From: Zoroaster sp. YZ-2022
Taxonomy: Eukaryota > Echinodermata > Asteroidea > Forcipulatida > Zoroasteridae
Assembly (NCBI GenBank): GCA_029582265.1
Contig: CM055828.1
Span: 9,027,902 to 9,091,901, forward strand
Direction of reading: 5' to 3'
Length of the DNA: 64,000 nt
In this document: piece by piece, positions 1 through 64,000 of the stretch
Numbering within the stretch: position 1 is the first letter of the stretch
How the letters are laid out: every line of letters begins with the position of its first letter
Program-made: the position numbers and the translations under genes
Notes under the pieces: generated by a model
What the model was told of the DNA's origin: nothing
Database searches by the model: none
What the model saw: only the letters and a program-made list of their open reading frames with translations

Positions 1-2069
1 ATGTCTTAGGGACTAGTTAAAACATGAAAACTAGCTAACTGGCGAAATGTCTTAGGGACTAGTTAAAACATGAAAACCAGCGGACTGGCGAAATGTCTTA
101 GGGACTAGTTAGAACATGAAAACCAGCGGACTGGGGAAATGTCTTAGGGACTAGTTAGAACATGAAAACCAGCTAACTGGCGAAATGTCTTAGGGACTAG
201 TTAGAACATGAAAACCAGCGGACTGGGGAAATGTCTTAGGGACTAGTTAGAACATGAAAACCAGCGGACTGGGGAAATGTCTTAGGGACTAGTTAGAACA
301 TGAAAACCAGCGGACTGGCGAAATGTCTTAGGGACTAGTTAGAACATGAAAACCAGCGGACTGGGGAAATGTCTTAGGGACTAGTTAGAACATGAAAACC
401 AGCGGACTGGCGAAATGTCTTAGGGACTAGTTAGAACATGAAAACCAGTGGACTGGGGAAATGTCTTAGGCACTAGTTAGAACATGAAAACCAGCGGACT
501 GGCGAAATGTCTTAGGGACTAGTTAGAACATGAAAACCAGCGGACTGGGGAAATGTCTTAGGACTAGTTAAAACATGAAAACCAGCGGACTGGAAATGTC
601 TTAGGGACTAGTTAGAACATGAAAACCAGCGGACTGGGAAATGTCTTAGGGACTAGTTAGAACATGAAAACCAGCGGACTGGGGAAATGTCTTAGGGACT
701 AGTTAGAACATGAAAACCAGCGGACTGGGGAAATGTCTTAGGGACTAGTTAGAACATGACAGCGGACTGGCGAAATGTCTTAGGGACTAGTTAGAACATG
801 AAAACCAGCGGACTGGGGAAATGTCTTAGGGACTAGTTAGAACATGAAACCAGCGGACTGGCGAAATGTCTTAGGGACTAGTTAGAACATGAAAACCAGC
901 GGACTGGCGAAATGTCTTAGGGACTAGTTAGAACATGAAAACCAGCGGACTGGCGAAATGTCTTAGGGACTAGTTAAAACATGAAAACCAGCTAACTGGC
1001 GAAATGTCTTAGGGACTAGTTAGAACATGAAAACCAGCGGACATGAAAACCAGCTAACTGGCGAAATGTCTTAGGGACTAGTTAGAACATGAAAACCAGC
1101 GGACATGAAAACCAGCGGACTGGCGAAATGTCTTAGGGACTAGTTAGAACATGTAAACCAGCTAACTGGCGAAATGTCTTAGGGACTAGTTAAAACATGA
1201 AAACCAGCGGACTGGCGAAATGTCTTAGGGACTAGTTAGAACATGAAAACCAGCGGACTGGCGAAATGTCTTAGGGACTAGTTAGAACATGAAAACCAGC
1301 GGACTGGCGAAATGTCTTAGGGACTAGTTAGAACATGAAAACCAGCTAACTGGCGAAATGTCTTAGGGACTAGTTAAAACATGAAAACCAGCTAACTGGC
1401 GAAATGTCTTAGGGACTAGTTAGAACATGAAAACCAGCTAACTGGCGAAATGTCTTAGGGACTAGTTAGAACATGAAAACCAGCTAACTGGCGAAATGTC
1501 TTAGGGACTAGTTAGAACATGAAAACCAGCTAACTGGCGAAATGTCTTAGGGACTAGTTAGAACATGAAAACCAGCGGACTGGGGAAATGTCTTAGGGAC
1601 TAGTTAGAACATGAATACCAGCGGACTGGCGAAATGTCTTAGGGACTAGTTAGAACATGAAAACCAGCGGACTGGGGAAATGTCTTAGGGACTAGTTAGA
1701 ACATGAAAACCAGCGGACTGGCGAAATGTCTTAGGGACTAGTTAGAACATGAAAACCAGCGGACTGGCGAAATGTCTTAGGGACTAGTTAGAACATGAAA
1801 ACCAGCGGACTGGCGAAATGTCTTAGGGACTAGTTAGAACATGAAAACCAGCGGACTGGGGAAATGTCTTAGGGACTAGTTAGAACATGAAAACCAGCGG
1901 ACTGGCGAAATGTCTTAGGGACTAGTTAGAACATGAAAACCAGCAGACTGGCGAAATGTCTTAGGGACTAGTTAGAACATGAAAACCAGCGGACTGGCGA
2001 AATGTCTTAGGGACTAGTTAAAACATGAAAACCAGCGGACTGGCGAAATGTCTTAGGGACTAGTTAAAA
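1..2069. repeat. 46-bp minisatellite array (~45 copies)
   Basis: Head-to-tail array of a 46-bp unit. Each unit carries ATGTCTTAGGGACTAGTTA, then a short ACATGAAAACCAG block, then a variable end (CGGACTGGCG, CGGACTGGGG or CTAACTGGCG). A few units have small deletions, near 550-620, 755 and 1040-1110. The array is cut by the window start, so its full length is unknown. It lies in a CEP290 intron, about 65 bp beyond the donor of the exon at 2135-2317. There are no coding signs. Confidence 0.97.
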
Positions 2070-2134
2070 GTCAACCTGACCAGTAAGAAAAAAACAGGTT
2101 CCTGGTAAACCGTGGAGTTGGTTAAGCTTTATAC

Positions 2135-2317
2135 CTGTTCTTTCAAGATCTGATTCTCCTGGTCTAGATTCTGGGTGACACTATCAGACTGTTGAAGTAC
2201 CAGTTTCAGCTTAGCGTGGGCCTCTGCCATGCCATCCATATCCGTAGCTGCTGTCTCTAGCTTAGAAGTCAGGTCACCACACTGTTCTAGAAGTTTCTCA
2301 TTGGCTTCTGTCAGATT
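2135..2317 (-). CDS. CEP290: CEP290 coding exon 7 (last one in the window)
   Basis: 61 codons between TTTTATAG and GTATAAAG. It begins NLTEANEKLLEQ (human TLTEANEKIEVQ) and continues as coiled coil to LKLVLQQSDSVTQNLDQEN (human MKAIVHQTDNVIDQLKKEN). It ends in phase 0, so the next exon lies left of position 1. Confidence 0.94.
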
Positions 2318-2618
2318 CTATAAAAAAAAAGGGGAGAAAATTTTTTTAAACTACACACAATCAGTCAATATTATGTTGATATTTACTTTATTATGGGTGT
2401 GATTTGATAAAAGTAAAAAATCCTGAAAAATGGGTAGCAGGACTGGGTCTCCTTTAAGTCTAGACGACACAGTACAGGCTACTTCTTTCTTTCCTTGGTG
2501 GCGGCTACTTCTTTCTTTCCTTGGTGGCGGCTACTTCTTTTCTTTCAAGAAACTTTTGAGGCAAAGGGAGATTTGTAACAATTCCAGAAATCAGGAAAAA
2601 TCCTGCGAAATCACGGGC

Positions 2619-2661
<43 letters not shown>

Positions 2662-2885
2662 TTGAATTCGGACATCGGGCGACCATCGGTCGAATTGCCA
2701 TACAGTTGTGCACAAAATGTCCCTTCTTTTTCTTCCTGTTCTGTTTTATCCTTCAATACCAAAATCAGGAAACTTGCTTAAATTAGACCAAGGAAGAGAT
2801 CTGGGCTTTAAAAATCAGATCGCCCGATTTTTAAAATTTAAACGCTATAGGTCGACCACCGGTCGCCCTATGTCCTAATTCAGAA

Positions 2886-2928
<43 letters not shown>

Positions 2929-3207
2929 TATGTTTACTTGTTCGGACATAGGGCAACCGACTTCTATAGAAATTGCTATTTCTCTGCGTTAAGGCGACCG
3001 TTGCCGGTCGCCTTAACGCTCAGCTACCCTTTAAAGTCATAATTTTGTCATAAAGTCTAAAAATCATCGCTTCCTTAGCCTCTAATTAGTGTAAACATCT
3101 TATTTCCAGAGTTTTGGACGGTTGGAGGATATATAAAAAAAGGGAAAGGTAAGAGGGAATTTTGTGCACGTTTCTATGGAGCGGTCGCCCTATAGGTGAA
3201 AAGAGAG

Positions 3208-3280
<73 letters not shown>

Positions 3281-6200
3281 ACAGCAAAAGAAACGTCACC
3301 CCCTAAATTTTGATAAGTCTGAGAACGTGTTTAGCTTATAGTCCTCAGACGTCATGCATGACAAATTTTGAGGTGAACCAAATTTGCCACATTGTGTTCG
3401 TGTTACACTCCATACTCATAATATTCTTCATTAAACAAATTATATTAATTATAAAATGAAAATAATAAATATTTTTAGGGGTGACGTTTCTTTTGCTGTT
3501 ATGTATATATATATATATGTCATTTCAACATATGTCACCCTTCCTTCACATGCAGTGGCTGATAACATAGGAGAATGCATTGACCACTTTTTTTTATAAA
3601 ATTGCCTCTATGATCAAGTTTATTTATCAATGGTGTATACTTCCCTTAATAGTCATATCCACTACCTGCACATCAATAATAGGGACAAAAAAAGGGGGTT
3701 TCTGGTCACATTTCTGCTTCAAAATCGGTGTGTTTTGGGGGTTTTGGGGTAATCTTTTAATTTTTTAAGTGATACATGTTAAACATGCATACGCGGTTAT
3801 TGGAACCAGGTCAAGTTTCTCATTATTGAACAAGACCAAATTTCCCATACACAAAGTATGGTGGCTAAGAGAGGCCTTAACTATGTGAAAAAGTTGTTTA
3901 AAGCCGTGTTCGCACTGGACTTTTTTTTGGGAAGGTTTTACCGAGACGATGGTAAAATTAAAAATGGTCAAATGTAACCTCTGTCCGCACTTGGACTTTC
4001 GACACGGGAAAATTTTACCGAGACCGTGGTAGAAGTAACCGAGCTGTCAGTATAATGACTCATGAGGGCGCTTTGCGTGACCTTTCTACGTTGACCCGAT
4101 TGACCCAACAATGCACAGAAAACTTGCTACACATGCACATGCATTAAATGCGCCTGGCCCGCCCCCACCGCGCGGTGAAACAATGCAAAGCGCATGCTGG
4201 TGCCCCTGTGTAGCACGACCTTGCGCTCGGGCCGGATGTACGCTTTCCTGGGCCGCTTTTACCGACTCGCACTGTCCGCACTGGACTTATCGTCTCGGGA
4301 AAAGTTACCTGGTTAGTTTTCCTGGGCAGCAGTTGGCCAGTAGAAGTAACCGCTGGACTCAGGAAAAGTAACTGAGAGGAAAATGTCCCAGGCTGTCCGC
4401 ACTGGACTTAAAATGGGAAAAGTACCCATCGTCTCAGTAAGTTTTACCAAAAAAAGTCCAGTGCAAACACGGCTTTAAACACAGCGCTGCAGAAAAACGA
4501 TCCAGAAATTTTGGCATCAATTGGACATTGTTTCATAGAAAAAAAAAGAAAACTAAAAAAGTTGATGCACGGATCTGAGGGGACGCATACAGAGACCAGA
4601 AACCTGAGACAAGGGACCACTTCCTTGTCATCATTGTTCTTATTGAGAGAACTGATTATTTCTTATTGAGAGAACTGATTGATTATTTCTTATTGAGAGA
4701 ACTGATTGATTATTTCTTATTGAGAGAACTGATTGATTATTTCTTATTGAGAGAACTGATTGATTATTTCTTATTGAGAGAACTGATTGATTATTTCTTA
4801 TTGAGAGAACTGATTGATTATTTCTTATTGAGAGAACTGATAGATTATTTCTTATTGAGAGAACTGATTGATTATTTCTTATTGAGAGAACTGATAGATT
4901 ATTTCTTATTGAGAGAACTGATTGATTATTTCTTATTGAGAGAACTGATTGATTATTTCTTATTGAGAGAACTGATAGATTATTTCTTATTGAGAGAACT
5001 GATTGATTATTTCTTATTGAGAGAACTGATTGATTATTTCTTATTGAGAGAACTGATTGATTATTTCTTATTGAGAGAACTGATTGATTATTTCTTATTG
5101 AGAGAACTGATTGATTATTTCTTATTGAGAGAACTGATTGATTATTTCTTATTGAGAGAACTGATTGATTATTTCTTATTGAGAGAACTGATTGATTATT
5201 TCTTATTGAGAGAACTGATTGATTATTTCTTATTGAGAGAACTGATTGATTATTTCTTATTGAGAGAACTGATTGATTATTTCTTATTGAGAGAACTGAT
5301 TATTTCTTATTGAGAGAACTGATTGATTATTTCTTATTGAGAGAACTGATAGATTATTTCTTATTGAGAGAACTGATTGATTATTTCTTATTGAGAGAAC
5401 TGATTGATTATTTCTTATTGAGAGAACTGATAGATTATTTCTTATTGAGAGAACTGATTGATTATTTCTTATTGAGAGAGAACTGATTGATTATTTCTTA
5501 TTGAGAGAACTGATTGATTATTTCTTATTGAGAGAACTGATAGATTATTTCTTATTGAGAGAACTGATTGATTATTTCTTATTGAGAGAACTGATTGATT
5601 ATTTCTTATTGAGAGAACTGATTGATTATTTCTTATTGAGAGAACTGATAGATTATTTCTTATTGAGAGAACTGATTGATTATTTCTTATTGAGAGAACT
5701 GATTGATTATTTCTTATTGAGAGAACTGATTGATTATTTCTTATTGAGAGAACTGATTGATTATTTCTTATTGAGAGAACTGATTGATTATTTCTTATTG
5801 AGAGAACTGATTGATTATTTCTTATTGAGAGAACTGATAGATTATTTCTTATTGAGAGAACTGATAGATTATTTCTTATTGAGAGAACTGATTGATTATT
5901 TCTTATTGAGAGAACTGATTGATTATTTCTTATTGAGAGAACTGATAGATTATTTCTTATTGAGAGAACTGATTGATTATTTCTTATTGAGAGAACTGAT
6001 AGATTATTTCTTATTGAGAGAACTGATTGATTATTTCTTATTGAGAGAACTGATTATTTCTTATTGAGAGAACTGATAGATTATTTCTTATTGAGAGAAC
6101 TGATTGATTATTTCTTATTAAGAGAACTGATAGATTATTTCTTATTGAGAGAACTGATAGATTATTTCTTATTGAGAGAACTGATAGATTATTTCTTATT

Positions 6201-9200
6201 GAGAGAACATTATTTCTTATTGAGAGAACTGATAGATTATTTCTTCAGGATAATGATATTTAATTGCAGCTTTTTCTCTTGAAAATCTCCAATACCTGGA
6301 TTTCTTCCAGTTGATCATTCAGTTCTCTGTTCTTCATTCTGAGCTTGTCTTGAAACTCAACATCATCACCACGACGTTGAAGCATACTCTCTCGCTGAGA
6401 CTCCATCTGACGTTGATAGTCTCTGAGGTCTGTTCGCAACATGTCATTCTGTGGAGAAGATTGTAGAGAAATGTCATATAGACTGACCAAATGAACAATT
6501 TAACCACAGAGGGCGCTAGTTTGCACATAATAGGAAGTGACATTAGTATAAACGGACAAATGGATGGAGTATCAAACAAAGAACCAGAATTACACTTCCC
6601 GGATGACAGTTTTTGGTACATTGGTACTTACATTTTAAGGGTTGTCCACTTTTTGGCATTTTTTTTTACTATAAAAAAAAAGTTATATTTTGTTTTCCCT
6701 GGCTGCTCAACACAAATGACAAACTTTTTTACTGTCTGAAAAACATAATTATACAATACCTTACCCTAACTCAAAAGATATATTGTCCATTTTTGAAAAT
6801 GACAGACAAAGTGTAAATTATTTTTGTAAGGGCCCATATCAATATGATTGCACTAAAGCATATTGTTTTATGCCTAGGTATACAATAAAAAAAATATTAA
6901 GCTATGCTTAATCTTATTTATTGAACACTTGGTTACCCCTTTGTCACTAGAGGCTCAGCATTTCTTAAAATAGTTGGTTGTTCCTTACACTTACAAAGGT
7001 TTTCACATGTTTGTTATATACAATTTTTTAATACCAAGACCATCATTGTGGAGTGTTCTCATTGGTTAAAGATTTCAAAGTCCAACATTATTCGTATGCA
7101 TGTTGAGGCATACAGGGTGTGGCAAAGTGTTTTGCCCAATCTGTCTGCCTTCATGCGAACACACAACCTGTTTTCTTCAAGTTTTCTTCCTGTGTAGTAT
7201 TGTTTTATGAGGCATACAGTATATTATTAAGTAAGTTGTAACCAGTAGTTGTGAAGCATTTAGACTAGATGCATTTTTCTATTAAGTATGATACTCTTAT
7301 GACTACTTTCTGTAAGGTAGCTCTAATGGTCACTGACCATGGGAGCTAACACCTCCAGAATTTCTATTGTTGGCCATTCACTTATTTGGCACTTTTAGGA
7401 AGATGTTAAGTGCAAGTCCTTTTCCACATTTGAGCAAAATGTGGGAATAGAAAAAATTCAAATTTGTTACATATGCAAAGGCGGTTGGCATTTTGAACAT
7501 ATTCAAACCAACTTGCCACAAATTGTTGCACAATCTCCAAATGATGTTATTTTGTAATGTGGTAGTAATGATTTATGCATCAAGTGCATCGACCACATCT
7601 TCTCCAACAACAGCAACTACAATTCATCGGTCATGTCCTCCGTATGCACACAGAGGAACAATCTACGAAACAACAGACACCAAGCCTCTAATTCATCTAC
7701 TCCAACAACAGCAACTACAATTCATCGGTCATGTCCTCCGTATGAACACAGAGGAACAATCTACGAAACAACAGACACCAAGCCTCTAATTCATCTACTC
7801 CAACAACAGCAACTACAATTCATCGGTCATGTCCTCCGTATGAATAAAGAAGAACCAGCCAGAGCATACTGCCTATTTTCACCATCTCATGGCAAAAAAC
7901 ATTGAGGTCGCCAACCAATAACTTTCCTGAGCTACATCAAAAAACTGCTTGGAGATTTGGCAGGCATACTGACCCCAGCTCAAGACAGAGCAACACTTGT
8001 GGTTGCCTGCACAGCAGTCGAACAATGATGATGACTGTAGACCAAGTTAATACCATCCTGAAGGCAAATTGTAAATAGCATATATCGGGATCAAATTTTG
8101 GAGGCATTGGGGGACGGCAACACTGAACATAGCAGGGTATGGTGCAATCTTTTGCCCAGATGGGGTATATCTGTCAGCAAGGGAGCAATATAAATATTAT
8201 AAATCATTGTGTGGCACGGTACTGTTCTGTTTGAAGGAGCGGTCAATGTTAGTTTCATAATTTACGTGGTTTGAAAGTAGCTCCCCCCCCCCACCCCCCC
8301 ACTTTTCTCCGCGTTTCGCACTATTTATTGTTGTGTAAAAATCAGGCACAGTGGCCATTTTATTTTAATGTTACAGTAAGACTTTGACACATCTTTTACT
8401 GGTACAGCAGGGTAATAAAAAAATAAAATAAATAAATAAAACAACTAACATCAATTTGTTTAATGGTTTTAGATTTGGTAATTTATGTTCTACAATTTGA
8501 AAGAAGATAAGTAATAAAACCTCACAGGGTTTTAAATCACATAAATACCCAAGGCTGTTTACCAGGGAGACCTTACAGTTTATACTCTGCCCAAGGTTGC
8601 CGTTAGGGCCCTGTTTTGGCCAGTTTTAGCTCTAATGAGCAAATTTTAATTAGACTGGGATGGTCTGTTTAAGGAGCGACCTTTGGGCTCTTGAAATTGT
8701 ATCTGTTGTCAGTAAGCATGTCATTTAAAAAATTTAAAAAAATTTAGTTTAGAAATGTGCTATAGTCATTGCCATGCGTCTTTTTCTGCATTAGCAGTAT
8801 TTAATTGCCGTGTCAAGTTGTGTACTTTTGTTTGTTGTATAATCTTCAGAGTGGCCTGCTGGCAGAGATCTCAGTACAGATTTCGCGCCAGTGGAACATT
8901 TTTGTGACCAATCACACCAAGAGTCAGGCAAACTAATTCAGCTTGCAATGTCCAACCACAACACAAAGGTAGTGCAGGAATGGGGCCAGGATAAACCCAC
9001 AACACCAGTAAATAAACAAATAGTTGAAACTATTAGTTTCAAGTACTTGTTTAAGATAAAAAGTTAAAAAGTTATGATACAAAGTAAATTCTTGATAGAT
9101 GGTTCACTTTTGGTTTTCAGCTTGGTTTCACGGGCCCACAAGAAGTTAGGATGTCCAAGTACGTAAGGTCGGCACTTGATAACTTTAAAGTTGTCTCCGA

Positions 9201-12200
9201 AAAACTCAGATTGGAACTCGAAAAAGGAAAGATTGCAGGACCTTTTCAGAAGATCCCACTTAACAATTTTCGTGTTAGTCCAATTAGGTTGGTTCCTATA
9301 AAACAACTGGGAACATTTTGTTTTATTCACCATTTGTCTCATCCAGAAAAGGGGTCGGTTAAAGACAGGATACCAGATTGCAAAGCCACAGTTCACTACG
9401 TGTCAACAGATGATGCAATTGGTATACTGAAGAAAATGGGCAAAGGGTGTATGCTTGCTAACTTAGATGTTAAGTCGGCATTCAAAGTTATTCCTAGTCA
9501 TCTAGACGATCACAACTCTACTAATGGGTTGTCGCTCAATTTTTGAGGAATTTAGCACAGCTGTTGATTGGATAGCAAAGAGTGAACTTAAGCTCGGGGA
9601 TTTAGTTCATATACATTGTACTTGACAATTTTTTACTTATTTCCACATCTTATCAAAATGGTATGCAAAACCTGGTAGGCTTTCACGTCTTCACGTCGGA
9701 AAAAAACAGTAGGACCAACGTCATGCCTTACACTTATCCAGGTATCGAGCTGGATGCATCAGCTATGACAGCCCATTTACCAGCAGACAAATTAGCAAAA
9801 GCTATAAATATGATCAGTAGTGCCTTACAGAAGGATAGATTTATGTTACAAGAGCTTTAGTCAATTATTAGGTTTCTTAATTTTTATGCAAAGTAGTTGT
9901 TCCACGGCAGGCTTTTTTAGAAGAGGTTAATTAATTAACTTTAGGCATTTTTTCTTTGGGATCATTGGGTAACAGATCAAACCATACACCTGTACACTGA
10001 TGCATCAGGCTCTCTAGGATACGGAGCAATTTTTTGGAAGACTCTGGTTTTATGGTAAATGGCCAGAATTGTGGGTCAAGGAAAATATCACGCTAAAAGA
10101 GTTTTTCCCAGTAGTAGCTGTGGCGGGAGTTTGGGGTCATCGCTGGGCAGATCAGAGAATAATGGTACATACACATAACTTAGTGTTAGTGAGCATCCTA
10201 AATTGTAACACTTCCAAGGAGGTGAAAGTTATGGCCCTCGTCCGAAAATTAGTAGTTCACAGCATGATTTCTAATTTCCAATATAAAGCATCACATGTAC
10301 CGGGTACAGCAGAGTTGAGAATAATTATTATATACAAATTTTAACACTCTGTTTATGGAGCTACCTTTGGGCCCTTGAGATTGTGTTGGTTGTCGGTAAG
10401 CAAAATGTAATGCTCAAAACAAAAAAAATCAACAAATAAAAAAATAACCATTGATAGACAACATACACACTTGAGGTTGTGCGCGGGTCATTGTCATGCC
10501 ATCTTTTTCAGCTTTTTAGCTGTGTTATTTTTCTTGTTGTTATCGTACAACAGGTGTGACATGCTCGTTATGTAATACATTTCTTACAATTGCAGATATA
10601 TACAGGGTCTTGCTTATTCAACTTCACTCTCGGTCGAGCAGCTTAAACCTTGCTGTCCCAAATGAAGAATTACACACGAATATATATGACTTACCATCTA
10701 CACAAATCATGATGTCCAGTCTGGGTCACGCTTCAAATCAAGCCATTTTACTTGTATTACAAACTTTGTCAAGCCCAATTCACACAAAAGTAGAATTTGC
10801 ATTTAAAAAACAACGCATGTCGGCAGACAATTTGTAAAACATCAAAAGCGACGGCAACAAAGACCAGTTACGACATTCAGAAAAACTTTGTCTGAATCTA
10901 CTCTAGCTTAACTTAATGTCGGTGACATTGACTCAGCCAGAGGGCTACTCCGTGGCATCCTGAATGCCATCAAGCAACGAAAAAACCTCATCAAACTGGC
11001 AACGCCACCTCCAATGCTCTCATCACAACTCACCTAACAGCCTAACACGAGAGACGGAAGTCTGAAAAAGCTAGAAACACTTACATTAAAAGCACTTGGA
11101 ATTTAATAATAATAATACCAATTTGACCAGTCGAGTGATGATAGCTGTTTATTGGTTGTTGATAGTGTTTTGCATTGTTTAAATGCATAATTTCTGTGGC
11201 CTCTTGGCCTACGTTAATTGAATATCAATGTGCTTTTTATATGATATGAAGAGGTAAACAAGAAAGTAATGAATAGAAGTATAAGTGAGCCAAGCCGCTC
11301 AGCCTTACCGATCATTCACAAATTTGATTTTCGATTGTGTTTCTTTTGTATGACTTTATTCAGTAATCTTGGTTGTTAACATAAGGAAGATGTAGAAATG
11401 AAAATTATTTTCTGACGGAAGCATGGAGGAAGAAACTTGACTTGTTGTGTCACGTCACGCACTGTGGCCATTTGTTTATCATCATACTATATTTTTGATT
11501 TGTTTTATCAATTTCATTGTTATGTTGCATGTTCACGGTGGCAATTTATAAGGTTTAGTCAATGAGGTTTTGTTACGTAGGCCTATGTGCTTCTTATCTC
11601 AAAGTTGATGTAAGAGTACATCGATAAGTACAAGTTGGTCACACCCAGTAACGTGGCTGGCCAAGGAGTCCTTCACAAAGGCATTTATGCGATTAATGGT
11701 GATGGGGAAATCAGTAGTGGTTTGTTTATTCACACTATGCATGAGCTGTGGGCAAAAGGGCAGCGATAGTACGTTACGTTTGGCGTATTTTGCAGTTGAT
11801 GTGTGTACACACGAAACATCTCCAGCGATCATTGGCTGGCAGAAGTACACACACACTTAGTACCATAATATACGTGCATAAAGTGTACGCAAAACGCTCA
11901 CTTGATGCCAAAGTGGCTATCACCAAGACACTGGGAGCAAATTCACCACTAGAGAGCTACGACATGTACGGTCAGATACATACATTTTGTAGGCACACAT
12001 CTGTATTTCAGGATTCCACGTGGAAAGGCGGTTCAGAAACAACTACATTGGCAGTTAACCTGGCAACAAAGGAGCCTAAGAGGCCTTGAACACTTAAACA
12101 AGTCAAAGACAGTAGACAAGATACAGGAGCTGTTACTCAAGATGATGCACCACCCCAGGCTGTACATCAAGAAGAAGTATGCCCTCAAGCACTTCATTAA

Positions 12201-15200
12201 CTGTGTCGACTGTAGACACCACCAGATGCAACAGTCTGTCACTTTAATACAGGGAAGTACCAACTGGGATTCCAGAGCTAGTATCGAGTAGCAATAATGT
12301 GTATATTATTGACAGCAAGCAACTTCTGGGAAAGCGATAGGGTTTAAACTAATCAGAAGTTCTTTTTTTACTAGACCGTGCAGGTTAGTACGCACACATT
12401 TTGTGTCAATACTCAGAGCAGATAACTGCTCCCAACATTATTTTATTACTTCAGGATGACACATGGAACGCCATGTGGTTAAGATACAGGGTTATAGGAG
12501 GATGCATCAAACTGTAAATCATGAAGAAGCATCTCCTCAAGCATTAAGTCAGGAGGATACAGCACCTCACCAAGATCAGTCACCATCTGTGTCGATTGTA
12601 GACACCACCAGATGCAACAGTCTGTCACTTTACAGGTAAGTACCAACTGGGATTCCAGAAATAGTATCGAGCAGCAACAATGTGTATGTAATACTACTCA
12701 AAACAATTTAGGGAACACCGGATTTTTAACATCAAATAGGTTTGAAATGTTCCATGAACCGGGATTTTCATTTGCAACCCCCTCTCTCTTTCAGTAGTCA
12801 TATCATGAAATGTGTAACCACTACATGCATCCTTTATCATCTGTTTCATTGTGCAGTTGTTTCTCATCAATTCTGTGAAACATTGTGTTTATCTGAAATA
12901 AATGATCTTGCTTTAACTGAGATTATTCTGGTGTTCCCTAAATTGTTTTGAGTAGTATATATTGATAGCAGGCAACTTCTGATATATTGTGAGAACTTAT
13001 TTGAAAGCGATAAACGTCCCCTTTTTAAGGAAAACAAAGTTTACTATTTAAAAACAAAAAATGGCAGGGAAGAAGCCAAACAAAACACAAGCTCCTTATG
13101 TAAAATTGCAAATCATTGAAATAAAAAAGTGGGAAAAAATAGTATAAATAAAAAGCATTTTATTCACAAATTTTGCAATTTGAATAAAACTGAATTTCTG
13201 TGTAAAATCAAAGAAATGATATTGTTGGTTAACTTACATCTCTCTTGAGTTCTCTGATCTCACGTTCTGCCTCCTCAGCTCTAGATGCAAACTACAAAAG
13301 GTCAAAGAAGGTCAACATTTATGACAAAGAACAATGAGAACAATGTACATGAAAACAGTGACTGATATTATCAGTCACTGTTTTCACTTAATATGAATAA
13401 GAGGTTTCTGCACAGTGGAGAGGAGAATGGCTCCATTACTCAAATGATCATTGTAGATTTTCAGTATATGTCCGTGACTGTTGAGAAAAAATGTTTGCTT
13501 AAACTTAAAGGCAGTTTATCCTTTTGGTAAAATGCACAGAATGTTTCAGTTTATTTTGTTATGTCGTTCAAGGAGAAAATAGTGAAAATGCATTGAGATT
13601 AGCGCTGGGAGTTACCGGTTAGTTATCTAACAGTTTAACCAAATCTTTCATGGTTAGTTAACCCGTTAACTGACTTTGGCACCTGACTGCCACACAAACT
13701 AGATTGTCAGCAAAGGGCACAATGTGTATACAATTTTCAATCAAAAAACATCAATAAACTTCCTGCAATGATTATTTAATAACTAATGCGGCAAAAAAAA
13801 GAAAGTCTAGAACAACACAATGGGAAGCAAATTCTTCCAAAATTGTTGGTCATATTTTTTAAAATAATGGTTTCGGTTAGCCGTTAAATTTTTTTAATTG
13901 AATTTTTCATAAAAGAAGATTCTTACTGACCCTTTCACCATCTCGCCGTTCCTTAATCAACTCTCGGTCCTTCTCCTTTAGTTCGCGTTGCAGGAGGTCT
14001 GACTGACGACTAAGCTCATGGATCTCGTTCTGAAGGGAACGAATATCGCGTGACCCAGAGGTAGCACCCACACGCTTCAAGAAAATAATACTTCAAAATG
14101 AGAGGGTAAGCCAGAAAGGCCTTTGGTAAAAGGTAAGTATATTCACATTTCAATATAGAGGCTACTTTATTTCTTCTAATATGTTGAATTATGGACTTTT
14201 CAGCTCTCAAAAACTTGAGAGAAATGGAAAAGGAGGGCACCATCACTTAATTTAAGTTGATAGTCTATACAAGGATACACAATATATATGCAAACTGGAA
14301 CCGATGATTCCTTGATAATTGAGTGGCAACCAGACACATAATATACATCATGCATTTGGAGTGTGGAAATATCCATCTTATAGGTATGGTTTGGAAGCGA
14401 GGTACATGTATGCATACATGTATGCATACATGTATGCATACATGTATGCATACATGTATGCAAGGAAAGTCTAAACACAGCTGCTGATATTTTCAGGGGG
14501 GAAGGGGGAGGGGGATGCTTGGTGGGAACTGCCACCTAAAAACCATAGCTCTTTCTGTGAGTATAATACAATGTATTACAAAGTAAAAACAACTGATAAC
14601 AAACAACTGGCAAATCTTCAGTGCTTAGAAACACATACATCTGCATTTGGCAAATCAATAGCGCTAGGTATGCCAACTGAAAATTTATTCTGGACCCTTA
14701 TTCTAGTACCTTTGATGCTTCATTTGCCAACAAAGGCTCTAAATGCAGACTGAGAAAAATTTTTGGGGGGAGGTGTCACACCCCCTACACCCTCCCATTC
14801 GTTACGGCCCTGTTCCCAATGTAGTTGTATCAGCTATGGCTGTGATTGGTCAAATGACTTCCCAGTGTAGTTGTATCAGTTCTAGCTGTGATTGGTCAAA
14901 TGACTTCCCAGTGTAGTTCTTTCAGCTATGGCTGTGATTGGTCAAATGACTTCCCAGTGTAGTTGTATCAGTTCTGGCTGTGATTGGTCAAATGACTTCC
15001 CAATGTAGTTGTATCAGCTATGGCTGCGATTGGTCAAATGACTTCCCAGTGTAGTTCTTTCAGCTATGGCTGTGATTGGTCGAATGGATTCCTTATTGTA
15101 GTTGTTTTAGCTCTGGCTGTGATTGGTCCAATGGATTCATTATTGTAGCTGTTTTAGCTCTGGCTGTGATTGGTCCAATGGATTCCTTATTGTAGCTGTT

Positions 15201-18200
15201 TTAGCTCTGGCTGTGATTGGTCCAATGGATTCATTATTGTAGTTGTTTTAGCTCTGGCTGTGATTGGTCCAATGGATTCCTTATTGTAGTTGTTTTAGCT
15301 CTGGCTGTGATTGGTCCAATGGATTCATTATTGTAGTTGTTTTAGCTCTGGCTGTGATTGGTCCAATGGATTCCTTATTGTAGTTGTTTTAGCTCTGGCT
15401 GTGATTGGTCCAATGGATTCCTTATTGTAGTTGTTTTAGCTCTGGCTGTGATTGGTCCAATGGATTCATTATTGTAGTTGTTTAAGCTCTGGCTGTGATT
15501 GGTCCATTGGATTCCTTATTGTACCTGTTTTAGCTCTGGCTGTGATTGGTCAAATGACTTCCCAGTGTAGTTCTTTCAGCTATGGCTGTGATTGGTCGAA
15601 TGGATTCCTTATTGTAGTTGTTTTAGCTCTGGCTGTGATTGGTCCAATGGATTCATTATTGTAGTTGTTTAAGCTCTGGCTGTGATTGGTCCAATGGATT
15701 CATTATTGTAGTTGTTTTAGCTCTGGCTGTGATTGGTCCAATGGATTCATTATTGTAGTTGTTTAAGCTCTGGCTGTGATTGGTCCAATGGATTCATTAT
15801 TGTAGTTGTTTTAGCTCTGGCTGTGATTGGTCCAATGGATTCCTTATCGCAGCTGTTTTAGCTCTGGCTGTGATTGGTCCAATGGATTCCTTATTGTAGT
15901 TGTTTTAGCTCTGGCTGTGATTGGTCCAATGGATTCCTTATTGTAGCTGTTTTAGCTCTGGCTGTGATTGGTCCAGTGGATTCCTTATTGTAGTTGTTTT
16001 AGCTCTGGCTGTGATTGGTCCAATGGATTCCTTATTGTAGTTGTTTTAGCTCTGGCTGTGATTGGTCAAATGGATTCATTATTGTAGTTGTTTTAGCTCT
16101 GGCTGTGATTGGTCAAATGGATTCATTATTGTAGTTGTTTTAGCTCTGGCTGTGATTGGTCCAATGGATTCATTATTGTAGTTGTTTTAGCTCTGGCTGT
16201 GATTGGTCCAATGGATTCATTATTGTAGCTGTTTTAGCTCTGGCTGTGATTGGTCCAATGGATTCCTTATTGTAGCTGTTTTAGCTCTGGCTGTGATTGG
16301 TCCAATGGATTCATTATTGTAGTTGTTTTAGCTCTGGCTGTGATTGGTCCAATGGATTCCTTATTGTAGTTGTTTTAGCTCTGGCTGTGATTGGTCCAAT
16401 GGATTCATTATTGTAGTTGTTTTAGCTCTGGCTGTGATTGGTCCTATGGATTCATTATTGTAGTTGTTTTAGCTCTGGCTGTGATTGGTCCATTGGATTC
16501 CTTATTGTAGTTGTTTTAGCTCTGGCTGTGATTGGTCAATGGATTCATTATTGTAGTTGTTTTAGCTCTGGCTGTGATTGGTCCAATGGATTCCTTATTG
16601 TAGTTGTTTTAGCTCTGGCTGTGATTGGTCAAATGGATTCATTATTGTAGTTGTTTTAGCTCTGGCTGTGATTGGTCCATTGGATTCCTTATTGTAGTTG
16701 TTTAAGCTCTGGCTGTGATTGGTCCAATGGATTCCTTATTGTAGTTGTTTTAGCTCTGGCTGTGATTGGTCAAATGGATTCATTATTGTAGTTGTTTTAG
16801 CTCTGGCTGTGATTGGTCCATTGGATTCCTTATTGTAGTTGTTTAAGCTCTGGCTGTGATTGGTCCAATGGATTCCTTATTGTAGTTGTTTTAGCTCTGG
16901 CTGTGATTGGTCCAATGGATTCCTTATTGTAGTTGTTTTAGCTCTGGCTGTGATTGGTCCAATGGATTCATTATTGTAGTTGTTTAAGCTCTGGCTGTGA
17001 TTGGTCCATTGGATTCCTTATTGTACCTGTTTTAGCTCTGGCTGTGATTGGTCCAATGGATTCATTACTGCAGCTGTTTTAGCTCTGGCTGTGATTGGTC
17101 CAATGGATTCATTATTGAAGTTTTAGCTCTGGCTGTGATTGGTCCAATGGATTCATTATTGCAGCTGTTTTAGCTCTGGCTGTGATTGGTCCAATGGATT
17201 CATTATTGCAGCTGTTTTAGCTCTGGCTGTGATTGGTCCAATGGATTCATTATTGCAGTTTTAGCTTTGGCTGTGATTGGTCCAATGGATTCATTATTGC
17301 AGCTGTTTTAGCTCTGGCTGTGATTGGTCCAATGGATTCCTTATTGTAGCTGTTTTAGCTCTGGCTGTGATTGGTCCAATGGATTCCTTATTGTAGTTGT
17401 TTTAGCTCTGGCTGTGATTGGTCCAATGGATTCATTATTGTAGCTGTTTTAGCTCTGGCTGTGATTGGTCCAATGGATTCATTATTGTAGTTGTTTTAGC
17501 TCTGGCTGTGATTGGTCCAATGGATTCCTTATTGTAGTTGTTTTAGCTCTGGCTGTGATTGGTCCAATGGATTCATTATTGTAGCTGTTTTAGCTCTGGC
17601 TGTGATTGGTCCAATGGATTCCTTATTGTAGTTGTTTTAGCTCTGGCTGCGATTGGTCCAATGGATTCATTATTGTAGCTGTTTTAGCTCTGGCTGTGAT
17701 TGGTCCATTGGATTCCTTATTGTAGTTGTTTTAGCTCTGGCTGTGATTGGTCCAATGGATTCATTATTGTAGCTGTTTTAGCTCTGGCTGTGATTGGTCC
17801 AATGGATTCCTTATTGTAGTTGTTTTAGCTCTGGCTGTGATTGGTCCAATGGATTCATTATTGTAGCTGTTTTAGCTCTGGCTGTGATTGGTCCAATGGA
17901 TTCCTTATTGTAGTTGTTTAAGCTCTGGTTGTGATTGGTCCATTGGATTCCTTATTGTAGTTGTTTAAGCTCTGGCTGTGATTGGTCCATTGGATTCATT
18001 ATTGTAGTTGTTTAAGCTCTGGCTGTGATTGGTCCAATGGATTCCTTATTGTAGTTGTTTTAGCTCTGGCTGTGATTGGTCCAATGGATTCCTTATTGTA
18101 GTTGTTTTAGCTCTGGCTGCGATTGGTCCAATGGATTCATTATTGTAGCTGTTTTAGCTCTGGCTGTGATTGGTCCATTGGATTCCTTATTGTAGTTGTT

Positions 18201-21200
18201 TAAGCTCTGGCTGTGATTGGTCCAATGGATTCCTTATTGTAGCTGTTTTAGCTCTGGCTTTGATTGGTCCAATGGATTCATTATTGTACTTGTTTAAGCT
18301 CTGGCTGTGATTGGTCCAATGGATTCATTATTGTAGTTGTTTTAGCTCTGGCTGTGATTGGTCCAATGGATTCCTTATTGTACTTGTTTAAGCTCTGGCT
18401 GTGATTGGTCCAATGGATTCATTATTGTAGTTGTTTTAGCTCTGGCAAATGGCTTTTTATGTCAGCTTTGGTTTTATATATATGGGTGATGCAAAGGTTC
18501 ATACATTATATAATGACTCCCCACCTCATTACCAACACCGATATATGAATGAATTAACAACCTACCTGTAGTCTTTTGTTTTCCTCTTCAAGATCTTTGA
18601 TTTGATCAAGTAAAGCTTGCTCTGTACAAAATATAACAAAATATAACAAGGAGCTGATAATCTAAGTACTAGTTTGCTTTTTAAAGATGGATTGGGTTGT
18701 TTATAGTAATAGTTATGGTTTTAAATGCAATTTTATATAAATGTTGTGAATTTGTGCGATTAAAAATATTACTAAAAATGTAACTGGTCTGTTGGGTTAG
18801 TTAAATTATTTTGCATTTTGATTAATTTAGATAAGACCAAATTCATGAACAAGAATATAAAGTGTTAGTCAGAAGACTTGACTGAAGGGATGATTCCCGG
18901 CTACGATATTAGCCAATAGATGTCATGCACCCTGAAAAAGGAGATATTGACATTGTATTATGGCCAGATATATATTTAAGATATATATAAGATATATCTT
19001 AGAGTTTTTAAGTTTAACCCTAACACTCCTCAATCCTCCAAAATCCTCATTGCAGTTTTGGAGGATTTTGGAGGATTGAGGATGAATGGTGTTTGAAAAA
19101 CATGAGGATTTTGGAGGATTGAGGATGAATGGTGATTGAAGCATATGAGGATTTTGAAGGATTGAGGATGGTACCTAGCAACTAGGGTTTGTTTGTTTGT
19201 TTGTTTGTTTATTCTATCTTTATTCTGGATATCTCTTTCAATACAAAGTACTGGTCTCCCAAGAGGTCCAGATTAAAACATTATTGTATTCTATACTACA
19301 TGTATTCAAAATGTACAAAAGTATATACAAGATATATTTACAGTATGTGTACATAATATACACAGTCATAACATAGTGTTAGGTTTAAAAGTGTAAACAT
19401 ATAAATGTACATTAGGCCTATATATCAATAAACATGGAATCATAATATGTCAGCATTAATGAGTACTGATGGCATTTTTTAAAATATGTGTAGTCATGGT
19501 ACTAAAGTTGAGCTGAATGTCATTTGACAACTTATTCCAGCGATTTACAGCTCTAAAGTGGGTCTAGTGTGTTATGGTTAAGGAATACATGTGTTACCAA
19601 TTAAATGGCAAATGCTAAGCTTATTCTTTATGTTACAAGACTGGCAATAATGAAATAACAAAATTGCTTTCTCCAAATTTGAAATTTGATAGTGTCAAAT
19701 GAACAAGTAATGCAAGAGCAGCATTTTACCATGGAGGAACGGTTTTATGATAAAATGGTAATGTATAATTTTGTTCACCTCAAAAGTGGATACTATAAGA
19801 CCACAAAACACTGGAAAGCTTGACTGACAAAATGGCTGATGAACAGTTGTTAGGTTTAGTATAAACTTATTGGTCAAACTGTTGTTTGATTGACAGGCTG
19901 ACCGTCTACACGCTGGTTGTCTATGACTGGAAAACAAGAACAGTTTGGGGGGAAATGGCGTAGAAGGAATCACAAAGGGATAAACATGGTCAGACAGATC
20001 CAGAATAACTGATTTCAACTCACCGTTACGAACCCCTTCTTTGGCCTGGGTCTGGGCCATATTTTCTAGCTCCTCCAAAGCTACCTGAGCTTGCTCATTC
20101 TTAAGCTGCATCACGGAACGAGCCACCTCAAATAACTGGAGTAGATGGTCTACAGACTCTGAGGCAGAGGGAGCAGCCTGCATTATGAGTAAATATAAGA
20201 AGATTTTATTTAATTGGTCCTTGTCACATGTTCAATGTCCGGTTCCCTGACCAGCAATCAAAAATCACCATCAGGGCATCAGGGGGTCAACATCATAGAT
20301 ATGCTTAGCAGACAAATATTGTTGGAGTATAAAATAATGTCAAATTTACAAAAAGTTGCTATACAGGTTTGTTTCATACAGTGCCGAGAGTTACCAGTTA
20401 GTTTCCTAACTATTTAACTAAATCTTTCACGGTTGGTTAAACTTCCCGCAATGATTGTTTAATAACCAATGCAGCAAAAAATAAAGTGTAGAACAACAAA
20501 ATGGGTGGTAAATTCTTCCAAGATCGTTTGTCGAATTTTTTTTTAAATTTGGTTTCGGATAGCCATTTACCAAATTTATAACTGGTTAGGTTGGTTAACC
20601 AGTTAACTGATTAGGCCATTTTTTTTTAATAACTTGGATTACGGAATCGCCGCTCGAAAAAATCGCGTTTCTGAAAAAAATTAAAAAAATCCCCGCCCGA
20701 AAAATCAAATTTTGTAGTAAAAAAAAAAATAAAATAAAAAAAAAAATAAAAATCCACAACACTTACAACAGTGCCACCGATCGCGTACAAAACACCATCG
20801 TGTACAAAACAATACTTTTAGATCACATTTTCTTCAAATACAACAAGATCCCTGCAATACATGTACAGTAAATGTGTACACGTACCGTGAGCCAGTGAAC
20901 GGAGAAAAAAATCGCCGGCCGATGTATGATGGAAACCAGACCAATGTTATGCATTCATGTACAAAAGTGCGAGTCCGTTTATAGACTATACTATTTGCCC
21001 AAGTGCATACATTGGCCATTTAGTAACAACTACATGTACGTGCATCGCGCGACTTGACCTCACGGCCCAAACTCATGCAATCGATTGCTGTGTCAACAAA
21101 TGGTCTGTGTGTGCGAATTTGGGCAGAGCATCAGCGTGTGTGCATCTGCTCTTTACAATGGCGGCCGCTGCCGAGACTTGTGTATAATGTACGTGTTTTA

Positions 21201-22103
21201 GAAGCCGCCTGCGTGCCTTCGGTAATTTTTTTTTCTTTTTTTTTCGCCCCGCCCGATTTCGTGAGCTCGAAATTCCGTAATCCCGATCATTTTCTTTTTT
21301 TTTTTTTTTTTTTTTTCCCCGATCCCCGCTCATTTTTTGTAGCTTACAAATCCGCAATCCAAGTAATAAAAAAAAAACGGCCTTAACCGGTTAACTGGTT
21401 AACTGATTAACCGGTTAACTGGTTAACTGATTAACCGGTTAACTGGTTAACTGATTAACCGGTTAACTGATTAACCGGTTAACTGATTAACCGGTTAACT
21501 GATTAACCGGTTAACTGATTAACCATGCCAACACTAGTTCATACTATATTTCTTGAAAAACAAAGGTTGAAATTAACATGTTTCAAAATACCAATGTTGT
21601 ACCTTCCTTAACCCTAACTCCCTAGGCCCATTTGCTTACACATAACCTGAATCCTCCAAAATCCTTCAGTAGTAAAGCAAGCACATGACATGTATGCGCA
21701 CATGTTTCTAATCTGTGATACATGTACATGGCCAGGGACCCTCCCTGCATGCATGGAGCAATAAACAGTGTCCACTGACCCAAGCACTGACCTTGCAATC
21801 ACTACAACAAACATGGATGTACATGTACCATGGAAAGGCAAGTATGCCTAATAACCTCAATCCTCCAAAATCCTTCACTTTAGCAAAGAGCATGTAGCAT
21901 GTAACCTCAATCCTTCAAAATCCTTCACTTTAGCAAAGAGGATTTTGGAGGATTTGGGAAGATTAGGGTTAAAGTAGCCATTTATTTTGGTTGAATTTAC
22001 ATGTACATACCTCAGTGAGAATACTGTATACATTATCTGCAGCCTCCTCTGACAATTCCTTGGCATCTAGCCTCATGATGTCATCCCAATCTATGGGAGC
22101 CAT
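2135..22103 (-). CDS. CEP290: CEP290 N-terminal part, seven coding exons (gene continues beyond the window)
   Basis: Centrosomal protein of 290 kDa. In animals it is a long coiled-coil protein (about 2,480 aa in human) that links the microtubule doublets to the membrane at the ciliary transition zone and gates ciliary traffic. Coding exons on the minus strand are 22103-22011, 20177-20024, 18621-18566, 14074-13931, 13291-13238, 6448-6296 and 2317-2135. Lengths of 93, 154, 56, 144, 54, 153 and 183 bp sum to 279 codons, with all junctions in frame and GT/AG borders. Colinear matches to vertebrate CEP290, recalled from knowledge, include the WDDIM start, the ALEELE block, SQRESMLQRRGDDVEF, and LTEANEKLLEQ at the start of the last visible exon. 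The start codon has a CACCATGG context. The visible product is nearly all heptad-rich coiled coil, with no signal peptide or membrane segment. Several introns are filled with minisatellites and MITEs. Identity is firm; the rest of the gene lies left of position 1. Confidence 0.93.
2478..2545. repeat. 26-bp tandem repeat, about 2.5 copies
   Basis: GCTACTTCTTTCTTTCCTTG followed by GTGGCG is repeated in tandem inside a CEP290 intron. The copies are nearly identical, so the duplication is recent. Confidence 0.85.
2664..2881. mobile_element. MITE-like inverted-repeat element, copy 1
   Basis: The left end reads GAATTCGGACATCGGGCGAC. The right end is the reverse complement of GAATTAGGACATAGGGCGAC, giving inverted ends of about 25 bp. 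No ORF. TA tracts flank both sides. Confidence 0.6.
2941..3200. mobile_element. MITE-like inverted-repeat element, copy 2
   Basis: Its left end TTCGGACATAGGGCAACCG matches the end of the neighbouring element. Its right end has TCGCCCTATAGG in inverse orientation, and an inner block (CTATAGAAA / TTTCTATGG) is also inverted. It is a diverged relative of the element at 2664-2881. Confidence 0.5.
3277..3503. mobile_element. MITE with ~27-bp terminal inverted repeats and TA target site
   Basis: The left end CATAACAGCAAAAGAAACG continues TCACCCC, and the right end is its exact inverse at 3474-3503. TA dinucleotides flank both ends, within TA microsatellites. The size of 227 bp, the lack of an ORF and the TA target suggest a Tc1/mariner-type non-autonomous element. 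Confidence 0.8.
3681..4616. mobile_element. MITE family 'TTTCTGGTC', copy 1, split by an inserted element
   Basis: The ends carry GGTTTCTGGTC (3697) and its inverse GACCAGAAACC (4594). The interior matches copies at 26309-26612 (inverted) and 47511-47807, for example AAAGTATGGTGGCTAAGAGA and TTTTGGC(A/T)(T/G)CAATTGGACAT. This copy is interrupted at a TTAA by the element at 3902-4474. Confidence 0.7.
3902..4474. mobile_element. piggyBac-like non-autonomous element (TTAA target site)
   Basis: The left end AGCCGTGTTCGCACTGGACT and the inverse of the right end AGCCGTGTTTGCACTGGACT form TIRs of at least 28 bp. TTAA flanks both sides (3898-3901 and 4475-4478). The two sister copies of the host MITE carry this site empty (GTCGTTAACACAG near 47715; GTCGTTTAAAACACAG on the minus strand near 26440). 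The interior repeats TIR-like modules (TCCGCACTGGACTT with GGGAAAAGTTACC) several times, near 3990, 4275 and 4395. No transposase ORF. Class assignment rests on TTAA only. Confidence 0.8.
4637..6245. repeat. 27-bp minisatellite array (~59 copies)
   Basis: The unit is TTGAGAGAACTGATTGATTA followed by TTTCTTA. Since 27 is a multiple of three, one plus-strand frame stays open as a 9-residue repeat (RELIDYFLL). Shortened units reset the frame near 5300, 5480 and 6045. Variation is mostly GATTGATT versus GATAGATT. The array sits in a CEP290 intron 51 bp from the donor of exon 6, and I see no evidence that it is translated. Confidence 0.97.
6296..6448 (-). CDS. CEP290: CEP290 coding exon 6
   Basis: 51 codons between CTCCACAG and GTATTG. 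It reads NDMLRTDLRDYQRQMESQRE, continues through a RRGDDVEF block, and ends LEEIQ. Human has LCQDIIDYQKQIDSQKE, RRGEDSDY and LDEIQ in the same order. This is the strongest single match to the family. The 27-bp minisatellite starts 51 bp past the donor. Confidence 0.95.
6449..7579. other. No gene seen; intronic sequence
   Basis: CEP290 intron sequence between exons 5 and 6. It is AT-rich with short homopolymers. No splice-bounded exon, RNA gene or repeat could be supported. A short open stretch at 6491-6739 has no recognisable features. Confidence 0.5.
7580..8030 (+). pseudogene. Non-LTR retrotransposon RT C-terminal relic with 98-bp tandem triplication
   Basis: The translated text QLQFIGHVLRMNKEEPARAY is followed by a GRQPITFLSYI block and then LVVACTAVE. 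It resembles the C-terminus of RTE/jockey-type LINE proteins, where a W/F-x-GHV-RM motif precedes a GR-rich segment. The GHVLRM block is present three times at 98-bp spacing (7602, 7700, 7798). A stop follows GKKH. This is a dead fragment in a CEP290 intron. Confidence 0.6.
8031..8663. other. No gene seen; poly-C tract at 8281-8297
   Basis: Intronic sequence with a C-rich tract (8281-8300) and an A-rich tract near 8420-8450. Nothing else could be supported. Confidence 0.5.
8664..8870 (+). repeat. ~210-bp direct repeat, upstream copy flanking the DIRS relic
   Basis: TGTTTAAGGAGCGACCTTTG and the following sequence, through GTCATTGCCATGCGTC, match the copy at 10348-10560 in the same orientation with moderate divergence. 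Together they bracket the DIRS relic. Confidence 0.55.
9140..10335 (+). pseudogene. DIRS-type retrotransposon relic (reverse transcriptase and RNase H)
   Basis: The translated pieces run in DIRS order. First is VRSALDNFKVVSEKLRLELE with a PIRLVPIKQ and FIHHLSHP segment and NLDVKSAFKVIP, which is RT motif A, in the frame at 9151-9546. Next is FEEFSTAVDWIAKSELKL in a shifted frame. Then comes YPGIELDASAMTAHLP (9663-9860), and last an RNase H stretch with YTDASGSLGYGAIF and HVPGTAE. The segment between motif A and the FEEF block is deleted, and several frames change. No tyrosine recombinase was seen. It lies in sense to the plus strand, antisense to CEP290. Confidence 0.8.
10348..10560 (+). repeat. 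~210-bp direct repeat, downstream copy flanking the DIRS relic
   Basis: TGTTTATGGAGCTACCTTTG, then GTTGTCGGTAAGCA, then GTCATTGTCATGCCATC, parallels 8664-8870. The pair could be remnants of DIRS terminal or split repeats, or two copies of an unrelated interspersed repeat. Confidence 0.55.
10561..12100. other. No gene recognised; unassigned open stretches
   Basis: Open frames exist at 10556-10837 and 11748-12089, and a further one at about 12010-12292. None shows a known motif, convincing splice sites or a CEP290 match. The last may be part of the duplicated unknown segment described next. Confidence 0.4.
12150..12350 (+). repeat. Unknown segment, copy 1 of a direct duplication
   Basis: Contains TGTAGACACCACCAGATGCA and ACCAACTGGGATTCCAGA, both found again at 12595-12660 in copy 2. 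The right part (ATATTATTGACAGCAAGCAA) corresponds to 12956 onward. This copy lacks the MITE present in copy 2. The coding nature is unresolved. Confidence 0.7.
12505..13015 (+). repeat. Unknown segment, copy 2, interrupted by a MITE
   Basis: Matches 12150-12350 on both sides of the insertion at 12694-12955. A donor-like CAGGTAAGTACC follows the duplicated block here but is altered in copy 1, so it could once have been an exon. No protein family was recognised. Confidence 0.65.
12694..12955. mobile_element. MITE with ~30-bp TIRs and TA target site duplication
   Basis: The left end CTACTCAAAACAATTTAGGG continues AACACC, and the right end is its inverse (GGTGTTCCCTAAATTGTTTT and onward). TA flanks both sides. 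The paralogous segment at 12299 is an empty site. The size is 262 bp. It is non-autonomous, and the TA duplication suggests a Tc1/mariner-like source. Confidence 0.85.
13238..13291 (-). CDS. CEP290: CEP290 coding exon 5 (54 bp)
   Basis: 18 codons between TTTTGTAG and GTAAGT. The sequence FASRAEEAEREIRELKRD parallels the human NEEAENENSKLRREN region. Phase is 0 at both ends. A 35-bp perfect palindrome lies 60 bp upstream in the preceding intron. Confidence 0.85.
13351..13385. repeat. Perfect 35-bp palindrome (17-bp arms, 1-nt centre)
   Basis: GAAAACAGTGACTGATA at 13351-13367 is followed by T and then its exact reverse complement at 13369-13385. It lies 60 bp upstream of the acceptor of CEP290 exon 5. 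Confidence 0.95.
13605..13905. repeat. Interspersed repeat 'GGTTAAC', copy 1
   Basis: GGGAGTTACCGGTTAGTTA, then AAATCTTTCATGGTTAGTTA, then AATGCGGCAAAAAA and TAGAACAACACAATGGG, also occur in the same order at 20383-20610. It is probably a short non-autonomous transposon. Intronic. Confidence 0.7.
13931..14074 (-). CDS. CEP290: CEP290 coding exon 4
   Basis: 48 codons between TTCTTGAAG and GTCAGTAAG. It includes SGSRDIRSLQNEIHELSRQ and LKEKDRELIKERRD, parallel to the human stretch with GGRDTRFLRNEICQLEKQ and EQKDRELEDMEKE. Phase is 0 at both ends. Confidence 0.9.
14403..14461. repeat. 12-bp self-complementary tandem repeat (~5 copies)
   Basis: Repeats of ATGCATACATGT, each unit being nearly palindromic, so the whole stretch can fold on itself. 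Confidence 0.9.
14815..18446. repeat. 47-bp minisatellite array (~77 copies) with paired CCAAT boxes
   Basis: The typical unit is GATTGGTCCAATGGATTCCT, then TATTGTAGTTG, then TTTTAGCTCTGGCTGT. The first ~270 bp use a related older unit (AATGACTTCCCAGTGTAG). Most units contain ATTGGTCCAAT, two inverted CCAAT boxes back to back. Higher-order structure is visible: a three-unit (141-bp) block repeats near 16625-16905. The array fills the CEP290 intron between exons 3 and 4. Confidence 0.97.
18566..18621 (-). CDS. CEP290: CEP290 coding exon 3 (56 bp)
   Basis: Short exon between TTTTGTACAG and GTAGGT. With the leftover base from the previous exon it reads EQALLDQIKDLEEENKRLQ, a coiled-coil stretch. 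It is too short to stand out as an ORF and is supported by phase, splice sites and position. The 47-bp minisatellite begins about 120 bp downstream in the sense of transcription. Confidence 0.85.
19018..19178. repeat. Inverted repeat of the CAATCCTCCAAAATCCT family
   Basis: CCTCAATCCTCCAAAATCCT at the left is repeated inverted as AGGATTTTGGAGGATTGAGG, three times to the right. The same words recur at 21645-21960. It is probably a short palindromic mobile repeat. Confidence 0.7.
19188..19640 (-). mobile_element. Possible retroelement 3' end with (AAAC)n tail
   Basis: On the minus strand a moderately repetitive-looking sequence ends in a (AAAC)n tract (GTTTGTTTGTTT on the plus strand at 19188-19210). 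I recognise no coding domain, so the call rests on the tail and position only. Confidence 0.35.
20024..20177 (-). CDS. CEP290: CEP290 coding exon 2
   Basis: The acceptor is ATGCAG before GCTGCTCCC and the donor is GTGAGT at 20023. Residues include SVDHLLQLFEVARSVMQLK and then ALEELENMAQTQAKEG, matching the human segment that holds VIHLFRITQSLMKMK and ALEEVEKAGEEQAK. The 154-bp length leaves one base, completed as a GAG codon by the next exon. A plausible in-frame ATG inside the acceptor (ATGCAG) is intronic and not a real start. Confidence 0.9.
20383..20613. repeat. Interspersed repeat 'GGTTAAC', copy 2 (left part)
   Basis: Matches 13605-13905. It is interrupted at 20611-20613 (TTA) by the nested element at 20614-21382 and resumes at 21383 as a run of GGTTAACTGATTAACC units. 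Confidence 0.7.
20614..21382. mobile_element. Nested MITE with GGCC ends and TTA target site duplication (Harbinger-like)
   Basis: The left end is GGCCATTTTTTTTTAATAAC, then TTGGATTACGGA. The inverse of the right end is GGCCGTTTTTTTTTTATTAC, then TTGGATTGCGGA. TTA flanks both sides (20611-20613, 21383-21385). A 3-bp TWA duplication with GG-starting ends is the PIF/Harbinger (Tourist) pattern. Size 769 bp. The interior holds CpG-containing unique sequence with a GGCGGCCGC word but no transposase. Confidence 0.8.
21383..21530. repeat. GGTTAACTGATTAACC palindromic tandem repeat
   Basis: About eight units of 15-24 bp built from GGTTAAC and its near-inverse, forming the right part of the interrupted 'GGTTAAC' repeat. 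Confidence 0.85.
21605..21978. repeat. Inverted-repeat element with CCTTAACCCTAA ends, second copy
   Basis: Starts CCTTAACCCTAACTCC and ends GATTAGGGTTAAAG. Three CCTCAATCC(T)CCAAAATCCTT blocks and one inverted block lie inside. It is related to 19018-19178. Confidence 0.65.
22011..22103 (-). CDS. CEP290: CEP290 first coding exon (codons 1-31)
   Basis: Starts at the ATG on minus-strand positions 22103-22101, in a strong CACCATGG context. It encodes MAPIDWDDIMRLDAKEL and onward, ending ILTE, parallel to the NINWKEIMKVDPDDL start of the human protein. The donor follows as GTATGT at 22010. A plausible 3' splice site (TTGACAG) at 22145-22146 would leave about 41 nt of 5' UTR in this exon. A separate non-coding first exon may therefore lie further right; I could not place it. 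Confidence 0.9.
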
Positions 22104-22393
22104 GGTGATTGGATGTCCAAGATCAACACCACTTTGTTACTTTACTGTCAATTTAAAAAATATATATAATAAATCAAATAAAAGCATCATACAGTTAAAG
22201 ATTTTATACACATATATGCTTGGGTAAGTTGACAAGTACACTACATGTGCACTGCACGTGAGTCCAGGGTTAAGTTACAGACAGATTAGCTAGGAGCAAG
22301 TTTGAGTACTGACTAATGGTTGACAAAAGGTCAATCACTATTTGACAATGTGCACGCTCTGTACATAAACACTCAGACATCAACAGTCAAAAA

Positions 22394-23935
22394 ACCAACT
22401 TGGGCACGTCATGACACACAATATACAAGGTGTGGCTCAACACATCTTTTATACCAACTTGGGCACGTCATGACACACAATATACAAGGTGTGGCTCAAC
22501 ACATCTTTTATACCAACTTGGGCACGTCATGACACACAATATACAAGGTGTGGCTCAACACATCTTTTATACCAACTTGGGCACGTCATGACACACAATA
22601 TACAAGGTGTGGCTCAACACGTCTTTTATACCAACTTGGGCACGTCATGACACACAATATACAAGGTGTGGCTCAACACGTCTTTTATACCAACTTGGGC
22701 ACGTCATGACACACAATATACAAGGTGTGGCTCAACACGTCTTTTATACCAACTTGGGCACGTCATGACACACAATATACAAGGTGTGGCTCAACACGTC
22801 TTTTATACCAACTTGGGCACGTCATGACACACAATATACAAGGTGTGGCTCAACACGTCTTTTATACCAACTTGGGCACGTCATGACACACAATATACAA
22901 GGTGTGGCTCAACACGTCTTTTATACCAACTTGGGCATGTCATGACACACAATATACAAGGTGTGGCTCAACACGTCTTTTATACCAACTTGGGCATGTC
23001 ATGACACACAATATACAAGGTGTGGCTCAACACGTCTTTTATACCAACTTGGGCATGTCATGACACACAATATACAAGGTGTGGCTCAACACATCTTTTA
23101 TACCAACTTGGGCATGTCATGACACACAATATACAAGGTGTGGCTCAACACATCTTTTATACCAACTTGGGCATGTCATGACACAATATACAAGGTGTGG
23201 TTCAACACATCTTTTATACCAACTTGGGCATGTCATGACACACAATATACAAGGTGTGGCTCAACACATCTTTTATATCAACTTGGGCATGTCATGACAC
23301 ACAATATACAAGGTGTGGCTCAACACATCTTTTTATATCAACTTGGGCATGTCATGACACACAATATACAAGGTGTGGCTCAACACATCTTTTATACCAA
23401 CTTGGGCATGTCATGACACACAATATACAAGGTGTGGCTCAACACGTCTTTTATACCAACTTGGGCATGTCATGACACAATATACAAGGTGTGGTTCAAC
23501 ACATCTTTTATACCAACTTGGGCATGTCATGACACACAATATACAAGGTGTGGCTCAACACATCTTTTATACCAACTTGGGCATGTCATGACACACAATA
23601 TACAAGGTGTGGCTCAACACATCTTTTATATCAACTTGGGCATGTCATGACACACAATATACAAGGTGTGGCTCAACACATCTTTTTATATCAACTTGGG
23701 CATGTCATGACACACAATATACAAGGTGTGGCTCAACACATCTTGTATACCAACTTGGGCATGTCATGACACACAATATACAAGGTGTGGCTCAACACAT
23801 CTTTTATACCAACTTGGGCATGTCATGACACACAATATACAAGGTGTGGCTCAACACATCTTTTATACCAACTTGGGCATGTCATGATACACAATATACA
23901 AGGTGTGGCTCAACACATCTTTTATATCAACTTCT
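22394..23935. repeat. 59-bp minisatellite array (~26 copies) upstream of CEP290
   Basis: The unit is ACCAACTTGGGCACGTCATG, then ACACACAATATACAAGG, then TGTGGCTCAACACATCTTTTAT. Left units have GCACGTCATG, and units right of about 22935 have GCATGTCATG. Two units lost a CA (near 23180 and 23477), and two have an extra T (near 23330 and 23688), which suggests block duplication of several units. It lies about 290 bp 5' of the CEP290 start codon. Confidence 0.97.
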
Positions 23936-24027
23936 TTACCATTATTTTATAGTAATGTTTTTTTATAAACCCTGCAACAGAATTGTAAATGAAATGAAAT
24001 AAATCATGTTTGTTTTCTTCCTTTTTT

Positions 24028-24800
24028 TCTTCCCATTATGTCTTGCCCATTGTGTCTGCAGGTCCATTACGTCTTGCCCATTGTGTGTGCAGGTCCATTA
24101 CGTCTTGCCCATTGTGTCTGCAGGTCCATTATGTCTTGCCCATTGTGTCTGCAGGTCCATTACGTCTTGCTCATTGTGTCTGCATACCCATTGTGTCTGC
24201 AGGTCAATTATGTCTTGCCCATTGTGTCTGCAGGTCCATTATGTCTTGCCCATTGTGTCTGCTGCATACCCATTGTGTCTGCAGGTCAATTATGTCTTGC
24301 CCATTGTGTCTGCAGGTCCATTACGTCTTGCCCTTTGTGTCAACAGGTCCATTACGTCTTGCCCATTGTGTCTGCAGGTCCATTACGTCTTGCCCATTGT
24401 GTCTGCAGGTCCATTAAGTCTTGCCCATTGTGTCTGCAGGTCCACTACATTATGTCTTGCCCATTGTGTCTGCAGGTCCACTATGTCTTGCCCATTGTGT
24501 CTGCAGGTCCATTATGTCTTGCCCATTGTGTCTGCAGGTCCATTATGTCTTGCCCATTGTGTCTGCAGGTCCACTATGTCTTGCCCATTGTGTCTGCAGG
24601 TCCATTATGTCTTGCCCATTGTGTCTGCAGGTCCATTATGTCTTGCCCATTGTGTCTGCAGGTCCATTATGTCTTGCCCATTGTGTCTGCAGGTCCGCTA
24701 TGTCTTGCCCATTGTGTCTGCAGGTCCATTATGTCTTGCCCATTGTATCCCCAGGCCAATGTCTTTATAGCCATTGTGTCTACAGGCCCATTGTGTCCAG
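24028..24800. repeat. 31-bp minisatellite array (~24 copies)
   Basis: The unit is TCCATTATGTCTTGCCCATT followed by GTGTCTGCAGG. Three unit lengths equal 31 codons and the unit lacks stops in every plus-strand frame, so all three frames stay open and give the same cysteine-rich 31-residue cycle. This is an arithmetic by-product and not evidence for a gene. Confidence 0.97.
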
Positions 24801-25009
24801 AGGATAGTTATTCATAATTCGCTTGAACTTAATTGACCCATTTCTTGGGAGTACTTTTAGATGGAATGAGAAATGCACTGTACCAGTAGGTTTGTCTCTC
24901 TTATATGTATGCCAACTGAAGTAAAGCATTAATTAAACAAAATCAAATCAAAATAAATCTACATACTTAGTTTATGTTCATAATCAATACAACTAAAAGG
25001 TGTTTCTTC

Positions 25010-25180
25010 TCTTGCTGCTCCTCTCATTAACAGGATCATTTTTCACTTTTTGAACTGAAATTCATTAACTAATTTGCCATATTTCTTGCAAACGATATAC
25101 ACTCTCAAATGGTTCACTGAATGTCATAATTTATGGGGTGTATTGTTTTCACGACCATGAACATGATACTGCCAATTAAG
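25010..25180 (+). repeat. ~170-bp dispersed direct repeat, copy 1
   Basis: CTCCTCTCATTAACAGG, then TTGCCATATTTCTTGC, and an onward AATGTCATAATTTATGG region, align with 25797-25960. Function unknown. Confidence 0.6.
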
Positions 25181-25796
25181 AATATGCTCTCATCATTAGT
25201 TTTGTTATTCTACGGCCTTGGCTGATATGCATATTCTGAAGGTCGGTCACCACACAGCCAATTTTCTATATTGTTGAAATTTTACCTGTGTGAGGCGGCT
25301 GAAAGTCGGCACTAGATTTGCATGACCAACCATAATGACAGGGGCTAAGGTTTGAATTCCAAAATATCATTTTATTGAAAGAAATTCAGTTCTAACTTTT
25401 AAAAAATCATAGTTTCAATGGCTGTTTGTCATTCCATAGTCCATTGAGCATACACTGTACATGCGTGTAGCGACAAAACACCAGCGTATGTGCAGTTCAT
25501 GTCAACAAAAATCCATGCAGCAGATTTTGTGTGTGCTCGTCACGTTTGTGTATTCTACTGCCGAGTTTTCAATAGTTTTGCACAGGTAAAAATTATGCAA
25601 ATTTATGAAAATCCTTTATTCTGTGTTTTATTAGCAATATATTTTTAGTAATCAGAACGGTATTGCAAGTTTTGTTTCTTTAATATGCCCCCAAAAAAGT
25701 AATGCATCAATAAACAAAATTAATGCAATTTATTTTTAAATAATAATCTTTAACAAAACAATCGTGGGAATCATTTAGCCAAAAGGGGTTTTCCAT

Positions 25797-25960
25797 CTTT
25801 CCACTCCTCTCATTGGCAGGTTGTTTCCCAAAGTGCACATTTGAACAGAAATTTATTAACTAAAGTGCCATATTTCTTGCTTATGACATTATATAGACTT
25901 GAATTTATTGCCTGTCATCATCTATGGAATCTATTGTTTACATGATCATAAATATGATGA
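25797..25960 (+). repeat. ~170-bp dispersed direct repeat, copy 2
   Basis: CTCCTCTCATTGGCAGG, then GTGCCATATTTCTTGC, parallels 25010-25180 at about 790 bp spacing. It directly abuts the MITE at 25962. Confidence 0.6.
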
Positions 25961-25961
25961 T

Positions 25962-26308
25962 GGGCACAATTCCATGGTTACTCACGTTACATTTTTGAGG
26001 TATTGGGCCCACTCTTAATGCCATCAAGTTTTTACATTCATCAGGTTTTTTTCCACAGAAGTTGCTTTATACCCAGACCGTACTCAGCACAAAATAACTA
26101 CAGAAATTTGTTATGTAATCTAAACAAAAAAATGCTGGTTAATCATGTTACATTTATAGAACATGCATACAATGTTGCTTTTCTCTTATATAGTGTACAT
26201 GTACATATAATACATTGCCGAGTAAGGTCTAGGTATTATGCTGTGAATGGCATTAAGAGTGGGCCTAAAACCTCAAGAATGTAATGTGAGTAACTATGGA
26301 ATTGCCCT
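25962..26308. mobile_element. MITE with ~60-bp terminal inverted repeats
   Basis: The left end holds CAATTCCATGGTTACTCACG, then TTGAGGTATTGGGCCCACTC and TTAATGCCATC. The right end holds the inverse with few changes (GATGGCATTAAGAGTGGGCC-like, ending GGAATTGCCC). No ORF. The target duplication could not be fixed. Confidence 0.75.
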
Positions 26309-26612
26309 AAGGCCAAAGAAAAAAGTGTCCGTTTTCTGGTCTGCACGTGCGTCACCTTTTTTGTTGCTATGAAACAATATCCAATTGCAACCAAAATTGC
26401 TGGATCGAATGCAATTCTGCCGTTCTGTGTTTTAAACGACTTTTTCACAATTGAACGTTTGCCCAATTTGTGAGGACTCTCTTAAATAGCCACCATACTT
26501 TGTATATATGGGAAATTTGGTCCCTGCGTATATATATCATGTATTTCCCTGTTGGCAAAAAAAAAAGAAAAGGCGATCGATGACCAGAAACCGGACACTT
26601 TTTGGGGGGCCA
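26309..26612 (-). mobile_element. MITE family 'TTTCTGGTC', copy 2 (inverted orientation)
   Basis: Ends with AAGTGTCCGTTTTCTGGTC and GACCAGAAACCGGACACTT. The interior, read on the minus strand, matches the copies at 3681 and 47511. It has an unoccupied TTTAA at the place where copy 1 carries the piggyBac-like insertion. Confidence 0.75.
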
Positions 26613-27805
26613 AAGATACTATTACTAACATTAACCCTCCTATAGGTTTAACAATCAAAGACACTCAAAATTTGTATGTAACTCCCAACCCATTGACTTT
26701 GTGCAGTGCACTCAAATAAATGCAAGGACATGTGGCTCTGGTAGGAGGTCAAACCAAAACCACTCGACTGTAACTTATGCAGTAACATACACAGCTCTGT
26801 GTGACTCTGCATATAACTTGTAAGACATACACAAGTGTGTTTGACTTTGCCACTATCTCCAGCACTCTTATACACATGTGTGAACAATTGGCAATGCAAC
26901 CAAAAATACTCAAGTGACTGTCTGTGGGTGCGGTGCTTACTGGGCCAAAATTCAGCCTGGGCATAGGAGGGTTAAGGGATGTCCAGTGTACACTAGCCTT
27001 GACTCAAGGCTGTTGTAAATCATAGTGCGCACTTACCACAGTATTCCATTCTCAGTATTCCATAGCTTGTACCAATTGCTAGCCAGAGAAATTCAGAACA
27101 CACACACGGTGTGCTGTCCTTGGCCCCGGACACGTACACTGTACAGCGAGATCAATAACTAAGTTGTGGATATGGTTGTGCATTGTGACCTTGTACGCGT
27201 TCAAACTCAAACAGCCTTGATCCTTCTGTAACCGAAAGCTTATGTGTTTCTTTATTTTCCCATTGGAATTCCAGTGGAAAGTCGTATGCAAGATGTGGGC
27301 GGTTCATTTTCAATGATGGCCAATCACAGGCCCCTATGTTTGACCCTGTTTGATCCCACACACACAGCACAATGCATGTAAACACACGTCGTACATTAGC
27401 CCAAATATGGACTCCGTCTCTTTATATATGTGAAACAGAGTACATGAAGGTCAAAGTTCAACCTGGGCTAGTTGTATACAGTATAGGCCTGTGTACAGTT
27501 CAATCATGTATATCATGCACAGCGAGCATGCAGTTGCTGGGTCAACCAGTAACCAATGAGAATACGTCTTTGGTTTTTGAATTTGGTATATTATCATAAT
27601 GAGCTCTGCCTTAATTTTTGGCATGTGCAGAAGGATCAAGGCGCGACGACGAATGATCACTGTAGTCTGTATGCACAGTACATGTAACTGTTACATTGTA
27701 CAGTAATGTACAGTGTACTTTATGCATATGTATATGTATACAGTATGTATATGAGTCCGTACAATGTGTGAATGTGCGCTGGAGATCAGATAGCTAAGTA
27801 GGGCA
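26613..27805. other. No gene seen
   Basis: Unique-looking AT-rich sequence 5' of CEP290. A short self-complementary TGTACAGTGTAC-type stretch occurs near 27690-27720. No exon or RNA gene could be supported. Confidence 0.5.
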
Positions 27806-28082
27806 AATTGATTGAATTTTGCCCTACACCGTGTGTACAGCACTGTATTTTCAGTGCTTTCCGAGTGTCTTTGGAAAAAAAACTCACAGGCGACTTGGGC
27901 GGGATTCGCACCCACAACCTCCTGCTTACTAGTGCAGACATCTTAAACTCTCAACCACCGAGCTTGCCCGATGTTGATTGGCTGGCTAGAATCCTATATA
28001 GCAGCGAGTGCCGCGCTATTTATAGTTTGATGAAATTCTTGTGTTGGGTGATAAACAATTGATTTAATTTTGCCCTACACTG
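27806..28082 (-). mobile_element. tRNA-headed SINE with ~25-bp flanking direct repeats
   Basis: On the minus strand, the region 27975-27885 reads like a tRNA: GGGCAAGCTCGGTGGTTGAG (box A-like), with a box B-like GGTTGTGGGTGCGAATCCCG. The segment is flanked by direct repeats CAAATTGATTGAATTTTGCC (27805) and CAATTGATTTAATTTTGCC (28056), each followed by CTACAC, consistent with a target site duplication or a duplicated host segment. Confidence 0.65.
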
Positions 28083-28649
28083 ACGTGTGGGGCAAAATTA
28101 TGCGACCAAACCATTCCGACGCGCCTTGGTCAAGGACAAGGCTAACTTTAAAAAGTTTAAGTGTAGGCTATAGGCCTACACTAACTTTATATTGCCTACA
28201 GCATTGTATGTCCTGGCCTATGTCTGGTTACAGCCAAACTTCCATACAAAATCTGTTTTATATTGCTTAGCAAAAATATTCGCTTAGTTTTTAGCAAAAT
28301 TCGGGTAGAATGTCGTATCTGGCTGCCACTATTTTTCATTAAATATAACCAATAATGTAATCTTACCTACCTTGTAAACTCCACAATTAGTGACCAACAC
28401 AGTCATTGTACATGCGTAGTGGCAACTATAATAGGATGCTTCTATTTTCTGAAGAGGAGGATTTTTTTAGAAGGGAAATCAAGTCCGAAAACCATCATAA
28501 AAGTGGATTTTAAACATAGTTTTCGCTTTCTGTACCACCAAAAATCGATAGAATGATTTTTTAACTGGTTAGTGGTTGCAATTTTTTTTTTTAAAGCCCT
28601 TAAAAAGTGGCGGCCAGATACGACATTCTTTCCCAAAATTCTGTGCTTA

Positions 28650-29000
28650 GCAGCTCTATTAACTCTTTCTAGACGGCGAGCCTCTTTAGAAGCCCGACGC
28701 GCACGCTACATAGGCCCGACGTCATCACCTGACAAAATTGTTGTGTTTTGACTTGTTTTGACAACAGAATACGCAACTAACCAATAAGAATTCGAGGTCA
28801 TGTACCTTCAATGCAAATAAGCTAATAAATATTGACTATTGATGACGTTTATGACTACGAGAACTGACGAAACACTCCGATCCGAGAGCTCAGATTGTGT
28901 CAAGTTTTTGTTTACGTTAATTATGCATGACCCTATGCGGTTTATCACACACGTTGAATTAAAAAATGGCGGCCTCCATGGAATTCACAACAAGATGCGA
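28650..29000. promoter_or_regulatory. Candidate promoter-like segment (CRE, CCAAT, YY1-like sites)
   Basis: A locally CpG-rich stretch holds GACGTCATC (28720s), CCAATAAG (28779) and AAAATGGCGGCC (28963). It lies 5' of CEP290 with no better promoter candidate nearby. No TATA box or mapped transcript supports it. An acidic open stretch on the plus strand (about 29030-29100, EVGSADEGDYADNVDF) follows but has no defined start. Confidence 0.2.
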
Positions 29001-29100
29001 AACACACGAAATTTTCATGGAATTATGAAGTGGGAAGTGCTGATGAAGGTGATTATGCTGACAATGTTGACTTTGAACACCCTGACAGTGACGGAAGTTT

Positions 29101-31048
29101 TTATTTTTAGGGAAAAAACGACCGTAAAAGCTGTTAATCTGAGGTCATATGTACCAAGTACAATACCGGTAGCGATATAGCGATACGGTATGTTGTATCA
29201 GTGTTGTAAATTATGATTTTTGTTACATAAACAGTGGGTTTCAAACCATTATGGGTAATTTTATTATGCCCTGACATATTCTAACATAAACAAACCACCT
29301 TTGTTTATTATACAATGCATATTTCCAATTCCTTGTAGATTTATTGATATTTATTCTACGGAACGATAAACATAAGTTTATATTTGGATGGCTGCAATGC
29401 ATTATGGGTATTTCCAACATGACCACTCAGTAAGTCATAGCCTTTATTTTGATACCGTCCTTACTCTCTTCTTTCAATTGGCAAAAGATGAAAAAAATAA
29501 TTAATAATTTCCACACTTGACCTTGATGTTTAGAATAGAGTATCAAATTACAGTATCAAATTACACTAATTACATTAATTCCGTCCACACATGTAAAATA
29601 ACTCCGGGTAGAAAAAGTTAAATTGGCCCCAGATCATAGACATAGATGTCAGAAAGATATGTCCGGAATGTGGGCATACCGTTACATTTAATGTAACTTA
29701 GTCTACTCTAGTCTCTTAGACTTAGGACGATTAAAGTTGAACTCAATTCCAGAATTCAAAAACACACAGGATAATGCTAGATATACAGTATTCCAATTTA
29801 CTATTTCTTCCTGTATCTAAAATAATTATAAGAACTTACTGTGATATATGATGACGTTTCTGATGATCGTTTTGACAATGTAAACGTTTGCTTCGCAATT
29901 TTTATTATTTTTATATAGTAAATATGGCGCGTCCCTCGCAACTGTCAAAGGTCACATAACAATAGAGGGCGTCTGTACAATTTTCGAGCTTCGAGCTTGT
30001 ACTTATTTGTCAAAACCGTGAACACATGAAATCAAATTTTGTTTAGATTAAAAACCAGATTGTCAACGAAATTTCCCCCAATGCCCCATACAAAGGGTAA
30101 GGTTATACTTTCAGGTGCCCCCCCCCCCACTGAGAATCCTAATTATAAGAATATCCATAACGTTTTCTCTCCTGTAGGCCCGACATCATCAAAATAATAC
30201 CTGTCTACACCAATGGACAGGGGGCCCTAGGTTGTATACTCACCATAACGGACACTGTCATGGCTGTTCAGTTCAACCAGTCATACCTGATTTAGGTCAA
30301 ACTTGTTTGGCAGACGGAACAAGATCGTACCTTTCAGGCGATCATTTTTCTTAAGTTAGTCCCGCCTGCTTGACATGATGGAGAATATCCCCTATTCCAG
30401 CAGGTTTCTAGATTCGCAATTTGTTGGGGCTAATATTGTTTTTCTTTAGATGTTCCATTATGAGGCAGATCCATCGCACATAAGTGGGCCTGTAATTTTT
30501 CAGACCAAAAGCCCGTTTCTATTTTAAAAAAAAGAAATAATTAAAAAAAATACTAGTCCCCAGGCCCATAGAACAAGTACCAATCACCCTGAAAAATCTG
30601 TCTTCAAAATATATACTGAATTGTCAGTGTTACATAAGCATACAGACAGGTGTAGTTGCCGAGTGCATTTTCACTCACCAGTGTAACAACTGAAATGGCA
30701 CAGACATAACCTTCTAGTCCATGATTTGTTTATATAAATGCTCCCAGCAGTTTTTTTAAAGCAGTATAATTACTATTTATGCCTACATTTAGAAAGAAAT
30801 TTACATGTTAAAATATGGCTAAAAGTACCGTAGTACGTAACACAAACATGACGTTATGTTATATGGTTGTATTGCATAACATGTTACCAGCAATTTATCT
30901 TAAAGCAGAAAACTATTCATGTGTATATTTTTAGAAATAAATATTAAATAAAATTTTCGAGAATTTTCCTTCAAAAAATAATGTTGTCACCTAAAATAAA
31001 GTAATTAAATCATTCTTTCTACAAGTATCATGACTCTGTTTTGCAGGG
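29101..31048. other. No gene seen between the promoter-like segment and the palindrome
   Basis: AT-rich sequence with a poly-C tract at about 30120. ATTATGGGTA occurs twice, near 29250 and 29400. No coding exon or RNA gene could be supported. Confidence 0.5.
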
Positions 31049-31349
31049 TAGTAGTATGTTAGATGGGGTTCCTGGCGCACCTACTTAAAAAACGATTTTT
31101 GGACAAATTCGCTGGGTAGTAGTAGGGAATTTTGACTAGGTTTTCATTAATTTTAAAAACGATTTCTAAAAAATGATTTTTATAAAACGATTTTCTCAAA
31201 AATCTCTGGGTAGTAGTAGGGCGTTTTTGTTAAAAAACCGTGATTTGTTTTGCTTTTCAAAAATGAAACTTCACTGATTTTTTGGGGGACTTTCCCTAAA
31301 TGTAAAGAGGTCTTCTGGGTCACTTGGGAACGTGTTAAAACATCAGGTG

Positions 31350-31432
31350 TGGTTGAGAACAATGACGATGATGGGAGGTTGAGAACAATGACGATGATGG
31401 GAGGTTGAGAACAATGACGATGATGGTGGTGG
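31350..31432. repeat. ~25-bp tandem repeat, three copies (left arm)
   Basis: GGTTGAGAACAATGACGATG followed by ATGGGA is repeated. The same array occurs inverted at about 43039-43122 in the right arm. Confidence 0.85.
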
Positions 31433-31582
31433 GTGAATAAAAATAGGAGGATGATGATGTTACGTGAGGTTGAGGATGATCGTGGGGGATGATGGAGGAT
31501 GGCGTTATGAAAGATTTATTTATCTAATAAAATATCTTTTTAAGAATTCGTGATCAAGATCGGTAATACAATTATGAAATGT

Positions 31583-31635
31583 AACACTTATAAAAATGAC
31601 AAACTGATTTAATATTATCTTGAGTAATTGCAAAG
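31583..31635 (+). promoter_or_regulatory. Duplicated TATA-type promoter cassette, small gene (left arm)
   Basis: AACACTTATAAAAATGACA, then TTTAATATTATCTTG, then CAAAG just before the ATG at 31636. The same module precedes the PolB gene, with the same 53-bp distance from AACAC to ATG. The TATAAAA lies about 45 bp before the ATG. Confidence 0.6.
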
Positions 31636-31992
31636 ATGACGACGAAAATAAATTTTTGGGCAAATACCGCGGCTCAATCAAAAGAGCACGTTGAGACAAA
31701 TAATATAACGATAGTACGAGCATCCGGCAGGAATGGTAAAGTGAATAAAAAAGATTATTTATTTAGCATTAGAAAACATTTAAACGCTTTACCGGTTGAA
31801 AAGATTATTCCATGCCAATGGCTTTTAGTAGGCAAAACAGACAAATGTTTAAAGGATAGCGTGTGTGGCGGAAATTTTTGTGGGGAACATAAACGTAAAC
31901 TTAAATGTGGAAAATCTATTTCTCTCGCGTGTTTGAAATGTGGTATGGGCACAAAAGCAAAAGCGCAAATATGTAGCAGATGTAAAGGCTAA
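31636..31992 (+). CDS. SAP-like / zinc-ribbon small protein (left arm)
   Basis: 118 aa, intact. The N-terminal ~50 residues (MTTKINFWANTAAQ, then VRASGRNGKVNKKDYLFSIR) resemble a short SAP-like helix-extended-helix module and are similar to the start of the PolB protein. The C-terminal half holds a Cys-rich cluster: C-x5-C-x3-C-x2-H, then C, then C-x2-C (CLKCGMG) and C-x2-C (CSRCKG). It is therefore probably a zinc-binding nucleic-acid-binding protein; the function is inferred. The right-arm copy differs at only two residues. It sits upstream of PolB on the same strand with a 74-bp gap. Confidence 0.7.
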   Translation: MTTKINFWANTAAQSKEHVETNNITIVRASGRNGKVNKKDYLFSIRKHLNALPVEKIIPCQWLLVGKTDKCLKDSVCGGNFCGEHKRKLKCGKSISLACLKCGMGTKAKAQICSRCKG

Positions 31993-32013
31993 CAAAATGA
32001 TTTAACTTTTTTT

Positions 32014-32066
32014 AACACTTATAAAAGTGACATAATAATTTAATATTATCTTGTTTAATAGTAAAG
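32014..32066 (+). promoter_or_regulatory. Duplicated TATA-type promoter cassette, PolB gene (left arm)
   Basis: AACACTTATAAAAGTGACA, TTTAATATTATCTTG and TAAAG precede the ATG at 32067. The layout and distance are identical to the cassette at 31583-31635. It occupies nearly all of the gap between the two genes. Confidence 0.6.
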
Positions 32067-35000
32067 ATGACAACGAAATATTTATCGAAATGGACATTAC
32101 CAGAATTGAAAGAGTTTGTACGCTCGCACGAGTCAATCGTGTTAGGTGAGGGTAAAATAAACAAACGTAGTTATTACGAAGCCGTGAAAAATTATATAAA
32201 AAGGCATAAACCGAAACCATTATCTAAATTAAGTTTAGTTGAATTGAGAGCACGTATAAATGTTGAAAATATAAATATTCCTAAACACGGCTCTGGGAAA
32301 AAAGGGCAATTGATTAAAAAAGACTACATTAACGCTATTAAAAGGTTTTACGGGCAAGAAGAAGAGTTGAGGTTTAAAACCCACCGATCGACGGTGGAAC
32401 TTATTTACGCGAACAAATAATGACGGTTCCGTTGAATCACAGCAAAGAAAAAGATTTAAACATATTTTGGGAGGCGGTAAAACCAAAGATTATCACCAAG
32501 TTGAATATAGACTTGAAAGATTTTAACTCATTCAAGTTTATGATTTACGTACGCATTAAATTACTCAAAGAAAAACTAGACGGTACGATCGATGAAGCTG
32601 AGCCAAATTTTCATAATAATAAGCAAATTGTTTTATTGAATTTGTACGATATCGAAAATGTATTAGATGACGTTTTTTCACAAATTCAAGAGGCTTTAGA
32701 AAAATATACGCGAGAAGGTAGCGGGTGGGTAATAGATCGTATCGTTGGAATGAACGTTAGAATTAGCAAGTATCGGCCTCTCAAAGGTGGTAGATTATGT
32801 AAGAAATAAAAAAGCGTGCATCAACGTAAAAAACAAAGACGACGATTGTTTGCGGTGGGCGATTCGCAGCGCTCTTTTTCCCGCGAAAAAGGATGGTGAT
32901 AGAACGAGTAAATACCCGATTGAAGACGGTTTAAATTTTAGTAATATCGACGCTCCCACACCCATCAATCAAATTAAGCGAGTAGAGAAACAAAACAATA
33001 TAGCGATAAACGTTTTTGGTTGTGAAGGAAAATCGATACTAGTTTACAAACTCAGCGATCAACCAACGAGGCTAGATCGCATAAATTTATTATTAATTCA
33101 CGCTGATGCGAAGAGACACATTTCAGAAGAAGAAAATGGTGTTAAATCTCACTATGTTTGGATTAAAGACGTTAATAAATTACTTTTTGACTAAACGAAC
33201 CACAAAGAACGTAAACATTTTTGCTTGAGATGTTTACAAGGTTTCTCAACAGAAGCGTTTCTCGAAAATCACGTAGAAATGTGTAAGGGAATTAACGACA
33301 GACCAACAAAATTGTTTTACCAATAAAGGGCAAAAACGACAAGTTAAAATGTATAAATTATCATAAAAAGATGAAAGTTCCTTTCGTTATATACGCTGAC
33401 TTTGAGAGCATTATTAAAAAGATTGTTGACGCTGACGCGAAGCGCGAAAACTCTACCAATACGCAAAAACTACAAGAACACGTCGTTTGCGGTTATTCGT
33501 ACGTTGTCGTAAAATGCGATGGGTTGACTAGTACCCCCTGTACGTACAGGGGAGAAGATGCGGCCAAACACTTTTTAACAGAATTAGAAAAAGAATCAAA
33601 ACAAATTAACGAAATATTTAAAAATCCTGTAAAGATTACGATGAAGGAAGAAGATGTAGAAGATTACAACTCTGCGTGTGAGTGTTGGATATGTGAAAGG
33701 CATTTCTTGAAAGTGACGCTTGCGCGGCGGAGCATGACACCAAGTTTGTAAAGACGAAAAGCGCGATAGGGTAAGAGATCATTGTCACGTTACCGGAAAA
33801 TATAGAGGCGCGGCGCACAAATGTTGTAATTTAAAACTGAGTTTAAAACCGGACAAAACTTTTATTCCAGTCGTGTTTCATAACTTGAGAGGTTACGACT
33901 CTCACCTCATTATGCAAGCCGCGGGCTGCAGTGAGAGAAATATAACGTGCATAGCAAACAATATCGAAAAGTACATTTCTTTTAATATCGGGCAATTACG
34001 ATTTATCGACAGCGCTCAATTTTTACCGGCTCCGCTTGACAAACTCGTTAAATCAAACAATTCTTTCCCGATCACAACCAAACTCGAACCCTCTCTTGAA
34101 AAATTTAATCTTATTAAAAGCAAGGGTATTTATCCTTACGAGTACATGGACTCTTTCGAGCGTTTCGAAGAAAAACAACTTCCTCTTATGGAATCTTTCT
34201 ATAGTAGTCTAAACGATAGCACCATTACTGAAGAACAATACAAACACGCAAAGAACGTTTTACAACGTGTTCGATTGTAAAAACTTGGGTGATTATCACG
34301 ATTTGTACGTGCGTACGGATACTTGCTTATTAGCGGACGTATTTGAAAACTTTCGCGTTACTTGTATACGAGAATACGGTTTAGATCCGGCCAATTATTA
34401 CACGAGTTCCGGGTTAAGTTGGGACGCTTTATTAAAACATTCAAAACAAACTTTAGATTTGTTTACAGATATTGACATGCATTTATTTATAGAGAGGGGT
34501 ATTAGAGGAGGAACGTGCATGGTGAGTAAAAGATACGTGAAAGCAAACAATAAATACTTGCCTGATTATGATAAATCAAAACCATCGAGTTACATTATGT
34601 ATTTAGACGCGAACAATTTATACGGCTACGCGATGAGTCAACCTTTACCGGCGGGTAATTTTAAGTGGATGAGTGAAAAACGAATTAACAAACTCGAGAA
34701 ACAAGGATTTAAAAACGATAAAGGATACATTTTAGAAGTCGATTTAGAATATCCAACTATTTTACACGATTCTCACAACGCGTTTCCACTCGCTCCAGAA
34801 TCATTAATAGTACCGAAAGAATGGATGAGCGACTATCAAAAAGGGTTGCTAACCGGCAAGCCGGCCCCAAACGTTGCAAAATTAGTTCCCAATTTATACG
34901 ACAAAAACAACTACGTGATTCATTATCGTAATTTACGATTGTATTTACAACTCGGTATGAAACTGACTAAAATTCATCGCGTTTTAGAATTTGATGAATC

Positions 35001-35880
35001 GTGTTGGATGAAATCGTACATCGATAAAAACACTCAACTCAGAAAAGAAGCGACGAGCGATTTTGAAAAAGATTTGTACAAACTCATGAATAATTCAGTT
35101 TTTGGGAAAACGATGGAAAATGTACGAAATCGCGTTAACGTGAATTTGAAGCGATTAAACGATGAAAAATCAGAAAATCAAATTAAAAGTCTCATCGCAA
35201 AACCAAATTTTGCAGAGGCGAGGATTTTTGATAATGAACTAGTAGCTATTCACATGCACAAGACAAAACTCGTTCTCAACCGCCCGGTTTACGTAGGAAT
35301 GAGCGTACTGGATTTATCTAAGCATTTGATGTATGATTTCTATTACAACAATTTAAAGTTAAAATACGGCGAGAGGTGTAATTTGGTTTACACGGATACG
35401 GATAGTTTGTTGCTCGATATTCAAACAGAAGACGTGTATTACGATATGGAAAAAGACAAAGATTTATACGATTTTAGTAATTATAAACAACAACATTTTC
35501 TATTTTCTGAAGAAAATAAAAAGATAATAGGCAAAATGAAAGACGAGTGTGCGGGAACTTTAATAGATGAAGTTGTTTGTTTGAGACCAAAAATGTATTC
35601 GATACTTTTATCGAACGAAAAAGAAATAAGAAAAGCTAAAGGCGTTAAAAAACAAGTTTTAGAACAACAGATTAAACACAACCGTTATAAACAAGTTTTA
35701 TCTCAAAATCTTGTTCTTCATCACGATATGAGTTTTATTAAACACGAAAAACATAGATTATATACAACGCGAGTAAATAAAATATCGCTATCTCCTTTAG
35801 ACACAAAGAAACACATTTCAGAAGATGCCGGGATACATACTCTATCTTACGGTCATTACAGCCTTGCTGAGCGTAGCTAG
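32067..35880 (+). pseudogene. Protein-primed-type family B DNA polymerase, broken (left arm)
   Basis: A DNA_pol_B_2-type polymerase of about 1,270 codons before decay. Pieces in order: two SAP-like repeats (32067-32420); a domain with DDDCLRWAIRS and HYVWIKDVNKLL (32787-33194); exonuclease I motif YADFES (33371-33751); an HNH/endonuclease VII-like DHCHVTGKYRG segment; exonuclease II NLRGYDSHLI (33873-34280); then an intact 537-codon stretch (34267-35880) with exonuclease III YHDLYVRTD, motif A YLDANNLYGYAM, motif B NNSVFGKTMEN and motif C YTDTDSL. Damage relative to the right arm: frame change near 32400, a 17-bp deletion near 32790, TGA-to-TAA region nonsense at 33192-33194, 1-bp losses near 33310, 33698 and 33750, and a 1-bp gain near 34258. 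The C-terminus ends inside the first copy of the 81-bp duplication. Confidence 0.88.
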
Positions 35881-35997
35881 TCTTAGCAACTAACGATAAA
35901 TGTAGAGAGTTGGAAACATACTCTATCTTACGGTCATTACAGCCTTGCTGAGCGTAGCTAGTCTTAGCAACTAACGATAAATGTAGAGAGTTGGAAA
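35836..35997. repeat. 81-bp tandem duplication at the PolB 3' end (left arm)
   Basis: Two exact-looking copies of an 81-bp unit beginning CATACTCTATCTTACGGTCA. The PolB stop codon lies in the first copy. It is present identically in the right arm, so it predates the inverted duplication or was homogenised. Confidence 0.92.
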
Positions 35998-36359
35998 CAG
36001 CATTAATCTTTTGTGTTTGGCTAATGAAAACGATGTTTAGCTTCACCAAAAGCGTACGAACCAACGAGTCTAACGGGATTTTTTCTTGAAGGTGATTACG
36101 TTAACTGGCGAGGCTAAAGATGTTTAATAACAAACCAAATTCCCCTACTACTACCCCGCAAAACTGGTTAAAAAATGATGTTTCTAAACACTCTGGGGAG
36201 CGCGATGAAAAGCTTGATGATGACACTAAAGATGTTGAGAAAGAGTTCTTCTCTGCGCGAGTGTATTACCGCTATTAAATAATCACGTCTAATCAGTTTT
36301 CCAAATTTACCAGATGCAACGCTAATCTTAATATTATTTCTTAATGCAGCACAACAGGG

Positions 36360-36776
36360 CTAATTTTTAATCACGTTTGGACCTCAGCATTCAGATTTAA
36401 GAGTCCTGTTTCCATAACTCACATGTCTATGGAATCTCATGTTATTAAGGCTTTCGGCTCAGCGTTTTATTTTCTACATAACATTTGTCCAAAACATTGG
36501 TTCATGCTTTTATTTCTAGTCGTTTACCGGATAGCGTGTGTATAATTCTTGTTTTGCAACTGTCATTATTAGTTGATTTACATTGGCTTCCTGTTTGGTT
36601 TTAAGATTCTTCCAACAACTGCTCGTAGTTCTAACGGCAACACTCCTTTGAGCTACCGCACTAAAGTCACTTTAAGTGCTGTGCTTTTGAGTACGCTCTA
36701 CCGAACAATATTAAAAAAGCAGATATTTTTAAATCTTTGTTAAAAACTCATTTTATTGTACATGTACTGATTGCTG
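36360..36776 (+). pseudogene. LINE RT C-terminal relic at the inner end of the left arm
   Basis: Translated pieces in mixed frames, KTLVHAFISSR, VDLHWLPVWF and KADIFKSLLKTHF, match the C-terminal end of L2/CR1-type LINE proteins in order. The same relic is inverted at 37673-38089. It is part of the palindrome but not of a PolB element, so flanking DNA was duplicated together with it. Confidence 0.65.
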
Positions 36777-37672
36777 ATCGATTACTCCCTCTTACTTATC
36801 AATTACTGATCCATTACTCTCTCTTACTTCGCAATTGCTGATCGATTACTCTCCATTACTTAAACGGTTTAACAAGCAACCTATGAATGACCTACAGATG
36901 ACCTATAGATAACCTATGAGCAACCTATAGATGACCTATAAGCAACCTATGAGTAACCTGTGAATGACCTATGAGCAACCTGTAGATGACCTATAGAGTA
37001 ACCTATAGACGACCTATAGATGACCTATAGATGACCTATGAGCAACCTGTAGATGACCTATGAGTAACCTGTAGATGGCCTATAGATGACCTATGAATGA
37101 CCTATAGATAACCTATGAGCAACCTATAGATGACCTATGAGCAACCTATGAGCAACCTATGAGTAACCTGTGAATGACCTATGAGCAACCTGTAGATGAC
37201 CTATAGAGTAACCTATAGACGACCTATAGATGACCTATAGATGACCTGTGAGTAACCTATGGGTAATTGCTAAACGGTCTATAAGCAACCTACAAGCAGC
37301 CTGTGAGCAATTACTAACAACCTGTAGGTAACTGCTAAGTAACATACTAAACTTTACTACCCCTTTTGCTATATTATTGTTGTTAATATACCGGTACTCT
37401 TTCAGTTGCACAACTGTTTTAGTTGTTGTTATCATTATTACTATATATTTAAATAATATTTTTTACTTTTTTTTATCAATTTTTATTATCAAATGGCAAT
37501 CAAATTCAATACTAAAACAAAACAAAAAAGTGTATCTTGATTCTTTAGTCATTAATCTCTTTTAAATAGCTCGTTTTGGTTTTTCTAATAAATTTCTTTC
37601 TTTGTGCTTTACTACACAAGCAATTTATAACACAACATATCCTACACAAAAAAATAGCACAGTCCCTCTTCA
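36777..37672. other. Unique spacer at the palindrome centre
   Basis: Not shared between arms. It contains the 11-bp satellite listed next, a short run of ATTACTCTC(T/C)-type words (36780-36860), and AT-rich sequence (37340-37672). No ORF of note. Confidence 0.85.
36882..37335. repeat. 11-bp satellite (~40 copies) in the spacer
   Basis: Units such as GATGACCTATA, GAGCAACCTAT and GAGTAACCTGT are repeated. A ~210-bp block is itself duplicated (36908-37020 resembles 37113-37225). Confidence 0.93.
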
Positions 37673-38089
37673 CAGCAATCAGTACATGTACAATAAAATG
37701 AGTTTTTAACAAAGATTTAAAAATATCTGCTTTTTTAATATTGTTCGGTAGAGCGTACTCAAAAGCACAGCACTTAAAGTGACTTTAGTGCGGTAGCTCA
37801 AAGGAGTGTTGCCGTTAGAACTACGAGCAGTTGTTGGAAGAATCTTAAAACCAAACAGGAAGCCAATGTAAATCAACTAATAATGACAGTTGCAAAACAA
37901 GAATTATGCACACGCTATCCGGTAAACGACTAGAAATAAAAGCATGAACCAATGTTTTGGACAAATGTTATGTAGAAAATAAAACGCTGAGCCGAAAGCC
38001 TTAATAACATGAGATTCCATAGACATGTGAGTTATGGAAACAGGACTCTTAAATCTGAATGCTGAGGTCCAAACGTGATTAAAAATTAG
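37673..38089 (-). pseudogene. LINE RT C-terminal relic at the inner end of the right arm
   Basis: Inverse copy of 36360-36776, nearly identical. The match to the left arm stops at CAGCAATCAG (37673). Confidence 0.65.
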
Positions 38090-38451
38090 CCCTGTTGTGC
38101 TGCATTAAGAAATAATATTAAGATTAGCGTTGCATCTGGTAAATTTGGAAAACTGATTAGACGTGATTATTTAATAGCGGTAATACACTCGCGCAGAGAA
38201 GAACTCTTTCTCAACATCTTTAGTGTCATCATCAAGCTTTTCATCGCGCTCCCCAGAGTGTTTAGAAACATCATTTTTTAACCAGTTTTGCGGGGTAGTA
38301 GTAGGGGAATTTGGTTTGTTATTAAACATCTTTAGCCTCGCCAGTTAACGTAATCACCTTCAAGAAAAAATCCCGTTAGACTCGTTGGTTCGTACGCTTT
38401 TGGTGAAGCTAAACATCATTTTCATTAGCCAAACACAAAAGATTAATGCTG

Positions 38452-38613
38452 TTTCCAACTCTCTACATTTATCGTTAGTTGCTAAGACTAGCTACGCTCA
38501 GCAAGGCTGTAATGACCGTAAGATAGAGTATGTTTCCAACTCTCTACATTTATCGTTAGTTGCTAAGACTAGCTACGCTCAGCAAGGCTGTAATGACCGT
38601 AAGATAGAGTATG
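38452..38613. repeat. 81-bp tandem duplication at the PolB 3' end (right arm)
   Basis: Inverse counterpart of 35836-35997. The PolB stop lies at 38569. Confidence 0.92.
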
Positions 38614-41600
38614 TATCCCGGCATCTTCTGAAATGTGTTTCTTTGTGTCTAAAGGAGATAGCGATATTTTATTTACTCGCGTTGTATATAATCTATGTTT
38701 TTCGTGTTTAATAAAACTCATATCGTGATGAAGAACAAGATTTTGAGATAAAACTTGTTTATAACGGTTGTGTTTAATCTGTTGTTCTAAAACTTGTTTT
38801 TTAACGCCTTTAGCTTTTCTTATTTCTTTTTCGTTCGATAAAAGTATCGAATACATTTTTGGTCTCAAACAAACAACTTCATCTATTAAAGTTCCCGCAC
38901 ACTCGTCTTTCATTTTGCCTATTATCTTTTTATTTTCTTCAGAAAATAGAAAATGTTGTTGTTTATAATTACTAAAATCGTATAAATCTTTGTCTTTTTC
39001 CATATCGTAATACACGTCTTCTGTTTGAATATCGAGCAACAAACTATCCGTATCCGTGTAAACCAAATTACACCTCTCGCCGTATTTTAACTTTAAATTG
39101 TTGTAATAGAAATCATACATCAAATGCTTAGATAAATCCAGTACGCTCATTCCTACGTAAACCGGGCGGTTGAGAACGAGTTTTGTCTTGTGCATGTGAA
39201 TAGCTACTAGTTCATTATCAAAAATCCTCGCCTCTGCAAAATTTGGTTTTGCGATGAGACTTTTAATTTGATTTTCTGATTTTTCATCGTTTAATCGCTT
39301 CAAATTCACGTTAACGCGATTTCGTACATTTTCCATCGTTTTCCCAAAAACTGAATTATTCATGAGTTTGTACAAATCTTTTTCAAAATCGCTCGTCGCT
39401 TCTTTTCTGAGTTGAGTGGTTTTATCGATGTACGATTTCATCCAACACGATTCATCAAATTCTAAAACTTTATGAATTTTAGTCAGCTTCATACCGAGTT
39501 GTAAATACAATTGTAAATTACGATAATGAATCACGTAGTTTTTTTTCTTCGTATAAATTGGGAACTAATTTTGCAACGTTTGGGGCCGGCTTGCCGGTTA
39601 GCAACCCTTTTTGATAGTCGCTCATCCATTCTTTCGGTATACCACTAAACACTCTGGAGCGAGTGGAAACGCGTTGTGAGAATCGTGTAAAATAGTTGGA
39701 TATTCTAAATCGACTTCTAAAATGTATCCTTTATCGTTTTTAAATCCTTGTTTCTCGAGTTTGTTAATTCGTTTTTCACTCATCCACTTAAAATTACCCG
39801 TCGGTAAAGGTTGACTCATCGCGTAGCCGTATAAATTGTTCGCGTCTAAATACATAATGTAACTCGATGGTTTTGATTTATCATAATCAGGCAAGTATTT
39901 ATTGTTTGCTTTCACGTATCTTTTACTCACCATGCACGTTCCTCCTCTAATACCCCTCTCTATAAATAAATGCATGTCAATATCTGTAAACAAATCTAAA
40001 GTTTGTTTTGAATGTTTTAATAAAGCGTCCCAACTTAACCCGGGACTCGTGTAATAATTGGCCGGATCTAAACCGTATTCTCGTATACAAGTAACGCGAA
40101 AGTTTTCAAATACGTCCGCTAATAAGCAAGTATCCGTACGCACGTACAAATCGTGATAATCACCCAAGTTTTTACAATCGAACACGTTGTAAACGTTCTT
40201 TGCGTGTTTGTATTGTTCTTCAGTAATGGTGCTATCGTTTAGACTACTATAGAAAGATTCCATAAGAGGAAGTTGTTTTTCTTCGAAACGCTCGAAAGAG
40301 TCCATGTACTCGTAAGGATAAATACCCTTGCTTTTAATAAGATTAAATTTTTCAAGAGAGGGTTCGAGTTTGGTTGTGATCGGGAAAGAATTGTTTGATT
40401 TAACGAGTTTGTCAAGCGGAGCCGGTAAAAATTGAGCGCTGTCGATAAATCGTAATTGCCCGATATTAAAAGAAATGTACTTTTCGATATTGTTTGCTAT
40501 GCACGTTATATTTCTCTCACTGCAGCCCGCGGCTTGCATAATGAGGTGAGAGTCGTAACCTCTCAAGTTATGAAACACGACTGGAATAAAAGTTTTGTCC
40601 GGTTTTAAACTCAGTTTTAAATTACAACATTTGTGCGCCGCGCCTCTATATTTTCCGGTAACGTGACAATGATCTCTTACCCTATCGCGCTTTTCGTCTT
40701 TTACAAACTTGGTGTCATGCTCCGCCGCGCAAGCGTCACTTTCAAGAAATGCCTTTTCACATATCCAACACTCACACGCAGAGTTGTAATCTTCTACATC
40801 TTCTTCCTTCATCGTAATCTTTACAGGATTTTTAAATATTTCGTTAATTTGTTTTGATTCTTTTTCTAATTCTGTTAAAAAGTGTTTGGCCGCATCTTCT
40901 CCCCTGTACGTACAGGGGGTACTAGTCAACCCATCGCATTTTACGACAACGTACGAATAACCGCAAACGACGTGTTCTTGTAGTTTTTGCGTATTGGTAG
41001 AGTTTTCGCGCTTCGCGTCAGCGTCAACAATCTTTTTAATAATGCTCTCAAAGTCAGCGTATATAACGAAAGGAACTTTCATCTTTTTATGATAATTTAT
41101 ACATTTTAACTTGTCGTTTTTGCCCTTTATTGGTAAAACAATTTTTGTTGGTCTGTCGTTAATTCCCTTACACATTTCTACGTGATTTTCGAGAAACGCT
41201 TCTGTTGAGAAACCTTGTAAACATCTCAAGCAAAAATGTTTACGTTCTTTGTGGTTCGTTTGGTCAAAAAGTAATTTATTAACGTCTTTAATCCAAACAT
41301 AGTGAGATTTAACACCATTTTCTTCTTCTGAAATGTGTCTCTTCGCATCAGCGTGAATTAATAATAAATTTATGCGATCTAGCCTCGTTGGTTGATCGCT
41401 GAGTTTGTAAACTAGTATCGATTTTCCTTCACAACCAAAAACGTTTATCGCTATATTGTTTTGTTTCTCTACTCGCTTAATTTGATTGATGGGTGTGGGA
41501 GCGTCGATATTACTAAAATTTAAACCGTCTTCAATCGGGTATTTACTCGTTCTATCACCATCCTTTTTCGCGGGAAAAAGAGCGCTGCGAATCGCCCACC

Positions 41601-42402
41601 GCAAACAATCGTCGTCTTTGTTTTTTACGTTGATGCACGCTTTTTTATTTCTTACATAATCGCACAGCTCTATATAACTACCACCTTTGAAAGGCCGATA
41701 CTTGCTAATTCTAACGTTCATTCCAACGATACGATCTATTACCCACCCGCTACCTTCTCGCGTATATTTTTCTAAAGCCTCTTGAATTTGTGAAAAAACG
41801 TCATCTAATACATTTTCGATATCGTACAAATTCAATAAAACAATTTGCTTATTATTATGAAAATTTGGCTCAGCTTCATCGATCGTACCGTCTAGTTTTT
41901 CTTTGAGTAATTTAATGCGTACGTAAATCATAAACTTGAATGAGTTAAAATCTTTCAAGTCTATATTCAACTTGGTGATAATCTTTGGTTTTACCGCCTC
42001 CCAAAATATGTTTAAATCTTTTTCTTTGCTGTGATTTATCGGAACTATCATTATTCGTTCGCGTAAATATGTTCCACCATCGATCGGTGGATTAAACCTC
42101 AACTCTTCTTCTTGCCCGTAAAACCTTTTAATAGCGTTAATGTAGTCTTTTTTAATCAATTGCCCTTTTTTCCCAGAGCCGTGTTTAGGAATATTTATAT
42201 TTTCAACATTTATACGTGCTCTCAATTCAACTAAACTTAATTTAGATAATGGTTTCGGTTTATGCCTTTTTATATAATTTTTCACGGCTTCGTAATAACT
42301 ACGTTTGTTTATTTTACCCTCACCTAACACGATTGACTCGTGCGAGCGTACAAACTCTTTCAATTCTGGTAATGTCCATTTCGATAATTAATTCGTTGTC
42401 AT
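38569..42402 (-). pseudogene. Protein-primed-type family B DNA polymerase, broken (right arm)
   Basis: Same gene as 32067-35880, damaged differently. From the natural start at 42402 a stop appears at codon 5; the frame is then open for 913 codons from the internal ATG at 42363 down to 39622. Landmarks in that frame: second SAP-like repeat about 41-81, Cys253/Trp256 and His354 of the unknown N-terminal domain, a C2H2-like finger about 378-398, exonuclease I about 435-440, an endonuclease VII-like Cys/His cluster about 530-581, exonuclease II about 599-608, exonuclease III about 737-752, motif A about 838-848. A small insertion near 39640 shifts the frame. The remaining C-terminal 321 codons (39534-38569) with motifs B and C are open in another frame. 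Neither arm has an intact gene. Confidence 0.88.
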
Positions 42403-42455
42403 CTTTACTATTAAACAAGATAATATTAAATTATTATGTCACTTTTATAAGTGTT
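42403..42455 (-). promoter_or_regulatory. Duplicated TATA-type promoter cassette, PolB gene (right arm)
   Basis: Mirror of the left-arm cassette: AACACTTATAAAAGTGACA on the minus strand, ending 53 bp before the natural PolB start. Confidence 0.6.
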
Positions 42456-42476
42456 AAAAAAAGTTAAATCATTTTG

Positions 42477-42833
42477 TTAGCCTTTACATCTGCTACATAT
42501 TTGCGCTTTTGCTTTTGTGCCCATACCACATTTCAAACACGCGAGAGAAATAGATTTTCCACATTTAAGTTTACGTTTATGTTCCCCACAAAAATTTCCG
42601 CCACACACGCTATCCTTTAAACATTTGTCTGTTTTGCCTACTAAAAGCCATTGGCATGGAATAATCTTTTCAACCGATAAAGCGTTTAAATGTTTTCTAA
42701 TGCTAAATAAATAATCTTTTTTATTCACTTTACCATTCCTGCCGGATGCTCGTACTATCGTTATATTATTTGTCTCAACGTGCTCTTTTAATTGAGCCGC
42801 GGTATTTGCCCAAAAATTTATCTTCGTCGTCAT
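42477..42833 (-). CDS. SAP-like / zinc-ribbon small protein (right arm)
   Basis: 118 aa, intact. It is identical to the left-arm protein except Leu for Ser at residue 18 and Ser for Pro at about residue 54. All Cys and His positions of the C-terminal cluster are kept. That it stays open in both arms while the polymerase is broken suggests either very recent duplication or selection on the small gene. Confidence 0.7.
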   Translation of the reverse strand: MTTKINFWANTAAQLKEHVETNNITIVRASGRNGKVNKKDYLFSIRKHLNALSVEKIIPCQWLLVGKTDKCLKDSVCGGNFCGEHKRKLKCGKSISLACLKCGMGTKAKAQICSRCKG

Positions 42834-42886
42834 CTTTGCAATTACTCAAGATAATATTAAATCAGTTTGTCATTTTTATAAGTGTT
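42834..42886 (-). promoter_or_regulatory. Duplicated TATA-type promoter cassette, small gene (right arm)
   Basis: Mirror of 31583-31635, with the same TTATAAAA to ATG spacing. Confidence 0.6.
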
Positions 42887-43038
42887 ACATTTCATAATTG
42901 TATTACCGATCTTGATCTCGAATTCTTAAAAAGATATTTTATTAGATGAATAAATCTTTCATAACGCCATCCTCCATCATCCCCCACGATCATCCTCAAC
43001 CTCACGTAACATCATCATCCTCCTATTTTTATTCACCC

Positions 43039-43122
43039 ACCACCATCATCGTCATTGTTCTCAACCTCCCATCATCGTCATTGTTCTCAACCTCCCATCA
43101 TCGTCATTGTTCTCAACCACAC
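43039..43122. repeat. ~25-bp tandem repeat (right arm)
   Basis: Inverse counterpart of 31350-31432, built from CATCATCGTCATTGTTCTCA. Confidence 0.85.
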
Positions 43123-43420
43123 CTGATGTTTTAACACGTTCCCAAGTGACCCAGAAGACCTATTTACATTTAGGGAAAGTCCCAAAAAAAATCAGTGAAG
43201 TTTCATTTTTGAAAAGCAAAACAAATCACGGTTTTTTAACAAAAACGCCCTACTACTACCCAGAGATTTTTGAGAAAATCGTTTTATAAAAATCATTTTT
43301 TAGAAATCGTTTTTAAAATTAATGAAAACCTAGTCAAAATTCCCTACTACTACCCAGCGAATTTGTCCAAAAATCGTTTTTTAAGTAGGTGCGCCAGGAA
43401 CCCCATCTAACATACTACTA

Positions 43421-46400
43421 GGGTTGAGAATTGATGAATTGAATAAGTATGGCGGAATTTAAAAACAAACATGATAAAGATACGAAGTGGATGATTGTAT
43501 TGGTCACCATTAGAGGAACATAATGATAGCCCCATTCCTAAGTAAAAGTCTGTATAATTATTAACCTTATTATATAAAACGATGGAACAGGGAGAATAAT
43601 CTGCAGGCCGCCAGTGAGTTAAATTTGTGTTCACCCCACCATCTGAGCAATTTAAACAAAATATAATATTCAAACCTTTTTGATTTGAAAAACTAGCTAA
43701 ATTCGGGATTTATTTCTTCAAGTATTATTCAATTGTTTCCTCTTTGAATTAATTAATTATCCCTAATTAATTGACTGCATGCTCCTAGCTCAGCGCCGCG
43801 ATGGCACACAAACTGTTGTCTTTGTAAAAAAAAAAAACATTGTGAAGAAGGGTTGTCCGTTCGAATGAAACGAACCTCCTGGCATACCGGCTTGTTACAA
43901 GAATGACCGTCAATGTTTTGCCAACCGTCGGTAGGCAAAAACTACATCTGTCACTTAGCAAACGAAAGCTCGATATACCCTTATATTATGCATGCCCAAA
44001 TAGTTTTGGACATTTTCTATAGAGAGTGGCACAAACTCCTGATCTTTAAGGCTTATTTTAATATTTTTTTAAAGTTTAATTAATAACCACATAAAACACA
44101 AACATCTTAATCCTCATTTAAGCCAGTGCATGGGCCTACACTTTTAGTAAAATGACTTTTAATGCATCCATAACAATCAAAATGGGCCTATGTTTCAGCT
44201 GATCGTTAACTTAGCAAATAGTGAAAATGCATTCAGATTGTTCATTCATTCTAACGTGGAATTTCTGTCTTCGGATAAAATACCATCATCAACTTTGATG
44301 TGAAACAGTGATCATTTCTGTTTGTTGAGATTACCAATAATGCCTATAGTAGTCTAACATCATTGGGGGTTGATGGTTGAGTGTGCATGAAGACCTATAT
44401 GCCATTTGGAGAAGAAGAAAAAATAGTCGCTCGTCTCAACAGTGTGCGTTTCTAAAACTTAATAAAAGCTTGTCTTTATTAGCAACATCCAGAGAGCCCC
44501 ACCCACACTTTCCGAGCGGTATTGTCCCTCCACGAATATCAGCTGTACTTTTTCTGCGGATTGATCACTGAAATGCTATTTTCAAGTTCTTGTTCGGGTC
44601 TATAGGCCACCGCATTATTATTATTTTCTGTGGGGCTCCTTTAAAAAATTTTTTTTTTTTTTTAAAGATTCATAAAATGTACAGGGCAGGTGTTTTTTCC
44701 TGACAGATAATCCTTTAAACACATCATGCGCCTGTGTGTCGGTGAGATGACAAGCGCTGATGAGTAACAACTGGTCTTAACTCTTAAATATTTATGTTTC
44801 TAGCTTGGCTTTAATTTATAATATCATGAGAATAAATCATCAATATGTAAGATGTAAGGCCGTGCATCCAAACAAACAATTCCTCGATGGTGGGGGGGGG
44901 GGGGGGGGGTGAAGACAAGCGTTCAAATTTTGAATATCTGCAACATTGCCCGGAGTGCATTTGTTTTAAGAGGAACTTTTATTCAATGTTCCCCGTAAGA
45001 ATTAAAAGATAAAAGAGAAGTTAGCAACCCAAATGTCAAACCCTTCAACATTTTTGTTAAGAAGGGTACAGATTATATAGGCCTATATATGTTTGCACCT
45101 GTTTAGGAAATTACATTTTGCGCTCTTATACATATGTTTCTTTTTCTCCGAAGTGAAACTATTTTAAAAGTTGCTCTAAAAGCCTGGCATTATTTATGTA
45201 GGATCTAAGTCTATGTTTCTTTGAGGTGGTTCAGAATAAATGAAAGCTACAATCGTGATTTTTGTCTAACATGTAGGCCCCTACATGAATTTTTAAGAAT
45301 TATATCCCCAGAATATGCGAGCAATCATTGAACGGAAGTTTTTTCATGCGGATTTTTGTAAAAGGAGACTAGTTCTTGATCCAAAGTGTACATAATTAAT
45401 ATGAACATCGTATTCGAGCTTTGAACGCCTTGGGGTTAAAAAAACACACACATCCACAGTGACACTGAAAAAACATTCAGATATTTATTTCTATGTAATA
45501 TGTTGGCTATACAATATTTCTCTATCCTCATTGCGAGTATGAAAGCACGTATATGCCTATAGGTACATTTTGTTTCTAGCATAGGCAGATTTTAAAGTTA
45601 GTCTAAATGGTAAATTGTATTCTTTCCGTGAGAAACAAAAAATAATAATAATAAAACAATAAAAATAAAAATAAAAAAAATAATTAAAAAAAACCCGGAC
45701 CTTTAAATATTATTGAGCACATCTCACTTGTTTAATGTTTTTACTTTGCATACAGATTTCTTTCAAGGTATTTGCAATTGTTATGGGCGGGGCTTTGAAA
45801 ACACTGAAGTGAATTTATCCCCCCAAATTGATCAGGGTTCAAAATTCATCGTGAATGTTGGGTGGGTTGTGAAATAAGGTGTATGAGCTCACAGTGCGAA
45901 ACCACTATGGCTTGGGGTTCGGGTTGGAGCACAGGGCCCAGAAGCTTTAGGATGTGTGCTTATATACATGTAGACGTTCTGAAATGCAATCTGGGGCATA
46001 TTATTTAAACATAATTATCACGGTGAATTATTAAGTGTTCTTATCAACTTAAAGATGGACTACAACGGAATAATGATAAGTGCTGTGTTGCTGTTTTCGT
46101 TCGAGAAATGTGTAATGATTACTAACATATTATTATTATTCAATAAAACTTGTTCCTTCATGCAAAACAAAAATCAATTTGATCGGCGTTCTACGACCCA
46201 GAAAAGCCCAGTTTCACCAAAAGCCCTCAACTCATGAATAATTCATACTTCGTATGTGACGTACACCCATGAAGCTTTGCTACCCCCACGCACAACAGTC
46301 GATCGCGTGTACTGTATGCATTTACCATACATGCAATGCGGAACAACAGCGGACAAGCGACATCTTCTAGACCGAAAAAAGCTTCATAAAAACTTCATGC

Positions 46401-46940
46401 CTCTGCTGACGCATGAAAACGCATGTATAATATACACGGAAGTAACATGGCGTCTTCTGTTTACTCTCGGGTGTTCATGGGTTATACGTCATCCCTTTTC
46501 GCTGGTTTACAAGTCCGCTGGTACTATATCGTGGATTTCATAGTGGATTTTCAATGGGTCTTTGTCGGGAACCAGTGCAGGGCGGGAAATTTCAAAAATC
46601 GAAGAAGCGGGGTCAAATTTTTTCGGTCAAATTGCAACAAAATTATAAAGAGAAAAACATGACCACAACAATAAATTGTTACCTGAACACAACATAAACA
46701 AGGTTCGATAGTCAATTTAATGTGAGAGTTCTCGTTGTAGTCCATCTTTAAACTCTTGCAAAAATTGCCATGAGAAAGTACAGCAGAATTATAATTGGGA
46801 ACATTTTGTGGGGATGTTTGCATTGGTCATCCCTGCTCAAATTATATACTCCCATCCTCCGGGATTTCCCCGCCCCCTTTTTTGTGGGGGGGGGGTTGTT
46901 GGGGAGGATGTTAAACATTCCATGCAAAGTTGTTAGTGCC
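43421..46940. other. No gene seen; simple-sequence tracts only
   Basis: AT-rich sequence right of the palindrome. Notable only are a poly-G tract (44890-44908), an A-rich AATAA tract (45640-45695) and a G-rich tract near 46885. Open stretches are short and featureless. Confidence 0.5.
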
Positions 46941-47340
46941 CCTTTTATAATAATAATAATAATACGGTAATACACGATTATAAAGTGCACATATCCTAGC
47001 GACTAGATCAAGGCGCTGTACAAAGTAAAGTCTTAAGCTGTTTTTTGAAGGTTGACATTGAAGTGGATTGGTGGATTTGCGTGGGGAGGTTGTTCCATAG
47101 TCTGGACCAGTCAGTGTAACTGAAGGCCCCATGTCCGGCTGATTTTGAACTTGTTGGTGTGATGAGTGTTGTGCTGTCAGTGAGTCTGCGCAGTCTGCTG
47201 TCACGCTGGTAAACTGTTACAAGTTCCTGGAGGGTAAGTCAGGGCCATAGAATTCAGGCATTTCCAAATGAGTGTTGATGCGCAGACTCACTGGGAGCCA
47301 GTGCAGCCTATGACGTCACTGTTTAGATATGATCGAGATC
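46941..47340 (-). mobile_element. SINE/LINE 3'-end fragment with (ATT)n tail
   Basis: On the minus strand the sequence passes through a GTTCCATAGTCTGGACCAG-type block (read on plus) and ends GCGCCTTGATCTAGTCG, then TATGTGCACTTTATAA, then (ATT)n. The same tail layout appears in the SINE at 49079. No ORF. Confidence 0.55.
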
Positions 47341-47510
47341 AGCTGTTTTATTTGATATATTGTAAGTCCAGTGAATTTCCAGTTGCACAGACTGATGTAT
47401 TACGTCTATAAAACCAATGAATATAGCCTTAGACATTTTCTTACGGTGGTTAGACGGTAGCTGACACAGAAATCAGTGACCTCACATGGCAACTTCATTA
47501 CTTTCTCTTA

Positions 47511-47807
47511 GGCCCCCCAAAAGTCTCCAGTTTCTGGTCATCGGTCGGCTTCAAAATCGGTGCGGTAACGCGCTTTTTTTTGGCCATCTTTTTTTTGGCC
47601 AACAGGAAATACGAGAATCATTGTATACACCAAATTTCCCATATATAAAGTATGGTGGCTAAGAGAGGCCTCACAAATCGGGCAAACGTTCATATCCCTA
47701 TATGTGAAAAGTCGTTAACACAGCACGGAAGAATTCCAATCGATCCAGCAATTTTGGCTGCAATTGGACATCGCGGAGACCAGAAACCGGAAACATTTTT
47801 TGGGCCT
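47511..47807 (+). mobile_element. MITE family 'TTTCTGGTC', copy 3
   Basis: The left end GGCCCCCCAAAAGTCTCCAG continues TTTCTGGTC, and the right end GACCAGAAACCGGAAACATT continues TTTTGGGCC. Internally GTGAAAAGTCGTTAACACAG is the intact TTAA site that is occupied in copy 1. Confidence 0.78.
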
Positions 47808-49078
47808 AACATAGGTCCTACTTATTTTGGGGCTGTCCATTCTGTTGTAAATTTCTGAAACTGTGGGGTCTCTGGGATATTTGTTTGTTTGTTCGTTTTT
47901 TGGTTTTGTTTTGTCTATGGAGGAAGAAAAGTAAAATAAATTTCTCGATAAACTTTTGGTGATTTGTCACAATTTTCGTTCCGAAGTAAATACGTCATGA
48001 TAAACAAATACAATAATAAAACAAAGAATATGAATAAATAGCCATGGGAACATGACGTTCTGTATACGGGCTATATTATGTATGTACAGGCATGGAGCAA
48101 GGAAATATAGCCAACTCGAAAGGGGCTGCCTGTAATTTTATATAGTCTGTATCCTCTTTGTAGTTCATGCTTCAAAAACGTGGTACTATGGGCTAGGTTG
48201 CGCGTGAAGTAACGCACACGTACTTCCGGCTACATCTATACCTCACCCTTACAAACAGAGCTCAACTCACGGCACTGCATTCATAGCTGTCCTTACACCA
48301 ACTACCATTCTCTGATTACAGTCTGTGTTAGCACATTATTTGGCGCTATCGGTGTACGTGAAAGCGGCGAATCCTTTACCCGAAGTACGCATGAGCATAA
48401 GTATAGGCCTCAGCTGCTGAACCACGAATTCGCCCAGAATAGACATATACTGTACAATTGTGACATTTTGTAGGCTTGCCATCTATATAACTTTAAAACA
48501 ATTTTTTTTTAAACAGGATTATAAGCCTATGTGGGATATAATGGGGATTCTTCTTTGTTCTTATAAACGTAAATAATCTTCTGCATAAATACTATCATGA
48601 TAGAAGATTTGATGATGTTTGCCATTGACAAGTAATGTTATGATATTTGCTTCATGTCGATACCATCCCGATGGCATTTTGTCAAGATTAAAATGCATGC
48701 TGTTAAAACTAATTAGTTGGGCCATGGAGGAAGGTTCCGCACTGTACACTGCAAAAACCGCGGTGTTGAAAACTACACCAGTGGTGTTCGTATCGGGCAA
48801 CTCGCCCAATACGAACACCATGGCAGAATAAAGTTGACACCACTGGACACAAAACGGCAATATTACACCACTGATCCTAGCCTGAAAACCCGTCCTTTTA
48901 TGTAAAAAAGAGGGTCGTGGGCTGCTCCGGGTACGGCACGCGTTGAATGTAAGGCTAGGCGCGCATACGCATGCTATACAAATACACCATTTTGTGTGTA
49001 GCTGGGCGTAAGAACCATTTGGGCCAAGGTCCAATACACCAATACAGTTATGGCCATATACTAACCGCCCATCAACAA
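47808..49078. other. No gene seen; one strong hairpin
   Basis: Mostly unique AT-rich sequence. The hairpin at 48782-48820 is listed separately. A 196-codon open frame on the minus strand (48561-49151) runs through the hairpin and the SINE tail and is not credible. Confidence 0.45.
48782..48820. repeat. Stem-loop with ~16-bp stem
   Basis: TGGTGTTCGTATCGGGC, loop AACTC, then GCCCAATACGAACACCA; one position in the stem is not matched. The surrounding words (TGTACACTG, GTTGAAAACTAC) recur, diverged and inverted, at about 57335-57405, pointing to a dispersed repeat. Confidence 0.85.
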
Positions 49079-49347
49079 TAATAATAATAATAATAATGTA
49101 TGGACTTATATAGCGCACGTATCCACCAACTAAGTGGTGCTCAAGGCGCATTCTTTTTTACGTGCATTACACAACACACGGGACCTACGGCTTTACGTCC
49201 CATCCGAAGGACGAAGCAATTATGGTTAAGTACCTTGCTCAAGGACACAAGTGTCACGACCGGGGCTCGAACTCACACCCTGCTGCTGGCAACACCAGAA
49301 CTTGAGTTCGGTGCGCTAGACCGCTCGGCCACGACACTCCATGCCGC
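49079..49347 (-). mobile_element. tRNA-headed SINE with (ATT)n tail
   Basis: The head on the minus strand is GTGTCGTGGCCGAGCGGTCT (box A of a tRNA-Leu/Ser type) and GTGTGAGTTCGAGCCCCGGT (box B). The body includes a CTTGAGCAAGGTACTTAACC-like block. The 3' end is GCGCTATATAAGTCCATAC, then (ATT)n at 49079-49098. It is a typical full-length-looking invertebrate deuterostome SINE. Confidence 0.85.
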
Positions 49348-51628
49348 CTGCATAAAAATTTCAAGTGCTCGACTGACATAGAACAGTTCTTAAGACACGG
49401 GCTTAACCCTACTGGCAAGGCCTAATCAGTGGTGTTTGGATGTTTGATAGGCCGGCTTAATAAGCCGGGCTTATTACCCAAAAGTGAGTCCAATAATGGA
49501 AGCCAGTACCTATTGGGTGTCTTTCACATAATTATATATCCATGTGACGTCGTGACAGGCTATAATTATATCAAACTTGATCTCAAGTTATCTGCAACCA
49601 TTGCAGAGTTGCTGCTGTCGTTCGCCTCCTCTATGATTCCTCTCTCTGCCCCGCCTCCTTATTCTCTTCCCCCACGTGACCCAAGACCTTGGTTTTCTGT
49701 TGTGGGTCTTTTACACAGTGGCCAACGTCATAACTCTTTCGTCATTCTAACGGCTTCTGTTTTCCATAGGCCTATTTCCTCTATTCCCGCTTAATATTTG
49801 ATCACCTGGCTCACAACAAAATGCGCACGAAAAACAACAGTTATTGAACGTAAGTAAACTGTTGACACATTACTGTCTGAAACACATGCGTCATTTACGG
49901 TACGCGTCCATCTTCCTGACAATCTGTGTCCGTTTTTGCGCCAAATTGCCACAAGCGTTTGCCAGGGACTGGACCAGGTGGAGAAGTCTTAACTGTTTAT
50001 GGGTTGGATATCGGGACGGTATAAAAGGATAGGAATTCTCATTTGTTGGAAAGTTTTCTTAGAGGCCGGTCGTCTTCGAATTCTGCGTGCGGTGACATTT
50101 TTTTGAGGAGTTGTTTGCCATATACCATTACTAAGCATTGCAATAGAAGTAACCTTACCGTGAACTAAATCATCTATCCTGAGTAGCAGCCAGTAAAGTA
50201 GACAATAAAGGTATGTCGAATATTTCTTTGTATTGAATATGATATTATTTACCATTAAGGACTGGCTATTCATAGTCGGTGTTTAAGTTTATTACAAACG
50301 GGGACAGGACTGGAGACGGAAAAAACAATTAGTGACGATACGGCTGAAACAACTGCGGAAATTAATGAGCGAAAGAAAGGAAGAGAGCCACGAGAGGGCC
50401 AAGAGGTTAGGGAAGAGCGACACATGCCCAGAGCTAAGATGCATCAACATAGACACAGACATCCATGGGGGGCGGGTGAGGGGAGATTTGCCTGGTTTTA
50501 TAATGTAAACAGGGCGGTAACGAACTGCATAATATTTAGTGGATGTGGAAGCCAATTTGCCGAGCTGACTTCAGCTGCTTTGAAAGTGGAACACCTTCAA
50601 AATCGCTGGATGGTGGGGGGGGGGGGGGGGTATGCATGAGAATTTTTGAGAGGGATGGTAGGCGTGAAAAATGTCCCCCAAGCCTGCTTTGATGGTTTGA
50701 TTTGGTGTTTTATTTGCCACTCAAGGCTCTAAATGCCGACTAAGAAACATATTTTGCGGGGGTGTCGCCCTCCCCCCCCCCCAACACCATCCCTTTGGCT
50801 GAACCAAAACGTCGTGTTTAAATATCAATATTAAACAACAATAAGAGTATAGATCGAATTGTCCACCATTCAAATTTCCAGAACCCAAAATGAGTCATTC
50901 ATAATATTATAATACCCAAATAGATTACTTGGTGTGAGATTGGTGCTGTCAAACAGAGAAACAAGACCTTCGGAAGTGTTTTTTTTTGTTTTGAGAATCA
51001 CACTGGCGAAATATAGTCTGTGTGGCGACTTGTAATGTATAAGGACGCCCTGGTTACGCATGTAATAACCAAATTCATTGTCAAATTGTATTGTTAATTT
51101 ATTATATTGTATATAGCATTGTCTGAGGTCCTATCATTTGTAAGTCAAGTGAATTTATTGCCCATAACGTTTGGTTCGAATTTAAGACTTAGTACAAATC
51201 CTACATTGTCTGCTATGGAAATGAATACCGCTTTCAATTGACTAGTGTTGTGAAGACAAACATCCAATTTCTCCCACGTATTGACCGATTTAGCTGAAAG
51301 ATTCACAGTGTTTGTTTTTTAATGTTTATCTTTTTGTCAACATTACCAATCTTTACACCTTACATTTAAAACAAGTGATTTTGTTTTATTCGTTTCTATT
51401 TTTCTTTCCTAAGAAACACGCAGAACAATAATGAGCAGAAATGTTCACTAATTTTATATTCAACAGCAATTGTCCAAACCGTCACACTGTTTTATATTGC
51501 ATGAGACGTGCTTCATCCGTTCACATGATGTAAACAAAATAAATGATAAATGATTGAACAATCATCTGAATTTTTAATTTGTTTTTACTTTCTCGTGTAC
51601 AAACAAATTGATTGTTATCTAACTCCAT
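49348..51628. other. No gene seen
   Basis: Unique sequence with a poly-G tract at 50618-50630 and a poly-C tract at 50775. Weak open stretches only. Confidence 0.45.
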
Positions 51629-51678
51629 AAGGCATTTGAAATAATGACTTATGCATAAGTAATTATTTCAAATGCCTT
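51629..51678. repeat. 50-bp near-perfect palindrome
   Basis: AAGGCATTTGAAATAATGAC and the following TTATG are mirrored by CATAAG and its continuation; 24 of 25 positions pair with no loop. It could be a transcription-attenuating hairpin or a tiny MITE relic. Confidence 0.93.
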
Positions 51679-52360
51679 ACCAGGTATATATTTATATCAC
51701 GATTTCTTATGTGTTCTTATATATAATTGACGTCAATACAACACTAATTTGGTCACAGAAGCGGATTCATAGCACTCTAGTGCAAAGCAAAGCATGATGT
51801 CTGACTTGGCAATGTTTCCACCTGATGTTGACTCCCACAAAAAAGGGCATGGAACTTTCCTCAACATTGTTACAAACTAAGTGTCCAGTATACGTAAAGG
51901 CTAAATGCAATAATGGGTTCAATTAAATTGTGAGGTCTTAAAACCGTACAAATAAGAAACATTCGTGAAACATTAATGGTACAGACAAAGACTGTGTTAT
52001 GCCTACATTAGCGTAAAGCCCAGGGGATATGTGTGTGTGTGTGTGTGTGGGGGGGGGGGGGTTGAGCAAACTATTCGGTTACACATATTTCAGGCCAAGA
52101 ACCTGAGGTGTTACGTTTGCAAAATTAGCATTGGTCTTATCATCATTATATAAAAGTATCCGAACAAAACATTTGTCAGAAGTTCCAACATTTTACCAAA
52201 ATTGACCCAGAATTTTCCAAAATAAAATGTTGTTTCAAATGTTCTCTCTCTCAAAAAACAACAACAACAATAATACTTTAATTATATTCAAACTGTAGTT
52301 GAGTGGATATAGGTGTTTATTGCTGGGGTGGTCTCCAAAAGAAAACCATAGAGACTGATA
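51679..52360. other. No gene seen; (GT)n-poly-G tract
   Basis: Contains GTGTGTGT followed by a run of G at about 52030-52061. Otherwise featureless. Confidence 0.5.
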
Positions 52361-52980
52361 CAATGTACATGTAGTCCTAACCTTACTGAGACTGATACAA
52401 TGTACATGTAGTCCTAACCTTACTGAGACTGATACAATGTACATGTAGTCCTAACCTTACTGAGACTGATACAATGTACATGTAGTCCTAACTCACTGAG
52501 ACTGATACAATGTACATGTAGTCCTAACCTTACTGAGACTGATACAATGTACATGTAGTCCTAACCTTACTGAGACTGATACAATGTACATGTAGTCCTA
52601 ACCTTACTGAGACTGATACAATGTACATGTAGTCCTAACCTTACTGAGACTGATACAATGTACATGTAGTCCTAACCTTACTGAGACTGATACAATGTAC
52701 ATGTAGTCCTAACCTTACTGAGACTGATACAATGTACATGTAGTCCTAACCTTACTGAGACTGATACAATGTACATGTAGTCCTAACCTTACTGAGACTG
52801 ATACAATGTACATGTAGTCCTAACCTTACTGAGACTGATACAATGTACATATAGTCCTAACCTTACTGAGACTGATACAATGTACATATAGTCCTAACCT
52901 TACTGAGACTAATACAATGTACATGTAGTCCTAACCTTACTGAGACTGATACAATGTACATATAGTCCTAATCTTACTGA
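52361..52980. repeat. 37-bp minisatellite array (~17 copies)
   Basis: The unit is GAGACTGATACAATGTACAT, then GTAGTCCTAACCTTACT. Copies are nearly identical; one unit lacks CT and several late units have ACATATAG instead of ACATGTAG. Confidence 0.97.
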
Positions 52981-55550
52981 TCGTAACTCTTCACAAAAGG
53001 CCGGAAAGAACCATGTAACAGTCACACGAACGCCATTTAAAGATAAAGTGATGCAAAAAAACAAAACAAAAAACAAACAAACAAACACCCCAACACCCCA
53101 ACAAACAAACAGAAACAACATTGTCGAATTGTAATGTGTAATTTTGTCTGAGGTGCTGTCACTTTTATGCAAAATTTAAATAATCATGAAAGTAAAAATG
53201 TAGGAGTGAGTTAACGACGCAACGTATGTTGAGATTACTAACAGTGGCTTGGGGAATATCTACTTATATACATTCTAAATCTTTGAAATGTCAACCCATT
53301 CCTGCAGATGCTGTTTATTAACAAACTGTATATACGGGTCTTTTGGTTGTTAATCTTGGTGAGACGTGACATGACCTCGTTTATGTGTGTAGGCCTATAA
53401 TGTGTATTAACTCCGCCTGGGTCTAGGATGCTTTTTAAATAGTTGTTGTTTTAAATTTTCTTCTTTTCTGATACCTTTTCCATCAAGTATAGTTTTTAGC
53501 TTTGTCAGGGGCGATTTGAATAAAATACAAGAAAATATTAACTCCTCATACACGAATAAGAAATGAATAAGGAATTGAATATTATTGTTTTTCAATGGCA
53601 TACTGACGATGACGTATAACAAAACTAGCGCTAGGAAACCCAATAACATCACACCACAGCCAGCTAGGAAGCGACAAATCAAACACCAAAAACCCACGGT
53701 TAATTTTTCGAGAACGGACAAGTCATTACTAATATCACACGAGTGAAGGTCCGGCCAGAAACCACCTTAGCATGGTGTTATACAATAATTCGCGCATTTC
53801 AAGATCTATCGTACGTTATACATGTAGGCCTACAACTCGCACTTCCCGCCCGCACAATAACGGAAAAGCGAAAATTGTATCGCGGCTTGGCATTTTCATA
53901 GACTTGTCTCCGTCTACCACGTGGTGTGACAGATGAATATTTTGTGCAAATGCGCGTCACTTTTAAAATTCAAAAATGGAAATAAACTAAAGCAAAAACC
54001 AGCAAAGTTTTCGGAAATTATGTTTCCATGTACGTAGATAGTTTTGCATAAAATATAAAAGCCCATATATAAAAACAGGTTAGCCTACGGTTACAGAAAA
54101 CAACTTTGTGAAATTTTCAGTTCAATTATTGGTCCACATTTTTGTGAAAAAAGTGCAATGAGTATGTGTACTATTCTCACAAAGTTCAGTGTAAAATTAC
54201 AAGGAAACATTGATCAAATGGCAGATTTGTATTCACAAGGTAAATATAATTTGACTAATTTCAAAAGTTATACATTTATTACCATCATCAACTATAACAC
54301 AACACCAAGTATGTCTAGATGAGAAAATCTTGTATCGTTAATTGTTTTTTTTGTATGACTCGTGACTCAGACTCGGACTTGAATCCGACTTGAGTCACTT
54401 TTTAGTGACTTGGACTCAGACTCGACATTCGTGACTCAAGACTCGAACTCGGACTCGACACTTCGGACTCGGACTCGGATTCGAGGACTCGTATACAAGT
54501 CTGTCAATACCCCGTATATTGGCCTATGTCTCAGACCACATGCCATATAGCAACAGGCATAGCTAAACACTGACCAAGCTTAGTGAAAAACAAACTGTTG
54601 CAAACAAACATAGTAACCTATGTCCGGTATTAAATGTAAAAACAAGTAAGTTTTGGAATACAATCTTGGCAACACGGCTTAAAAAGGGTTTGATAAAATA
54701 CTAATTATTAAAATGACTATTATTTTGATGTTTTTCCTTAAAATGACTGTTGCCTTTTTGAAATTAATGTTGACAAAGACAAATTACGTCATCAAAGTTT
54801 TGACATAAGAATGTGTACAAATGAGATTGTGCATTATGGATTGTGCATCTAACAGTATTCAATGTGACAATTTAATTCTAATGTGACTAAAATGTTGACC
54901 GACTGAAGACATTATAATATTGGCATAGGAATATTAATGTATTACAAGTATATTATATTGAATTTATGCAAATGAGGGAGCTATCCACATCAATTTATAT
55001 ATTTAGACATACAAGAGGTCGCATGACTATAAAAAAATACACTCAAAATAATTGAAAATGTATCATTTGTTTTCATCTCAGGGGGCGAGATTAGAACTAA
55101 GCTAGATTGTCACATTGCTGTTCATGTATTGTGCACACAGGAATAACATACACAGCGCATGTTGTACATCTTAGACTATGTTAGCGAACATACGGGCAAC
55201 AGTGATAGTTAGATCTTTAGAATATTTCCATGGTTTCCAAGATGCTAAACAAAAGGAGGCCTTTAGACCTAACTAACAAGCATATTAGTAATTTCAGAGG
55301 GTAATGAATTTCCGTTTTTAGTGAAACTAGTTTTTAAATTAAAAAGTGCAATTAGCCTAAGGGGAAGATAGGCTCCAAACAAGAACTGGGACCACACGGC
55401 AAAAAAGAAAAGTGTTACGGTGAATCTACACGCATTGCGAAAAAGGAGACTATTCCATCTCACCTGCCAATGGCATCCGCCCCTTTCCCATCGCTGAGTA
55501 CAACTGGGTTTTGAAGTTTTGAACTTAACAACGTGAGCATTTCCCGAATG
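52981..55550. other. No gene seen; GACTCG-rich patch
   Basis: At 54356-54505 there is a cluster of GACTCG, GACTTG and GGACTCGGACTCGGA words in both orientations, like a known style of dispersed low-complexity repeat. Elsewhere nothing could be supported. Confidence 0.5.
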
Positions 55551-55652
55551 ATTATGCTGGTTCACTCTATAGTAACTTGAAGTCATTCCTGCACAATGGA
55601 TTATGCTGGTTCACTCTAGCCTATAGTAACTTGAAGTCATTCCTGTACGATG
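55551..55652. repeat. ~50-bp tandem duplication
   Basis: ATTATGCTGGTTCACTCTA through GAAGTCATTCCTG is present twice; the second copy has a 4-bp GCCT insertion. Confidence 0.92.
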
Positions 55653-58624
55653 GTGGGCAATTATGACTTGGGGTTACAACACAAGTCATGATTTAAAACA
55701 ATTCTCATACCTCCGTGCATGAACTTCAACCAATGGCTTGCAGTTGTTTCACACTAGAACGGCTCCTAGATTGAACCATACGCATGGAAGAATATGCATG
55801 AAAGAATCAAGCGATTTTTTAGTCAAATTCGTTTAGTTTTATATAAAATCACAGATAGAAGATGCAAGCGCGTCTCATTTTACTGCAAAGTCTGGCTGGA
55901 CTTATTAGCTAGTTTATTATATTTTGTTCAGTAACAATGTTTACACATTATTTGTGTTGGTTAATTTTTCTTTGACTCGTGATTTCCTCTCGCGAATTCA
56001 CTGTATGGTATAACCCTTTCAACGTTTAGGGAAGGTACAACATTGTCAATGACCAGAATTATTATCTAAAACATACTTGGTGTAAAGTATCAATCATCAT
56101 GAGAAAGGATTCTGTCTGAAGTGTTTTCATCTTAGAGAAAACAGAAATTGTATTGTCGAATTTACACAAAGTTTCCGGTTAAAGATTTTTCATTGGGTTC
56201 TGGAAAACGTGAGCACTTTTTGTGAAACAAGTTTTACTGGTTAGTAAGTTGTAAATCCGTGTCGAAATGTGAGGGATGATATTGAAATTTGTTTGCATTT
56301 ATGTACTGGATTTTGAACGTCGCTCAACGGGGAGGTACCCCACCCCCAAACACCGCAAAAAACACCACTTTATGTACCATTTCTCTTCTCTCTTTGTGTT
56401 TTTTGTGTTTTTTGTTTACCAATTTATTTTTTAAATCGGCACGACAAATGGTGGTTCAACACCCATGGTTACGCCACTGGCGCACAACCAATCAGAAAAC
56501 CAACGGCTAACATAAAGATGACACACAAATAGGACAAAGAAACAAACAGATAAAAAACGTTAAAACAAACCAAATTTCCCCCCTATTTTGCACTAATTAT
56601 TCGCTTATTATAGCCTATTATTATTTTTTACCGCACAACAAATTTTGTGGGGATGATCCTATGGACCATCCCCCCGGGCCAAAAAGTTGGGGGTAGGCCT
56701 GTGTATCCCCTCCATCCCCCCGGAATTTATAGAGTATAAAACAAGAGGGATACAATTAACGTACATTATCAAATAGAAATGTTGTACACTAACTTTTTTC
56801 CCTTAAATAATTTAAAATCAATTTGTTTTGCCTCTGAAAATTTTGGTAACATAAAAAGTACGTTTCTACGGAAAGCATGGAAAAACATAGGCCTATAGTA
56901 ACCTATACTGTCCTAAACCAAAATCATCTACCTACTGAAATAACAGAAACAGTTGAATTTTACGTCATTGGATACGTCATTGGGATATATGTTTGATAAC
57001 AGATTTATTCACACTAATCCACATGATCAACGCAGTGTAAAAACGTCTGATCAGTAAAATTAAAAAGTCCAACAGTGACACGGCACGAGCTTGAAAAGCA
57101 CCGTCAAAAATAACATATAGTTAATCACATGATTTGGAATGAAAGGAAACAAAAGTCATTGCACAGCCGTGCCGATCCCAACCCTTACGGCCATTGCCCG
57201 AACCTTACACTCCCGAGTCAGCTGAGTTGCAGGACTTGACAAAAAAAAGATGTTAAGCTATAACAAGCAATTACAAACAACGGGACGTTTGGAATATCGA
57301 GTAACGGGCGAAAGTTCTTCCACTGTGTTTATCTTAGGCGAGTTGACCAATATTATGAACACCACCGATGTAGTTTTTAACACCACACTTTTCACAGTGT
57401 ACAACCAGTAGTCATTTGTATAGTTATACGAGACAATAGTTAGATTAACCAATTAGACATTGCTTAGATAAACAAGAACCTAACTAATTTCGTGATTCAT
57501 ATCTATAGTTAAATTAACCAATACAATCGGGATTAGGTACATATCTACCAGCGATTGGTTGTTTTACCCGGTGTAAAGTTTAGGCTTCATTACACACACA
57601 CACATACTCTTGTCAGTTGATTGGTGGAATGCACATTACGAGTTATCAACTAATTTTCCCATGTACAATAATTAAAACAAGTATATCAGGCCTATATCTT
57701 GTCATTCAAGCGACGGATCGGATTAACGATGTTGGCCTCATAACGTTATTTTGAGGAATGAGCTAGTTTGAATCCTTTTAGGCCTAAACTGAATTGATCA
57801 TGCATGCTATTAAAGCAAATGTATTGGCGTTTGTGTCAGTTTCAGACAAATGACAAAGATCTATGTGTGAGTTATATAAAACAAAACATTGCCGGTAATT
57901 TGGTAACATTTATCTGGTGTAAAGATGATAATGGTATCAGACATCCCTTGAATTATATCTCAGGTGCTATCGTTTTGGTCAAATTTGTGAATTAATTTCC
58001 AAAAGGAATTTCTGTCATCTGAAGACAGACATTCCATGTTGAACGAACAGTCTGAATGTATTTACTTTGAATTCGTGCAATGGGAAGATATATCACAAGG
58101 TAGAATCGTAAGTTTCTTGTATTTTCCCATTGCATTCTGAGGCACTCATAGCATGAAGCTTACTGTACATCAGTGATATTTTTGTTAGTTTGGGGACAGC
58201 TTGAAAGAAATCCTACATTTCAGGGTCGTATAGCCGAAGGGGTGTGACCCAACCTCCAAAAGAAAATAAAAATAAATAATAATAGGCCCTAATAATGATT
58301 TTCAGTACGTCGGCAAATCGAACCTCAGTCTAACGCCCCCCTCGTTCGGCTATTTTTTCAGGGGGATTTTTCAAGCCTACCCCCACCCAACATTTGTCGT
58401 CGCGCTTACGCCTATTCACATCCTCCTCGTAGGACTACAGCGATTTTGGAGGTGTCTAATGTTTTACCGCTGCTGACGTCAGTCGGCCCTGAACATTGGT
58501 TTACGGCCCTGAACATTGGTTTAGAAATGGGTCATGCTTGTGTGATTGTTTGAACACAATGTCAGTGCCCTGTAAATATGAACAGAGGTTTAAACTTTGG
58601 TAGGGTCTTAAGTATTTCTTGGTG
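55653..58624. other. No gene seen
   Basis: Includes a diverged inverted relative (about 57335-57405) of the hairpin region at 48750-48822. No exons, RNA genes or long repeats could be supported. Confidence 0.45.
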
Positions 58625-58628
58625 TTAA

Positions 58629-58823
58629 AGGGACAGTATCGTCACGTCCAGAGCAGACTATCAATAGTGCATGGAATCGGTGTCCTATTTTCATATGGAC
58701 ACATTGACTGCAAATTACTGTAATATGACCATATCATGTGGTATATTATTATCAGTCACCAAGCTAATCTAAAACTAGCACTCTGATTCCATGCCTTGTT
58801 GATCGTGATTATATTGTCCCTTT
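58629..58823. mobile_element. Small MITE with AGGGACA ends and TTAA flanks
   Basis: The left end AGGGACAGTATCGTCACG and the inverse of the right end AAAGGGACAATATAATCACG are TIR-like. An inner ATGGAATC / GATTCCAT pair is also inverted. TTAA occurs at both borders (58625, 58824). 195 bp, no ORF. Confidence 0.65.
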
Positions 58824-58827
58824 TTAA

Positions 58828-61800
58828 GTTAAGTGCACTGACACCTGTACCACAAAGTGACACTCAACTATCCATTGGACAAAATTATTTGAAGAAAACG
58901 GCGTTTGAAGTTGGTCTCTTTTTATTTTTCACTTTGTGGATGCAAATGAACTTTTTAATTATTGAAATAGTTTGTTTTTGACATTTTATTTGTAATAATT
59001 TGCATAGAGAAAACTGTAGAGAAACGGGTTGTTTCTGAGTGTCACCAACGCGCGTTGTGTTGTTAGCACACATTTACAAAAGTGTCACTTCGTGAAAACG
59101 TTCACAGCGAATTGCGTTTGTGTCAGTTCGTGAAACCGAAAATATTCATTTCCACACAAGTTTTGCCTGTCGACTAATTAGTCTAATTAAGACAATAAGA
59201 CACTTCCAGCTTTGAAATTCGTGACATTGTATAGCTTGTGGTAAATATATGAGTCAAAATATGGTAGGGTACCGGTGACACTATGTATTCTTAGAAATTA
59301 TGTAAGTGCTTTCATTCTTAGAAACTGAAAAGGAACTGTTAGGTAAAATATATTTGATCGCAGTAAATCTTACTCGGTTTAAAGTTAATGGTGATATATA
59401 ACATCCCTTGAAACCTCTCTGTCTAAGTTCAAATTAGTAAAACAATTCCACGTTGAAATAACTATGAAGTTCGTGTTTGCCGATCGAAAAAATCTAAAAG
59501 CGTTTTCACTATTTTCTCAAAACTGTGTAAACCATCTTTCACAGGTATACATGTCTCTTTTTGATTCTTATATAAAGAGTACGAGTGGGATGCATTTACA
59601 TACATCTTACCAAGTGTAACGTCCATTTAAATGTGGTTAATAAGTTATAACCCCAAAAAGAAACCGCACAATTATACCGTATCTGTTGGTGTATATTAGC
59701 TACGATGAGGAACTCCCAAATACTACTAATCACGTGTTCCCTTGATTTTTATTGTAAAAAAGGCATTTCCGTGGATTTTAAATATGTTCCTCTCTTTTGC
59801 ATCATTGTTAATATATCCGAAGATAGTACTGATTGATCACTGTTTGCTAACTCTGCTGACAGTCAGCTGCCCTTTACCCGGTGTATGATGGTTACTGGAC
59901 GGTGTGTGCGTACATACACTTTGGAGATTGCCACGCCACCGATGATAATATTTCCGGTGTAACAATGCAGTATAGCTCTACGTAAACCTTGAGTAAAGAT
60001 GCACTCTCAAAGTGCTTGTTCATTAGCTATAGGTTGCGGTTATAGGTTGGGCGCACGTGTACGCAAGTATCATATCTGGGTAATATACGGTACTGCTTAA
60101 AACATTATAAGCTCACGAAAAGCACAACGAGGGTAATTTTTTAAACCTTAAACCTTGATCAGCGGCGCAGAGAAGAAACCGATATAAAACCTACACTTGG
60201 GGAGTGCAGACTGATCTATATATCATCAGACCGCTCTTGTATTGACAACAGTATTGACAACTTAGTCCGACAACCACTTAGTAACAAAATTTAATTTGTT
60301 TGAAATTCAAGAAGCAAATAGCCCACTAGCCTATCTCTCCGACACCTCATACATATGAAAAATATGCCATTATTAATACTTTGGAAAATGGCCTGTTGGA
60401 CTAAAGAGACGTCGGATATATATATATAAACCCTCAACCATTATACTTATATAAGCGATCCATTCGTTCGACAGTCCATTTATCTGATGGTTGGACTTGG
60501 CTGTCAGACCACCCATACTAATTGAACTGTTGTAATGTCGAGTGGTCCACTGTAAAGAAGCAATACAAGAGAAAAGGCGACATCTTATAGCACAGAATAT
60601 GGTAATATCAGTATTTCCAGAAGTCATTTCCCACACTATGCCCATGAAAGTCTTACGACATATCATTAAGAAAACCTTAATTGGCGAAATTGTCACATCT
60701 CTACGCCACTGCAATTTTCAGAGATTAGGCATAGGCCTATAAGATTAATTTCGACTGATACAAAATCACAGAGAAAGATTTTTCATGTCCCAAGATAATA
60801 AGATAATACACCCAGCAGAAAATCACATTTAAAAAAAATTAATTTGTTTGGTGGGATGGGGGGGGGGGGGGTGGGGGGAGTATGCAGGTTTACGCAACAG
60901 CTATTGGTTATTGATCTCGTCCACCAGCCGACCAACACGCACAGCAGCTCGCAAAGTAACACACACCTATATACATGAGGTATAGGTCTGCATGTTGCAA
61001 TCATGGCAATTGCGCATTACGCAAAACACATGGCCTGAAACTTAGCACCTTATTATAATGCACATAGGCTATACAAGATTCTATAATGATGTGCCGATGG
61101 TCGATCCAATTGAGAATAATGCCCATGGGTTTGTCACCATTAGAGCGAGGTTGTATTTAACTAAAGTAGGTTTATCCGAAGGAAATGCAGACACAATTCA
61201 CAATTATGCCTCATTCTTGTGAGTCTGTGAGTTGGCTTAAATGGAAGTTACAACATCGGAAATGTTGCCAAAACTACTATTGGGTTTTAATACACAGGCC
61301 TATATTTTCTTTGGATCAAGAAATGCAACCAAGCATTACAAATTACAACCTGGTGAACCACCTGTGTTTTACCGGCAATTTCTGGAATTTGTTTTGCCTT
61401 TTCACTGGAACATTGATACATTCCTTTTCGAAAGGAAACCATCAATTTTAAATTTCACAAAATACTTGTCAGAAGCTTGGCTTAACAGTAAAAAGTGCAA
61501 CAAAAATATATGACGGGACCCATGCACCATAAATGAATTTGGATGCATATTGACTGGAGAACCATGTCTCTCACGTTTATTTTGAACAAGTAAAATAGCT
61601 ATAGCCTATGTTCCGATAATAAAAAAAAATCCTGGGAATCGATGTTAAAATAGCGAAACGATACATTTTAATGATAAAACTAAGTGCATTGAAGCTTTCA
61701 CAATTTTTAACAGAAACACTTGGAGCAAAATGTTGCCGTTATAAATGTGCAAATGTTTTTGTGTTTTCTCTGAAATATAGAGCACTAATTCAGACAAGAT

Positions 61801-61960
61801 AATTGTTTAGGATGATTGGTATTTGTTATACCAACTTCACGTCAAGTATGCAACTCAACTCCATTCACATTGGTAGCACCTCATGAGGTTAAGGGAAAAC
61901 ATTTATTAATATTACTAATGCTTCATTTACAACAAAGTAACCCCTTCTAAATAGCTTCTA
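58828..61960. other. No gene recognised
   Basis: The longest open stretch (61241-61513, 90 codons, ending NSKKCNKNI) shows no known motif or splice context. TATA-rich tracts lie near 60415 and a poly-G tract near 60850. Confidence 0.4.
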
Positions 61961-61964
61961 GTGA

Positions 61965-62094
<130 letters not shown>

Positions 62095-62883
62095 TATTTG
62101 TCCCAATAATATAACTGTTAAATTTAACGATTTCTGTACATTTTTTTGCCATTGCTCTCTCTGTCGGCGTAATTAATTTGTTGCTTAATGTTGTCTTTTC
62201 CGTCCTAACTTGCTTCAGCGGCCCTCCAGTGGTGTAACGGGGCCGGGGGGATGGGAGGTGTAACAAGGTATAAAATGTTCAGTGGGTTTCTTGTGGTAGG
62301 ATGGCCTTGTAGAGGTGCTGGTCACCTGTTCTATCTTACCACTCACTGGCTTTATTTAAAATGAATTTTTATGTATTTTTTTGGTTGTTTTTTAGGGTTT
62401 TATTTTTATTTTTAATTGATGTAGGCCTAATCTGATTGCCAGAGTAAAATGTAATAAAATAAAATAAATAAAAATAACATGATCGTGTATACGTCATTCT
62501 TTCTGTCACGTACAAACGAAGTGCGCGACTCGTTCAGTTTATTTCGCTACAGAGGCTATTCTGACACCAGAGTGATTTTTACAACCTTGAACTCGGGAAA
62601 AGTAATTTCAAAAATTTCCGGTTGAGCAAAAATGGACTGCATGGGGCGGAAATCTTTTGGTGGTACTATTCCTGGATGGTGCGATGAACAATCATTTGGA
62701 AATAGCAGAGTTGGTGTTGATATCGCATTAATAACACTAATGGTATTAATAACACCTGTCTGATTGTTATGATGGTTATTGGCCTTGTATATTATTGTCA
62801 TCGGCCATTTGGCCACGTGCTGTGCGTGCGCCGGCAATCCATTACCCACCGCCGCTAAATTAAACAACCGCCACTATCGCCTG
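62095..62883. other. No gene seen
   Basis: AT-rich to 62480, then moderately GC-rich approaching the inverted repeat at 62884. A 103-codon minus-strand open stretch (62556-62867) has no features. Confidence 0.45.
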
Positions 62884-63017
62884 AAGATCTGACGTCACGC
62901 TTTGAGGCGCGTGAATTACGCCAGATGCTGGCCGCGGCCGCCATGTTTTCCCCGAGATTCAACTTTGACCTTAGTTGGTAGCTAGCTCGCAAGCCTCGAA
63001 GCGTGACGTCAGATCTT
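62884..63017. promoter_or_regulatory. GC-rich inverted repeat with two TGACGTCA sites
   Basis: AAGATCTGACGTCACGCTT at 62884 is mirrored by AAGCGTGACGTCAGATCTT, ending 63017. Between them lie GGCCGCGGCCGCCATG (YY1-like CCGCCAT) and a run with several CpGs. Two full CRE octamers and a YY1-like word fit a TATA-less promoter; the symmetry fits a small MITE equally well. No adjoining gene was identified. Confidence 0.4.
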
Positions 63018-63155
63018 TAGCACAACCGTATAGTTGTTATTATATATAACTCTATGAGCACAACGTATCCAATGAAATCCCTTGAATGGTATGCCAGGAG
63101 CCTGTCTCTATCCTGGATAGGATAAAGACAGAGGACCAGTCTACCGCCACTATAA

Positions 63156-63638
63156 GGGTGCACTCCACTAAATAGTGAGGAATTCATGCGCCGAGCTGTT
63201 TATCATAAAGTGTATGTCCTCAAATTTTTCTGAAAAACAAAGATTTGAGGCCCATACATTTGATGAATTGTATAAAAATGGCCCAATATCACAACCTGGG
63301 ATCCTTGACTTCCAACTGTGAGTATTTTGGATACACTAGGCCCTGAAAAAGTGGTCCTACTTTGATTTCAAGTGTAAGGCCTTTTTCCAAAATGGCTGCT
63401 TTTCAGTGTGGTCGTTTTCACTACTGTAGAGGGTGGTTTTCATTGGGATGAGAATAACTCCCTGGAAACCTGGACTTTAGACAGTAAATAGAGAAGAAAA
63501 TAAAAGGTTATATATATCGATCAATATTTTTTCTTTTGGTTTTAAAAACTGTGGGATTTTTAAATATTTTGTAACGATTTTTCAATATTTTGTGTTTAAC
63601 ACTGTTTACTATGGGAGTTTATTTAGTGGGGTGCACCC
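63156..63638. mobile_element. MITE with GGGTGCAC ends
   Basis: The left end GGGTGCACTCCACTAAATA and the inverse of the right end GGGTGCACCCCACTAAATA form TIRs. ATAA flanks both sides (63152-63155, 63639-63642). 483 bp, no ORF. Confidence 0.75.
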
Positions 63639-63642
63639 ATAA

Positions 63643-64000
63643 CGAACTTTTGGTTATCGGCTTCGTACGGTGTCCTATGAGGGCGCCATTTAAGTAATCA
63701 GATATCTCCAACAGGTCACTGGCATGTGTTTTGCTTTTGGAAGTTCATTTTCAAACGCTAACGGTTATATTGTATTTTTCCCACTGTAAAATGTGTTAAC
63801 TTAACTGGCGGAATAAAAAAAAAAGTTCTTTCTTAAGCTAGTGTAGGCCGTTTACTCACACCATGGCATGCCTTCATGAATATGAATATGGACATATAAC
63901 TTTGTGTGTCGATGACTGTAGACAGGATTTATCTAACGTTAGCAGTTCGTTTCTATAAAAAAATCAGTTAGTAAACGGATTGGTGCGGTAATCCAGAGGT
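63643..64000. other. No gene seen
   Basis: AT-rich sequence to the window end with nothing that could be supported. Confidence 0.5.

Follow-up and report, generated by a model that had tools for sequence, protein, structure and literature searches.

The 64-kb window, by which we mean the whole stretch of DNA analyzed here, contains a long palindrome in which two copies of a PolB gene read toward each other. A first-pass annotation had placed it at 31049-43420, with two arms of about 5.7 kb around a spacer of 896 bp, and our alignments confirmed the palindrome there, far beyond chance, with arms at 31049-36776 and 37673-43420. The arms are 98.9% identical in a BLAST alignment of 5,751 columns. 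When aligned from AGTAGT inward they span 5,750 columns with 37 substitutions (22 transitions and 15 transversions) and 8 indels, one of them of 17 bp. The palindromic unit (31050-43419) measures 12,370 bp, there is no N anywhere in the window, and no second long-inverted-repeat element was found elsewhere in it. Each arm has at its outer end the terminus AGTAGTATG, followed inward by two subterminal GGGTAGTAGTAGGG repeats, ORF1 and a full-length PolB; then come a tandem duplication of 81 bp, a degenerate copy of the subterminal repeat in inverse orientation, and the decayed 3' end of a LINE-like sequence (Table 1). The PolB modules had been called "head-out", which is true in the sense that their N-termini face outward; both genes read toward the center.

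The leaders of ORF1 and PolB (31582-31647 and 32013-32078, mirrored in the right arm) are 86% identical over 66 bases, and the first residues of ORF1 and PolB look alike, as though a promoter and N-terminus had once been duplicated. No homologue of ORF1 was found in the protein collection. Polyadenylation-type signals past PolB comprise a sole AATAAA per strand, in the spacer (37587 on the plus strand, 37487 on the minus strand), and ATTAAA at 36274 and 36710, mirrored in the other arm. The innermost piece of the arm shows motifs typical of LINE C-termini, and we take it to be LINE-like for this reason; the flank has a reading frame (47008-47238, minus strand) that is presumably a LINE-like C-terminal region of the same general type. 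The window also contains large minisatellite arrays with periods of 27 to 59 bases (1-2066, 4637-6245, 14820-18446, 22394-23933, 24033-24797, and 52351-52980), a tRNA-like sequence without a readable anticodon (27889-27964, minus strand) that we assume is perhaps a tRNA-derived SINE, and an inverted pair of 80% identity, 26377-26565 and 47589-47771, with one member on either side of the palindrome, which is probably a dispersed repeat.

Table 1. Coordinates of the palindrome and its features within the window
Feature	Position	Strand	Remarks
Left flanking direct repeat AGGGT	31045..31049		putative 5-bp target-site duplication, from sequence
Left arm, first bases AGTAGT	31050..36776	+	5,727 bp
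Two subterminal GGGTAGTAGTAGGG repeats (31114, 31208)	31114..31218	+	mirrored at 43355-43251
TATAAAA-bearing leader ahead of ORF1	31582..31635	+	near-copy ahead of PolB, from 32013
ORF1, left arm	31636..31992	+	118 codons, cysteine-rich, open; homologous to the ORF before PolB in contig L004
PolB, left arm	32067..35880	+	broken by one stop and several small indels
81-bp tandem duplication across PolB stop	35831..35999	+	also in right arm, 38450-38618
Inverted degenerate subterminal-repeat copy, 40 bp	36123..36162	-	mirrored at 38293; score reached by 1/300 shuffles
Decayed LINE-like 3' end within arm	36560..36776	+	in both arms
Spacer	36777..37672		896 bp, single-copy within the window; left part is minisatellite with 11-bp and 33-bp periods
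Right arm, last bases ACTACT	37673..43419	-	5,747 bp
PolB, right arm (ORFs P0001 and P0002)	38569..42402	-	about 1,277 codons in one frame; early stop, short out-of-frame patch
ORF1, right arm	42477..42833	-	open; two residues differ from left
Right flanking direct repeat AGGGT	43420..43424		from sequence

PolB and its relatives

The earlier assignment of this PolB to the Polinton/adintovirus kind was borne out by its relatives and predicted fold, which place it in the Polinton/Maverick-adintovirus-bidnavirus kind. Pfam reported no family above cutoff for the PolB ORFs, so the assignment rests on relatives and fold. Phi29 polymerase ranks first in the VIA-align list for PolB, and the protein belongs to the protein-primed PolB family, as expected of a Maverick/Polinton. 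A Foldseek comparison with the PDB gave no match at E<=0.001, no sequence relative was found in the PDB (one search gave 11 matches, best E 0.17, mostly zinc fingers), and a scan of viral contigs with P0001 alone returned no match. Protein relatives were taken from the best 120 of 1,855 matches, with 19 and 59 of them used in alignments. The candidate catalytic residues Cys253 and His354 are both kept in 20 of 20 aligned sequences; in the larger alignment, candidate His354 is present in 60 of 60 and candidate Cys253 in at least 90%. These candidates fit the vOTU as described in PMC11071308, where N-terminal terminal-protein and vOTU domains are reported.

PolB of this kind is encoded by two viral contigs (L001 and L002) and by six contigs in prokaryote bins (L003-L008); the latter, filed under bacterial/archaeal MAGs although their PolB is of an animal type, are probably misbinned eukaryotic or viral DNA. 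Relatives and repeats together suggest that the window is of animal origin. Pfam, covering 10 of the 12 listed ORFs in each viral contig, found an A32-like ATPase and an rve integrase above cutoff in L001, and a phospholipase-like domain with no recognized integrase in L002. The rve match lies above cutoff in L004 and L008 and below it in L005 and L006. Integrase and PolB are convergent in L001 and L004 and on the same strand in L005, L006, and L008. The layout of L004 is an ORF1 homologue (30% over 57 columns), PolB, and then a convergent integrase, an order which suggests that each arm of the palindrome corresponds to the PolB-bearing end of an element of this type, truncated ahead of the integrase.

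We searched the 64 kb by tblastn with 22 ORFs from L001 and L002 (11 of the 12 listed in each) and 18 ORFs from L003-L008. Only PolB and ORF1 gave matches at E<0.1, in a search that distant homologues may escape, in agreement with the earlier reading of a minimal element without other recognizable element genes. Neither the integrase nor the ATPase of a Maverick was found in the window with these ORFs; no ORF of the relatives is named as a capsid, and their unnamed ORFs had no tblastn match in the window. Among the eight related contigs, all partial, there is no long palindrome, the longest inverted repeat being 208 columns at 66%.

Termini and divergence of the arms

A 20-mer starting with TAGTAGTATG occurs within the 64 kb only at the two outer ends, with up to three mismatches allowed, and the common end sequence that had been described is indeed present on both. 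Its first T is part of the flanking AGGGT, and the element proper begins with AGTAGT. AGTAGT stands at 31050, ACTACT runs up to 43419, and AGGGT lies directly outside both. AGTAGT starts at 4 of the 5,727 positions of the arm, and chance would make five flanking bases equal in 0.165% of random pairs, a figure that rises to 0.85% when four positions of slack are allowed; these end statistics were picked after the sequence was seen and are supportive, not proof. Since the AGTAGT and ACTACT ends lie between AGGGT repeats, the 12,370 bp look as if inserted as a single unit, and the view that the boundary was set by the element and not by a random break is upheld by these ends with AGGGT exactly outside them. 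The simplest reading of the sequence is that the palindrome would be one true terminus carried twice and inserted once as one unit. According to PMC8097293, the commonest end motif of vertebrate Mavericks is (AGT)2//(ACT)2 and their duplications are of 6 bp. The palindrome has this end motif; its flanking repeat is of 5 bp, the sixth base being different.

The sequence GTTTTGCRGGGT adjoins AGTAGT at the left end (31038-31049) and the inner motif of each arm (36153-36164 and 38285-38296), and has no other site in the window at 11 or more of 12 bases. The flank outside the left end and the sequence outside the inner inverted motif are equal at 11 of 12 bases, and 31038-31056 matches the reverse of 36146-36164 at 18 of 19. 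If the 11/12 match reflects a target preference (RGGGT), it would fit an insertion as well. Two candidate structures were rejected: an extension of the element into the left flank, which was not significant as a whole (88/300 and 292/300 shuffles reached its score), and a single 5.1-kb unit with its own target-site duplication, of which none was present at 20 end combinations.

The arms had been said to differ by scattered substitutions and small indels. Our counts bear out the substitutions and indels but not a uniform scatter, since 20 of the 37 substitutions fall within two patches (255 aligned bp in total) and the remaining 17 are spread over 5,469 bp, a clustering matched by 0 of 5,000 random placements. 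Twenty-six substitutions could be placed in PolB codons, 13 of them at third positions; five PolB codons differ at two or three bases, and three of the five have similar residues. By their sequence, the two patches look like conversion from a relative about 8% diverged, and local consensus error may be an alternative source. Each stop and frameshift in PolB is confined to one arm and ORF1 is open in both, which suggests that the mirror probably arose while both genes were still intact. Both the LINE-like piece and the 81-bp duplication occur in the two arms and thus predate the mirror. With both PolB frames broken today, the locus is probably not autonomous now.

Origin of the palindrome

The first-pass annotation had left a choice between a new foldback-type PolB element and a fold-back replication or inverted-duplication product of a minimal one. 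We favor the second option in its fold-back replication form, and add that the product looks to have been integrated as one unit: on balance, we lean toward the palindrome being an integrated snap-back, double-left-end derivative of an element of the Maverick/Polinton kind. The sequence itself shows the palindrome, its end motif, the direct repeats, the gene content, and the arm-specific lesions; the copying path, integration in trans, and any function are what we infer from them. The parent would have had AGTAGT termini and a protein-primed PolB. Synthesis would have started from the end that bears PolB, gone through ORF1 and the polymerase gene, and run on into a LINE remnant and minisatellite DNA, perhaps host DNA of the donor locus. 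The strand would then have folded back, with the present 896-bp spacer as the turn, and been copied along itself as far as its starting point, giving a product with the same functional terminus at both ends that could be copied again. An integrase supplied in trans by a helper would have inserted it here with a 5-bp duplication, after which the arms would have decayed separately, the two patches looking as if copied from a diverged relative.

This origin is consistent with the AGTAGT/ACTACT ends, the flanking AGGGT, the Maverick-kind PolB, the gene order of L004, and the arm-specific lesions. AAV snapback genomes, asymmetric molecules in which one end is present twice together with a loop, are reported to form, to replicate, and to be able to carry the loop (PMC8235507). 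Three features speak against a snap-back origin. The decayed LINE-like piece of the arm is odd for a replicating element unless flanking DNA was taken up; the 11/12 match between flank and inner motif gives the impression of a 5.1-kb unit bounded by inverted ends of 19 bp that are missing from the right arm; and the direct repeat is of 5 bp, as against 6 bp in intact vertebrate Mavericks.

The LINE-like DNA included in the arms would be accounted for by an inverted duplication in place, in which a PolB-only copy (about 31038-36164, with short inverted ends) lay beside a LINE remnant, and a break in the chromosome led, through foldback priming, to an added inverted copy of 31049-36776. The 18/19 match also points this way, its outer 12 bases recurring nowhere else in the 64 kb (at 11 or more of 12), and foldback inversions at breaks are known from reports in yeast (PMC7467729, PMC10622511). 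However, such a duplication leaves unexplained why the right arm ends exactly at AGTAGT with AGGGT on both sides, none of the 20 end combinations tried gives the 5.1-kb unit a target-site duplication of even 2 bases, and the left flank alone matches the arm no better than shuffles do; we regard it as rather unlikely. Insertion-like ends and direct repeats would suit a foldback-type mobile family in which the palindrome, its 5.7-kb arms serving as terminal inverted repeats, is the standard form and present in many copies, and the two patches, where 20 substitutions fall within 255 bp, hint that the same genome contains diverged relatives. We consider such a family improbable, given eight related contigs without a long palindrome, although these are partial. 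More doubtful still is an assembly artefact in which a read was fused to its own complement, or one copy to another: the left arm lacks a single A at three places within A runs, as from sequencing error, but 37 substitutions and 8 indels, the 17-bp one included, separate the arms, the spacer is single-copy in the window, and the two flanks differ yet carry matching 5-bp repeats.

The PolB genes of the palindrome face each other, and we speculate that a transcript reading through the spacer could form an extended RNA hairpin directed against PolB of the family. In Drosophila simulans, selfish genes are reported to be suppressed by hairpin-RNA loci (PMC10317233). A broader idea, which we raise tentatively and consider unlikely at present, is that animal virus-like transposons shed snap-back satellites. 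These would be double-left-end, integrase-less palindromes with two protein-priming ends and host DNA from the donor site, inserted by a helper integrase (perhaps at RGGGT sites) and inherited, as hairpin-RNA loci that maybe restrain the parent family. If real, such satellites would be a heritable counterpart of defective interfering genomes. A search of the open-licence PMC literature found no palindromic Maverick among the matches listed. If the snap-back origin that we favor is right, the palindrome preserves in a chromosome the trace of a copying error, a fold-back by a Maverick-kind polymerase, and would support linear, protein-primed replication of Maverick-kind elements in animals. It would also offer a route by which virus-like elements could give rise to inverted repeats of great length and to natural loci of hairpin RNA.

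Comparison with known systems

Foldback transposons resemble the palindrome in having very long inverted repeats that flank a short middle; they differ from it in that each palindrome arm contains a polymerase gene. Yeast linear plasmids such as pGKL1 have palindromic derivatives of a linear, protein-primed replicon, but these belong to a cytoplasmic plasmid, whereas the palindrome is integrated. Mavericks/Polintons, including adintoviruses, share with it the PolB kind, an inward-reading PolB module at the end, and, as described in PMC8097293, AGTAGT/ACTACT ends. Unlike them, the palindrome has no integrase or ATPase found in the window, and its direct repeat is of 5 bp, not 6 bp. Its inverted repeats of 5.7 kb compare with 46-1,447 bp in intact vertebrate Mavericks, and its 12,370 bp with 12.7-24.6 kb, so both repeat size and length lie outside the ranges given there (PMC8097293). 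Bidnaviruses have a PolB related by predicted fold, which they are said to have acquired from polintons (PMC11071308); unlike the palindrome, they are ssDNA viruses. Finally, although AAV is a parvovirus with no protein-primed polymerase, and the product here is chromosomal and of a formation that we infer, the palindrome is like the snapback (defective interfering) genomes of AAV in having one terminus mirrored at both ends around a loop (PMC8235507).
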